Of a DNA stretch of 64,000 nt, positions 1 to 64,000 are shown one piece after another. The position numbers and the translations under genes are program-made. The stretch is from Arachis hypogaea (taxonomy: Eukaryota; Streptophyta; Magnoliopsida; Fabales; Fabaceae), in the NCBI RefSeq assembly GCF_003086295.3, contig NC_092054.1, positions 57,017,546 to 57,081,545 of the forward strand, written 5' to 3'. Numbering within the stretch: the stretch's first letter is position 1; every line of letters starts with the position of its first letter. The notes beneath the pieces were generated by a model, which did not search any database, was not told the origin of the DNA, and worked only from the letters and a program-made list of their open reading frames with translations.

Positions 1-345
1 TTATCCTCGATGTAGGATTGACTAAGTAGGATTAACTCTTCATAATCAACATGTGTTTGTGGTCAATGGCTAAGATAGGTAACCTTAGCCCTCAATCCAT
101 GCCAAGAGGTTTCTTAGCAATTGAATTTCCATTCCTTTTGATTAATTTCCTTTGAATTTAATTGCTTTCATTTAATTTCTTGCATGTTTATTTACTTTCT
201 TGCTATTTACATTACTTGCTTTGCTTCCATTATAGCCAATAATTGATCATTTCATTGCAACTCCTAGGGAAGATGACCCGGGAATTAAAACTCCCAGTTT
301 TTTTATGTGTTTTGATTGTGACATCTTTTGAATATAAAATTTGAT
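1..345 (+). mobile_element. N1 5' LTR, upstream fragment
   Basis: Partial LTR of the plus-strand non-autonomous element N1. Near 230-300 it carries the plus-strand version of a stretch found in every minus-strand N-type LTR here (a 'ccaataat' block, then a cleavage-like 'gacccg' block, then an AT-rich stretch). It breaks off where a minus-strand LTR begins and resumes at 1836. The left end lies outside the window. The ORF-like stretch on the minus strand at 230-460 is LTR sequence, not a gene. Confidence 0.6.
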
Positions 346-1835
346 TGATGGCCAATGACGAAGGAAAAATGTCGATAAAGATTTTCACAAAAATATTGCG
401 TTGCAAGTATAGTTCTAAACCGACAATTAAACCTCGATCAACATTTAGATTGTTTGTCACTTAAGCAAACCCAATAAAATTTACCGAAGTATTTAAACCT
501 CGGGTCGTCTCTCAAGAAATTACAGGGAAGTATGTTTATTATTGGTTATGAGATTGTATCTTTTTGGGTTTTGAGTTTAATAAGCAAGGAATGTAAATAA
601 CAAGAAAATAACTAACAACTAAGAAAAGTCCTAGCCATGGTTGATAATTGGAATTTCTATCCTCATTATCATTGTCAATTGTGATGGTAATTGCAAATCG
701 CTCTTACTTAGTTAACCTCTAACAATTGAAGGAAAGTCAAGTGAGCATATCAACTTGAGTTCACAAGTCCTAATCAAAGACTAGAGTTAGTGAAGCTCAA
801 GCTAACTAGCAACTTTTAATCACCAACCAACAAGAGACTTTGACAATTCAAGAGTCTCCAAATTACTCAATCCAACCTAAGAATACAAAAATCTAACTAA
901 AAATCCAACCAAGCATTTTATCAAACACTTGGTAGGCACAAAATAAAAGCATGGTAAAATTACAACAATAATAAAATCTAATAACTACCAATTGAAAGAA
1001 ATCAATAATGACAACTGAAGAAAGCAATAACAACATGAACATATAAATTGCATTAACAAAGATCCAAAGTATCAAGAGTGCATAAACATAAGGATAACAA
1101 AGTGAAGGAAATAATAAGTAGAATTGAAGAACAAAGGTGCTAGAACAATAAATTACAAGGAATTGTAAATAAAAACAGAAATTACATCTAAATCTAAGAA
1201 GAAATTAGAGTAGAAACCCTAAAACCTAGAGAGAGGAGAAAGCCTCTCTCTCTAGAATTCTACATCTAAAACCTAAAATGTGTATGAATGAAAAGTTAAT
1301 CATTTTTCCAGCTCCACTCTGCAGCCTCTAATCTGTATTTTCGAGCCTAAAATTGGGTCAAAAGCAGCCCAGAAATTGCCCCAGCAAATTCAGTTAATTG
1401 TAGCACCTGACGCTCGTCACGCGTACGCGTCAACCACACGTACGCGTCGCTGGACTTTTCACTGGCCACACGTAGGCGTCAGCCACGCATGCGTGTCATT
1501 TGTCTGCTGGACCAGTTACGCATACGCGTCGCTACCAGATTGTGAAATCCTTAATTTCTTGTGTTCCTTTCACTTTTGCATGCTTCTTTTTCATTCTCTA
1601 AGCCATTCCTGCCCTATAAACCCTGAAAACACTTAACAAACATATCACGGCATCGAATGGTAATAAGAGAGGATTAAAAATTAGCAATTTTAAAGCCAAA
1701 GAAGCATGTTTTCAATCATAGTACAAAATTAGGAAGGATTTGTAAAACCATGAAATTTATATGAATAAGTGTGAGAATAATGGATAAAATCTACTCAATT
1801 CAATACAAAGTAAACCATAAAATAGTGGTTTATCA
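346..1835 (-). mobile_element. Solo LTR of an N-type element, inserted in the N1 LTR
   Basis: Read on the minus strand it starts TGATAAACCAC (1835) and ends near 346 with CATCA, about 1490 bp, like the N4 LTRs. Shared landmarks are the 'cgttgcaagtatag' block at 393, 'accgaagtatttaaacctcgg' at 484 and a CpG-rich palindromic cluster at 1408-1535. Both flanks are pieces of the same plus-strand N1 LTR, so this is a solo LTR left by recombination. I could not find a clean 5-bp target duplication, and the left edge is uncertain by a few bases. Confidence 0.7.
1408..1535. repeat. CpG-rich palindromic word cluster in the solo LTR
   Basis: Repeated short words of the ACGCGTACGCGTC and CACACGTACGCG type, separated by about 20-30 bp of ordinary LTR sequence. 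It sits upstream of the LTR promoter position, as in the other N-type LTRs. Confidence 0.75.
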
Positions 1836-1920
1836 TCCAATTGTTGGGTTTAGAGCTCTACTTGCAACGAAAATCTATTTTGTGAAACTCCTAACCTACT
1901 TTTGCTCATTGTCAAAATTT
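1836..1920 (+). mobile_element. N1 5' LTR, 3' end
   Basis: Last 85 bp of the N1 LTR after the solo LTR insertion. 'ttgttgggtttagagctctacttgcaacg' here is the reverse complement of the block that opens the minus-strand N-type LTRs, which fixes both family and strand. It runs directly into a primer-binding site. Confidence 0.7.
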
Positions 1921-1938
1921 TGGCGCTGTTGTGGGGGA
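1921..1938 (+). promoter_or_regulatory. N1 primer-binding site, tRNA-Asp type, decayed
   Basis: The sequence tggcgctgttgtggggga differs at three positions from TGGCGCCGTTGCCGGGGA, the site seen intact in G2 and T1. That site is complementary to the 3' end of plant tRNA-Asp(GTC), as known for Athila elements. Most of the changes are C to T. Confidence 0.75.
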
Positions 1939-2085
1939 GTTGCAATGTGTGCTTATTGTTGGCTATTGTAAATATGTTAATATGTAAATATCTTGCTTTT
2001 TTTGGTTGTTTGCTTGATTTTGTTAGTTATTAGGGTCTATTTTAGTTTCTCTTATTAGCTTTTGTTTTTATTTCCCCTTTGCTCT

Positions 2086-3036
2086 ATGAATTCTCACCCT
2101 TTTGGCTTGGAGTTTGGTTGTTATAATATTATAGGAAATGAAAACCTCAATGATGGAACGCATCATGAATTGTTGGATCAATTGAGTGAGGAGCTATATG
2201 CTTCTAGGCAACCTTCTTGGCAAGAACCTCCTCCACATCCTTATAGCTACTATCCACCTCTTGTTGCATACTCATACCAATCAAACCCTTAACATTATGA
2301 TCAGCCTTACTCACAAGTCACATCACACTATTACCACACACTTCCACATGAATACTCACCATACCATCAACCTTATGTACCTCATGAACAACCTTATGAA
2401 CCACACTTAGAACCACCATAATTCTAACACCAATACTCCACACCACCTCAATACTCTTATCAATACCAACCACCTTCCATATATGAAAACCCTATCCCAT
2501 ATGATGAACCTTTTTTCCCCCATAACCTTCAACAGAGGAAGGATTCCACTTCTTCCTTAAAGAGCAAAAAGAGTACCAAAAGAGGCAAGACACCATCATG
2601 GCCACCCTAGCTGGAGCCCTATCCCGCTTAGCCTCACTACACTTGTCCAACAATTCGAGCACTTCCATGGATGAAAGTAAAGAATCAACTTCAATTGGAG
2701 CATGTGGATTGGAGGAGAGCTTGGAACTACAAGGGGAAGAAGAGGAATTGAAGCTTGAGTTGCAAGTGGAGAAGGTTGAATTCAAGGAATTAGAAGAAGT
2801 GGTTGAAGGACTTGAAGAGGTGAAGATCATACAAGAAGCACTATCACCTCCTTCATTTAAGTGGGTAACATCCTTAACCTTGAGCTTCATTATTGCACTT
2901 GAATATGATTTGATTGAAAATGATAGTCAACTTAGGAATATTTGTGGATTGGAAAGTAAAGGAAAATTAGGTAGTGGTTGGAAACATGATCCTAGGTTCA
3001 TAGGGGTTGAATCTTTGAATTTGAATGTCTCAGTTT
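2086..3036 (+). pseudogene. N1 ORF1, N-terminal and middle part (broken)
   Basis: First part of the unrecognised ORF1 protein. It starts MNSHPFGLEFG, matching the starts in N3 (MNSHRFGYEFG) and N4 (MNSHPFGYESG). A Pro/Tyr-rich section follows (about 2215-2500), then a Glu-rich section (2690-2840), then the conserved C-terminal block beginning FKWV near 2858 and including GSGWKHDPRF. In-frame stops occur at 2290-2292 and twice near 2418-2428, and a frameshift near 2530 joins the two halves. The Glu-rich section is much shorter than in N3. The reading is cut near 3036 by insertion of N2, and the missing end is found at 33476-33665. Confidence 0.75.
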
Positions 3037-3039
3037 AGA

Positions 3040-4702
3040 TTTTCTTCTTAAAGAAAGGAATTACTTCGTTGTAAGCATAGCTCCAAACCAACAAGCAACT
3101 CTCACATCAAAAATAATTTTGGTTGTCACAAGTAACAAACCCCAAATAAGAATTAACCGAAGTATTTAAACTCCGGGTCGTCTCACGAGCATAGCAATAA
3201 AGTGGTCAATTATTGGCTATGAGAATGCAAGGGGGTTTGATTAATAAGAGGGCAAGAAATAAGAGAGCAAGAATTTAAATGACAAAATGCGTAAATCAAG
3301 CAAGTAATTAAAGAATGCAAGTAATAAAGAGAGATATTCATGGCAAGGGTTGAGAACATAGGCTTTCTATCCTAGTCATGCAATGATCAATTCATCTTAT
3401 TTAGTCAACTCCAACAAATGGAAGAAGGTATCATGTCATCTTCACATAGGGAGAATATCAAACAAGACTAGTTAATCATGTAACAATAATAAACAAGAAT
3501 TTATCTCATTACGTCATCCCCGAAGATGGAAGAAGGTATCATATTATCTTCACACTCGAAGAAAGTCTAACAAGACTAGCTAATCTCAATCCAAAAGTCC
3601 TAATCAACACACTAAGTGAATTAGCAAGAGATTAGAGTTAATGAAAACAATACTAGCTAACAACTCTAGATCACCAACATGAGTTGGGTTTTCATGACTC
3701 AAAATTGCCTAATTACTCTTTCCAAGCCAAGAATACTCAAAATCTACTCTAAAGCCCAACCAAGCATTTTGTCAAACACTTGGTGGGTATAAATGAAAAG
3801 CATGGTGAATATGCAAGAATTATAAATCTACCAACTACCAATTGCAAGGAAAGTAAGATCACAACTCAAATCAATAATAAAAGAACATCAAACATTAAAT
3901 TGCATTAAATGTAAATCAAATCCAACATGAGTTTATCATCACAAAAGAAACATAAAAGAGAAATTAACATGAAAACTAAGAGAATCAAGTAGTAGGAACA
4001 AGAAATCATAAAGGAAACAAGATGAAAACATGAAGTTGGACCTAGATCTAAGATGGAAATATCCTAAGAACCCTAATTCTAGAGAGAAGAGGGAGCTTCT
4101 CTCTCTAGAAACTAACCTACATGATGCTAAGTTACAAAACAATTGCTCCCCCTTTTGCTTGGACTTCAATTCTGCATGAAATACACTCAGAAACAAGTTG
4201 GATTTGGGCCTGGGCAGCTCAGAAATCGCCCCAGCATTTTGCCTTTAAGTGGGTCACATGCTAGTATCGGCGTGTACGCGCCATATGCGCGTGCACATCG
4301 ATTGGCTGTTTCTTCATCCGCGCGTACGCGGAATGTATGCGTGCGCGTCTCTATGCGAAATCACTTCGGTGCGTGCGTGCCTTGTACGCGTGCGCGCCCA
4401 TCAATGCATTCCTAATTCTTGTTTTGTCATGCATTCTCCACTTTGTATGCTTTTCTCCTCATTTCTTCCATCCAATACTTGCCTTATGAACCTGAAATCA
4501 CTTAACAAACACATCACGGTATCAAACAGAATTAAAGTGAATTAAAATCACCAATTTAAGGGCCTAAAAAGCATGTTTTCATTCTTAAGCATAATTCAAG
4601 GGAGAATTACAAAATCATGCTATTTCATTGAATAAATGCGGAAAAAGGTGATAAAATCCCCTAAAATAAGCACAAGATAAACCACAAAATCGGGGTTTAT
4701 CA
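3040..4702 (-). mobile_element. N2 3' LTR
   Basis: N-type LTR of about 1.66 kb on the minus strand, starting TGATAAACCCCG at 4702. It is nearly identical along its length to 31897-33475, so the two are paired as the LTRs of one element (N2). For instance, an open stretch at 3939-4196 is repeated almost unchanged at 32716-32919. A CpG-rich palindromic cluster lies at 4258-4412 in the U3 part. The left edge is uncertain by about 10 bp because its terminal bases are changed. Confidence 0.8.
4258..4412. repeat. CpG-rich palindromic word cluster in the N2 3' LTR
   Basis: Words such as GTGTACGCGCC, CCGCGCGTACGCGG and GTACGCGTGCGCG. The matching cluster in the N2 5' LTR (33025-33180) keeps the positions but many CpGs have become TpG or CpA. 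Confidence 0.75.
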
Positions 4703-5084
4703 AATCTCCCCACACTTAAACTAAGCATGTCCTCATGTTAAAATCAAGAAAGAAGCAAAAGAGGTATTAACATTTATTCAATGCAACTAACTAAATGCAA
4801 TCTACCCATATGCACCTATTTACATGAATGTAATGGCTTAGTCAAAATAAATCAATCTCCAAGAATATGCATGCAAGCACAAGGGCTAAGGCAATAGCAA
4901 TCAAAGCAAACCCATAATTGAGTTGAATCATTAAGAGATTTCACAAACTTGCAAGAAATGATGATCATGGGTAGAAACATGTGATTGAGCGATCGAACCC
5001 TCGCCGGATGTGTATCCGCTCTAGGCACTCAAGTGTATGTAGTTGATTCACTCAATTCTCCCCTAATCATCCATTTGTGGTGCT
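4703..5084 (-). mobile_element. N2 3' internal end with polypurine tract
   Basis: On the minus strand this ends AAGTGTGGGGAGATT directly before the LTR start. That is the polypurine-rich primer position, and the same arrangement is seen in N4 at 20044-20057. The rest aligns by eye with 20058-20400 of N4. No coding sequence is visible. It stops near 5084 where G1 begins. Confidence 0.65.
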
Positions 5085-5220
5085 ATCTGCATATCATTTT
5101 TTTACTATTTAGTTCACTGACCCACTAACTGTTTGATATATTGCATCACTCACACTAACAGCATTTCTGCAGAAAATACTGTCTGCATCTATCCTTTTTG
5201 CTTGTGCCTTATTAGTTGTA

Positions 5221-6602
5221 TGACAGGTAGAAGAAGCAGGGCTTCAACTTCCTTTGATTCTGAACCTGAGAGGACCTTCCTTAGATTAAGGAGGGAAGCA
5301 AGAGGGAAGAGAGTAGTTGGTGCTGAGGAAGAGGAAGAGTACTTTGAACTAGACATGGATGAGAATATGGAGAACCATCATGAAGAAGAGGCTCACAACC
5401 ATGGCAAAGAAGGTCCAGCGCATCAGGCTAGACAAGAGAGAAGAGTTCTGGGTTTTTACATCAACCCAAACCCAGGAAACTATGGAAGTAGCATCCAAAA
5501 GCCAACCATACATGCCAACAACTTTGAACTAAAGCCACAGCTCATCACCCTTATTCAGAACAATTGTTCATTCAGGGGAAGTGTCCAAGAAGACCCCAAT
5601 CAACATCTAACCACCTTCCTGAGGATATGTGATACTGTGAAGTCTAATGGTGTTCATCCTGACACCTATAGACTACTTCTGTTTCCCTTCTCACTCAAGG
5701 ACAAAGCATCTAAATGGCTGGAATCCTTTCCAAAGGGGAGTTTAGCAACCTGGGAAGATGTGGTGAACAAATTCTTGGCAAGATTCTATCCTCCTCAACG
5801 GATCAACAGGTTGAGAGCTGAGGTACAAACCTTCAGACAGCAAGATGGTGAGACTCTATATGAAGCGTGGGAGAGGTTTAAAGACTTGACAAGAAGATAA
5901 CCGCCAGATATGTTCAATGAATGGGTGCAGTTGTACATTTTCTATGAAGGTCTTTCTTATGAATTAAAGAAGGCAGTAGACCACTCATCTGGGGGATCTC
6001 TGAACAAGAAGAAGACCATTGAAGAAGCCATAGATGTCATTGAGACTGTAGCTGAGAATGACTACTTCTATGCTTCTGAAAGAGGCAACACTAGAGGAGT
6101 GATGGAGCTGAACAATGAGGATGCACTGCTAGCTCAAAACAAGATGATTACCAAGCAATTGGCTGACCTCACCAAGAAGATAGAGAGGAATCAAGTAGCA
6201 GCAATCACCACTTTAGCAGCAACTCAAGAAGGAGTGAATGAAGAAGCAGAGGGTAGTCAAGAGTAAGCCAACTACATTGGAAATTCACCTAGGCAGAACC
6301 ATGACCCATACTCCAAAACGTATAATCCTGGCTGGAAGAACGACCCAAACTTTGGGTGGAGAAATCAACAAGACCAAGGCCAAGATCAGAGATGCCACAA
6401 CCCCAACAACAATGCAGCTCACCAACATCCCACACAGAGATCATATCAGCACTCACCTAACAACACATCTCAACATCCATACCAAAGCCAAAATGGCCCT
6501 TCTCATCCCTCCAATCTCAACTCTCCATCATTGGAAGAAAGACTATCAAGGATTGAGACTCTACTTGAAGGCGTATGCAAGAAAATCTAAGATAGTAAGG
6601 TG
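5221..6602 (+). pseudogene. G1 gag (broken)
   Basis: Structural capsid protein of the element. ATG 5221 opens MTGRRSRAS. A long acidic N-terminal part leads to the Retrotrans_gag core (about 5520-6000) with motifs NNFELKPQLI, YRLLLFPFSLKDKASKWL and WERFKDL that match G2 gag. In-frame stops are at 5898-5900, 6264-6266 and near 6588 and 6609. The reading frame is otherwise continuous into protease. No CCHC zinc knuckle is visible; the region after the core is Asn/Gln/His-rich. Confidence 0.85.
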
Positions 6603-6614
6603 TTCTGAGAGGCA

Positions 6615-7742
6615 GTGCGATCCAACATGCAGAATCAAGACGCTGCCATCAAGAAACTTGAGACACAAATTGGCTACCTATTTCAGCAAGCTCCCAGCCA
6701 TGACCTTCACAGTAACATTGAACCAAATCGGAGGGAGGAGTGTCATGCTATCACCCTCAGAAGTAGAACGAAATTTAGGGAGACTTCCAAGCAACCACAA
6801 GAGAAAGATGCAATTGGAAGAAAGGAGGAACAAAATGAAGTTCAAGTCCCCACCTCCAATGCACATCCAAAGGGAGAAGAGCTGAGGCCATATATTCCGA
6901 AAGCCCCATATCCTCAACAATCGAGGAAGAAGGGGGATGACAGCCAGTTCTCCAAATTTTTAGAAATTTTCAAGAAACTACAGATTAACATACCCTTTGC
7001 TGAAGTAATAGAGCAAATGCCGCTCTATGCCAAGTTCTTTAAGGAGTTGATGACCAAGAAGAGAAGCTGGAAAAACAACGATACTGTGATACTAACCGAA
7101 GAATGTAGTGCTATCATTCAGCATAAACTGCCCCAGAAATTGAAGGATCCTGGGAGCTTCCAGATTCCCTATATTATAGGAGAAATAATAGTGGAAAAGG
7201 CTCTATGTGATTTAGAAGCCAGCATAAATCTGATGTCTGTAGCTATGATGAGAAAAATGAAGATTGAGGAGGCCAAACCAACAAAAATGGCCTTGCAACT
7301 GGCAGACCGATCATTCAAGTTTCCTCATGGCATAGTGGAAGACTTGCTAGTGAAGGTAGGAGACTTTATCTTTCCAGCAGAATTTGTAGTGTTAGACATG
7401 AAGGAAGGAGCTAAGGCTTCTATCATCTTGGGTAGACCATTCTTAGCTACTGCCGGAGCTGTCATCGATGTCCAAAAGGGCAAACTTACCCTTAGACTAC
7501 ACAATGAAACAATGATGATCAATGTGTTCAAGGCCATGAACTACCCACAGGAACCATTGGGAGAATGTATGAGGTTGGACTCACTGGAAGATATAGTACA
7601 AGAGACTTTTGAAGAAGAAGAACTTGAGGAGTTAACAGAAGAGGAGGAATCAGCATCAAGCGAAGAAGCTGCAACAGTTGAGGTTCAGGTTCAGGGCACA
7701 ATAGAGGAGAAGAATGAAAAAAAAAGAAGCACCCAAACTTGA
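6615..7742 (+). pseudogene. G1 aspartic protease region (broken)
   Basis: Same frame as gag. It contains the retropepsin-like block with LCDLEASINLMS near 7204, where G2 has [12 protein letters not shown], and [16 protein letters not shown] near 7425, the second conserved protease strand. The active Asp is kept, but the Gly two residues later is Glu, which would probably disable the enzyme. An acidic Glu-rich linker follows. The frame is lost at an A9 run (7717-7725), after which RT continues in another frame. Confidence 0.85.
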
Positions 7743-9375
7743 ACTGAAGGCACTGCCACCCACTCTCAAGTATGCATATCTAGGGGAAAATGAAAGTTAT
7801 TCAGTGATCATAAATTCATCTCTCAGCTAAGAACAAGAGGAAGAGCTACTCCAAGTGTTAAAAAGGCACAAGGAGGCCATTGGATGGACCCTTGCTGACT
7901 TGAAGGGAATCAGTTCGGCCATATGCATGCATAAGATACTGTTGGAAGATGATGCCAAACCATCCATTCAACCCCAAAGGAGGCTGAATCCAGTCATGAA
8001 GGAAGTGGTACAGAAAGAAGTCATGAAGTTGTGGCAAGGAGGGGTGATCTGTCCGATCTCAGACAGCCCTTGGGTTAGCCCTGTGCAAGTTGTCCCAAAG
8101 AAAGGAGGAATCACTGTAGTCCCCAATGAGAAGAACGAACTAATCCCTACAAGGACCATCACAGGATGGCGGATGTGCATAGACTACAGAAAACTCAATG
8201 AAGCTACACGAAAAGATCATTTCCCCCTTCCTTTCATGGATCAAATGCTGGAAAGACTTGCAGGACACGCATATTACTATTTTCTCGATGGTTATTCAGG
8301 ATAAAACCAAATAGTGGTTGATCCAAGAGACCAAGAGAAAACCTCCTTCACTTGCCCATATGGAGTGTTTGCCTACAAGTGCATGCCATTTGGGCTATGC
8401 AATGCGCCTGCTACTTTCCAATGCTGCATGCTCTCCATTTTCTCAGATATGATAGAAAAATTTATCGAAGTCTTTATGGATGACTTCTCAGTATTCGGAG
8501 ATTCCTTTCCTAATTGCCTAAATCACCTGGCCCTGGTATTGAAAAGATGTCAAGAGACTAATTTGGTTTTGAACTGGGAGAAATGTCACTTTATGGTGAC
8601 AAGAGGAATAGTTCTTGGCCATAAGGTTTCTAACCAAGGCATTGAGGTGGACAGAGCTAAAGTGGAACTCATTAAAAAATTACCCCCACCAAGTGATGTT
8701 AAGGCAATTAGGAGTTTTCTAGGACATGCTGGCTTTTACAGAAGGTTTATTAAAGATTTTTCAAAGATAGCCAAGCCTTTAAGCAATCTCCTTGTATCTG
8801 ATACACCATTTATCTTTGATAAAAAGTGCATGCTAGCATTCGAAAATTTGAAAAAGAGGCTATCCTCTGCCCCTATCATTTCCCTACCTAATTGGAATTT
8901 ACCATTTGAACTGATGTGCGATGCATCTGATTTCGCAATTAGGGCAGTGTTAGGACAGAGGAAAGATAACTTGGTCCATGTGATATACTATGCCAGCAAA
9001 GTCCTCAATGATACTCAAAGAAACTATACCACTACTGAAAAGGAGTTGCTGGCAATAGTTTTTGCATTTGACAAGTTTAGATCATACCTCATTGGTGCCA
9101 AAGCGATTGTCTTCACAGACCACACAGCACTTAAATATTTATTTGCCAAGCAAGAACCAAAACCAAGACTAATAAGATGGATCTTATTGTTGCAGGAATT
9201 CAATATTGAAATCAGAGATAAGAAAGGAGTGGAGAACAAGGTAGCAGATCACCTATTCAGAATCCCTCATGATAAAGGAGGAACACATGATATAAATGTA
9301 AATGAGTTCTTTCCAGATGAACAGTTGATGACGATTCACAGAGCACCCTGGTTTTGCAGATATTGCCAATTTTAA
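7743..9375 (+). pseudogene. G1 reverse transcriptase and RNase H (broken)
   Basis: RT copies the element RNA into DNA; RNase H removes the RNA strand. RT motifs are [44 protein letters not shown] and the active-site FMDD at 8473-8484, all typical of the Athila lineage. RNase H shows [15 protein letters not shown] and [10 protein letters not shown]. In-frame stops are at 7828-7830 and 8302-8304; the second replaces the Tyr in the conserved GYSGYNQ block. The frame shifts again at a T4 run (9352-9355). Confidence 0.9.
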
Positions 9376-10628
9376 GGCAACTGGGGCTTTACCTCCAGAA
9401 ATCAACAAACATAAAAAAAGAAAGCTCATCAATGACGCAAAGTATTTTGTTTGGGATGAACCATATCTCTTCAAGAAGTGTTCAGATAGAATCCTGAGAA
9501 GATGTGTTTCGGAAGAAGAGGGACGAGAGGTCTTGTGGAACTACCACGGCTTGTGCTATGGAGGCCATTTTGGAGGGGATAGAGCTGCGGCCAAGGTGTT
9601 ACAAAGCGGATTCTTTTGGCCCACCCTATTAAAGGATGCCAAAGAACTAGTAAAGAACTGCAATGAATGTCAAAGACCTGGAAACCTACCCAAAAGAAAT
9701 GAGATGCCACAGAATTTTATCTTAGAACTAGAACTGTTTGATGTGTGGGGAATCGATTTCCTGGGACCATTCCCAACCTCATATTCAAACAAGTACATCT
9801 TGGTAGCAGTGGATTACATTTCTAAGTGGGTAGAGGCTATTGCAACCCCAACGAATGACAACAAAGTGGTCATGAACTTCCTCAGAAAGAACATCTTTAG
9901 CTGGTTTGGAGTCCCACGAGCACTTATCAGTGATGGAGGGAGCCATTTTTGTAACAGACCACTAGAAGCTCTCCTCCTACGATACGGAGTGAAACACAAA
10001 GTTGCCACACCTTACCACCCCTAAACCAGTGGGCAAACCGAGATATCTAACAGAGAGCTAAAAAGGATCCTGGAAAAGACTGTAGGAGCATCAAGAAAGG
10101 ATTGGTTGAAAAAGCTGGATGATGCTCTTTGGGCATACAGAACGGCATTCAAAACACCAATCGGGATGTCCCCATATCAACTGGTGTATGGAAAGGCCTG
10201 TCATTTACCATTGGAGTTGGAACACAAAGCCCTCTGGGCTCTCAAGCTACTAAATTTTGATAGCGTTGCTGCTGGTGAAAAGAGGGTCTTGCAGTTGCAG
10301 GAAATGGAGGAATTCAAATCTCAAGCCTATGAAAATGCCAAAATTTATAAAAAAAAAGGCAAAGAGAAGGCACGACCTCCATCTGACACCCAGGAGCTTC
10401 GAGAAAGGACAGCAAGTGCTCCTCTACAACTCCAAATTAAAACTTTTCCCTGGAAAACTCAAGTCAAGGTGGTCAGGACCTTTTCTTGTCACAAAGGTCT
10501 CGCCATATGGACACATAGAAATCATGGAGGAAAGTTCAAGGAGGACGTTCACTGTGAATGGACAAAGGTTCAAGCACTACATGGGCAACATGGGGGAAAG
10601 CCCCAAAATGAAATATCATCTCAACTGA
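9376..10628 (+). pseudogene. G1 integrase (broken)
   Basis: Integrase inserts the DNA copy into the genome. The H2C2 zinc-binding part runs from the HGLCYGGHFGG block (about 9545) to CNECQRPGN (about 9660). The catalytic core has DVWGIDFLGPF, LISDGGSHF (second Asp present at 9932-9934) and [14 protein letters not shown]. There is a stop at 10022-10024 just before the third catalytic region. A frameshift at an A9 run (10349-10357) leads into the C-terminal [14 protein letters not shown] domain, which ends at 10628. Confidence 0.88.
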
Positions 10629-10638
10629 TGGAGAAATC

Positions 10639-10686
10639 GTCGAGCTAGCGACACTAAAAGAGTGCTTCGTTGGGAGGCAACCCAAT
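10639..10686 (+). ncRNA. Two-hairpin module after G1 pol
   Basis: Hairpin 1 is GTCG-AGCTAG-CGAC (10639-10652). Hairpin 2 is GTTGGG-AGGCAA-CCCAAT (10669-10686), with one G-U pair. Hairpin 1 starts 10 nt after the last stop codon. The same two-part structure occurs at the equivalent place in G2, N1, N2, N3 and N4. The structure is predicted by eye and its function is unknown. Confidence 0.65.
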
Positions 10687-10689
10687 CTA

Positions 10690-11248
10690 AGGCAGTTTTC
10701 TTTTCATGATCGTCTCAATAAAGGGTATAAGTAAGTCCCCGTATTGTGAGGAGCTAAGTTTGGTGTTGCACACCAAAACAATCCAAGAGTGAATGTGTAA
10801 TTCTAAGTTTGGTGTTCCACCAAAGATTTCAGTTAGAATCACATTACACCTCTTCAATGGCAAGTGCTAGCCCCAACCAATCAGGGAAACCACTTAACAA
10901 TAGTTTAGTTTCTATCTTATAGTCATTTTATTAATAAAAGCACATGAGGTTCTCTGCATGTATTCAATCTGTGCATTAGGCAAGGAACTAAGTTTGGTGT
11001 TCGCACACCAAATGAAGTTCAGCAAATCATAAGTATACATGCATGCTAACCATCCCTCAAGTGCTTGGGGAACAAGCAACTTCCAATAACTTTGCAGGAA
11101 TTCAATCAACCTTCTGGAAAAACAGTGCACCAGCACCCAAGGAGGCGAAGAAGGACGCAGAAGCTATGGATGATGACAACAAAGAGATAGACAGAAAGCA
11201 CAACCAAAAGGTTCTATTGTTACTTGATTCATTGTGCTTGGAAAGGAA
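10690..11248 (+). mobile_element. G1 3' internal non-coding tail
   Basis: Contains three copies of the word CTAAGTTTGGTGTT (about 10754, 10803, 10988), which also recurs in G2's leader and tail. A short open stretch at 11043-11230 (EAKKDAEAMDDDNKE) may be a remnant of a downstream ORF but matches nothing I recognise. The segment ends with the purine run GGAAAGGAA, a suitable polypurine tract, immediately before the LTR. Confidence 0.6.
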
Positions 11249-11256
11249 TGATGAGC

Positions 11257-11690
11257 CAACGTTAGTGACACTCACCTTTGTCACTAACGTTGGAGATGGC
11301 TATCACTACCACGTTAGAAGTCACGTTAACCTAAGTAACGTGAACTCTAATGTGGGAAGAAGGGTGTTTGGAGCGATAGTGACAAAGGTAAGTGTCACTA
11401 ACGCTCTCGAAGTTGAGGCATACCCACGTTAAGAGTCACGTTAGCTACACTAACGTGGACTCTAACGTAGGGAAGAAGGGGCCAAGGGCAACGTTATTAG
11501 CAAAGGTAAACGCCAATAATGCTCGCGATGGATCAAGAGGCAACGTTAGTGGTCACGTTAGTGCCACTAACGTTGAAGTTAACGTAACTCATCTTGGGCT
11601 AGGAACGTTAGTGCAAAAGGTGATTGTCACTAACGTTCTCGAACCCACATTTTCACTTAACGTTAACGCCACTAACGTCCTAGCCAAAGT
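11257..11690. repeat. AACGTTAGTG word cluster in the G1 LTR
   Basis: About a dozen copies of AACGTTAGTG or CACTAACGTT in both orientations, some arranged as facing pairs (GTGACACTCACC between two inverted copies near 11260-11292). This is the same LTR position as G2's GGCGTTGAACGCC cluster, but with a different word. Confidence 0.8.
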
Positions 11691-11817
11691 CCATGCCTAC
11701 TTCACACTTTCTCTGCAAGTAAAGCTGAGCCCACTGAAGATTCCAAACTACTTCAACTCAGGATCCAAAGGCCCATATCCAAGACTTGAAGAGCCAACTG
11801 GAAGATCAGAAGAGTAG

Positions 11818-11825
11818 TATATATA
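11818..11825 (+). promoter_or_regulatory. TATA box of the G1 LTR
   Basis: TATATATA followed by GGGG, located between the word cluster and the part of the LTR that resembles a transcript leader. The placement fits the U3/R boundary. Confidence 0.6.
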
Positions 11826-12802
11826 GGGGTAGTTTTGAACTAGAGAGGAGCTTTTGGATTGAGAGGATTACTCTCTGCATAATTTTACTTTCTCTGCAAC
11901 TTCTAGTTTTACTTCAGAATGTACTCTCTATCTTTGCTTTCCATTTCTAGAGCCATGAACAACTAAACCCCTTTCATTGGGTTAGGGAGCTCTGTTGTAA
12001 TTTGATGGATCAATAATAGTTTTCATTATTCTTCTTCTTTCTTTTCTCTTGATTTTACTTGAAAGCTTTCAATGTTCATCCAATTGGATAGTTGTCTTGG
12101 AAAAGAAACTATTCATACTTGGATCTCTTCTGAACCTTGGAAGAGGAATGAAGAGATCATGCTAGAAATGCTTTCTCATGTTGGACCAAATTGGGGTTTG
12201 GACGGATATGGTGACATATAATTCTCCCAATATTTGATTTGGAAATACATGTGGTATAATCAGTGACCGTACCTCATCTCTTCTCATGAGCAATTAGACC
12301 AAGGAATTGGCTATTGATCAAGATTTGAGAGATTGAGTTACCAAGGAATTAGAATTCAATCACTTAAGATTGCCAAGGAGATCAATGAATGCATTGATTG
12401 AGGAAAAGATAAAAATGAACTTGATCCGGAGAATGCGACATCTCCTAAGCCCAATGAATTCCCCATTTCTGATCTTACCCATTCTCTTTAGTTTCTGCCA
12501 TTTACTTTCATGCTAAATTCCCCATTCCCCATTTAAGATTCTGTAATTTACTTTCCGTCATTTATATTTAGCTCTTTATTTCCAGCATTTACATTTTCTG
12601 CCATTTACTTTCCCGCCATTTAATTTCCTGCAATTCTCATATCAAATTCTGCTTAGCTCAACTAGAACATTCCTCCAATTAAAGTTGCTTGACCAATCAA
12701 TCCCTGTGGGATTCCACCTCACTCTATTGTGAGTTTTTACTTGACGACAATTCGGTATACTTGCCGAGGGAAATCTGTTGAGAGACAAGTTTCTGTGCAT
12801 CA

Positions 12803-12962
12803 GCTACTGCTGAAGCTTGGAATGGAGGTCAACAATCACACCTGGCTGTGGCTCTGGCTCAGGCTATGGGTCCTCAGGAGGCTGCTGAACCTCTGTGGTG
12901 GCCTGTGTCTCTGGTGGTGCATCCTGCTGAGTCGGCTCCTCAACATGCTCCTTATCCTGATC
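12803..12962 (-). pseudogene. N2 ORF2, C-terminal tail beyond the premature stop
   Basis: Reading on in the ORF2 frame past the stop at 12963-12965 gives an acidic, Pro/Gln-rich tail (DQDKEHVEEPTQQ, then PEPEPQPGV) with one more stop near 12855. The composition continues that of ORF2, so the original protein was probably about 50 residues longer. The G1 LTR now abuts the end. Confidence 0.55.
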
Positions 12963-14150
12963 CTACTCGTCGGAGGTGGGAGAGTCTGGGAGCGGAGGTA
13001 GCTCAATACCCTGTGATACAAACACCTGGTCTATGCGATTGAGACGTCGCATGATGCGACGCTCGCTGCGCTCTATGAAGCGAAATAGGCGCTGTACAAG
13101 CAGGTACGTCGGCTCAGGTGCTTGTGGTGGTGGCAAGGATGCTGCCGCTGAAGTAAAGGAGGGTGCTGCCGCTGCTGATGATGAAGGCTGAGTTGCCTCC
13201 ACCACTACTCTGGCTCGAGAGCAACGTCTAGGTGGAGGCTTCTCGTGCACCCACCCACCCCATGAAATAGTAACCTTCTTGTCGTCGTCATCTGGGGGTG
13301 GTGGTGTCACGTCGTCGTCCTCCCTCGGGACATCAGCTAGCTCAATCATGCTGGTGACCAGTGTAGGAAATGGCAGTAAGCCATGAATGTGTGTGCGCCA
13401 CATGCTCTGCCTGATCAGCCGGGGGAATTCTACCTCCTTCCTCTCCATGACACAGCCAATAAGGACTAGGATATCCATCGGAATCTCTGAGAAGTGAATG
13501 GTGGTCAAGACATAATGGGCGAATATATGCTGCCAAGTCTTAGCATCTCTCGACAGATAAGTGAAAAGCATCCCCTTGGGCTTCTTGTTCCCAGAATCCA
13601 TCACCCAAGGGGCGTCAAGTGTGGCAATCACGTGCTTCAGCACCTCATAATCAAAAGTCATGCAGTGGATAGCTACCTCTGCCTGCTGACAGGCGCATGG
13701 GTCGCTAGTACGAGGTCGGCAAAGCAATGCCTCCCCAATAGCTGCCTCGGTGATCAAAATCTCTCTACCCCTCAGGTGGACTGAATCAAGGGTGGCACGA
13801 AAGAAGTTGCAGTAGAACTCCCTCACCCACGAAGTGTTTATCCTCCCCAAATCTCTATCAACAAAGTCCAAGCCCAACTCCATAATACAGCTATTGATGG
13901 CGTGTCTCACATCATTGGGAAGGACCAGTTTTTTCTCAATATTCAGATTCGTCTTCCGGTATTTGGGGAAGCGAAGCTCACAGTAGAGATTGGAAAACTT
14001 GATTGGATCAGTGGATGGGAGTAGCTGATTCTCTTTGTCCACTTCATTTAGTGGATTCTTAGCATAATTAGCATAAGGAGAAGGGGTAGAGGCTTTAGAG
14101 CGCTTCCTCTTCATTGAAGTAGTGGCTATAGCTTTTCCTTTGTCTGACAT
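12963..14150 (-). CDS. N2 ORF2, putative plant transposon protein (PF20167-like)
   Basis: 395-residue open frame starting MSDKGKAIATT with a basic, Lys/Arg-rich N-terminus (MKRKRSKAS). The middle carries the block WVREFYCNFF (about residues 108-117) followed by HLRGREI and, further on, THIHGLLPFPTLVTSMI. These resemble the 'putative plant transposon protein' family found downstream of pol in Athila-like elements, from memory. The C-terminal third is low complexity: Asp/Pro, then Ala/Ser, then Pro. The G2 ORF at 42342-43463 looks like a distant member. The function is not established; the basic start would suit nucleic-acid binding or nuclear entry. It is probably cut short by the stop at 12963. 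Confidence 0.7.
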   Translation of the reverse strand: MSDKGKAIATTSMKRKRSKASTPSPYANYAKNPLNEVDKENQLLPSTDPIKFSNLYCELRFPKYRKTNLNIEKKLVLPNDVRHAINSCIMELGLDFVDRDLGRINTSWVREFYCNFFRATLDSVHLRGREILITEAAIGEALLCRPRTSDPCACQQAEVAIHCMTFDYEVLKHVIATLDAPWVMDSGNKKPKGMLFTYLSRDAKTWQHIFAHYVLTTIHFSEIPMDILVLIGCVMERKEVEFPRLIRQSMWRTHIHGLLPFPTLVTSMIELADVPREDDDVTPPPPDDDDKKVTISWGGWVHEKPPPRRCSRARVVVEATQPSSSAAAAPSFTSAAASLPPPQAPEPTYLLVQRLFRFIERSERRIMRRLNRIDQVFVSQGIELPPLPDSPTSDE

Positions 14151-15480
14151 CCTGAAAAATAGATACGATATGATATAAGCAATTAGCTAAGTAGACGTAT
14201 AGCACTTAAAGTAAGGCATACTCATGAAGTGAGTGAAGAAAAGAGAATTATTGGAATGCAAGTAACAAAACTCAGAATTCAATCCAAGTCACAAACCAAG
14301 AATTCAAACCACAATTGCACAATGCTTATTCATCAAGCCTAAGAAACGCCATATTCAAAAGAATGATCAACAGAGTTAAGTTGAAAACCAAAAGAGAAGT
14401 TAGTTGGTTAAACAAGTTAGAGTTAGAAATTAGTTTAAAAATCAGTGATATGACAGTTATCGGCTCAATTAAAAGAAGTGTACAAAATAGGGGTGCAAGC
14501 ATACTCAGAACCATGAAATGCACATAGTCATTGATGATGGAATATGATATTGCCAAAAAGCAACCAATATGAAAACAAGTCATCAATCAATGTAAAGATC
14601 ACCAGGGTTGTATTAATTGGCGTTCGTAAAATCGAAACCTTGAAAAACAAGTCAATCTAGAAACATTCAACATCCAATTCAATGAGGCATAAAAGTCACA
14701 AGTTGAAACAATAATGGAAAACGTCATGATCTATGTGACTTAATGCAAATTAGGCATGAGTATAATGAATCAAATCAGCCACATAGATTAAAAACCTTTA
14801 AACTTGTGAGTTTATGAAAAAGAGGCACGAATTCTCCAAGGAATTTCAAGTTCATGGTCAAGTTGAAAATTCACTTGAACTATTCAATGCACAGAAGTAA
14901 GTTAACATCACAAGTAAGCAAAGAAAGTTAGAAGCATGACCAAAACTTGCAAGGAAGCTCAAGAGAAAATTTCCAAATCCATTTAGCAAACAAGATTCTA
15001 TTGACACAGAATTTCGTCGAACAGAAGCTTGTTGTATCAATTAAAACAATGTTATTTCATGAAATATGGTTAGAAAAAATCCGACAGCATTTCAGCAGTA
15101 AATTGGCTATTTTCCAAATTCAAGCAAACAGTGCAGATTCCATATGAATGCATTACAATTAAACACAAAAACCATATATGGGTTCGTATGAAATAAACAT
15201 GTAAGCCAATAGATAGCAACAAACATCAATAAGCAATTCAAACCAAGCCAACCAGCAACGAGTAGCAATGAGCAATTAAGCAACCAGCAATCATGAGGAA
15301 AGCAACATTCAGCAACAACAATCCAAGGAAAGTTAATGAAGCAGCAGAATTTTCAATCATCATCATTATTCAAAACAAACCTAAATCCACTATCCAGCCC
15401 AGATTCTCTAACCACCTAATTAAACTAAACTAACTAAACTAATTGAACTAAACAAGCTAAACAGAATGAGCTAAACCAGA
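14151..15480 (-). mobile_element. N2 spacer upstream of ORF2
   Basis: About 1.3 kb of AT-rich non-coding DNA with many CAACCAGC, AGCAACA and CAAACC-type short repeats around 15230-15330. No open frame over about 90 residues has recognisable content. On the minus strand it lies between the CpG word cluster and ORF2, so it may be the ORF2 leader. Confidence 0.5.
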
Positions 15481-15930
15481 TTAATCAAACAGAAATAAAA
15501 TAAAAATAAGAAGAAGGGGAACCTGGGAAGCAGGAGTTCGGAACAGAAGAAGGGTAGGGAGACAGAGCAGGGGAGGGTGGAGGAAGAGAGGGCGAGGAAG
15601 GGAGGAAGAGTGAGGGAAGAAGGAAGAGGGAGGTGTGTGGTCGCGGGATGCTCGCCGGTGACAATGGTTGTCGCAGCAGCTGTTGATGGTTGCAGCAGAG
15701 AGTGAGAAAGGGTGAGAGAGAGAAGAGAAGTGAGAATGGTGAGAGAGAGAAGATGGGATGAATACGGCCTGCGGTGACGAGGTGTTCACCAAACGGTGGC
15801 GGTTATGGGTGGTAAATGTGGAGGTTTGAGAGGAGATAGTTACGGAGGAAGAAAGGAGAGGGAGAGATGTTGGGGGGGTGAAAGAGTGCGCGACTGTGCT
15901 AGGGCTCTCGTGTCTCTGGGGTAAGTGAAA
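15481..15930 (-). repeat. Strand-asymmetric purine-rich tract
   Basis: The plus strand is strongly purine-rich (GGGAGGAAGAG and GAGAGAGA runs), so the minus-strand transcript is pyrimidine-rich (CTCTC). Open frames on both strands here (15481-16245 minus and others) are by-products of composition. N1 has the same CT-rich tract at the same place (46800-46900). Confidence 0.6.
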
Positions 15931-15939
15931 TTTTGAATC

Positions 15940-16395
15940 CACGCGAGCGTGCATCGTGCGCGTCCTCGTGGGTGGGAAAATAACGAACTGGCGCGGAAGC
16001 GTCATACGCGCCTGCGCGTGGATGGGAGATATGGGAATGGGCGCGGACGCGTACGATGTGCGTCTGCGCGGGTGAGCTGGGCCAGAGGCACAAACGTGGC
16101 CCAGAGTTGGCATAACTCTCGGGTCTTTGGCCTGGATGACGAAAAACTGCATCGACGCGCGCGGGCACTGTGCGCTTGCGCGTAGATGAGTTGATTGATG
16201 ATGGGGCGCGGAAGCGCCAAGTGCGCTTACGCGTGGGTAGGGCAACGCAAAAAGGATGCGGACGCGTACAGCGAGCGTCCGCGCGGGTTAAGGCACAGAG
16301 TTGGCCCAAAAGTAGCACAACTCTCCGGTCCTTGGCCCAGAAAGCTTAAATGCGCAGCCGACACGTGCGCGCACAGTGCGCTTGTGCGTGGCTTC
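15940..16395. repeat. CpG-rich palindromic word cluster, N2 internal
   Basis: Repeated GCGCGGACGCGTAC, ATACGCGCCTGCGCGTG and TGCGCTTGCGCGTAG-type words, in pairs about 20 bp apart, with stretches such as 'cagagttggcataactctc' between them. The same word type is found in N2's LTRs. Confidence 0.8.
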
Positions 16396-16710
16396 TCTCT
16401 TTTCTTCTTTTTTTTTTTAAGAGCACCAAGAAGAGCTCAAAATCCTCCCAACCTTCTCTAGGACTCTAAAACTAGCTAAGATGCAAAATCAAAGCTATTT
16501 TTGAATTTTTGGGGATTTTTCAAACAAATTGAGGAAACTTGCAATCCAAGCAAAAACTCAAATTCAAAGAATCATCCCTAATTAAGGCATAGAATTTATA
16601 AACACCTCAGCAAGTAATGCAAAATATACTAAGAAGTAAAGAAACTATATACAATGGAACCCAATTCATTCGTTCATTATATCTACAAGAGAATGGAAAG
16701 AGTTTACCAT

Positions 16711-16761
16711 GGTGGGGTGTCTCCCACCAAGCACTTTTGGTTTAAGTCCTTTAAGTTGGAC
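16711..16761 (-). ncRNA. Two-hairpin module after N2 ORF1
   Basis: On the minus strand hairpin 1 is GTCC-AACTTAAA-GGAC (16761-16746), and hairpin 2 is GGTGGG-AGACAC-CCCACC (16728-16711). Hairpin 1 starts 17 nt after the ORF1 stop codon, with 17 nt between the hairpins. Confidence 0.7.
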
Positions 16762-16778
16762 ATTTGGAAGGTTCCTTG

Positions 16779-18236
16779 TCAAGGTGGTTTATGCCGGTAT
16801 TCATCCTTGAACCTCCAAAAGTGCTTGTCCTTCAATTGGTTGTCAAAAGTTCCAACCATTTTCACTAAGCTTTGGTGAGGTTCTTTCCAATATATGAGCT
16901 CCCAAAATTGGTTTCCATGGTGTGATCCAGGATCCCATATCTTATCTTCGCACCCATCTTCTAGTTGATCGCCTTGATTCCTTTTGGGTGACAAGAAAGC
17001 TGAATTCTCGTGAAAGTACCAAACTACCTTCTTAGACCCATTCAATTGAGCATAACACCAATCCATACTCTTCAATTTTGAGCTTCCAACCATAATGAGT
17101 CTAGATTTACAATGCCAACCACTAAACATCCTCCTCTTTCGCTTAATTCCACAAAGTGCCCTAAGTTGGCCATCCGTCTCAAGCAAACCATACTCAAGTG
17201 GGATAATAAAGCTAAGAGTTAGAAGTTTTACCTACTCAAATGAAAGATCGGATGATAACCTAGGTGGAAGATTTCCAAATGATCTTGACAAAGCATGCTC
17301 TATGCCCATCCATCCTCTTCTAGAGGCTTCCACCACTTGGCAAGGTTCTTCAAGCTTTACCTCTCGCCAAGCTTCCTCAAGTTCACCTTCTTCTCCACTA
17401 ATTTCTTCTATTTCTTCCCCATCACTCTCATCATAGATAGGAGGTTTAGTGAAGTCTACCTCGTCATCAATTCCAAGCATAGTGGGGAAGGACTCTTCAA
17501 GCTCAAAAGGGTCATATGTTGATGCAGAATCATCATATATAGGGAGGCTTGTTGTTTGGGACATTTCTTCCAATTCTTCATTCACAATATGCCTTGGAGG
17601 TTGCACGTCCTCCTCAACATTGCTTTCTAATTCATTGGAAGAAGGCTCAACAAGATCATCAAGGGGATTGATCAATGTGGACAAAAAAATCACTAATGAT
17701 GGAATCCACTTCTTGATCAATTTCCTTCGACTCTCTATCCACTTTCTCAACATCACTCTCCTCTTTAACATCCCTTCCAAACTTCATGGAAGAGGGCTCT
17801 TCAACTTGAGATTCCTTTATGTGCTCAACATATCCTAAACATCCAACCACTACTTTCTTTTGTTCACTAATTTCTACCTCCTCCTCTTGTTGTACTTCTT
17901 GTTTTAACTCCTCCTCCTCTCCATAGAGCTTCAAGTTCACTCCCTCACTAAGCTCTTCGGTTGTTTCTTCACATTCAACAATGGGAGTGCCTTGATCGCA
18001 TAGGCTTAGGCAGGATAAGACCATGTTACTAATGGCTTCTACCATGATAGCCATTTTTTATCTTAACTCTGTAAACTTCTTTTCATCCTCCTCTTGTCGC
18101 CTTAAGATATGAGATTCAAGAGCTCTCAATTCCAACATGGGGGCTTCATCGGGAGGTGATGGTGGAAGAAAAGGTTCATTGTTTGAGGGAAGGTTGTTGT
18201 AATTCTCAATTGAGTAAGAGAATTTAACACCATTAT
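16779..18236 (-). pseudogene. N2 ORF1 (broken, N-terminus missing)
   Basis: Member of the unrecognised ORF1 family. It begins within the region equivalent to N3's NNEPS block (here NNLPSNNEPFLPPSPP, about 18200), so roughly 150 N-terminal residues are gone. Next come a helical segment (RRQEEDEKKF), the conserved LSLCDQGTPIVECEE block (about 18010-17960), a Glu-rich part, and the C-terminal Trp/Lys-rich block ending RHKPP. Breaks are a TAA near 18058, a frameshift at an A7 run (17683-17689), and a TAG at 17230-17232 where the family has the Trp of FKW. The last stop is at 16779. Confidence 0.75.
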
Positions 18237-18239
18237 TAA

Positions 18240-18364
18240 AATAAGAAGCTTAAAGAAGAAAGTAAAAAAAGCCTATAAAAACAAAATGAAAATGCAAAGA
18301 ATAGAAGTATGCGAATGCAATGGACAAAAGAAAATAGAAGACGAGAAAATAAACTCTCTCTCTT
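18240..18364 (-). mobile_element. N2/N3 deletion junction region
   Basis: Minus-strand N3 internal sequence (CT-rich, following its CpG cluster) runs into the middle of N2's ORF1 near 18240. N3's 3' half and 3' LTR, the inner end of N2's 5' LTR, N2's primer site and the start of N2's ORF1 are all absent. A single deletion between the nested elements explains this. The exact junction is uncertain within about 60 bp. Confidence 0.5.
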
Positions 18365-18604
18365 TTTTTTTTTTACCGGCGCGGACGCGTACAGTGCGCT
18401 GGCGCGTGCCTGATGAAGGTGGCGATCGGCGCGGACGCGTGAAGTGCGCCTGCGCGTCAGTCGTGGGCACAGAGTAGGCACAACTTTGGCACAACTCTCT
18501 GGTTTTTATACCAGGGGTTAGGTGACGCTATCAGCGCGCGCGCGCACAGCGTGCGTGTGCGTGGATTGCGCATTTAGCTTATGGGCGCGTACGCGCAAGG
18601 TGCG
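18365..18604. repeat. CpG-rich palindromic word cluster, N3 internal (part 2)
   Basis: Words GCGCGGACGCGTACAG, GCGCCTGCGCGTC and GGGCGCGTACGCGCAAG, plus the alternating run GCGCGCGCGCGCAC at 18533-18546. N4 is inserted at the right edge. The other half of the cluster is at 26241-26430. Confidence 0.8.
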
Positions 18605-20043
18605 TGATGAGAGAACTTTTGCGTGGTCTAGAAAATTGCGGATAAATCCTCGTTGCAAGTATAGTTTCTAAACCTTCAAAAGTCCTTTCATACAAACGTT
18701 TTAGTTGTCACAAGTAACAAACCCCTTTTAAATTGATAACTGAGTATTTAAACCTCGGGTCGTCTTCTCAAGGAATTGCAGGGAGGTATGTTCTTATTAT
18801 TGGTTATGAGTTTGTAAATTAGGGAAATTTGGAGTTTGGGCAATGGGCACAGGTATATTTTCAAAGCAATAAAAATAAATAAATAACTGAAAAATAAGCT
18901 TTTGGCAAGGTATGAGAACCGGAAATCCTGTCCTTGTTATCCTTATCAGATGTGATGAGAATTGGATTTCAATCCCACTTAGTTAAGTCAAGTGGACTAA
19001 TTAGCTTGATTCTCAAGTCCTAGTCAACTCTTGTGGAGAGACTAGTGTTAGAGCAATCCTAGCTAAAGCAAAATCTGCCAATTTCAACCACTCCTGAGTT
19101 TGACAACTCAAGTGTTACCAATTACCTAACCAAAACCAAAAGGAAGAAAATATCTAAATTAAATTAAAAGCAAAGCAATCTTAAATCTGAAATACCTCAA
19201 ATAATATTAATTAAGAAAATCATAACATGAATGTAGCATAAGCCAAATAGGCAACATAACTAATATAAGCATTAAAGTATCTGAACGTAAGAGATAAATA
19301 TAAAGTAAAAGAACGTTGAACCTGGGATTGAGAGTCACTCCTAAAACTAAGAGAAATCCTAAATCCTAATCCTAAGAGAGAGGAGAGAACCTCTCTCTCT
19401 AAAAACTACATCTACTCCTAAAATTGTGAATTATGAGAGCCTCCTTATGAATGGATGCAATTCCCCACTTTATAGCCTCTAATCTGTGTTTTCTGGGCCA
19501 CAAACTGAGTCAAAAACAGTCCAGAATTCGCTGGTTTTGAATTTTGCCACGCTGGATTTCTGTCACTGCGACGCGGCCGTATGGATCACGCAGTTGCGTC
19601 ACCTAGCGTCAGGGGAACTATAGTATATTATATATCAAATCGAAGCCCCAGACGTTAGCTTTCCAACGCAACTAGAACTGCGTCGTTTGGATCTCTGTAG
19701 CTAAAGTTATAGCCGTTTGAGTGCAGAGAGATCAGGCTGGACAGCTTAGCAATTTCTCCAACTTCTTGCATTCCTTCCACTTTTGCATGCTTTCTTCCCA
19801 TCCTCCAAGCCATTCTTGCCTTATAATATCTGAAAACACTTAACACACATATCAAGGCATCTAATGGTAATAAGAGATGATTAATAATAAGCAAATATAA
19901 GATCAAAGAAGCATGTTTTCAATCAAAGCACATAATTAGGAATGCAAATGTAAAACCATGCAAATAATATGAATAAGTAGGTAAAGAGTAGATAAAAACC
20001 ACTCAATTGAGCACAAGATAAGCCATGAAATAGTGGTTTATCA
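18605..20043 (-). mobile_element. N4 3' LTR
   Basis: 1439 bp. On the minus strand it carries a TATA box (CTATAAAGTGG, about 19465-19476) with the CpG word cluster GCGACGCGGCCG...GCGTCACC just upstream at 19555-19610. Left flank GTGCG is the target duplication. Confidence 0.9.
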
Positions 20044-21526
20044 ACCTCCCCACACTTAAACACTAGCATGTCCTCATGCTAAGCTCAAGAGAAGCTATAA
20101 AGATGAAGAGGAATGGTAGGATGTATGAAATGTAATCCTATCTATATGAATGCAACTACATGCAAAATGTTTCTACCTACTTGGTTAAAAATAAATAAGT
20201 TCTCCAAGACAAACATAAATCGGATTTCACTAATTCAAATCATAAAATAAAAATCAGGTAAACTTGTAAGAAGACAGCTCATGAAAGCAGGGAACATAGA
20301 ATCAAGCATTGAACCCTCACTGGTAGTGTATATCACTCTAATCTCTCAAGTGTATAGGGTTATTCACTCTACTCTTCTCTAGTCATGCTTTCTAAACCTT
20401 GTTCTTCATCTAACCAATCAACAAATATTTAATGTACCAATGCAAATATCATGAGGTCTTTTCAAGGTTGTAATGGGGCTGAGGTAAAGGTAAGGATATA
20501 TGTATGGCCAAGTGAGCTATAATATGAATCTTCAATTAACCTAAGCTCTCACCTAATATACATATACTCTATATACTTTTAAATTCATGTCTAGCTACCC
20601 ATAATTCTCACTTTTGTATAATTCCCATACTCATGTACCAAATTTTTCTTTAATTTTTATCACATGTGCATTGATCTTTTATTAAACTTAATATTGGGGT
20701 AATTTTGTCCCCTTATTTACTTATTTATTGAGTATTTTTGGATTTTTCTCTTTTTTCTCTTTTTTTTCTTTCTTCTTTTTTTTTTATTTAGAGAAACAAA
20801 CATAACTTATCAATGCACATGGATTTTCTATTATTTTTCTATTTTGGTTTTTCATGAGTAGGTTCCCAAATTCCTAATATTCAAATAAATTAGAAACATT
20901 ATACTTTTTCTTTATTAACCCATGTTCCCACAGTTTTCCCATACTTAATTAACACACTATCTTAAGCTAACCAAAGATTCAGTTGGGATATTTAATTATT
21001 TTTCTGCTTTAAGGCTAGTGATGTGGTAAAATACAGAACAAGAGGGGTTAAAAGGCTCAAAGTGGCTGACAAGGGTGATTTAAAGGGTAGATTTATTTGG
21101 GATAAGTGAGCTAAAATCAAATAATGGCCTCAATCATATGCAAACATGTAAATACACTAAATAATGGACATATAGGTTGGAACAAAATATAGATTACAAT
21201 CATAGAGAAGGGAACACACAGGAATAAAATATTTATGGTTAAATAATGTAACCATGTAAATAAGCTCAAAGTCTCACAGGTTGTGTGTTTTTTTGACTCA
21301 AAAATCATGTTCCAAATACAACTTCAAACAAATAAAAATTTTTATTTAAATTAGTGAAAAAAAAAATTTTTTTCAAAAATAGGATCTTAAAAAGAGATTT
21401 ATTATTTTAACCAAGTAGTAACTAAATGCACAAAATCAAATAAATATGCAATCAAATATGCAGATGCAACAATGAACAAATAAAGAAAATAAGATTATTG
21501 GTGTTGAAAAGAAAGTACTAACCCAC
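20044..21526 (-). mobile_element. N4 3' internal non-coding region
   Basis: Starts at the LTR with a purine tract reading AAGTGTGGGGAGGT on the minus strand (20057-20044), the expected primer for plus-strand DNA. The rest is AT-rich with poly-pyrimidine runs (20750-20790). The only open frames are short and look random. It includes a marker phrase shared with N2 ('cacttaaac...tagcatgtcctcatg'). Confidence 0.7.
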
Positions 21527-21556
21527 GGAGGTCGGTATCGACCTCCCCACACTTAA
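21527..21556 (-). promoter_or_regulatory. 8-bp hairpin fused to a second polypurine-like tract in N4
   Basis: Minus strand: AAGTGTGG leads into GGAGGTCG-ATAC-CGACCTCC (21546-21527), a perfect 8-bp stem with a 4-base loop. The purine part copies the tract at the 3' LTR about 1.5 kb away. N1 has a similar but weaker structure near 47893-47915. Confidence 0.6.
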
Positions 21557-21696
21557 AGATTGCACCATCCTCGGTGCATGCTGAGATTTGCAGGTGGATG
21601 GGTTGTTTCAACTGTTGCTTTTCTCCAAGGATTGTGCAGATGGACTTGTCTGTCTCCCCATGTAAAATGTCTTTCGCTTCCCTTCCGGGTGGCCAT
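21553..21696 (-). CDS. N4 short ORF (47 residues), possible ORF2 remnant
   Basis: Begins MATRKGSERHF and ends SMHRGWCNL. It sits between the CpG cluster and the 3' end, where N2 has ORF2, and its basic start loosely resembles ORF2's (SDKGK). The ATG follows TTTCTTTCAGG, which could be a splice acceptor. N1 carries a related but broken stretch at 47743-47880 (with AWRTIQTF or SMHRG-like ends). Whether it is translated is unknown. Confidence 0.45.
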   Translation of the reverse strand: MATRKGSERHFTWGDRQVHLHNPWRKATVETTHPPANLSMHRGWCNL

Positions 21697-21699
21697 CCT

Positions 21700-22220
21700 G
21701 AAAGAAAAAAGGAAGAAGAGTAACCCAGAAATAGAGATAAGAAAATAAAAGAAGTATAGGTTAATGCCAAATGATAAGGGTCTCATTTACATGGAAGCTT
21801 CAACATGTAAGTGAGAAAACAATAGAAGCCATGGCATACCAATGGTGCAAAATTTGCAACAATGGGGAAGAGAGTGAGTAATGAAAGACAATGTGAGTTC
21901 ATGTAAATGCAAAAGGAATATCAGTATTATAAAAGTTAGGATTGATTTAAATAATATTACCCAATCAGAATTAAACAAGTCACTAAGCACCAAGAAAATA
22001 CCAGAAAAGATGTAACAGTTGAATAAGAACATTTGTACACCAATAATAAATTTAGAAAAATAAAAATATGCAATGAATGAAAGTATTCAAATAATTAAAT
22101 AAAATAAAATGAAAGTGAAAAACAATGAGAAGTAGAAAAAAAAAGAAAGTGAGAAAGGAGAGAGAAGGAAGAAATTAGGATTAGGAGAGAAAAGATAAGA
22201 AAATTGGCACTAATCTGGAT
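21700..22220 (-). mobile_element. N4 spacer between the word cluster and the short ORF
   Basis: AT-rich non-coding DNA. On the minus strand it begins with a CT-rich stretch following the CpG cluster, the same order as in N1 and N2. No recognisable coding content. Confidence 0.5.
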
Positions 22221-22224
22221 AGGT

Positions 22225-22770
22225 TGTGCGACGCTAGCGACGCGGTCGCGTGGGTGACGCGGTCGCGTGATGCGCGATAAGGTTGGGTGACGCGAATGCG
22301 TGGGGCACACGATCGCGTGACCTGAATTGTGCTAGTGGCGCGAGTGCAGCCTCGCGGTCGCACAACTCTCTGTTCAAAACTCAGTATTGCCAAAATCCAA
22401 GGTGACGCGGTCGCGTGGTCGACGCGATCGCGCGGGTGGCCTTATTTCCAATATGACGCGGACACGTGGGTGACGCGTTCGCGTGGCAGGGCTTATTCTA
22501 CTAGCACGGGTCTAGCCCAATTCCAGCATAACTCTCTGCCATACACCCTTTTTATGCCGATTTCAGGTCACGCGGCCGCGTGGGTGACGCGGTCGCGTGG
22601 GAGGCCATTATTCCCATATGACGCGGTCGCGTCAGCGACGCGGTCGCGTGGGGTGATTTGTGCCATTGGCACGCCTCCAGCGCTGCTCCTGCGAAACTCT
22701 CTGTTCATATTAATATTGTCTCCCATCTCCTTGCAACGCAGACACGTCGCTGATGCAGTCGCGTCGCGTG
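22225..22770. repeat. GACGCGGTCGCGTGGG word cluster, N4 internal
   Basis: About 15 copies of GACGCGGTCGCGTGGGT and variants, often in adjacent pairs about 18 bp apart, with 30-60 bp of unrelated spacer between pairs. The same word is in N4's own LTRs (best at 25760-25795), but it is not the word used by N1, N2 or N3. It is not a CRISPR array, because spacing is irregular and the units are palindromic CpG words. Confidence 0.85.
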
Positions 22771-22922
22771 CTCGCTTTTTTTTTTTTTTTGTAATCTGAA
22801 AAATGCAAAATGCAGTGTTAATATGAATGTGATGCAAAACTCCAGGTTCAATATAACAAAATAGAATAAAATTCAAAAACAAATAAAACTAAATAAAAAC
22901 TAAAAAGAAACGATCATACCAT

Positions 22923-22972
22923 GGTGGGTTGTCTCCCACCTAGCACTTTTAGTTAAAGTCCTTAAGTTGGAC
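22923..22972 (-). ncRNA. Two-hairpin module after N4 ORF1
   Basis: Minus strand: hairpin 1 GTCC-AACTTAA-GGAC (22972-22958), 17-nt spacer, hairpin 2 GGTGGG-AGACAA-CCCACC (22940-22923). It starts 17 nt after the ORF1 stop. Confidence 0.7.
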
Positions 22973-22989
22973 ATTTGGTGAGCTCCCTG

Positions 22990-24441
22990 TTATGGTGGCT
23001 TGTGTTTGAACTCATCCAGGAATCTCCACCAATGTTTGTGATTCCAATGGCCTCCGGGGTCCCAAACTAAGCATGTAAAGCCTTTAAAAAGCTTCAAACA
23101 GATTCTTAGGCTCCCGGGGCGACAAATGTCAGAGCAAATTCCAAGATCCCAAACTTTGCTTTTACACCTATTTTTGTCGGGATCTGTATTTTTCCAGCTG
23201 GGTGATAAGTAATTTGAATTCTCACTGCAGCTACCAAACAGCTTCCTAGACCCATTCAGTTGAGCTTTATACCAACCCTTGCGTTTGAACTTAAAGCTTC
23301 CAACCATGATGAACCTTGTAGGACAATTCTTACCACTGGCCATCTTCCTCTTACTCTTAATATCACAAAGAGCTCTAAGTTGACCATCCGTCTCCAGTAG
23401 CCCATATTCAAGTGGGATTAGAAAGCTATGGGATATGAATTTTACCCACTTGAATGTTGTGAAGGATGATGGCAACTTAGGGGGAGGTATTTTTAATGAA
23501 ATTGCAAGTTCCACTCCCTTGTGCTCTTCTCTGATAATTACCACCTCTTTGCAAGCTTCTTCAATTTCAACCTCTTCCTCTTGGCAGCTCTCTTCTAATT
23601 TAATCTCCTCTTTATTGCTTTCTAAGGGCATGGGAGGTTGTGCTTCTTCTTCTTGAATCTCCATTTCTTGATCAACCTCTTCCAAGTCTTCAACTGTGAT
23701 ATGCCTTGGAGGTTGTACACCCTCCTTAGCATCAAATTCAACCGTCTTGGAAGGAGGCTCTATGTCTTGACTTTTCCATGGAGGTTCTGCATCTCCTAAG
23801 TCTTCAACCAACTCTTCTTCTTGAACAATGACAGCTTCTTCTACTTGTTCTAGTATGAATTCATTCTCTGTCTTGTCCACTGGGGTTTCTGGTATCTCCT
23901 TCATGCTACGCTCTTCACTAGACTATCCACATGGGGCTGTGGCTGATCCTTGTGTATTTGAGCGCCTATAAGCCCATTGAATTACTGCTTGCTCCAGTTG
24001 TTGAACGGTTGCCTGAAATTTAATTACTGTTTCCCTTAGGCGAACCTCTGCTTCTCGGGTTGCCAGACTTGGACATGATACAAAAGAAAGTGGTGGTGGT
24101 TGGAAGTGATTGGATTGGAATTGGGGTGGTTCTATATATGGTTCATATGGCTCATAAGGTGGTTGGTATGGTGGTTGAGGGTTAGGGTCATATGGAGGTG
24201 AATGGCGGAAAGGGGCTTGTGAGTTTGGTGGTCCAAAGTTATGTTGAGGAAAGGGTTCATAGGCATATGGTGGTGGTTGTTAATAGTCCATTGGAGGTGG
24301 TTGTTGCCATGAGGATTGATCAAGTCCTTGTGGCTCCTCCCATCTTTGATTGTTCCAACCTTGATGCCTGTTCTCATTGTAATTTCTTCTTCCTGCAACA
24401 TAATTGTAACCAGACTCATAGCCAAAGGGGTGAGAGTTCAT
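22990..24441 (-). pseudogene. N4 ORF1 (two premature stops)
   Basis: Start ATG at 24441 opens MNSHPFGYESG. Next is a Pro/Tyr-rich section (PYQPPYEPYEPYIEPP), a helical segment (REAEVRLRETVIKF), a Glu-rich centre, and the conserved C-terminal block (FKWVKFISHSF, IPLEYGLLETDGQLRALC) ending EFKHKPP at 22990. The whole 484-codon frame is open except for TAA at 24280-24282 and TAG at 23923-23925. No enzymatic domain, zinc knuckle or gag core is visible. It may be a structural or RNA-binding protein, but that is a guess. Confidence 0.75.
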
Positions 24442-24449
24442 AGTAAAAA

Positions 24450-24720
24450 AATAAAAATTAAAATAATAAAAACAAATTGAAATTAAAAGGTTATTTAAAT
24501 TTTGAATTTAAAAATTAAATTTTGAATTTTGAATTTTAAATTTTTGAAATTTGAATTTTTTTTTTTTTGAAATTTGAAATTTGAAAGTTTTTTTAAATTT
24601 TAATTTTAAAAAATTTTTAAATTTGAATTTTGAAATTTGACTTTTGAAATGAGATAAGATAAGATAAAAATTTTAAAATAAAAATCAATAACCTCTTAAT
24701 TTAATAAAAATAAAAATAAA
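24450..24720. repeat. AT-rich low-complexity leader of N4
   Basis: Runs of 'aaatttgaattttgaa' and its inversions between the primer site and ORF1. It is non-coding and probably replication-slippage derived. Confidence 0.7.
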
Positions 24721-24776
24721 AACAAATCAAAAAGCAAATATTTACAATAACCAATAATAAGGCACACGTTTGCAAT

Positions 24777-24794
24777 TCCCCGGCAACGGCGCCA
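24777..24794 (-). promoter_or_regulatory. N4 primer-binding site (tRNA-Asp type)
   Basis: Minus strand TGGCGCCGTTGCCGGGGA, a full match to the complement of the plant tRNA-Asp 3' end. It begins three bases after the 5' LTR. Confidence 0.9.
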
Positions 24795-24797
24795 TTT

Positions 24798-26235
24798 TGA
24801 TGAGAGAACTTTTGTGTGGTCTAGAAAATTGCGGATAAATCCTCGTTGCAAGTATAGTTTCTAAACCTTCAAAAGTCCTTTTATACAAACGTTTTGGTTG
24901 TCATAAGTAACAAACCCCTTTTAAAATTGATAACCGAGTATTTAAACCTCGAGTCGTCTTCTCAAGGAATTGCAGGGAGGTATGTTCTTATTATTAGTTG
25001 AGTTTGTAAATTGGGGAAATTTGGAGTTTGGGCAATGGGCACAGGTATATTTTCAAAGCAATAAAAATAAATAAATAACTGAAAAATAAGCTTTTGGCAA
25101 GGTATGAGAACCGGAAATCCTGTCCTTGTTATCCTTATCAGATGTGATGAGAATTGGATTTCAATCCCACTTAGTTAAGTCAAGTGGACTAATTAGCTTA
25201 ATTCTCAAGTCCTAGTCAACTCCTGTGGAGAGACTAGTGTTAAAGCAATCCTAGCTAAAGCAAAATCTGCCAATTTCAACCACTCCTGAGTTTGACAACT
25301 CAAGTGTTACCAATTACCTAACCAAAACCAAAAGGAAGAAAATATCTAAATTAAATTAAAAGCAAAGCAATCTTAAATCTGAAATACCTCAAATAATATT
25401 AATTAAGAAAATCATAACATGAATGTAGCATAAGCCAAATAGGCAACATAACTAATATAAGCATTAAAGTATCTGAACGTAAGAGATAAATATAAAGTAA
25501 AAGAACGTTGAACCTGGGATTGAGAGTCACTCCTAAAACTAAGAGAAATCCTAAATCCTAATCCTAAGAGAGAGGAGAGAACCTCTCTCTCTAAAAACTA
25601 CATCTACTCCTAAAATTGTGAATTATGAGAGCCTCCTTATGAATGGATGCAATCCCCCACTTTATAGCCTCTAATCTGTGTTTTCTGGGCCGCAAACTGG
25701 GTCAAAAATAGTCCAGAATTCGCTGGTTTCGAATTTTGCCACGCTGGATTTCTGTCACTGCGACGCGGCCGCATGGATCACACGGTCGCGTCACCTAGCT
25801 TCTGGGGAACTATAGCATATTATATATCAAATTGAAGCCCCGGATGTTAGCTTTCCAACGCAACTAGAACCGCGTCGTTTGGACCTCTGTAGCTAAAGTT
25901 ATAGCCGTTTGAGTGCAGAGAGATCAGGCTGGACAGCTTAGCAATTTCTCCAACTTCTTGCATTCCTTCCACTTTTGCATGCTTTCTTCCCATCCTCCAA
26001 GCCATTCCTGCCTTATAATATCTGAAAACACTTAACACACATATCAAGGCATCTAATGGTAATAAGAGAGGATTAATAATAAGCAAATATAAGATCAAAG
26101 AAGCATGTTTTCAATCAAAGCACATAATTAGGAAGGCAAATGTAAAACCATGCAAATAATATGAATAAGTAGGTAAAGAGTAGATAAAAACCACTCAATT
26201 GAGCACAAGATAACCCATGAAATAGTGGTTTATCA
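24798..26235 (-). mobile_element. N4 5' LTR
   Basis: 1438 bp, paired with 18605-20043. TATA box CTATAAAGTGG on the minus strand near 25657-25667, with a CpG word cluster upstream at 25740-25800. Right flank GTGCG is the target duplication. Confidence 0.92.
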
Positions 26236-26240
26236 GTGCG

Positions 26241-26430
26241 CGCACGCGCGGGTTGGTTTGTGCCTCAGGCATGATGCTGGCGCAGTGTAGACGCAACTCA
26301 CGGGTCAATGTATGGAGGGGTGAGATTTTTCAATTCACGCGTCCGTGCACATGGCGCGCCCACGTGGATGGTCAAAAATGCTTGAGGCACGCGTACGCAC
26401 CAAGTTCGTGCACTCGCGGGTTGGTGCTCT
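26241..26430. repeat. CpG-rich palindromic word cluster, N3 internal (part 1)
   Basis: Words CGCACGCGCGGGTTGG, CACGCGTCCGTGCAC and GGCACGCGTACGCACC. It is contiguous with 18365-18604 once N4 and one copy of GTGCG are removed. Confidence 0.75.
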
Positions 26431-26617
26431 GTTTTTCAAAATTTTTCCATGTTCCTGCACCAATCCAAGCATTCCAAGCCTCCAAACAGTTACCCAAAAC
26501 ACCATAAAACCTTCTTAACCTACTAAACTACCAATTATACTCAACAACTCAACAAAACATGAAATTAAACTAATTCTATCAATATATACAAAAGGGAAAA
26601 TGAAAAGATATTGCCAT

Positions 26618-26667
26618 GGTGGGATGTCTCCCACCTAGCACTTTTGTTTATTGTCCTTAAGTTGGAC
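26618..26667 (-). ncRNA. Two-hairpin module after N3 ORF1
   Basis: Minus strand: GTCC-AACTTAA-GGAC (26667-26653), 17-nt spacer, GGTGGG-AGACAT-CCCACC (26635-26618). The first hairpin starts 17 nt after the ORF1 stop at 26685. Confidence 0.7.
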
Positions 26668-26684
26668 TTATGGGGAGCTCCTCA

Positions 26685-28550
26685 TCAAGGTGGCTTGTGC
26701 TTGTAACCATCTTGGAACATCCACCAATGCTTGAATCCCCAATAAGCTCCATTCTTCAATGTTAATATCTTCAAGCTTTGATGGAGTTCTTCACAAATCA
26801 TGAGCTCCCAAAGTTGATTTTCCTTGTGCGATCCGGGAACCCACACTTTGTTTTGACACCGATCTTCAAATTGATCATCATGATTCCAATTGGGTGGCAT
26901 AACCTTAGAATTCTCAAAGAAGCTTCCAAAAAACCTCCTAGACCCATGCCATTTGGTTTTACACCAACCATTGCCATTCAACTTTGAGCATGCAACCATC
27001 ATGAACTTGGAATGATGTTTCCAACCACTACATAACTCTCTCTTACTTTTAACTCCACAGAGAGCTCTAAGTTGACCATCATTTTCAAGCAAACCATATT
27101 CAAGTGGGATAATAAAGTTTTGGGATAAGAATTTTACCCACTTGAATGTTGTGTTGGATGATGGTGACTTAGGAAGGGGGACCTCTCCACACTTAGCCAA
27201 TGTGAGATCCATTCCCTTGTGCTCTTCCCTTGTAACTTCCAACTCTTTGCAAGCTTCTTTAAGTTCAATTCCTTGCTCACCAACTTCTTCTATACACCCT
27301 TCATTGCTCAAACCATGTGTCGGAGGTTGTGCACGGTCCTCCTTGTCATCAATTTCACAACACAATGAAAGAGATTCATCAATTTCAAAAGACTCATTAG
27401 TTGGTGTAGAATCATCTTCAATGATGGAGCTTGCTTCTTGCTCAACCTCTTCCTCTTGGTAGCTTCCTTCTAATTCAATCGTTTCTTCATTGCTCACCAA
27501 AGGCATGAGAGGTTGTTCATCTTCTTCTTTGACCTCAATTTCAAGCCCAATGGGAGAGGATTCAATTGTAGATAGGAACTCCTCAATGATTGAATCCATC
27601 TCTTGATCAACCTCTTCAAAGTCTTCAATCAAGATATGATTTGGAGGTTGTACACCCTCCTCAACATCAACATTAAGCATCTTGGAAGAGGGACCTCTAA
27701 TTCTACATTCCCATGGACTTCCTACATCTCCTATGTTTTCAACCACTCCTTCTGGCTCAATTGTCTTAACTTCCTCCCCTTGTGACAATTCTTGCTTTAA
27801 CCCTTCTTCTTCACCTTGAAGCTCCAAACTCACTCCCTCACTATGCTCCTTGATTGATTCTCCACATTCAATAATGGTAGTTCCTTGATCGCATAGGCTT
27901 AGGCGGGAGGAGACCATATTGCTAACGGCTTCCTCTAGGGTAGCAATCTTGGCTTCTAACTCCTTGAACTCCTTTTGGTTCTCTTCTTGCCTTTTAATAT
28001 AAGAACTAACACATTCTTGGAGAGAATCATCCATTGGAGGTGGTGTGGAAAAAGAAGGTTCATTGTTTGGGAGGAAAGTTTCATAATTGGAAGTTGGTTC
28101 TTCTTGGTAGGGGTATGGAGGTGGTGTATATTGAGGTGGTTCTTGAGAGTAATTGTGTTGGAATGGTGGTGGTTCCATGTACGGTTCATATGGTTCATAA
28201 GGTGGTTGGTATGGTGGATAAGGATTAGGGTCATAATGAGGTGTTTGGTGGTATGGGGCTTGTGAGTAAGGTGGTTCAAAGTCATGTTGAGGGGGTGGTT
28301 CATAGGCATGTGGTGGTGGTTGTTGACAATTACAATAAGGGTCACCACATCCATTAGATTGATATGCATTAGGATGAGAGTTATACCCATAAGAAACCGG
28401 AGGGGGTTTTTGCCAATAAGTTTGATCGATCAATCCCTTGAGGCTCCTCCCATATTTGATTCCCAAATCCTTGATGCACATCCCATTGAAGATTCTATTT
28501 CCTACAACATAATTTGAACCAAACTCATAGCCAAAGCGGTGAGAATTCAT
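26685..28550 (-). CDS. N3 ORF1, intact unrecognised protein (621 residues)
   Basis: The only uninterrupted ORF1 here. I chose ATG 28550 (MNSHRFGYEFG) because N1 and N4 start at the same place. Order: residues about 45-175 Pro/Tyr-rich with PP and PY repeats and a CGDPYCNC stretch; about 180-230 a predicted coiled coil (QEENQKEFKELEAKI) followed by the family block LSLCDQGT; about 235-450 very Glu-rich; about 455-621 a basic, Trp-rich C-terminal block with FKWVKF, FIIPLEYGLLE, DGQLRALCG, several GW and WNH motifs, ending YKHKPP. There is no gag, protease, RT or zinc knuckle. It sits where gag would be, after leader and primer site. A structural role is possible but unproven. Confidence 0.7.
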   Translation of the reverse strand: MNSHRFGYEFGSNYVVGNRIFNGMCIKDLGIKYGRSLKGLIDQTYWQKPPPVSYGYNSHPNAYQSNGCGDPYCNCQQPPPHAYEPPPQHDFEPPYSQAPYHQTPHYDPNPYPPYQPPYEPYEPYMEPPPFQHNYSQEPPQYTPPPYPYQEEPTSNYETFLPNNEPSFSTPPPMDDSLQECVSSYIKRQEENQKEFKELEAKIATLEEAVSNMVSSRLSLCDQGTTIIECGESIKEHSEGVSLELQGEEEGLKQELSQGEEVKTIEPEGVVENIGDVGSPWECRIRGPSSKMLNVDVEEGVQPPNHILIEDFEEVDQEMDSIIEEFLSTIESSPIGLEIEVKEEDEQPLMPLVSNEETIELEGSYQEEEVEQEASSIIEDDSTPTNESFEIDESLSLCCEIDDKEDRAQPPTHGLSNEGCIEEVGEQGIELKEACKELEVTREEHKGMDLTLAKCGEVPLPKSPSSNTTFKWVKFLSQNFIIPLEYGLLENDGQLRALCGVKSKRELCSGWKHHSKFMMVACSKLNGNGWCKTKWHGSRRFFGSFFENSKVMPPNWNHDDQFEDRCQNKVWVPGSHKENQLWELMICEELHQSLKILTLKNGAYWGFKHWWMFQDGYKHKPP

Positions 28551-28681
28551 AGTAACAAATAAAAGCAAAAGCTAACAAAAATAAGCAACAAAGTCCTAAA
28601 GCTAACAAAAACTAACGAATAAGCAAAAGGCAAACATATTCACAATATTCATAATAGCCAATAATATAACACCATTGTAAC

Positions 28682-28699
28682 TCCTCGGCAACGGCGCCA
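28682..28699 (-). promoter_or_regulatory. N3 primer-binding site (tRNA-Asp type)
   Basis: Minus strand TGGCGCCGTTGCCGAGGA, one base different from the N4 site, two bases after the LTR end. Confidence 0.88.
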
Positions 28700-28701
28700 T
28701 T

Positions 28702-31700
28702 TGATTCAAGAAAATTGTCGTGATGGTATAGAATTTCCTCAAATGAATGAATTCTCGTTGCAAGTATAGTTCTATACCAACAAACAATCCTCCTAATCAA
28801 AAATTTGAGTTGTCACAAGTACAAACCCCAATGAATTTATAACCGAAGTATTTAGACTCTGGGTCGTCTCACAAGGAATTGCAATGAAGTGCTTAATTAT
28901 TGACTATGAAGTATTTTTGGGGTTTTGATAAGAGACATGAAATATAAATGGCAAAGAAAATAAACTAACAACTAAAAAGGTCTTGGCAAAGGTTGGTGGT
29001 CAAGGATCTCTATCCTTATCACTAACCACAACATGAGAATTGGCAAGGATCAATCCCACTAAGTCAACCTCTAACTAATAGTAGAGGAAAGTCAAGTGAG
29101 CTATATCAATCCAAGTCCATAAGTCCTAGTTCTCCACCAATTCAATTAGTGAGATCTAGAGCTAATGGCTCCCAATCGTCAATCACTTGGACATTAGTAA
29201 CTCAAGAGTTCCTAAGTTACCTTCCCAAGCCAAGAATGCTCAAAATCTACTCTAAAGCCCAACCAAGCATTTTGTCAAACACTTGGTGGGTACAAAAGGA
29301 AAGCATGGTAAATGTGCAAGAAGTAGTAAAATCTACCAACTATCAATTGCAAGAAGAGTAAATCAACAACTCAAATCATCAATAAAAGAACATCCAACAT
29401 TAAATTTCATTAAATGAGATATAAACCCAACATAAGCATCCATGAACATAAAAGAGATCATAAAAGGGAAATTAACATCATAAACTAAGAGAATGAAAGA
29501 GTAGAAGCAAGAATTCATAAAAGAAACAAGATGAAAATATGTAATTAAACCTAGATCTAAGAGAAATTAACCTAACCTAATTCTAGAGAGAAGAGGGAGC
29601 TTCTCTCTCTAGAAACTAACCTACATGATGCTAATGCTACAAACAATTGCTCCCCCTTGCCCAAGCTTGAATTCTGCATAAAATAGCATCAAAAATGAGT
29701 TGGTTTGGTGGTATGCAAAATTGTGATCCTCAACAATGGCTCCCAAAGACTTGGTGCTCTTAAACGTGAATCACACTTTGTCACAACTCCGCACAACTAA
29801 CCAGCAAGTGCACTGGGTCGTCCAAGTAATAAACCTTACGTGAGTAAGGGTCGATCCCACGGAGATTGTCGGCTTGAAGCAAGCTATGGTCACCTTGTAA
29901 ATCTCAGTCAGGCGGATTCAAATAGTTATGATGAATTGATAATTAAAATATAATTAAAATATAAACTAGGATAGAGATACTTATGTAATTCATTGGTGAG
30001 AATTTCAGATAAGCGTATAGAGATGCTTTCGTTCCTCCTGAACATCTGCTTTCCTGCTGTCTTCATCCAATCATTCCTACTCCCTTCCATGGCAAGCTGT
30101 ATGTAGGGCATCACCGTTGTCAATGGCTACATCCCATCCTCTCTGTGAAAATGGTCCAATGCGCTGTCACTGCATGGCTAATCATCTGTCGGTTCTCGAT
30201 CATACTGGAATAGGATTTACTATCCTTTTGCGTCTGTCACTACGCCCAGCACTCGCGAGTTTGAAGCTCGTCACAGCCATCCCTTCCCAGATCCTACTCG
30301 GAATACCACAGACAAGGTTTAGACTTTTCGGATCTCAAGAATGGCCGTCCATGGGTTCTAACTTATACCATGAAGATTCTAATATCTCAGACTCGGTCCC
30401 CTGTATTAGATATCTAAGAGATATTCATTCTAGCTTGTTTGCATGTAGAACGGAAGTGTTTGTCAGGCACGCGTTCATAGGTGAGAATGGTGATGAGCGT
30501 CACATAATCATCACATTCATCATGTTCTTGGGTGCGAATGAACATCTTAGAATAGGAATAAGCTTGAATTGAATAGAAAAACAGTGGTACTTTGCATTAA
30601 TTCATGAGGAACAGCAGAGCTCCACACCTTAATCTATGGTGTGTAGAAACTCTACCGTTGAAAATACATAAGAACAAGGTCCAAGCATGGCCGAGAGGCC
30701 AGCCCCCATGATCTAAGAACTAAACGTCCCAAGATGTTCCAAAAGATGTAAATGCAATAGTAAAAAGTTCTATTTATACTAAACTAGTTACTAGGATTTA
30801 CAGAAATAAGTAAATGATGCAGAAATATACTTCCGGGGCCCACTTGGTGTGTGCTTGGGCTGAGCATTGAGCTTTACACGTGTAGAGGCTTCTCTTGGAG
30901 TTGAACGCCAGTTTGTAACCTGTTTCTGGCGTTTAACTCCACTCTGCAACCTGTTTCTGGCGTTTAACTCCAGAATGCAACATGGAACTGGCGTTGAACG
31001 CCAGTTTGCATCATCTAAACTTGGGTAAAGTATGGACTATTAAATATTGATGGAAAGCCCAGGATGTCTACTTTCCAACGCAATTGAGAGCGTGCCATTT
31101 GGAGTTCTGTAGCTCTAGAAAATTCATTTTGAGTACAGGGAGGTCAGAATCCAACAGCATCTGCAGTCCTTCTTCAGCCTCTGAATCTGATTTCTGCTCA
31201 AGTCCCTCAATTTCAGCCAGAAAATACCTGAAATCACAGAAAAACACACAAACTCAAAGTAAAGTCCAGAAATGTGATTTTTATTTAAAAACTAATAAAA
31301 TTATACTAAAAACTATGTAAAAACAATGCCAAAAAGCGTATAAATTATCCGCCCATCAGTTGGGCCCAAAGTGCTTCAGAAATCGTTGGGGGTGATTTCA
31401 CTTTAGTGGGCCACAAGCAGCATCAGCATGCACACATACATGGCGTATGCGCGCCCCTATACGCAAAGCAACATATGGCAAATTTTATATCATTTCAAAG
31501 CCCTAGATGTTAGCTTTCCAACACAACTGGAACCGCCTCATTTGGAACTCTGTAGCTCAAGTTATGGTCGATTGAGTGCTAGGAGGTCAGGCTTGACAGC
31601 TTTACGGTTCCTTCATTTCTTCATGAGTTCTCCCACTTTGCATGCTTTTCTCCTCACTTCTTCCATCCAATACTTGCCTTATGAACCTGAAATCACTTAA

Positions 31701-31896
31701 CAAACATATCAAGGCATCGAATGGAATTAATGTGAATTAAATTTAGCTATTTTAAGGCCTAAAAAGCATGTTTTCACATTTAAGCACAAATCAAGGGAGA
31801 ATTGCAAAACCATGCTATTTCATTGAATAAATGTAGGAAAAGATGATAAAATCCCCTAAATAAGCACAAGAGAAATCACAAAATTGGGGTTTATCA
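28702..31896 (-). mobile_element. N3 5' LTR, interrupted by G3
   Basis: Minus-strand LTR starting TGATAAACCCC (31896) and ending TTGAATCA (28702). Without the 1653-bp G3 insertion it is about 1.54 kb. A remnant CpG cluster lies at 31420-31465. The right end directly abuts truncated N2 LTR sequence, so N3 inserted into N2's 5' LTR. The matching 3' LTR of N3 is absent. Confidence 0.8.
29706..31358 (-). mobile_element. G3: solo LTR of a G2-related element
   Basis: Starts TGATGGGCGG on the minus strand at 31358 and follows G2's LTR throughout, including GGCGTTGAACGCCAG-type words at 30896-31010. It is flanked on both sides by N3 LTR sequence. The left end carries an extra stretch containing a primer-site-like sequence (29728-29746). 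The flanks (tggtt and gttgg) do not form a perfect target duplication. Open frames inside (30117-30572 plus) are LTR sequence. Confidence 0.75.
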
Positions 31897-33475
31897 GGTT
31901 GTCACAAGTAACAAACTCCAAATAAGAATTAACCGAAGTATTTAAACTCTGGGTCGTCTCACGAGGATAGCAATTAAGTGGTCAATTATTGACTATGAGA
32001 ATGCAAGGGGGATTTGATTAATAAGAGGGCAAGAAATAAGAGAGCAAGAATTTAAATGACAAAACGTGTAAATCAAGCAAGTAATTAAAGAATGCAAGTA
32101 ATAAAGAGAGACATTCATGGCAAGGGTTGAGAACATAGGCTTTCTATCCTAGTCATGCAATGATCAATTCATCTTATTTAGTCAACTCCAACAAATGGAA
32201 GAAGGTATCATGTTATCTTCACACAGGGAGAATGTCAAACAAGACTAGTTAATCTTGTCACAATAATAAACAAGAATTTATCTCATTACGTCATTCCTGA
32301 AGATGGAAGAAGGTATCATATTATCTTCACACTCGAAAAAAGTCTAACAAGACTAGCTAATCTCAATCCAAAAGTCCTAATCAACTCACTAAGTGAATTA
32401 GCAAGAGATTAGAGTTAATGAAAACAATACTAGCTAACAACTCTAGATCACCAACATGAGTTGGGTTTTCATGACTCAAAATTGCCTAATTACTCTTTCC
32501 AAGCCAAGAATGCTCAAAATCTACTCTAAAGCCCAACCAAGTATTTTGTCAAACACTTGGTGGGTATAAATGAAAAGCATGGTAAATATGCAAGAATTAT
32601 AAATCTACCAAGTACCAATTGCAAGGAAAGTAAGATCACAACTCAAATCAACAATAAAAGAACATCAAACATTAAATTGCATTAAATGTAAATCAAATCC
32701 AACATGAGTTCATCATCACAAAAGAAACATAAAAGAGAAATTAACATGAAAACTAAGAGAATCAAGTAGTAGGAACAAGAAATCATAAAGGAAACAAGAT
32801 GAAAACATGAAGTTGGACCTAGATCTAAGATGGAAATATCCTAAGAACCCTAGTTCTAGAGAGAAGAGGGAGCTTCTCTCTCTAGAAACTAACCTACATG
32901 ATGCTAAGTTACAAAACAATTGCTCCCCCCTTTTTCTTGGACTTCAATTCTGCATGAAATACACTCAGAAACAAGTTGGATTTGGGCATGGGCAGCTCAG
33001 AAATCGCCCCATCGTTTTGCCTTTAAGTGGGTCACGTGCTAGTATCGGCACGTACGTGCCATGTGCGCGTGCGCGTCGATTGGCTGTTTCTTCATCTGCG
33101 CGTACGCAGATTGTACATGTGCGCGTCTCTATAAGAAATCACTTCGGCACGTGCACACTTTGTACGCGTGCGCGCCCATCAATGCATTCCTAATTCTTGT
33201 TTTTTCATGCATTCTCCACTTTGTATGCTTCTCTCCTCATTTCTTCCATCCAATACTTGCCTTATGAACCTGAAATCACTTAACAAATACATCAAGGTAT
33301 CGAATGGAATTAAAGTGAATTAAAATCACCAATTTAAGGGCCTAAAAAGCATGTTTTCATACTTAAGCACAATTCAAGGAAGAATTACAAAAACCATGCT
33401 ATTTCATTGAATAAATGCGGGAAAATGTGATAAAATCCCCTAAAATAAGCACAAGATAAACCATGAAATCGGGGT
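31897..33475 (-). mobile_element. N2 5' LTR (outer part)
   Basis: Near-identical to 3040-4702. Its inner end is missing, since it begins at 'ggttgtcacaag' directly against N3. Its outer end reads cggggttt without the last four bases (atca) present in the 3' LTR. CpG palindromic cluster at 33025-33180, with GGCACGTACGTGCC and CTGCGCGTACGCAG. Confidence 0.8.
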
Positions 33476-33665
33476 TTGTTAGTGTAATTCTCAATTGGAT
33501 GGAGTGTTTGGTTGCTTCAGTGAGAACTCTAGATACTTTTCACCCGAATGGAATCACATGGATCAACAAGAAGATCGGGTGCGAAAAATTTGGGATCCTG
33601 GAGGCAATTCGAGAAACAAACATTGGTGGAGATTCAAGGAAGAATTCAAGCACAAGCCACCATAG
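33476..33665 (+). pseudogene. N1 ORF1, C-terminal fragment
   Basis: The remaining end of N1's ORF1, separated from 2086-3036 by the N2 insertion. It reads NSQLDGVFGCFSENS, PEWNHMDQ, KIWDPG and RFKEEFKHKPP, then TAG at 33663-33665. It matches the ends of N2, N3 and N4 ORF1. Confidence 0.8.
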
Positions 33666-33679
33666 CAAGGGCTCTCCTA

Positions 33680-33732
33680 ATTATCTAACTTAAAGATAAT
33701 GAATGAAAGTGCTAGGTGGGAGACACCCCACC
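33680..33732 (+). ncRNA. Two-hairpin module after N1 ORF1
   Basis: Hairpin 1 is ATTATC-TAACTTAAA-GATAAT (33680-33700), a 6-bp stem of quite different sequence from the GTCC/GGAC stems of N2-N4 but with the same AACTTAA loop. Hairpin 2 is GGTGGG-AGACAC-CCCACC (33715-33732). Both stems are kept although bases differ, which supports selection on structure. Confidence 0.72.
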
Positions 33733-33740
33733 ATGGTAAC

Positions 33741-35281
33741 TGATGAGCGGATATTTTATACGCTTTTTGGGGATAATTTCATATAGTTTAGAGTATGTTT
33801 TAGTTAGTTTTTAGTCTATTCCTAGTAGTTTTTAGGAAAAATTTATATTTCTGGACTTTACTATGAGTTGTGTGTTTTTCTGTAATTTCAGGTATTTTTC
33901 TGGCTGAAATTGAAGGAGCTGAGCAAAATTTTGATTCAGGCTGAAAAAGGACTGCTGATGCTGTTGGATTCTGACCTCCCTGCACCAAAGTGGATTTTCT
34001 GGAGCTACAGAACTCTAAATGGCATGCTTCCAATTGCGTTGGAAAGTAGACATCCAGGGCTTTCCAGCAATATATAATAGTCCATACTTTACACAAGGAT
34101 AGACGACGTAAACTGGCGTTCAACGCCAGTTCTCTGCCCAATTCTGGCGTCCAGCGCCAGAAAAGGATCAAAAACTGGAGTTGAACGCCCAAACTGGCAT
34201 AAAAACTGGCGTTCAACTCCACAAATGGCCTCCGCACGTGAATTGCTTAAAGTCTCAGCCCCAGCACACACCAAGTGGGCCCCAGAAGTGGATCTCTGCA
34301 TCATCCATCATAGTCCACTCACATTTTGTAACCCTAGGCTACTAGTTTAGTATTTAAACAACTTTTAGAGACTTATTTTGTATCTCATGACATTTCAGAT
34401 CTAAACTTTGTATTCTCTGACGGCATGAGTCTCTAAACCCCATTGTTGGGGGTGAGGAGCTCTGCTGTGTCTCGATGAATTAATGCAAGTATTTCTGTTT
34501 TCTATTCAAACACGCTTGTTCCTATCTAAGATGTTCATTCGCGCTTAACTGTGATGAAGGTGATGATCAGTGACATTCATCACCTTCCTCAAACCATGAA
34601 CGTGTGCCTGACAACCACCTCCGTTCTATATCCGATTGAATGAGTATCTCTGAGATCTCTTAATCAGAATCTCCGTGGTATAAGCTAGAACTGATGGCGG
34701 CATTCATGAGAATCCGGAACGTCTAAACCTTGTCTGTGGTATTCCGAGTAGGATTCAAGGATTGAGTGACTGTGACGAGCTTCAAACTCCTGAAGGCTGG
34801 GCGTTAGTGATAGATGCAAAAGGATAGTAAATCCTATTCCAACCGGATCGAGAACCAACCGGTGATTAGCCGTGCTGTGACAGAGCGCATGAGCGTAGTT
34901 TTCACTGGAAGGATGGAAGGTAGCCATTGACAACGGTGATCCACCAACACACAGCTTGCCATAGGAGGACGTGCGTGCGTGAATCAGAAGACAGAGGAAA
35001 GCAGAGATTCAGAAGACAAAGCATCTCCAAAACTCCAACATATTCTCCATTACTGCACAACAAATAACCTTTAATTTATGCTCTCTTGGTTATTCATAAT
35101 TCAACTGATAAACATAATTGACTTCCTGACTAAGATTTACAAGATAACCATAGATTGCTTCAAACCAACAATCTCCGTGGGATTCGACCCTTACTCACGT
35201 AAGGTATTACTTGGACGACCCAGTGCACTTGCTGGTTAGTGGTACGCGTTGTGAAAAGTGTGATTCACAATTCGTGCACCA
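33741..35281 (+). mobile_element. G2 5' LTR
   Basis: 1541 bp, from TGATGAGCGG to TTCGTGCACCA. A GGCGTTGAACGCC-type cluster lies at 34105-34235. A possible TATA box, TATTTAAA, is near 34351. The 'ccattgttgggggtgaggagctctg' block lies in the leader part. Confidence 0.95.
34105..34235. repeat. GGCGTTGAACGCC word cluster, G2 5' LTR
   Basis: Copies of CTGGCGTTCAACGCCAG, CTGGCGTCCAGCGCCAG and GGAGTTGAACGCCC, near-perfect palindromes of 12-17 bp, upstream of the TATA position. The second LTR has the same set at 44905-45020. Confidence 0.85.
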
Positions 35282-35287
35282 AGTTTT

Positions 35288-35305
35288 TGGCGCCGTTGCC
35301 GGGGA
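35288..35305 (+). promoter_or_regulatory. G2 primer-binding site (tRNA-Asp type)
   Basis: TGGCGCCGTTGCCGGGGA, six bases after the LTR end. Confidence 0.92.
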
Positions 35306-36312
35306 TTGTTCGTGTTTGAACAACTGACGGATTATTTGGTTGCTTAGATTAGGAAAAATCTTCCCTTTTTTGGTTTAGAGTCTTTTATTATTTATCCCTT
35401 GTTAAAATACTTTAAACTTATAGCTCAGTTATTTAGAACGTGGTGTTTATGTTCATGATAATTGGCTATCATATTTTTCAAAAAAAAAAAAAAAACCTTT
35501 TTCAAAAAATAATTTTTCTATTAAATCCTGTGCCAAACTTTAAGTTTGGTGTTTTCAAAAATAATCTTTCTTAAAATTTTTGAAGGTCCCATAACTCATT
35601 TGGCTAGAGTGTTAATCTGTGTTCTTGGTAATTGGGTTAGAATCTTTTATACTCTTTTCAAAACCTTCTTTTTCAAAAATATTTTTTTCTATTAAATCTT
35701 GTGCCAAACTTTAAGTTTGGTGTTTTCTTGTTGATTTCCCTTTGATTTTCGAAAATTTTGGTTTGGTTTTCTAAAAATTTTAAGTTTGGTGTTCTTCCTT
35801 CATGTTCTTGTGTTCTTGTGAGTCTTCAAAGTGTTCTTGAGTTTCCTTGTGTCTTGATCTTAAAATTTTTAAGTTTGGTGTTCCTTGGTGTTTTCCCTCC
35901 AAATTTTTCGAAAACAAGGAGCATTAGATCTAAAAATTTTAAATCTTGTAATATCTTATTGTTTTTCTCTCTCCTCACTAAATTCAAAAAAATATCTTTT
36001 CAAAATATCTCTTCTAACTTCCTAACTTCTTATCTTTTCAAAATTTGTTTCAACTAACTTTTTGTTTGTTTCTTAACTTTTTCAAAACTACCTAACTAAC
36101 TCTCCCTCTCTCTAATTTTCGAAAATATCTTCCCTCTTTTTCAAAAATTCCTTTTTTTTATTAACTAATTAATTTTTTTTATAAACGAAAAAAAAAATTA
36201 TTTTCAAAATTCAAATTCTTTTTAGTTATTTTATTTTATTTAAGTGTTTACTTCTTATAAAATAAAATAAATAAAAAGATAAATCAGTCCAAGTTATATC
36301 CATACATCCATC
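35306..36312 (+). promoter_or_regulatory. G2 untranslated leader with repeated word
   Basis: About 1 kb, very AT-rich and non-coding. It contains four copies of TAAGTTTGGTGTT (35541, 35711, 35781, 35870). Two of them extend to the palindrome CCAAACTTTAAGTTTGG (about 35533 and 35705). Later it has poly-T and TTTTCAAAA runs. The open frame at 35758-36057 is composition only. Confidence 0.65.
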
Positions 36313-37620
36313 ATGGACATAAGTGGAAATGAACAGTCCAGGAGGACTCTGGGGTCATATTCTAACCCCTCTACTGCTTCATATGGAAGTAGCATCTGCA
36401 TACCCTCCATTGGAGTCAGTAGCTTTGAGTTGAATCCTCAGCTCATTATCATGGTGCAGCAAAGTTGCCAGTATTCCGGTCTTCCACAGGAAGAACCTAC
36501 AGAGTTTATGGCACAATTTTTACAAATTGCTGACACAGTACATGATAAGGAAATAGATCAGGATGTCTACAGACTATTACTGTTTCCATTTGCTGTAAAA
36601 GATCAAGCCAAGAGGTGGTTAAATAACCAACCTAAGGCCAGCATAAGAACATGGAAACAGCTGACAGAAAAATTCCTGAATCAATATTTCCCTCCAAAAA
36701 GGATGACACAGCTAAGGCTGGACATCCAAGGCTTTAAACAATGAGATAATGAATCTCTTTATGATGCCTGGGAGAGATACAGAGAGATGCTACGAAAATG
36801 CCCCTCTGAAATGTTTTCAGAGTGGGTTCAGTTAGACATCTTCTACTATGGGCTTGCAGAAGGAGCTCAGATGTCTTTAGATTACTCAGCTGGTGGATCT
36901 ATCCATATGAGAAAGACAATTGAAGAAGCTCAAGAGCTCATTGATACAGTTTCCAGGAATCAGCATCTGTATCTAAGCAGCAACCCTTCCATGAATGAAG
37001 AGGTTAAAACAGTAACTGCTGAATTCAGTACTGTAAAACAAGCTGCTGAATTCAATCAGCAATTAGATTTTCTAACAAAACAGCTAGCTGAATTCAAAGA
37101 CAGGTTACAGGAGACAAGGATAGCTAATATACATATGGACGAACAGTTTAAGCAAATAAAGCAGCAGCTATCAAAGCAAATAGCAGAAGAATGCCAAGCA
37201 GTTCAATTAAGAAGTGGAAAAATATTAAATACCCCACCTCAAGGCATCAAAAATTCAAGAAATGAGCGACCCACCAAAGATTCCCCTGAGGACAGTAAGA
37301 GCCCAGGGAAAAATAATTCTGGCACTAAAACGCCAGAAAATGGGTGGAAGGCTGGCGCTGAACGCCCAGACTATGCCCAAAACTGGCGTTCAGCGCCAGA
37401 AACAAGGCAGGATTGGCGTTCAACGCCAGAAATGGGCAAGAATCTGGCGTTGAACGCCCAAATGGGGCAGAATCCATCATTGAACGCCCAAAATGGGCAC
37501 ATTTCTGGCGTTCAGGCGCCAGGAACAGACAGTGAGCTGGCGTCTAACGTCACTCCAGCTTCTGACTCTGGCATTCAATTGCCAGTGAGGGATCAGACAC
37601 ACACAAGTGCTGACAACAAC
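36313..37620 (+). pseudogene. G2 gag with in-frame TGA and inserted word cluster
   Basis: Starts MDISGNEQSRR. The Retrotrans_gag core spans about 36400-36960: SFELNPQLI, YRLLLFPFAVKDQAKRWL, LNQYFPPKRM, and then, after a TGA at 36742-36744, [15 protein letters not shown] in the same frame. The stop falls inside the capsid domain, so it is damage and not a gag-pol recoding site. A helical part follows ([14 protein letters not shown]). Residues encoded by 37335-37555 are GGCGTTGAACGCC words read in frame (NAQ, APE and ERP repeats). No zinc knuckle is visible. Confidence 0.9.
37335..37555. repeat. GGCGTTGAACGCC word cluster inside G2 coding sequence
   Basis: About eight copies in both orientations (for example CTGGCGTTCAGCGCCAG near 37383 and TTGGCGTTCAACGCCAG near 37413), in frame between gag and protease with no stop. 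The same words lie in the LTRs and at 41588-41815. G1 has no such insert at the matching place. Confidence 0.85.
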
Positions 37621-40600
37621 CCCTCTAAAAAGGCTTCTTTAACCACTAAGGTTGAGGAATATAAAGCTAAGATACCTTATCCTCAAAAACTCCGGAAAGA
37701 GGAGCAGGATAAGCAATTTGCTCACTTTGCAGATTATCTAAGGACTCTTGAAATAAAGATTCCATTTGTAGAGGCACTTGAGCAAATACCTTCTTATGCC
37801 AAGTTCATGAAAGAGATCTTGAGTCATAAAAAGGAGTGGAGAGAAACAGAAAGAGTTCTCCTCACTGAAGAATGCAGTGCAGTCATTCTGAAAAGCTTTC
37901 CTGAAAAGCTTAAAGACCCTGGGAGTTTTCTGATACCATGCATATTGGAAGGTGATTGCACCAAGACAGCCTTATGCGATCTTGGGGCAAGCATCAACCT
38001 AATACCTGCATCCACTATCAGGAAGCTTGGCTTAACTGAAGAAGTTAAACCAACCCGGATATGTCTCCAACTTGCTGATGGTTCCACTAAATACCCATCA
38101 GGCGTGATTGAGGACATGATTGTCAGAGTTGGGCCATTCGCCTTTCCCACTGACTTTGTTGTGCTGGAAATGGAGGAGCACAAGAGTGCCACTCTCATTC
38201 TAGGAAGACCCTTCCTAGCAACTGGACGATCCCTCATTGACGTCCAACAGGGGGAAATAACCCTGAGAGTCAACGATGACGAGTTCAAGTTGAACGCTGT
38301 CAAAGCCATGCAGCATCCAGACACATCAACAGACTGCATGAAAGTTGACCTTATTGACTCTTTGGTAGAAGAGATCAACATGGCTGAGAGTCTCGAATCA
38401 GAGTTGGAAGACATCTTTAAAGATGTTCAGCCTGATTTGGAGGATTCAGAGGACATGAAAGAGCCTCTGAACTTTCTTCTAAAAGAGGAAAAACCTCCTA
38501 AACCCGAGCTCAAGCCACTACCACCATCCTTGAAATATGCATTTCTGGGAGAAGGTGACACTTTTCTAGTGATCATAAGCTCTTCTTTAAATTCACAGGA
38601 AGAGGAAGCACTTATTCAAGTGCTAAGGACACACAAGACAGCTCTTGGGTGGTCCATAGGTGACCTTAAGGGCATAAGTCCAGCTAGATGCATGCACAAA
38701 ATCCTATTGGAGGATAATGCCAAACCAGTGGTTCAACCACAGAGGCGGCTAAATCCAGCCATGAAGGAAGTGGTGCAGAAAGAGGTCACCAAATTACTAG
38801 AGGCTGGGATTATTTATCCCATTTCTGATAGCCCCTGGGTGAGCCCTGTTCAAGTCGTCCCAAAAAAGGGAGGCATGACAGTGATTCATAATGAAAAAAA
38901 TGAACTGGTTCCTACAAGAACAGTTACAGGGTGGCGCATGTGTATTGACTACAGAAGGCTCAATACAGCCACCAGAAAGGATCATTTTCCTTTACCATTC
39001 ATAGACCAGATGCTAGAGAGACTAGCAGGTCATGATTATTACTACTTTTTGGATGGCTATTCAGGCTATAACCAGATTGCAGTGGATCCCCAGGATCAAG
39101 AGAAAACAGCATTCACATGTCCATCGGGAGTGTTTGCTTATAGAAGGATGCCATTTGGGCTATGTAATGCGCCTGCAACCTTCCAGAGATGCATGCTCTC
39201 TATTTTCTCTGACATGGTGGAAAAATTTCTGGAAGTCTTCATGGATGACTTCTCAGTATATGGAGACTCATTCAGCTCCTGTCTTGATCACCTGAAACTT
39301 GTTCTGAAAAGATGTCAAGAAACCAACCTAGTTTTAAACTGGAAAAAGTGTCACTTCATGGTGACTGAAGGAATTGTTCTTGGGCATAAAATCTCAAACA
39401 AGGGAATAGAGGTGGATCAAGCAAAAATAGAGGTAATTGAAAAATTACCACCACCTGCCAATGTTAAGGCAATCAGAAGTTTTCTGGGGCATGCAGGATT
39501 CTATAGGAGGTTTATAAAGGATTTTTCAAAAATCGCAAAACCTCTAAGCAATTTGCTAGCTGCTGACACGCCATTTGTGTTTGACACAGCATGCCTGCAG
39601 GCGTTTGAAACGCTGAAAGCTAAGCTGGTCACAGCACCAGTCATTTCTGCACCAGACTGGACATTGCCATTTGAGTTAATGTGTGATGCCAGTGATCATG
39701 CCATTGGTGCAGTATTGGGACAGAGGCATGACAAGCTTCTGCATGTCATTTATTATGCCAGTCGCGTTCTAAATGATGCCCAGAAAAATTACACAACCAC
39801 AGAAAAAGAACTACTTGCAGTGGTTTACGCCATTGACAAGTTCAGATCATACTTAGTAGGATCAAAAGTGATTGTGTATACTGACCATGCTGCTCTTAAA
39901 TATCTACTCACAAAGCAGGATTCAAAACCCAGGCTCATCAGATGGGTATTGCTTCTGCAAGAGTTTGATATAGAAATAAGAGACAGAAAAGGGACAGAGA
40001 ACCAAGTAGCTGATCATCTGTCCCGGATAGAGCCAGTGGAAGGGACGTCCCTCCCCTTCCTTGAGATCTCTGAGACGTTCCCTGATGAGCATCTATTTGC
40101 CATTCAGGAAGCACCATGGTTTGCCGATATTGCAAACTATAAAGCTGCAAGGTTCATACCCAAGGAGTACAATAGAATACAAAAAAAGAAACTAATTACT
40201 GATGCAAAGTACTACTTGTGGGATGAGCCCTATCTCTTTAAGAGATGTGCAGACGGAATTATCCGTAGGTGTGTCCCCAGAGAGGAAGCACAGAGAATCC
40301 TATGGCATTGCCATGGATCTCAATATGGAGGCCATTTCGGAGGTGAGCGAACAGCCACCAAGGTTCTCCAATGTGGCATCTACTGGCCCACACTCTATAA
40401 AGATTCCCGAGAGTTTGTACGTAATTGTGACAGTTGCCAAAGAGCTGGTAATCTGCCTCATGGTTACGCCATGCCTCAACAAGGAATCTTGGAAATAGAG
40501 TTGTTTGATGTATGGGGAATTGACTTCATGGGACCTTTCCCACCATCATACTCAAACACTTATATTCTGGTGGCAGTTGACTATGTATCAAAATGGGTTG

Positions 40601-41394
40601 AGGCTATTGCCACACCCACCAATGATACTAAAACAGTGCTGAAGTTCCTCCAGAAACATATCTTTAGCAGGTTTGGTGTCCCTAGAGTGTTAATCAGTAA
40701 TGGGGGCACTCACTTCTGCAATAAACAGCTTTACTCTGCCATGGTTCGGTATGGAATTCGCCACAAAGTAGCCACTCCATATCATCCACAAACCAACGGG
40801 CAAGCTGAAGTCTCTAACAGAGAATTAAAGAGAATCCTGGAACGGACAGTAAATACCCGTAGAAAGGATTGGGCAAGGAGCTTGGATGATGCTCTGTGGG
40901 CTTACAGAACAGCATTCAAGACCCCTATAGGGACCTCTCCATACCAACTCGTGTATGGTAAGGCATGCCACTTGCCCGTGGAACTGGAACATAAGGCCTA
41001 CTGGGCAACCAGATTCCTAAACTTAGATGCCAAATTAGCAGGAGAAAAACGATTGCTCCAGCTAAATGAGCTAGAGGAATTCAGATTCACAGCTTTCGAA
41101 AATGCCAAGCTTTATAAAGAAAAATCAAAAAAATGGCATGACAGAAAGCTGTCATCTAGAATCTTTGAACCAAGATAGAAGGTCCTGTTGTTTAACTCTA
41201 GACTCAGGCTATTCCCCGGGAAACTGAAATCCCGGTGGAGGGGACCATACGTGATTACAAGTGTGTCACCATATGGTTATGTGAAGCTTCAAGATATTGA
41301 TTCTGATAAGAAGTTCATTGTCAATGGACAGAGAATCAAGCATTATCTTGAAGGCAACACTGAGCAAGAATGCTCAAGGCTGAAGCTAGATTAA
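37621..41394 (+). pseudogene. G2 protease-RT-RNase H-integrase polyprotein (three lesions)
   Basis: Same frame as gag. Protease: [13 protein letters not shown] near 37972 and [16 protein letters not shown] near 38199. [38 protein letters not shown] and active-site FMDD at 39238-39249. RNase [24 protein letters not shown] and [10 protein letters not shown]. Integrase: zinc-binding [13 protein letters not shown] to CDSCQRAGN, then [20 protein letters not shown] and [11 protein letters not shown]. The middle catalytic Asp of the DDE triad is Asn (codon AAT, 40699-40701; G1 has GAT), so this integrase should be inactive. A TAG at 41176-41178 separates the last 72 residues ([10 protein letters not shown] domain). 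Confidence 0.93.
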
Positions 41395-41406
41395 AAGCTC
41401 AGCAAG

Positions 41407-41453
41407 GTCCAGCTAAAGACAATAAAGAAGCGCTTGCTGGGAGGCAACCCAGC
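41407..41453 (+). ncRNA. Two-hairpin module after G2 pol
   Basis: Hairpin 2 is GCTGGG-AGGCAA-CCCAGC (41436-41453), a perfect 6-bp stem. Hairpin 1 is weak here, GTC-CAGCTAAA-GAC (41407-41420). It starts 12 nt after the last stop codon. The surrounding 'caataaagaagcgcttg' matches N3's 'caataaacaaaagtgctag' and G1's 'cactaaaagagtgcttcg'. Confidence 0.68.
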
Positions 41454-41587
41454 CATGGGGCAACAATCCTCTAAGCATTTTGCCCTATTTCTATCTTTAT
41501 TTTTTATAGAGTTCATTGACAACAAGGTAAATAATCATTTACAGAAGACCTCGGCACACAAAACAGAGTAAAAGAGCTCAATGGCAA

Positions 41588-41815
41588 GAAAACGCCAGTA
41601 AAGGGGCATTTTGGGCGTTCAGCGCCCAAAATGGGCATCCACTGGGCGCTGAACGCCAGTAATGGCAGCATTTGGGCGTTCAACGCCAGAAATGGCCACC
41701 CACTGGGCGTTGAACGCCAGGAATGGCAGCAAGTGGGCACTGAACGCCCAGGAGATCAGCATTTGGGCGCTGAACGCCCAAAACAGGCAGTGTTTGGGCG
41801 TTCAAACGCCAGGAG
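41588..41815. repeat. GGCGTTGAACGCC word cluster after G2 pol
   Basis: About ten copies such as TGGGCGTTCAGCGCCCA and TGGGCGTTGAACGCCAG, roughly every 25 bp, with ATGGGCA- and ATGGCAGCA-type fillers. Open frames on both strands here arise from the repeats. Confidence 0.85.
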
Positions 41816-42341
41816 GACAGGGAGGAGCCAAATCCAGCAATCCCACACGTATTTCCATTTTAATTTCAAATTTTATGCTTCAATGTATGATTTTTACATG
41901 AACATATCAAGAACCCTGGTTTCTAAAATCCCTAATTTCTAAAAATCCATCTTTCCAAATTCAATCCAACTCTTTTCAAAATCTTTTCTGAAAACAAATC
42001 TATCTTTTTCACTCAAAAATCTTTTCAACTAATCCATATCTTTTTCAAATATCCATAGTATCTTTTTCAAAATTCAGACTTATCTTTTTCAAAAATCTAT
42101 CATATCTTTTCAAAATTAAACTCTATCTTCTATCTTATCTTTTTCAACTCAATCTTTTTATCTTATCTCTTCCTTTTTTTTTCGAAAAGCCACCCCCCAC
42201 CCCTTTAAAATTGGGTTCGGCCTCCCCCTCCTCCATCAACAAGTGCACCTCGATCTCCTTCTATCCCTCTCCTTTCTTTTCTTTTGCTTGAGGGCAAGCA
42301 AACCTCTAAGTTTGGTGTGTTTTTCCGAGATCACTAAGATC

Positions 42342-43463
42342 ATGGCTCCCAAAGGGAAACAATACACTCCAAGAGGCAAGAAAGAGAGCGTTCCAAAACC
42401 ACTTTGGAATCAAGAAAAGTTCTTATCTAAAGAACATTCAGACCATTACCTTAAAGTAATGGGTCTGAGATCAGTGATCCCGGAAGTGAGATTCGATCTG
42501 AAAGAAGATGAATATCCGGAGATCCAGGAGCAAATTCGAATCAGGAACTGGGAAGTCCTAGCTAATCCTGAAACGAAAGTAGGAAGGAACATGGTCCAGG
42601 AGTTCTATGCTAATATGTGGCAGACTGACAAGCAAAGACTATCTGGAACTGCCTGCTATGAATTTCAGACCATGGTCAGGGAAAAAATTGTTCATACCAC
42701 CCCTGACAAGATCAGAGAGATACTAAAGCTACCTCAGCTAAAGGATGATCCAGACTCCTTCAACAGGAGGATGATGAGAGCAGACATTGGCCTGGATAAG
42801 ATTCTAGAGGACATCTGTATCCCTGAAGCCAGGTGGACCACCAACACAAAGGGCGTCCCAAATCAACTCAAGAGGGAGGATCTCAAACCAGTTGCCAGAG
42901 GATGGCTGGACTTCATTGGGCGTTCTCTGTTGCCCACCAGCAACCGTTCTGAAGTCACAGTTAAAAGAGCAGTGATGATTCATTGCATCATGATGGGAAA
43001 GGAAGTGGAGGTTCATCAGCTGATTTCAACAGAGCTCTATAAGATTGCTAACAAAAATTCAAGAGAGGCCAGGTTGGCTTATCCAAGCGTGATTTCTCTG
43101 CTCTGCAAGGACGCTGGAGTCAAGATGGGAATAACTGAATATATCCTAATTGAAAAGTCAATCACCAAAGCATCAATGGAGAGACAACAAGCACAGGAGG
43201 AACATATCAAGAAGAGAGCACAGGAATTCCTCCCAGAGATTCCTCAAGCGGAATATTGGGAATATCTTGAGACGTCTGTCACCAAGATACAGGAAGCTAT
43301 GGAGCAAATAATAAAACAACAGAAGGAACACAGTCAAATGCTGACCCATATGCTTAAAGAACAAGAGGAGCTGGGACGTGACTTAAGGGAACTGAAGCGC
43401 CAAAAATCTTCTGTGATACCAAGCCTCCCAAGGATCAGAGGAACCCCCATACCCCCAGAATAA
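42342..43463 (+). CDS. G2 ORF2, putative plant transposon protein (PF20167-like)
   Basis: 373 residues, intact. ATG 42342 (MAPKGKQYTPRGKK) is preferred over the longer upstream opening because it starts a basic segment, as in N2's ORF2. The block VQEFYANMW (about residues 85-93), RGWLDFIGRSLLP and TVKRAVMIHCIMMG recall N2's VREFYCNFF and IHGLLPFPT. The last 90 residues are Gln/Glu/Lys-rich and should form a coiled coil. It sits downstream of pol where Athila elements carry an extra, env-like-positioned ORF; I see no membrane segment or signal peptide. The function is unknown. The frame being intact while gag-pol has three lesions is notable. Confidence 0.75.
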   Translation: MAPKGKQYTPRGKKESVPKPLWNQEKFLSKEHSDHYLKVMGLRSVIPEVRFDLKEDEYPEIQEQIRIRNWEVLANPETKVGRNMVQEFYANMWQTDKQRLSGTACYEFQTMVREKIVHTTPDKIREILKLPQLKDDPDSFNRRMMRADIGLDKILEDICIPEARWTTNTKGVPNQLKREDLKPVARGWLDFIGRSLLPTSNRSEVTVKRAVMIHCIMMGKEVEVHQLISTELYKIANKNSREARLAYPSVISLLCKDAGVKMGITEYILIEKSITKASMERQQAQEEHIKKRAQEFLPEIPQAEYWEYLETSVTKIQEAMEQIIKQQKEHSQMLTHMLKEQEELGRDLRELKRQKSSVIPSLPRIRGTPIPPE

Positions 43464-44536
43464 AGGTTGTTAATTTCCAATTTCTGCCTTAACTCTGTGA
43501 CAGTGTCCTTATAAAAGTACCTTAGAAGTCATATAGTAGTAATTAGTATCTATTTTGATTTTATCTCCAATTAAGCTATAGTTTATTTTTCTCATCATCA
43601 TTAAACATGAATAAAATAGTAGATCTTTTGAATAAGAAGCAATAAAATTTCGAGTTTAAATAAAACAAATTCTAATTGGTTAAATGTGGTGGCAATGCTT
43701 TCTGTCTTCTGAATGAATGCTTGAACAGTGCATATGTCTTTTGAATTTGTTGTTTAAGACTGTTAAATATGTTGGCTCTTGAAAGAATAATGAACATGAG
43801 ACATGTTATTGATAATCTGAAAAATCATAAAAATGATTCTTGAAGCAAGAAAAAGCAGCAAAGAACAAAGCTTGCAGAAAAAAAAAAAAGCAAGCAGAAA
43901 AAGCCAATTACCCTTAAAAACCAAAAGGCAAGGGCAATTAAAAAGGATCCCAAGGCTTTGAGCATCAGTGGATAGGAGGGCATAAAGGACTGAAATCCTG
44001 GTCTAAGCGGCTAAACCAAGCTGTCCCTAACCATGTGCTTGTGGCGTGCAGGTGTCAAGTGAAAACTTGAGACTGAGCGGTTAAAGTCAAGGTCCAAAGC
44101 AAAAAGAAGAGTGTGCTTAAGAACTCTGGACACCTCTAATTGGGGACTTTAGCAAAGCTGAGTCACAATCTGAAAAGGTTCACCCAGTTATGTGTCTGTG
44201 GCATTTATGTATCCGGTAGTAATACTGGAAAACAAAGTGCTTAGGGCCACGGCCAAGACTCATAAAGAAGCTGTGTTCAAGAATCATCACACTGAACTAA
44301 GAGAATCAATAACACTATCTGAATTCTGAGTTCCTATAGATGCCAATCACTCTGAGCTTCAATGGATAAAGTGAGATGCCAAAACTGTTCAGAAGCAAAA
44401 GCTACTAGTCCCGCTCATCTAATTAGAATCTGAGCTTCAATCAAAACTCTGAGATATTATTGCTTCTCAACCTATTAGTCTTCTATTTTATTTGTCTAGT
44501 TGCTTGAGGACAAGCAACAGTTTAAGTTTGGTGTTG
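43464..44536 (+). mobile_element. G2 3' untranslated region
   Basis: Non-coding, with several 'ctgagcggttaaa' and 'gctaaaccaagctgtccc' blocks that recur inverted in G4 (50580-51010). It ends with TAAGTTTGGTGTTG immediately before the 3' LTR, at the position of the polypurine tract although it is not purine-pure. Confidence 0.7.
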
Positions 44537-46097
44537 TGATGAGCGGATATTTTATACGCTTTTTGGGGATAATTTCATATAGTTTAGAGTATGTTTTAGT
44601 TAGTTTTTAGTCTATTCCTAGTAGTTTTTAGGAAAAATTCATATTTCTGGACTTTACTATGAGTTGTGTGTTTTTCTATAATTTCAGGTATTTTTCTGGC
44701 TGAAATTGAAGGAGCTGAGCAAAATTTTGATTCAGGCTGAAAAAGGACTGCTGATGCTGTTGGATTCTGACCTCCCTGCACTCAAAGTGGATTTTCTGGA
44801 GCTACAGAACTCGAAATGGCATGCTTCCAATTGCGTTGGAACGTAGACATCCAGGGCTTTCCAGAAATATATAATAGTCCATACTTTGCACAAGGATAGA
44901 CGACGTAAACTGGCGTTCAACGCCAGTTCTCTGCCCAATTCTGGCGTCCAGCGCCAGAAAAGGATCAAAAACTGGAGTTGAACGCCCAAACTGGCATAAA
45001 AACTGGCGTTCAACTCCACAAATGGCCTCCGCACGTGAATTGCTTAAAGTCTCAGCCCCAGCACACACCAAGTGGGCCCCAGCACACCAAGTGGGCCCCA
45101 GAAGTGGATCTCTGCATCATCCATCATAGTCCACTCACATTTTGTAACCCTAGGCTACTAGTTTAGTATTTAAACAACTTTTAGAGACTTATTTTGTATC
45201 TCATGACATTTCAGATCTAAACTTTGTATTCTCTGACGGCATGAGTCTCTAAACCCCATTGTTGGGGGTGAGGAGCTCTGCTGTGTCTCGATGAATTAAT
45301 GCAAGTATTTCTGTTTTCTATTCAAACACGCTTGTTCCTATCTAAGATGTTCATTCGCGCTTAACTGTGATGAAGGTGATGATCAGTGACATTCATCACC
45401 TTCCTCAAACCATGAACGTGTGCCTGACAACCACCTCCGTTCTATATCCGATTGAATGAGTATCTCTGAGATCTCTTAATCAGAATCTCCGTGGTATAAG
45501 CTAGAACTGATGGCGGCATTCATGAGAATCCGGAACGTCTAAACCTTGTCTGTGGTATTCCGAGTAGGATTCAAGGATTGAGTGACTGTGATGAGCTTCA
45601 AACTCCTGAAGGCTGGGCGTTAGTGACAGATGCAAAAGGATAGTAAATCCTATTCCAACCGGATCGAGAACCAACCGGTGATTAGCCGTGCTGTGACAGA
45701 GCGCGTGAGCGTAGTTTTCACTGGAAGGATGGAAGGTAGCCATTGACAATGGTGATCCACCAACACACAGCTTGCCATAGGAGGACGTGCGTGCGTGAAT
45801 CAGAAGATAGAGGAAAGCAGAGATTCAGAAGACAAAGCATCTCCAAAACTCCAACATATTCTCCATTACTGCACAACAAGTAACCTTTAATTTATGCTCT
45901 CTTGGTTATTCATAATTCAACTGATAAACATAATTGACTTCCTGACTAAGATTTACAAGATAACCATAGATTGCTTCAAACCAACAATCTCCGTGGGATT
46001 CGACCCTTACTCACGTAAGGTATTACTTGGACGACCCAGTGCACTTGCTGGTTAGTGGTACGCGTTGTGAAAAGTGTGATTCACAATTCGTGCACCA
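44537..46097 (+). mobile_element. G2 3' LTR
   Basis: 1561 bp. It differs from the 5' LTR by about 12 substitutions plus a 19-bp tandem duplication near 45060-45100 (the 'agcacaccaagtgggcccc' unit twice) and one extra T. Confidence 0.95.
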
Positions 46098-46314
46098 GTA
46101 ACACCTTTCTAACCCTCTTTTTGTTTATAGCTTTAATTCATTGCATTTTGTTTCTTGTAGATAGGTTATATTTAGTTTGATTTCAAGCTTAGTTAGGTTA
46201 AATTTAGGTTTAGATAATGTATTTGTGCAATGTTGGGTGTTTTGGGGTTGAAATCCTTTTTGTTGAGCTCAAGTTTGGTGCCTTAGAGCTCTAAAAATTT
46301 TGAAAAAAGACAGA

Positions 46315-46800
46315 GCATGTGCGTGCGCACACACTTGTGCATATGCACACCACCCCAATTTCTGCACCTGTGCGCACGCACACACCTGTGCGTACGCATA
46401 GACCTTCGTACAGCCCATGTTTAGAGCGATGGCATCCCCTATGCGTGGGCCGTGGGCACCCCTTTGCACTTCTGCGTTTTGTGCACACGTACCCCTCTAT
46501 GTGTGCGAAAGCCAGCTTATACCCCTCCTGTTTATAGCGCTCACACACCTTGTGCGTCCACATCCCCTTTCTTTTTGCATTCTGTGCGCACGTACGGACC
46601 TGTGTGCATACGCACACACGTCAAGATAGCTGGCAATTTTGACATTTCATTTTCTCGAAAAAAAATCGCTTCGTTTGCGTACGCACACATGTGTGTGAAT
46701 GCACACACCAAAATTCACATTCTGCCCAGAGCGCTCGCGCACCTTGGTGCGTGCGCACACCCCTGTTTCACACCTATGTGCGTACACATGCCCCTGTTTT
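46315..46800. repeat. GTGCGTACGCACAC word cluster, N1 internal
   Basis: About 14 copies of GTGCGTGCGCACACAC or GTGCGTACGCAC-type palindromes, with long alternating purine-pyrimidine runs. Open frames across it (46291-46841, both strands) are rejected as repeat by-products. Confidence 0.8.
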
Positions 46801-47742
46801 CTCATCATACTAATTCTTTTCTTTTCTTCTCTTCTCTCTAATTCTTCTCCTCTTTTCTCTTTTCCTCTCTTCTCCTGTCTTATTTCCCTCCTCCAACCAC
46901 TATCCATCACTATCACTATCACTCACCATCCACTATCATCTTCTTTAGTTAGGTAGTTAGTTAGTCGTTTATTTTTTTAGTTAGTTTAATTTTCCATTTT
47001 GGTGATAAGAGTTGGATTATTGATATTGTCTTTGCTATTTACTATTGGATATCTTCATTGAGGTCATACGTTGTTGCTTGGTATTAAGTTCTTTATGTTG
47101 AATCTTGTGCATACCAAGTACTCATAACATTGCCTTTGAAAATATCTTTGGATTTCTAAATTGCATGTTTTGGCCACCATGTAATTTGATTTCATTATCT
47201 ATAGATTGGCAATTTGTTTTTAGTTGATGCATTTTTTGTTAGGTGATGATTGTTATGATTGATTTTTAATTAAGTCAACTATTTGATGCATTAACATTAA
47301 GAATTGTAAAATTGAATTATAAGCTTACCTAATGACACTTTTTGAGCTTTTTAAGCTTTGTGGACTATGCTTGCCATGTTTTCCACTTCATGTCAATTAG
47401 GTGTTGCTTCATTATCCATTTCACAATTCCTTGACTCTTACTTGAATACTTTTATGCTCCTTTATTGCTTATTTGTTTATCTTGGCATACAAGTTTCTTT
47501 TAAAGTATTTCAAGCACACTAGAATGAGTGACGTGCATGCTTCTTTTGTACAATTGTGACATAGCTTTCTATGCTAGTGTGTGTGTTCTAAACCGCGCGC
47601 AACTTGGAATACACACACTTATTTCTTTCGTGTCACAGACTAATTCACTCACTCATTTTAGTGATTCTTACCTCATTCCAACAATCTTTGCTTCCTTTCT
47701 TTTGCATCCACTTATCTTATTATCCTATTTTCTATTTTTTTT

Positions 47743-47915
47743 CATGGGTGAGTCGCCATAAGCAACAAAAGAAGCGGGAGAAAGAGCATGTAGTAGCCGA
47801 TTGATCCACCAGCTGAATGTGGCAATCCGAAGTCGCCCTACCCCCCTACTCACCTTTGAGTGCATGGAGGACCATACAAACCTTTAAGTGTGGGGAGATC
47901 ATCACCGATCGACTA
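47743..47915 (+). pseudogene. N1 short-ORF remnant with downstream purine tract
   Basis: ATG 47743 gives MGESP and a stop. Other frames give Lys/Arg-rich QQKKREKEH, then a stretch whose order resembles N4's 47-residue ORF, followed by AAGTGTGGGGAGATC as in N4. Stops and frameshifts break it. Probably the N1 equivalent of N4's short ORF. Confidence 0.4.
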
Positions 47916-48811
47916 TCTTGGGTGACATACTCTAATCCCAAACACTTTCACCTTTATCTTTCTTAGTTGTATATATTTAGAGCTTTAATTGCATTTTTTC
48001 TTAGTTTATTGCATTCTTTGCATATACATATAATAAGCTTAGTTAATTTAATGAATTTTCCAAGAAAAACATTTTGATAGGGCATTGACATCCTAATTGA
48101 TTGAGTTGATGTTCGTTGATTGAAACTTGCTTGATATATATTGTGGAACATATTTTTAGCTAAGAACACATAAGATGTGAGTTTTGAGCCTATTGTGTGG
48201 TTACATCATATAACCGCTATTTTCATTCTTTGTGTGTTATTCTCTTTTATGATTGCAATCTTTGATTTGTTTGATTCTTTATGTCTATTATTTGATGTAT
48301 ATATGCATTTACATGATTGAGGCTATCTTTTCATTAAGCTCACTTACCCAAATAGCCTACCCTTTTATCTTCCTTCGTTAACCAACTTTGAGCCTATTTC
48401 AATCCTCTTGTTCTTAATTTTAGCACATCACTACCCCCAAGTGAAAAATAATAAATGTCCTTTAATTGGATCTTTGATTAGCTTAGGATAGTGAGAGTGT
48501 GCATCATATAAGTGTGGAGAAGCTTGGGAACATTGGTTTATATAAAGGTGTATTGTTGTATTCCTTTGTTAAAGATCTTGGGAATTTGGTACATACTCAT
48601 GCATCAAATGCTTAAACCATATGCATTGACACTCTTGTATATATTTTATATTAAAAAAAGAGAAAAAAAGAAAAAGAAATAATAGAAAAGGGGACAAAAT
48701 GCCCCAAAGTTTAAGAAATAAAAATGCATATGGGATGTGAATTGAAAAGAATGCATGAGTATGTGAAAAAGTGAATAATGGGTAGTTAGGTTTGCATTGC
48801 AATTGTATAGG

Positions 48812-50474
48812 TGGTACGCACAATCGTAATATCAACTCTTTTTCACAACTTCGCACAACTAACCAGCAAGTGCACTGGTTCGTCCAAGTAATAAACCTTA
48901 CGTGAGTAAGGGTCAATCCCACGGAGATTGTCGGCTTGAAGCAAGCTATGGTCATCTTGTAAATCTCAGTCAGGCAGATTCAAATGGTTATGAGGTTTTG
49001 ATAATTAAAATATAAATAAAATATAAAATAAGATAGAAATACTTATGTAATTCATTGGTGGGATCAGATAAGCGTATGGAGATGCTTGTTGCTTCTGAAT
49101 CTCTGCTTTCCTGCTGTCTTCATTCAATCATTCATACTTCTTTCCATGGCAAGCTGTATGTTGGGGATCACCGTTGTCAATGGCTACCGTCCGTCCTCTC
49201 AGTGAAAATAGTCCAAATGCACTGTCACCGCACGGCTAATCATCTGTCGGTTCTCACTCATGTTGGAATAGGATCCATTGATCCTTTTGCGTCTGTCACT
49301 ACGCCCAACACTCGTGAGTTTGAAGCTCGTCACAGTCATCCCATCCCAGATCCTACTCAGAATACCACAGACAAGGTTTAGACTTTTCGGATCTCAAGAA
49401 TGCTGCCAATTGATTCTAGCTTATACAACGAAGACTCTGATCTCAAGGAATTGAAGGCTCTGTTGTCAGGAGAGACAATCAAATGCATGGACCAGGAATC
49501 CAAGAGATATGCATTCAAGCTTATTTTCATGTAGAACGGAAGTGTTTATCAGGCACGCGTTCATAAGTGAGAATGGTGATGAGTGTCACTTGGTCATCAC
49601 ATTCATCATGTTCTTGTGTGTGAATGAATATCTTAGAATAAGAATAAAGCTTGAATTGAATAGAAAAACAATAGTACTTTGCATTAATTTATGAGGAACA
49701 GCAAAGCTCCACACCTTAATCTATGGGTGCAGAAACTCCACCGTTGAAAATACATAAGTGATAATGGTCCAGCATGGCCGAATGGCCAGCCCCCAAATGT
49801 GTACATATGATCTATGATAGCATAAAACTGATCAAGGATGTAAAATAAATCACTAAAGTAGTTTTTATACTAAACTAGTAGCTAGGGTTACAGAAAATAA
49901 GTAATTAAGTGCAGATAGTGCAGAAATCCACTTCTGCGGCACACTTGGTGTGTGCTTGGGCTGAGCATTGAAGCTTTCATGTGTAGAGACTCTTCTTGGA
50001 GTTAAACGCCAGCTTTGGTGCCAGTTTGGGTATTAACTCCAGCTTTTATGCCAGTTTTGGCATTTAACGCCAGAATAAGGTAGAAAGTGGGCGTTCAAAC
50101 GCAGTTGCGTTATCAAAACTCGGAAAAGTATAGACTATTATATTTCTGAAAGCCCGGGATGTCTACTTTCCAACGCAATGAGAGCATGCCAATTGGATTT
50201 CTGTAACTCCAGAAAATCTATTTCGAGTGCAGGGAGGTCAGAATCCAACAGCATCTGCAGTCTTTTTTCAGCCTCTGAATCAGAATTTTGCTCAGGTCCC
50301 TCAATTTCAGCTAGAAAAATACCTGAAATCACAAAAAAACACACAAACTCATAGTAAAGTCTAGAAATATGAATTTTGCATAAATACTAATAAAAACATA
50401 CTAAAAAGTAGCTAGATCCTACTAAAAAACTACCTAAAAATAATGCCAAAAGCGTATAAATTATCCGCTCATCA
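48812..50474 (-). mobile_element. G4 3' LTR
   Basis: 1663-bp minus-strand LTR starting TGATGAGCGG at 50474 and ending near 48812. It follows G2's LTR throughout, and decayed GGCGTTGAACGCC words lie at 49995-50105. It interrupts N1. Left flank is atagg; the other end is not in the window. Confidence 0.82.
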
Positions 50475-51580
50475 CAACACCAAACTTAAATTGTTGCTTG
50501 TCCCACGCAACTAAAAATCAAATAGGATAAAAAGAAGAGAATATTACTATAAATTCTAAAATATCAATGAAACTTAGCTCCAATTAGATGAGCGGGACTA
50601 GTAGCTTTTTGCCTCTGAACAGTTTTGGCATCTCACTTTATCCTTTGAAGTTCAGAATGATTGGCATCTATAGGAACTCAGAATTTAGATAGCGTTATTG
50701 ATTCTCCTAGTTCAGTATGTTGATTCTTGAAGACATCTACTTTATGAGTCTTGGCCGTGGCCCTAAGCACTTTGTTTTCTAGTATTACCACCGGATACAT
50801 AAATGCCACAGACACATAACTGGGTGAACCTTTTCAGATTGTGACTCAGCTTTGCTAGAGTCCCCCCTTAGTGGTGTCCAGGGTTCTTAAGCACACTCTT
50901 TTTGCTTTGGATCACGACTTTAACCGCTCAGTATCAAGCTTTTCACTTGACACCTTCACGCCACAAGCACATGGTTAGGGACAACTTGGTTTAGCTGCTT
51001 AGGCCAGGATTTTATTCCTTTGGGCCCTCCTATCCATTAATGCTTAAAGCCTTGGATTCCTTTTTTATTTTACCCTTACCTTTTGGTTTAAGGGCTATTG
51101 GCTTTTTCTGCTTGCTTTTTCTTTTTCTTTCTTTCTCTTTTTTTTCGCTTTTTTTTTCTGCAAGCTTTTCACTACTTTTTCTTGCTTCAAGAATCAATTA
51201 TATGATTTTTCAGATTATCAAATAACATTTCTCCTTTTTCATCATTCTTTCAAGAGCCAACAATTTTAACATTCATAAACTTCACTATAAAAAATATACA
51301 CTGTTCAAGCATTCATTCAGAAACAAAAAGTATTGTCACCACATCAAAATAATTAACTAATCTCAAGGATGAATTCGAAATTCATGTACTTCTTGTTCTT
51401 TTGCATTTAGAACATTTTTTATTAAGAAAGGTGATGGATTTATAGGACATTCATAGCTTTAAGGCATAGACACTAGACACTAATGATCATGTAATAAAGA
51501 TACAAATATAAATAAAACATAAAATATAGTAAACGAAAAACAGAAAATAAAGAGCAAAGAAATTAAAGAACGGGTCCACC
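50475..51580 (-). mobile_element. G4 3' internal region
   Basis: On the minus strand this matches G2's 3' untranslated region (for example 50580-50800 against about 44230-44430). AAGTTTGGTGTTG sits next to the LTR. T-rich runs at 51110-51170 on the plus strand. No coding sequence. Confidence 0.75.
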
Positions 51581-51743
51581 TTAGTGATGGCGGCTAGTTC
51601 TTCCTCTTGAAGATCTTATGGAATGCTTGAGCTCCTCAATGTCTCTTCCTTTCCTTTGTTGCTCCCCCTCATAGCTCTTTGATCTTCTCTAATCTCATTG
51701 AGAATGATGGAGTGCTCTTGGTGCTCCACCCTTAGTTGTCCTA
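51581..51743 (-). pseudogene. G4 ORF2, C-terminal end (cut by the gap)
   Basis: Minus-strand reading shows QLRVEHQEHSIILNEIRED, then after a frameshift QQRKGRDIEELKHSI and SSRGRTSRHH ending in TAA at 51581-51583. Helical, Glu/Gln-rich composition at the place of G2 ORF2's coiled-coil end suggests the same protein family. The remainder is in the gap. Confidence 0.55.
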
Positions 51744-52743
51744 NNNNNNNNNNNNNNNNNNNNNNNNNNNNNNNNNNNNNNNNNNNNNNNNNNNNNNNNN
51801 NNNNNNNNNNNNNNNNNNNNNNNNNNNNNNNNNNNNNNNNNNNNNNNNNNNNNNNNNNNNNNNNNNNNNNNNNNNNNNNNNNNNNNNNNNNNNNNNNNNN
51901 NNNNNNNNNNNNNNNNNNNNNNNNNNNNNNNNNNNNNNNNNNNNNNNNNNNNNNNNNNNNNNNNNNNNNNNNNNNNNNNNNNNNNNNNNNNNNNNNNNNN
52001 NNNNNNNNNNNNNNNNNNNNNNNNNNNNNNNNNNNNNNNNNNNNNNNNNNNNNNNNNNNNNNNNNNNNNNNNNNNNNNNNNNNNNNNNNNNNNNNNNNNN
52101 NNNNNNNNNNNNNNNNNNNNNNNNNNNNNNNNNNNNNNNNNNNNNNNNNNNNNNNNNNNNNNNNNNNNNNNNNNNNNNNNNNNNNNNNNNNNNNNNNNNN
52201 NNNNNNNNNNNNNNNNNNNNNNNNNNNNNNNNNNNNNNNNNNNNNNNNNNNNNNNNNNNNNNNNNNNNNNNNNNNNNNNNNNNNNNNNNNNNNNNNNNNN
52301 NNNNNNNNNNNNNNNNNNNNNNNNNNNNNNNNNNNNNNNNNNNNNNNNNNNNNNNNNNNNNNNNNNNNNNNNNNNNNNNNNNNNNNNNNNNNNNNNNNNN
52401 NNNNNNNNNNNNNNNNNNNNNNNNNNNNNNNNNNNNNNNNNNNNNNNNNNNNNNNNNNNNNNNNNNNNNNNNNNNNNNNNNNNNNNNNNNNNNNNNNNNN
52501 NNNNNNNNNNNNNNNNNNNNNNNNNNNNNNNNNNNNNNNNNNNNNNNNNNNNNNNNNNNNNNNNNNNNNNNNNNNNNNNNNNNNNNNNNNNNNNNNNNNN
52601 NNNNNNNNNNNNNNNNNNNNNNNNNNNNNNNNNNNNNNNNNNNNNNNNNNNNNNNNNNNNNNNNNNNNNNNNNNNNNNNNNNNNNNNNNNNNNNNNNNNN
52701 NNNNNNNNNNNNNNNNNNNNNNNNNNNNNNNNNNNNNNNNNNN
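51744..52743. other. Assembly gap, exactly 1000 N
   Basis: A run of 1000 N, the size commonly used as a placeholder. The rest of G4, the return of N1 and an unknown length of other sequence may be missing. The two sides are unrelated in content. Confidence 0.99.
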
Positions 52744-54291
52744 ACACAGGTCACTTCTCTCGCTCTCTTATACGAACCCCTCTCTCTCTTACTAAGAAAC
52801 TCATCACCTCCTTCAGTGTTTCTTCCTTCTCACTGCATTACCAGCATCCTTCCTCTCAGTCCCTCACTTTTCTCCGTCGCCGCTCACTTTCTTCAATTCC
52901 TCTCATTGCATCGCTCGTTGATCACAGTTTTGTCGCCGCCTTCGCCTCTGCTCCGTGGCGATGTCTCAGATCTGCGACATCAACGACAACTTTGCTCTAA
53001 CAACACCTCTTCTCCACAACGTCTCTGCTCCACGACGACTCTACGTCGCCTCTGCTCCGTGATGACGCTTCATGTAAACTCCAAAAAATTAATAAATAAT
53101 TAGCCAATAAATTAATTATTATTCAAAAGAATTAGAAAATTAAATTTTATAGTTTAGAGAAGTAAAAATATTAAAAATATGAATTTTGACACTAATTTTA
53201 AAGATTTTGGTCCAAAATTGGGCCAACGAACCGAATCAGCCGAACCGGGCCTAAACCAAGACCAAAACCCACTTATATAAACTTAATTATCAACCTAATT
53301 GTCCATTGCTTCAGTGGAAGCACGCAGAAGAGGGAAAATCACGTTAAAACCTAACCCTAACGTCCCCAAAAATTCAATTGTCCATAACTTTCAATCCGGA
53401 GCTCCGATTGACGAGCTGTTAGAGGCCACGCGTTCGTTTCAAAATTCTCTAAAAAATTCACAGATCAATTTGGTAAGAATCTAGAAATTTTCTAATCAGC
53501 CACTCTTCCCTAATTTCAAAATTTAAGGTTAAGTTTGATAGATTATCTGATTTTGATGTTCTAGACTTGAGTTAGCTTGAGAAAACTATTGGTTTTTGTT
53601 CATTTGAGTCGTGGGTAAGGTAAGGAACTCCTATTTCTTGGTAAATTTCTAATTTAGTGAACTTTATGTTGATTATAGTAATATTGTATGAATTAGATTG
53701 TGTTCTTGTTGATTTGGAGTTCAATTGGGCAGTTTGGAATAAAATCCGGGTGATTAAGCTTGAGGAATTAACGTTTGGAAGCTTGGAGCTTGTGAAAGGA
53801 GAGGTTTTTTAGGAGTTATGAGCTTAGGGAGGAATCAAACAAAGTATAATTTTAGTTTCTCGTAGATAATATATAATGTTTTGTGAAAACATAGGCTAGA
53901 TGACCATAGGATAGGTTGAAAATGTGGGAATATGTTAATGATAGTAACCTTGAAGGAAATGTGGAATTATATTGCGAATGAGTTGATGAATGATGATTTT
54001 GTTGAGTTGGTTGTAGGAATTGTGTTAATTAATGTTGTTGATGGGAGTTTATGAATAATTATTGATGAATGTGAGTATTGCTGATGAAAGATTAAGAGTT
54101 GAAAATGATTTTGATATTGGAATTAGTTTAGCTTATTGAAAATGATTTGAAAAGGGTTTGAAAGGTGGTTTTATTGGGATTCGAGAAGGGTGACAAAGTC
54201 TGAATTTCAAAGAAAATGCTGTCGAAATTTTTATAAAAATTGGAGATTTAGTTTGAAGTATTATTTAGACAAGTATGGATAAAAGAATTAT
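52744..54291 (+). mobile_element. Unassigned LTR-like DNA
   Basis: CT-rich at first (52744-53060), then AT-rich. TATATAA at 53274-53280 is followed by a leader-like stretch with 'ccggagctccgattgacgag' and a 'gggtaaggtaaggaactcc' block, features I associate with LTRs of other plant Ty3/gypsy elements. No coding domain or second LTR is visible. The open frame running out of the gap to 53103 is Ser/Leu low complexity and rejected. Confidence 0.4.
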
Positions 54292-54831
54292 TGTTCATGC
54301 CCTGAGTCGAGCTACCCGACCCGGGATGATTGGCGACAAAGCGACCGACCTCTTCAGGTCAGACTACCCGACCTCTTCTAAAGAGCTCGGCCAAATCGAC
54401 AGGAAAGCCCAATAAAGGGCCCAAATAGAGGAATACGACCCAAATCCAAAGGTAATCCAAGCCTATAGAGATAAAGGCAGTTCCCTTGAAGATAAGCTGA
54501 CTTCATCCAAAACAGGATAAGATAAGATAAAATAACTAACTTATCTTGTCAGAAAGGTCAGCCCACACTACTATAAATACACTGGAGCACCCAGGTATAA
54601 CTCATACTCTGATTCTACATAAAACCTGCTTAATACCTGTGCTAACTTAAGCATCGGAGTCTCTTGCAGGTACCCCCCACCCTTCGGTGACCAAGGATCA
54701 GCAGTGCTATAAATCCAACAAGTCGGATACAACAGCTCCGGCCGCCATCAGCCAGTCGGACACGTTATCTCCGACCAGTACAGAAGATCTCATCTGAGAT
54801 CGACCTCCAGTTTCAGGTAACCCTCGGAACA
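54292..54831 (+). mobile_element. T1 5' LTR
   Basis: 540 bp with inverted ends TGTTC...GAACA. TATA box CTATAAATAC at 54571-54580. The U3 part has repeated 'ctacccgacc' and 'cgacctcttc' phrases. A primer site begins two bases after it. The expected target duplication, if the 3' LTR were found, is ATTAT. Confidence 0.85.
54571..54580 (+). promoter_or_regulatory. TATA box of the T1 LTR
   Basis: CTATAAATAC about 20-30 bp before 'ggagcacccaggtataactc', a plausible transcript start. Confidence 0.65.
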
Positions 54832-54832
54832 T

Positions 54833-54850
54833 TGGCGCCGTTGCCGGGGA
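54833..54850 (+). promoter_or_regulatory. T1 primer-binding site (tRNA-Asp type)
   Basis: TGGCGCCGTTGCCGGGGA, identical to the G2 and N4 sites. Confidence 0.9.
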
Positions 54851-54872
54851 ACCTGGAAGTCATCCCACCACC

Positions 54873-56130
54873 ATGGCGGACGACCATGACAACGACCACG
54901 ATTCAGATCTAGAAAACAGAACGCCGCACAAAAACGCGGACACCACACTGAAAGACACCCCGGAATCCAACGGAGACAAAATTCATCAAATCCGGGAGTA
55001 ATAGAGGCGCTTCAAGATCGCTTGAAATAACTTGAGAAAGAAACCCAACAACAACGAGAAATCGGAAAGGATCTACAAAGAGAGGTACGGCGACGTCAAG
55101 AATTGGAAGAAAAACTACAGCAATTAGAAGCCGATCTCAAATCGAAAACTCCTCGGACTACTCCTGAGGAAAATTCACGCAAAGAACAAGATCCATTCAC
55201 CAGGGAAATCATGAAAACCAAAATTCCAAAAGACTTCAAACTCCCAGATATGATTTTATACGACGGCACCACAGATCCCAACTATCATCTCAGCAATTTC
55301 AGAAGCAAAATGTACCTTACCGACGCCTCAGATGTCGTTCGCTGTAAAGCTTTTCCAACAACCTTCACGAAGACAGCGATCAGATGGTTCGACAACTTAC
55401 CTCCAAAGTCCATCTCAAACTTTGACGACCTGGCCAAAAAGTTCCTAGCCAGATTCTCCATCCAGAAGGATAAGGCCAAGCACGAACCCAGTTTACTAGG
55501 GATCAAGAAAGGAGATTGGGAGAGTCTCCGCAACTACATGGAAATATCCAACAAAACATGCATGGACATACAAAGTTTACCAATAGAGGCTGCCATCATG
55601 GGACTCATCAATGGCCTACGAGAGGGACCTTTTAGCCAATCTATATCAAAGAAGTACCCCACCTCCTTAGACGAAGTACAGGAGCGAGCAGAAAAATACA
55701 TCAATATGGAAGAGAATGCTCGGCTGGGAGAAACCTCAAAATCTGGGGCCTCCTACCAAGACAAAGACAAGGAATCCAAAAGGAAAGAAGATCGACAAGG
55801 GGAGAAAATAAAAAAATATCATAATTACACTCCTCTCAGAGTATCCCTGGTCGATGTATACAAAGAGGTCTGCCATACGGAGAAAATTCCCCCAGCACGG
55901 CCACTCAAAGGCAAAAGAGGAGGAGGAAATCGGAAGGAATATTGTGAATACCACCGAGTTCGAGGGCACTCCACCAACGAGTGCTTCGACTTAAAGAATA
56001 TCATAGAAAAATTGGTGAGAGAAGGAAGATTAGATCGCTTTCTGGCTACCCGAGATGATGACCAAAGAAAGAGACAAAGGGACGAAGATGACGGACGAGC
56101 TGAGCGATCACCTCGGACATCAGAAAGACA
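54873..56130 (+). pseudogene. T1 gag (broken)
   Basis: Capsid protein. ATG 54873 opens MADDHDND, then the frame is lost near 54990 and a TAA follows at 55028-55030. From 55031 it is open: a charged coiled coil (EVRRRQELEEKLQQLEADL), then the gag core with LPDMILYDGTTDP, RWFDNLPPKSI and FLARFSIQKDKAK. Near 55940 a zinc-binding-like CEYHRVRGHSTNEC (C-x2-H-x4-H-x4-C) typical of the Tat group is followed by DLKNIIEKL. Confidence 0.88.
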
Positions 56131-58908
56131 CGTCCACATGATACACGGGGGATTCGCAGGAGGCGGGATCTCCAAATCATCCCAAAAAAGATATCTCAAA
56201 GAAGTATATCAAGTCGAGGGAAAGGAGGAAGCACCCGACATCCCTGCGATAACATTCACTAAAGAGGACGCATCCGGCATCATCTCGGGACACGACGACC
56301 CCATGGTCATCACTATCATACTGGCAAACGCCAATCTACACCGCAAATTAGTAGACCAAGGGAGTTCTGCCGACATCTTATTCAAAATAGCCTTCGACAA
56401 ACTCGGCTTAGACGAAAAGGAGCTTAGAGCATACCCGAATAGTCTGTTCGGACTAGGAGATACCCCAGTACAACCACTGGGATACGTATCGCTACACACG
56501 ACCTTCGGAAAAAGGAACTAATCCAGGACCCTCAAGATAGACTACATCGTGGTCGACGTAAGTTCAGCCTACAATGCCCTAATAGGTCGGACAACACTCA
56601 ATCAACTTGGCGCAATAGTCTCAACTCCACATCTATGCATGAAATTCCCAACTACAGAAGGGATAGCTACGGTAAAAGCAGATCAAAAGATGGCACGCCG
56701 CTGTTATAACGAAAGTCTAAACCTCAGAGGCAGAGGAGAAGAGTTTCATACAATTGAGCTTGGCGGAGTTCAGCAACGAGAAGAACTCCGTCCGCAGCCG
56801 GAAGGTGAGATAGAGAAGGTTCAAATCGGAGACACCTCGGACAAAACAACTAATATCGGAACGATCCTAAGAGGAGACTCAAAAGAATTACTGATACAAT
56901 TCTTACGCGATAATGTCGATCTCTTCGCATGGAAAGCCGCAGATATGCCAGGTATAGACCCCAAGCTAATGTGCCACAAGTTGGCAGTCTATCCAGGATC
57001 TCGGCCGGTGCAGCAGAAACGAAGAAAACTTGGGCCAGAGCGATCCCAAGTGGTGGAAGAGCAAGTACAGGCACTACTGGAGGCAGGATTCATAAGAGAA
57101 GTCAAGTATCCATTATGGCTAGCCAACGTCGTCTTGGTGAAAAAACCAAATGGGAAGTGGCGAATGTGTACCGATTACACCGATCTCAACAAAGCCTGCC
57201 AAAAGATCCTTACCCACTCCCAAGTATCGACGCTCTGGTAGATGCTTCCTCCGGATATAGATACCTCTCGTTTATGGACGCATACTCGGGATACAACCAA
57301 ATCCCCATGTATCCACCAGATCAAGAAAAGACCTCGTTTTTAACGCCAAAAGCAAATTACTACTACATTGTAATGCCCTTCGGTCTCAAGAACGCAGGAG
57401 CTACTTATCAAAGGCTGATGAATAAAGTCTTCTCAGACCACATTGGAAAGATCATGGAAGTGTATGTGGACGACATGTTGATAAAGACACAAAGCAAAGA
57501 TACATTATTGTCCGACCTGGCTCAAGTGTTCGACACCATAAGGAAGCACGACATGCGACTTAATCCGGCAAAATACACCTTTGCGGTAGAAGCAGGCAAA
57601 TTCCTAGGTTTCATGCTCACACAAAGAAGAATTGAAGCAAACCCGGATAAATGCCAAGCCATACTCAACATGAAGAGCCCGACCTGTGTCAAAGAAGTGC
57701 AGCAACTCAACGGGAGATTGGCTGCCCTATCCAGATTCTTAGCAGGGGCAGCGATAAGATCTCTCCCCTTCTATGCTACTTTAAGGAAGGGAAGACAATT
57801 CGAATGGACGACAGAATGCGAACAAGCCTTCCAAGACTTCAAGGAGTTCTTAGGACGACCGCCTATCTTATCTCGACCACGAGAAGGAGAACCACTCGTA
57901 CTATATCTCGCAGTAGGAAGCCGGGCAATAGCCTCAGCACTAGTTAGAAAAGACGAAAGTGGGCAACAACCCGTCTACTTCATTAGCAAAGCACTACAAG
58001 GATCCGAGCTGAACTACCAGAAAATAGAAAAGTTTGCCTATACTCTCATTCTAACATCTCGACGACTTCGCCCGTACTTCCAGACTCACACCATTAAGGT
58101 TCGAACCAACCGGCCCATAAAAGGAATATTGCAGAAAACAGATTTAGCAGGCAGAATTTTACAATGGGCAGTCGAGTTATCAGAATTTGACCTCCAATAT
58201 GAAGCTCGGACGGCCATTAAATCACAGTACCTAGCCGATTTTATCGCAGAATTCACAGATGCCTTGGAGACCCCCACAGAATGGAATCTTTACGTGGACG
58301 ATTCTTCAAATAAGACTGGAAGCGGCGCAGACGTGATAATAGAAAGCAACCAATGAACCCAAGTTGAGCTCTCCCTTAAGTTCGGGTTCCCGGCCTCAAA
58401 CAACCAGGCGGAATACGAAGCATTATTAGCCGGTTTGAAGCTGGCTACAGAGGTTGGAGCTAAAAAACTCAACATTTACAGCGATTCACAAGTAGTCACC
58501 TCGCAGATAACAGGGAGCTATCAAGCCAAAGATCCCACCATGAAAAAGTATTTGGATAAAACCAAGGAACAGCTCGGACAACTCGGGGAATATAAAATCT
58601 ACCACATACCCCACGAGCAAAATGCCCGAGCTGACGCACTCTCAAAACTAGCCAGCACCAAACCAGGGGGCAACAATAGAAGCCTCATCCAGGAAATGCT
58701 ACAGAACCCGTCAATATCGGAAGCAGAAAAAATCCTAGCCATCACAAGTCAGGACCAAGGATGGATGACCCCCATAAATAACTACCTCAAAGCAGAGATG
58801 CTCCCCACGGAGGAAAAAGAGGTGAAAAAATTAAAAAAGGGAGGCACAGTACTACACTATTATAAACAACATCCTGTACAAAAGAGGGATCTCAATACCA
58901 CTACTTAA
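56131..58908 (+). pseudogene. T1 protease, reverse transcriptase and two RNase H domains (broken)
   Basis: Protease: LVDQGSSADIL near 56350, then VVDVSSAYNALIGR near 56550. TAA at 56519-56521 interrupts. RT: VKKPNGKWRMCTDYTDLNKAC, then a frameshift near 57200, then DAYSGYNQI, MPFGLKNAGATYQRL and active-site YVDD at 57463-57474. The first RNase H ends near ADFIAEF (58250). The second has LYVDDSSN, NQAEYEALLAG, IYSDSQVV and ARADALSKLA, keeping its four acidic positions. It contains a TGA at 58354-58356. The frame is lost again near 58882. Confidence 0.9.
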
Positions 58909-58912
58909 ATGC

Positions 58913-59997
58913 GTGCCGACCAACAACACAAAGGAAGTGTTAAAAGAAGTACACGGCGGCATGTGCGGCAATCATCTCGGAGCACGAGCTCTTGCCAAAA
59001 AAGTACTTCGAGCGGGATTTTATTGGTCAACCCTACAGAAGGAAGCTATAGAATTTGTAAAGACATGTCCACCATGTCAAAAACATGCCAACTTCCACAT
59101 CGCCCCGCCAGAAGAGCTCATCAGTGTAACCTCGCCCTGGCCATTTGCAAAATGGGGACTTGATCTTCTCAGACCCTTTCCCCAGGGATCAGGACAAGTA
59201 AAATTCCTCATAGTCGGAGTAGACTATTTTACAAAATGGATTGAGGCAGAGCCCCTAGCCAGCGCCACTGCTCAAAAAAGTCGGAAATTCCTATACAGGA
59301 ATATTGTCACAAGGTTCGGGGTTCCATACTCCAAACCACAGACAATGGCACTCAATTCACAGACGCAGGCTTCAGGAGACTAGTAGCTGACTTGAATATA
59401 AAGCACCAGTTCACCTCCGTCGAACACCCTCAAGCCAATGGACAGGCTGAAGCTGCCAAGAAAGTCATATTGACAGGGTTAAAACGGAGACTACAAGATT
59501 CAAAGGGAGCTTGGGCCGAAGAACTTCCGCAAGTCCTATGGGCATATCGAACAACGCCACACTCCATGACAAATGAATCACCCTTTCGACTAGCATACGG
59601 AGTGGAGGCAATGATCCCAGTAGAGATCGAGGAAGGGTCACCCAGAGTAGTCCACTACAATGAAAAGGCCAACTCTCAACTTCAGAAGGAAGAACTCGAC
59701 CTACTACCTGAAATTTAGGAAAGAGCTCGGATCAGGGAAGAAGCACTAAAACGTCGAATGGCTTCCAGATATAATCAAAAGGTAGTGCCAAGAAGTTTCA
59801 CGGAGAACGACCTCATCCTAATCCGAAATGACATTGGAACAACTCGACCAGGAGAAGGAAAGTTGGCAGCAAACTGGAAAGGACCCTACCAAGTTGTAAA
59901 AGTACTCGGAAAGGGCTACTACAGACTGTCCGAACTCGATGGACGAGAGCTTCCCAGATCATGGCACGCCTGCAACCTAAGAAGGTACTACAGCTAG
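58913..59997 (+). pseudogene. T1 integrase (broken)
   Basis: Zinc-binding part HGGMCGNHLGA to CPPCQKHAN, catalytic core KWGLDLLRPFPQ, then a frameshift near 59330 just before the DNGTQFTD block, then HPQANGQAEAAKK carrying the third acidic residue. After WAYRTTPHS a TAG at 59716-59718 precedes the C-terminal part (RYNQKVVPRSF, WKGPYQVVKV), ending at 59997. Confidence 0.9.
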
Positions 59998-60460
59998 AAA
60001 AGTAAAAGATCTCACCATTGGATGCACTCTTTTTCCTGAAAAGGTTTTTTAATCTGGCACCAAGTTGAGACTCAAACACTATTCGACATAAAGGGATGAA
60101 AAATTCCCACATGTACATATTTGCACTTTCCTTTGAATAAATATATATATTTTAGATATTCTACAAGATTTCAAGACGCATTAATCTGAAGTATTCATCG
60201 TCCGATTATAAAGCAACAGATCGGCAGAAAGTGAAAAAAAATAATTTCACTGCACGATCACGATAAAGATAACCGTCTGATAAAGGTGAAAACGCGATTC
60301 ACCCAAAGGACGATCTAGAGATGACAACCACTTTCTACAAATCGGCAAAGATGAACACAGAATAATGTAAGAAGTTATCGAAAATAATCTAAAAAAGAAC
60401 CTGACGAGGTCTTACGGATTGCTAAAATAATAACTTAAAGACTGGCCGATATTAAGAAGT
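59998..60460 (+). mobile_element. T1 region just after integrase
   Basis: Non-coding. 'cctttgaataaatatatatat' near 60130 could supply a polyadenylation signal (AATAAA at 60136). No ORF of note. Confidence 0.45.
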
Positions 60461-60960
60461 CGGACTAAGTCAACCCAAGTTATAAGTAAACCTTGGAAAG
60501 AGGTCTGGCCAACCCTATTAAAGAGGATTACTTTAACTTAGAAGGGCCCGACATAACAAAGTCAGCCCAAAACTAAAAAGTTATACAAGTAGTCCCTGAA
60601 AGAGACCTGACACAGGTCCAAAAAAGAGGACTACAAAAATAACTTAAAGGAGACCGATATAACGAAGTTGGACTCCTACTACTAAAAAGTTATTTGCAAA
60701 AATAACTTAAAGGAGACCGATATAATGAAGCCGGACTCCTACTTGACCGATATAACGAAGTCGGACTCCTACTACTAAAAAGTTATCTGCAAAAATAACT
60801 TAAAAGAGACCGATATAACGAAGTCGGACTCCTACTACTAAAAAGTTATAAAAGTAATCCCTGAAAGAGATCTGACAAAGATCCAAGAAAGAGGATTACA
60901 AAAATAACTTAGAAAAGAACGACGTAAAGAAGTCACCCTACTACAAAGCAAGTTACAAAG
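60461..60960. repeat. T1 tandem repeats (63-bp unit plus 30-bp sub-unit)
   Basis: Three units begin AACTTAAAGG at 60641, 60704 and 60797. The spacing is 63 and then 93 bp, the latter because a 30-bp piece (GACCGATATAACGAAGTCGG type) is doubled. A larger echo joins 60590-60640 to 60860-60910 ('ccctgaaagaga...gaggattacaaaaataactt'). Confidence 0.85.
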
Positions 60961-61404
60961 GTAACCCCTGAGAAAACTGGAACAGGACTACCAAAACAAC
61001 ATGGAAGACTAACTTGAAGAAATCGGTTATAGATCGACAGAAATACAAGTAAGAGCGAAAAAACCAAAAAACAAGTTAGACCCATATAACCACAACCACA
61101 AAGGATTCAAGCTACAAAAGTACAAAGCAAATCCAAAAAGGTCAAGCTGCAAGGTTCCAACATTCTCAGAAAACAGAAGAGATACCAAATCAAGCACAAA
61201 AAGCATGATATAGTCTACAAAAAGTTATAAAAGTCTTGGAGGCCACCAAAACCTACCTTAAAAAGCTAAGCGAGCTACCTTTTGTTTTTTAAAAATAAAA
61301 GTTGCTAGGCAAGCAACAAGAAAGTGTCAGCAGTTAACAAAACATAAAGAGTTTAAAAAGCCCACAAGCCGGGCCAACTATATAAATATCCAAAATAAAT
61401 GAAG
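60961..61404. mobile_element. T1 spacer between the tandem repeats and the antisense ORF
   Basis: AT-rich, no coding content. It lies 3' of the minus-strand ORF and so may hold its 3' untranslated part. Confidence 0.45.
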
Positions 61405-63309
61405 CTAAGGGTCAGAAGACTTTTTAGCAGGAGACGGAGGGCGAGTCTGGAGAGGAACAGCATCCACAGTACCGTCATCTCGGTTTAAGATCTGGCAGTC
61501 AGGATCAGAGGCGGGAGGGTCGACCTCGGTAGGAACAGCAGAAGTCGATACCTTAGCAGAGGACATAGGGGGAAGTTCGACATTATCATCATCCTCGTCA
61601 TCAGGGATAATCTTGCCATTCTTGACAACATTATCTAGGCTGAAGAGGGTCAGGTCGGCCTCGGGAGCAATAACCCGAACTTGCTCCTTCAGGTTCTCAT
61701 AAGCAGCAGTCACGCTGCCAACAAGATGACCTTGAAGTTCAGAATAATCTTCCCGGGCACTCTCCAGCTCCCCCCTCAGGCGCATCACCTCCCGATAGGA
61801 TGTAACGTAGCTATCCTTATGCATCATTGCCGTGTCCTCGGCCAACCGCACAGAAGCTGCCAGAGAAAGGGAACTCGCCTTCTCGTTCTCTAAATCTTTT
61901 TCCAGCTTGGCCACCTTAACCTCGAGCTCCTCCTTCAGCCCCTTCATCCGGTCGAACTCTTGCTTTGCCTCCTCCATAAATGCTTTGGTGGCATGGAGAG
62001 GTAGGTTCTGAGCAGTTCGGTGCAGAGCAGCCCCCATATACGCCATCTTTATGCTGTTTCGGGTCATAAATTCCAAATGATGAAGGATGGGCACATCGTC
62101 CATAGAAAGGGCGCCATAGGGGCCGATTTGCTGATCTACAAATTCAATAGCATTAAAGTCGGGAGCATCGAGGTCAAAGGGCTCAACTGTTTTTTGTTTC
62201 TTATTGGGAGGAGCGACAGAAGGAGCAGCAGAAGTTGGAAGAGGGTCAGCCAGACGAACTCGGGGAGTAGGGATCACCTTCCTCATCCCAGGAGAACTCG
62301 GCATGGATGGCTTCACACGCACTTGGGAAGATCCCTCCCCGGCCGTCTTAGCCGAGATGTTTTTGGCAGCAGTCGCCTTCTGTGCCCTCTTAAAAGCCTT
62401 CATGGATTCATTATTCTTCATCGCCTCTGCAAATAAGACACAACAATAAGAAATTAAGCTACAAGTCGGAAAGGCATCCACAAGCAATATAAACAGATAA
62501 CAAAGGAAATGCAAAATACCCAGCTCAGTTTGAAGAAGAGAGGGATTGGTTAAAAATTTCTTTGTATCAAGATAGGGGGATTGACCCCAGTGTTCTTCCA
62601 AGACAGTCACAAAAGCTCGCTTAGCCTCATCCAACATTTCCCATGTATATCTGGACACTCTCACATCTTTTTGCCATTCCAAGGGAAAGGCGGGCTCATC
62701 ATTCTCATCCAGGAAAAAGGGCCGAGCTCCTTCAACAGCTCGGACCTTGAAAAAATAGTTCTTAAAATCGCGAAACGATTCATCAAACATGGAAAAGACC
62801 TTCTTTCCCTGGGAAGATCGGAAAGAGACCCATGCTGCCTTCTTTTTTACTACTTCAGGCTTTGTCAAGACAAATAGGTAGAAAAAGAGAGATTGCGAGG
62901 CAGGGATACCAAAACCATTACACAACAATTGAAAAATTTTAATGAAACCCCAGGAATTAGGGTGAAATTGAGAGGGAGCAACATTACAGGACCATAACAG
63001 GTCGGTCTCAAACTCAGTAAAAGGAAAGGTGATACCCAGCTGACCAAAGAAGAAGTCATAAGCATAGAAAAAAGGGCGATCATTAACAACCCGAGTAGAG
63101 AAACAAACTCTCTCCTCAGAAGAGGGAGGGACAAGTTCATAATTCTTCTCATCACCAGGATTACTACAGACCCTATGAAACTGCCTAAGCTGCGCGCAAA
63201 ACTCGGAATCAACCAAAGAGACACACATAAGAACTATCGAGTCCACCCAATCGGCCATGCCCTCGGGAACCTGGGAAGACATCTCTACAACGTTATTGCG
63301 AGAAGACAT
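61405..63309 (-). CDS. T1 antisense ORF, Transposase_28-like (PF04195)
   Basis: 634-residue open frame on the opposite strand to gag-pol, starting MSSRNNVVEMSS. The N-terminal third has GITFPFTEFETDLLW, APSQFHPNSWGFIKIFQ and KKAAWVSFRSSQG, matching my memory of the 'putative gypsy type transposon' family common in plants. The middle is Ser/Pro-rich (about residues 330-390). Residues about 430-560 form a long coiled coil (KGLKEELEVKVAKLEKDL). The tail is acidic (DDEDDDNVELPP). Antisense extra ORFs near the 3' end are known for Tat-lineage elements. It is the one intact T1 ORF. It probably contains an in-frame intron at 62427-62519. The function is unknown. Confidence 0.75.
   Translation of the reverse strand: MSSRNNVVEMSSQVPEGMADWVDSIVLMCVSLVDSEFCAQLRQFHRVCSNPGDEKNYELVPPSSEERVCFSTRVVNDRPFFYAYDFFFGQLGITFPFTEFETDLLWSCNVAPSQFHPNSWGFIKIFQLLCNGFGIPASQSLFFYLFVLTKPEVVKKKAAWVSFRSSQGKKVFSMFDESFRDFKNYFFKVRAVEGARPFFLDENDEPAFPLEWQKDVRVSRYTWEMLDEAKRAFVTVLEEHWGQSPYLDTKKFLTNPSLLQTELGILHFLCYLFILLVDAFPTCSLISYCCVLFAEAMKNNESMKAFKRAQKATAAKNISAKTAGEGSSQVRVKPSMPSSPGMRKVIPTPRVRLADPLPTSAAPSVAPPNKKQKTVEPFDLDAPDFNAIEFVDQQIGPYGALSMDDVPILHHLEFMTRNSIKMAYMGAALHRTAQNLPLHATKAFMEEAKQEFDRMKGLKEELEVKVAKLEKDLENEKASSLSLAASVRLAEDTAMMHKDSYVTSYREVMRLRGELESAREDYSELQGHLVGSVTAAYENLKEQVRVIAPEADLTLFSLDNVVKNGKIIPDDEDDDNVELPPMSSAKVSTSAVPTEVDPPASDPDCQILNRDDGTVDAVPLQTRPPSPAKKSSDP
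62427..62519 (-). other. Candidate 93-nt in-frame intron of the antisense ORF
   Basis: On the minus strand a donor GTATTTTGC follows CTGAGCTGG, and an acceptor TTATTTGCAG precedes AGGCGATG. Its translation is oddly hydrophobic (FLCYLFILLVDAFP, LISYCCVLF) between hydrophilic stretches and has no stop. Length 93 is a multiple of three, so both spliced and unspliced forms would be open. Confidence 0.65.
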
Positions 63310-64000
63310 GAGGCCAACTAAATCCTACAATAAGAAAAGAAGAGTGGATTACTAATAAAACATCTCAGATGAGGGGCAAAGCAACTCGACAGACGAACAA
63401 ACAGGAAAGGAAAACCCCAAGACTCAAACCAAAGCCCTGGGGCATCCTTTGGAGGCAGTAACAAAGCAAGGTTTCAAGAACATTCTACAGCTTACGTCCT
63501 GGCACTCATGAAAAAGGAGAAAATAAGGTTTCAAACGAAAACAAAAGAAGTAAAAAACACAAAGTCACTACCTTTCTACAGTCTATCAGCCAAAGCATTG
63601 TCAAAATCAAAAATGCCCAGCAGAAAATCACCAAAGATGCAAATTTTTTCAGAATCAAGCAAAACCACCATCGAAGGCACAAGCAAAAACAACAACAAAC
63701 ATGCAAAAGTCCCAATTTTTAGATTCAGGCAACAAGAAAAGAAAAAAGATTCACACCAAAAATGAACACATCAGGTACAGTAAAAGCAGAAAAGATTCAA
63801 ACTTTCTCTGAGCAAAATTCAAAAAACAGACATATAAAGAAACAGAGGAAGAAAATAGAACCTGGAAAATAAAAAGGAAGCTGAAGAGAAAAAGCACCAA
63901 AGCCACCCCTCGAAGCGGAAAACTGCGAAGATAGAAGGAGAAATCTGGAAATCACCCCTATTCCTCAGAAAGCAGTAGCAGAACAGGCGTTGCGAGAAGG
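63310..64000. mobile_element. T1 region upstream of the antisense ORF
   Basis: Non-coding AT-rich DNA to the window end. It would contain the promoter of the antisense ORF. No clear TATA box stood out on the minus strand, and small frames at 63506-63765 on both strands have no recognisable content. Confidence 0.4.

Follow-up and report, generated by a model that had tools for sequence, protein, structure and literature searches.

Why should retrotransposons with and without a pol gene carry the same short structured RNA directly behind a stop codon? This question is raised by six elements in the window (the entire 64,000-nucleotide stretch of Arachis hypogaea DNA analysed here), for which the initial annotation proposed a common module consisting of hairpin 1, an A-rich spacer and hairpin 2. 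Each stretch was cut out and read, and all six modules are present at the proposed positions and on the proposed strands, with the same order of parts and GYGCT at the end of the spacer. They are listed here together with the stop codon preceding the first:

10639..10686, + strand: module G1, with hairpin 1 at 10639-10652 (GTCG/CGAC), a spacer with GTGCT, and hairpin 2 at 10669-10686
10626..10628, + strand: TGA stop codon of the G1 pol C-terminal frame, 10 nt 5' of the module
41407..41453, + strand: module G2 (FIDEL-related), with hairpin 1 at 41407-41420 (3 bp plus C x A) and hairpin 2 at 41436-41453 (GCTGGG/CCCAGC)
33680..33732, + strand: module N1, with hairpin 1 at 33680-33700 (7 bp) and hairpin 2 at 33715-33732
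16711..16761, - strand: module N2, with hairpin 1 at 16761-16746 and hairpin 2 at 16728-16711
26618..26667, - strand: module N3, with hairpin 1 at 26667-26653 and hairpin 2 at 26635-26618, 17 nt after a 628-aa ORF1
22923..22972, - strand: module N4, with hairpin 1 at 22972-22958 and hairpin 2 at 22940-22923, 17 nt after ORF1 (22990-23922)

The core TGGGAGRCANCCCA occurs six times in the 64-kb window with zero mismatches, and these occurrences are exactly the six modules. Hairpin 1 of N1 is corrected here to 7 bp (ATTATCT/AGATAAT) around AACTTAA: the loop-closing pair is T-A, and the loop is identical to those of N3 and N4. Hairpin 1 of G2, described as a weak stem of 3 bp, does consist of GTC/GAC plus a C x A mismatch, and it is identical in the two other FIDEL-type neighbourhood copies. 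The distance from stop codon to module, put at 10-17 nt, measures 10 (G1), 12 (G2), 14 (N1) and 17 nt (N2, N3 and N4). N1-N4 are mutually related (about 69-81% DNA identity), and the six modules are therefore not six independent cases. Identity between G and N elements is 0.60-0.76 in the module and 0.46-0.68 in the flanks (with a peak 50-100 nt upstream), set against a background with a mean of 0.55 and a 99th percentile of 0.66; the G1-N1 module identity of 0.60 is not above this background. The module is an island of G-N similarity whose edges are not perfectly sharp.

The elements that carry the module are plant Ty3/gypsy retrotransposons, of Athila type by label only, and related pol-less elements. 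Their features in the window include the following:

36283..41394, + strand: G2 gag-pol region, with gag, protease, RT, RNase H and integrase (Pfam, three pieces) and its last stop 12 nt 5' of the module
42321..43463, + strand: G2 env-position ORF, 3' of the module, matching Pfam PF20167 'Putative plant transposon protein' (E 3.6e-40)
18605..26235, - strand: N4 element between LTRs, which lie at 18605-20043 and 24798-26235 and are 97.6% identical

G2 has the protease, RT, RNase H, integrase order of Ty3/gypsy elements by Pfam, together with a pair of LTRs (33741-35281 and 44537-46097) that are 98% identical. Several FIDEL primer sites, from the primers given in PMC3496627, match these LTRs with 1-2 mismatches. 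The pol of G1 is assigned by tblastn similarity to the G2 pieces only. N1 is interrupted by the G2 5' LTR (33741), 8 nt beyond the N1 module. An env-position ORF, which is an Athila-type feature, is present in G2, and similar env-like matches lie 3' of the module in the FIDEL copies L023 and L031 and in L018, L022 and L024. The tested ORFs of N2, N3 and N4 have no Pfam match and no match to gag and pol queries at E 0.001. Both G2 and N4 carry the letters TGGCGCCGTTGCCGGGG directly 3' of the 5' LTR as common primer-binding letters. We take TGGCGCCGTTGCCGGGG to be complementary to tRNA-Asp, an assumption in keeping with the description of Diaspora and Calypso; the 20 neighbourhood loci hold no tRNA gene for comparison.

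Two other features of the window belong to the same broad class. A further gag-pol element at 55031-59718 (+), presumably Tat-like, has no module after its pol that the covariance model described below finds at E up to 1. An env-position-type ORF at 12963-14186 (-), matching PF20167 at E 1.1e-21, shares its strand with the N2 module, lies about 2.5 kb 3' of it and is a candidate part of N2.

Copies of the module are abundant beyond the window. The fixed letters GYGCTNNNTGGGAGRCANCCCA occur 35,038 + 34,796 = 69,834 times on the two strands of the 2,557,474,382-base genome, whereas the reversed pattern, used as a control, occurs 0 + 0 times. A covariance model was built from 18 copies, none of them of N type and eight of them from a set in which hairpin-2 pair 4 is changed; it retrieves eight N-type modules with E values of 8e-10 to 3.5e-6. 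In a search of 272 kb (the window, L003 and a 200-kb neighbourhood), 19 modules are found at E 3.5e-6 or better, four of which (G1, G2, L015 and L017) are the model's own sequences, together with one chance match (9.7 bits). G1 and G2 score 61.4 and 70 bits, each being itself among the sequences of the model.

The stretches around 80 copies were read, 60 drawn from the listed matches to GYGCTNNNTGGGAGRCANCCCA and 20 from those with pair 4 changed. About ten element types were distinguished by eye among the sampled copies, and copies of one type are often identical. Besides the types already named, these include GTCA/TGAC with a gag-protease ORF, CATGGG/CCCATG (L017, L032 and L033), TCGGG/CCCGA, and others. 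Similarity to pol lies 5' of the module in G1, G2, one L013 copy, L018, L023 and L031; gag or gag-protease, with no RT or integrase match in between, in L017, L022, L024 and L029; and ORF1 in the N types. The 795-aa ORF of L017 has gag and protease matches and no RT or integrase match, and L022 and L024 have gag or gag-protease upstream of the module and the env-like match downstream, with no pol match between them. The suggestion that autonomous and non-autonomous elements have the module in common thus holds and widens to three layouts, in which the module stands between gag-pol and an env-position ORF, behind gag-protease (followed in L022 and L024 by an env-position ORF) or behind ORF1. 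The commonest module type makes up 49 of 99 classed stretches, a non-random sample, and where larger stretches were read it belongs to the elements represented by L022, L024 and L029.

A second source also has the module. A full copy (L003) lies on a GTDB contig filed under Candidatus Burkholderia humilis, where Pfam identifies neighbouring transposon genes of plant type, namely Transposase_21 together with DUF4218 and a gag of Ty3 type together with protease; further along the contig the genes are bacterial as judged by eye. Two more modules occur in the same assembly, L009 (GTCG/CGAC) and L007 (CATCG/CGATG), and to the eye the ORF preceding the L007 module looks like that of L003. Pfam matches neither the 175-aa ORF that ends 15 nt ahead of the L003 module nor the 422-aa ORF that ends 18 nt ahead of that of L009. 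L009 is probably of plant origin, a placement that follows from the module alone. The plant source is presumably the leaf-nodule host Psychotria. The remark that a phrase of the module seemed familiar from other plant repeats is thereby borne out for one other source, which we infer to be a plant. In the contigs of L003 and L009, DNA that is of plant type or bears a module appears to be fused to bacterial genes (by Pfam for L003, with the bacterial genes recognized by eye), and the Candidatus Burkholderia humilis record would appear to be contaminated or chimeric.

The other database matches were set aside. The single IMG/VR match to the pattern (L001) resembles none of the gag, pol, env or ORF1 pieces and is about what chance would give by a rough estimate; the longer pattern found no match in IMG/VR, and an RT search found none. 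Of the two GTDB pattern matches, the one that is not L003 (L002) was judged by eye to be bacterial coding DNA.

Covariation was assessed with an R-scape-like test of our own making, in which a sequence motif, independent of pairing, served to locate hairpin 1. Two of 79 copies (L034 and L078) had no anchored hairpin 1 and were dropped, leaving 77 copies, 45 of them distinct; the null comprised 600 alignments re-evolved on a FastTree tree. Among the 45 distinct copies, hairpin-1 pair 4 is A-T in 26, C-G in 11, G-C in 3 and T-A in 1 (C x A in 4), and hairpin-2 pair 5 is T-A in 25, G-C in 13, C-G in 3 and A-T in 1 (T x T in 2, T-G in 1). These pairs rank first and third of 1,485 column pairs, with E values of 0.0020 and 0.0106 over the 14 proposed pairs, or about 0.2 and 1.1 over all 1,485. 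None of the remaining proposed pairs is significant singly (next best 0.18), and the inner pairs of hairpin 2 carry no information in this test because the search pattern itself fixes them. Summed over 11 pairs, the score comes to 85.3 and exceeds all 600 null alignments, the highest of which scores 58.5. With an earlier, smaller set of 31 distinct copies the same test gave E values of 0.018 and 0.054 for the two best pairs; the fall to 0.0020 and 0.0106 depends on the copies added.

Pair counts against slid and shuffled controls point the same way. In the model alignment (20 matches including the chance one, 18 of them distinct), which is biased towards the structure to which it was fitted, 93.8% of cells are paired, compared with at most 47.5% when the partners are slid, and 28 cells have double changes, compared with 10.2 +/- 2.1 after shuffling, a number that none of 500 shuffles attains. 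Earlier pair counts on the 18-copy model alignment have inflated double changes at pair 4, as eight copies come from the changed-pair set. Pair 4 is likewise inflated in the larger set of 97 copies, which holds 20 copies picked for a two-sided change at that pair; the tree-null test omits these 20. Across the genome, 875 copies have hairpin-2 pair 4 changed on both sides (all C..G among the 100 matches listed), versus 205 with C..A. Most of the inspected C..G copies are of one large type, and C..G is found in at least three contexts: this large type, the N-type copy L099 and the other-type copy L111.

One explanation for these data is that the module has no present function, the paired changes having arisen by mutation (for example, by RT template switching in a quasi-palindrome) and been inherited as blocks. 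The copies are mostly decaying repeats descended from few founders, with frequent identity within a type, and 2 of the 97 copies lack an anchored hairpin 1, as this explanation would allow. It is at odds with the occurrence of all four Watson-Crick types at each of two pairs, with a score above 600 of 600 nulls that keep the tree, and with the retention of the module while the G-N flanks are at or near background and while a second source has the module too. This explanation was already disfavoured and is very improbable. The initial annotation had argued for selection on RNA from stems that change on both sides, naming a lack of covariation, or paired changes that track phylogeny as blocks, as grounds for giving up the claim; neither was seen in the R-scape-like test, and with the tree-aware null exceeded by the whole structure and by two pairs, the argument now extends beyond the window. 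That the folded structure is under selection is nearly certain.

Single copies fold with varying success. N1-N3 form both hairpins when folded alone (z -3.2 to -4.9), and so does G2, though it is no stabler than its shuffles (z -0.28); N4 lacks hairpin 1 and forms only hairpin 2 (z -2.67), and G1 folds into some other shape than the two hairpins (z -0.93). Among outside copies, the minimum for L003 and L009 lacks the full fold (z 0.36 and -0.17), and L092 folds fully (z -2.09). Hairpin 1 is thus predicted to be thermodynamically weak in several copies, which counts against strong claims for hairpin 1 there.

In two types, the stop codon just 5' of the module lies inside or next to an extra hairpin (L057, L092 at about 82-102, L108 and others). 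The stems of this hairpin differ by paired changes: GGCTC/GAGCC, AAGCTC/GAGCTT and AGTGGCTC/GAGCCACT, and GATCCTC/GAGGATC and TCTGCTG/TAGCAGA. A third hairpin was rejected as a general feature, as the shuffle P is 0.01 for L057, L092 and L108 alone and 0.06 to 0.95 in the other 15 of 18. Dimerisation by kissing loops through an AGCU loop was also rejected: the palindrome is absent by eye from the loops of N, L018, L003, L007 and L009. The G-type hairpin-2 loop letters GGCAAC (10671-10684) are the reverse complement of GTTGCC in the primer site (35250-35320), but N4 keeps the primer site while the N loops read AGACAN, and this potential pairing with GUUGCC is probably due to chance.

The module is a conserved structured RNA element located 9-19 nt after the last stop codon of the 5' ORF, at the head of a long 3' region. 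Of 21 copies examined, 10 have an ORF of 100 aa or more (stop to stop) that ends within 60 nt of the module, and the gaps are all 9-19 nt (10, 17, 17, 17, 15, 18, 12, 9, 18 and 19 nt), with residues 0, 1 and 2 modulo 3 all represented. The longest ORF in the other 11 copies is 20 to 98 aa, ending 54 nt before the module in L013 and 22 nt before it in L018. L022 (9 nt) and L029 (19 nt) are of one type in different frames, and one of these two ORFs is probably not real. The reading frames across the module differ among copies and, with gaps in all three residues, this indicates that no read-through peptide is conserved. A stop-codon read-through element was rejected on the same grounds.

Downstream of hairpin 2, four of five groups are rich in U: the U content of the next 40 nt is 0.53 (the N/L018 type), 0.68, 0.54 and 0.54, and 0.40 in the five FIDEL-type copies, where the 40-nt windows of the whole window have a mean of 0.30 and a 95th percentile of 0.50. 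The first AUG after hairpin 2 is at +1 in N1-N4, +2 in G2 and +20 in G1, and the frames starting from it in these six copies are 2 to 38 aa long.

These features could suggest that the module and its U-rich tract govern expression of the env-position ORF through a splice acceptor, reinitiation or internal initiation. The tracts resemble acceptor tracts, the AUG lies close behind hairpin 2 in N1-N4 and G2, and the env-like match follows in G2, L018, L022, L023, L024 and L031. Yet N4 has no env-like match between its module and the 3' LTR and the N modules still keep the structure, which speaks against reinitiation as well, and neither the short frames from the first AUG nor its distance in G1 fits such control. 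We regard this role as unlikely.

A function tied to the end of translation best explains the 9-19 nt spacing, the free frame and the retention of the module across unlike elements. We favour the reading, at a probability of roughly 0.37, that the module is a termination-proximal RNA element that insulates the RNA from nonsense-mediated decay (NMD). A host or element protein would read the conserved loops (ARCUNA-like and AGRCAN); its binding to both hairpins, and in most types to the U-rich tract as well, would mark the stop codon as normal, and the multi-kilobase RNA would escape NMD and remain for translation and then packaging. Any element RNA in which translation terminates far from the 3' end would need the module, whatever the upstream ORF. 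Consistent with insulation are the covariation, the position behind the stop across unrelated ORFs, the lack of a tail peptide, the U-rich tract and the long 3' regions.

Two known systems provide a precedent, one from a retrovirus and one from a plant virus. The stability element of Rous sarcoma virus (RSE) lies right after the gag stop and is a proposed NMD insulator with a minimal length of 155 nt (PMC2925335). Like the RSE, which is described there as indifferent to the letters of the stop, the module lies immediately 3' of the stop of a 5' ORF in a long retroelement RNA: it directly follows the stop and has a long 3' region, whose length was measured in N4 (about 2.9 kb from the module to the 3' LTR). 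In contrast to the module, the RSE, as reported in the same source, requires at least 155 nt, belongs to an animal retrovirus and has a tested function; the likeness is one of position. In Nicotiana benthamiana, a structured element after the p28 stop of TCV and the first 51 nt of its 3'-UTR both confer NMD resistance according to the text of PMC6277124. This system resembles the module in having a plant host and an RNA protected by structure right after an internal stop and by the region after another stop, but in the TCV 3'-UTR segment, by the account in PMC6277124, it is a lack of structure that matters, and the module has no conserved read-through frame.

The TCV comparison also yields an argument against insulation: in that account resistance of the segment went with lack of structure, whereas the first 50 nt here would be hairpins. 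Further points against insulation are the greater minimal length of the RSE, the U content of only 0.40 in the FIDEL type, the weakness of hairpin 1 in several copies, the restriction of single-pair significance to two pairs, the conflicting frames of L022 and L029, and the larger gaps of L013 and L018.

A close rival, almost as likely as insulation, is that the module is a packaging or retrosome tag: Gag or an element-encoded factor would bind the hairpins, select the genomic RNA and also carry pol-less or gag-less RNAs. Its place after the stop would arise because ribosomes would melt it elsewhere, and a tag in the first stretch that ribosomes leave unmelted would occupy the same place as an insulator. 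Retention of the module in N elements, whose ORFs lack Pfam, gag and pol matches, is in line with packaging, as are the common primer-binding letters of N4 and G2. According to PMC4974528, Ty3 requires UTR or POL sequences for its RNA to be localised and packaged. A tag for packaging need not stay 9-19 nt from the stop in unrelated ORFs, however, and this is the feature that insulation accounts for.

The boundary between N4 and the pol-bearing copy L018 is the observation best explained by packaging:

22126..22972, - strand: N4 3' region common with L018, beginning at the first base of the module, with 66.8% identity over about 850 nt

Upstream of the module, N4 and L018 have no match over 80 nt. 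L018 has RT similarity upstream, an N-type module and the env-like match downstream; its RT matches part of a published Pipoka probe at 76% identity, and a stretch that is putatively part of L018 is 71-78% identical to about the first 285 nt of N-type LTRs, which also fits packaging. The force of the boundary is lessened by the length of the likeness, which runs for about 850 nt and does not single out the module. From these similarities the Pipoka-like L018 is likely to be the autonomous partner of the N elements. The initial annotation proposed that G-type machinery could use N-type RNA; this holds only in part, as the likely pol-bearing partner is L018, a third element, and not G1 or G2.

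Alternatively, the module could be a constitutive export element that moves unspliced element RNA out of the nucleus, in the manner of the Mason-Pfizer monkey virus RNA structure that binds NXF1/NXT1 (PMC10309623). Its position in the 3' half and its presence in all layouts would suit this role, which would leave the tie to the stop codon unexplained; in addition, none of 4,227 Rfam families matches the window at gathering score. Export is improbable, and less probable than control of the env-position ORF.

We tentatively propose that the module is a lineage-wide Athila-type RNA tag that predates the split between peanut and the second plant source, is obligatory for the use of pol-less or gag-less RNAs, and acts at the stop codon, where it would couple translation termination to what becomes of the genomic RNA. 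Strongly conserved non-coding motifs in divergent plant retrotransposons are already known from the Ty1/copia Sireviruses, where they also lie near the envelope gene and polypurine tract (PPT); according to PMC2829016, these motifs comprise copies of the PPT, LTR boxes and an inverted repeat where PPT and LTR meet, in contrast to a post-stop double hairpin in Ty3/gypsy elements. Athila, Calypso and Diaspora are like the present elements in their single gag-pol frame, a primer site (for tRNA-Asp there, and presumably here) a few bases after the LTR, a frequent env-position ORF and many pol-less relatives, but an RNA hairpin after pol is not among the features described in the passages of PMC2410132 and PMC1142308 consulted. 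Soybean Diaspora is env-less, and its pol stop lies 128 bp from the PPT; for this post-pol region the authors report no significant database matches, and the same passages of PMC1142308 report no RNA structure.

A search of open-licence PMC text for GGGAGGCAACCC returned one E. coli paper only, and among the open-licence PMC papers listed by further searches no title or opening of an abstract describes the two-hairpin module. As far as these searches show, it would, if the reading as a tag is true, be the first control element tied to a stop codon to be described from plant LTR retrotransposons. Two questions about plant retrotransposons are, to our knowledge, largely open: how the elements mark their own RNA to be protected or packaged, and which features a non-autonomous element has to retain if it is to be mobilised. 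Some 70,000 exact-core copies are present in one crop genome, and both questions become testable with ordinary reporters, given an element of about 50 nt whose structure is clear, whose position is fixed and which comes in tens of thousands of natural variants. The module is also a compact non-coding diagnostic mark for the group, including the pol-less elements that protein-based annotation can miss.

Another short phrase, AAGTTTGGTGT, recurs at several places on the + strand. Four copies (35542, 35713, 35782 and 35871) lie in the G2 leader before gag, one (42308) lies before the G2 env-position ORF, and one (44524) abuts the G2 3' LTR at the expected place of the polypurine tract. Three further copies (10756, 10805 and 10990) lie 3' of the G1 module, with the complementary ACACCAAA or CCACCAAA nearby.
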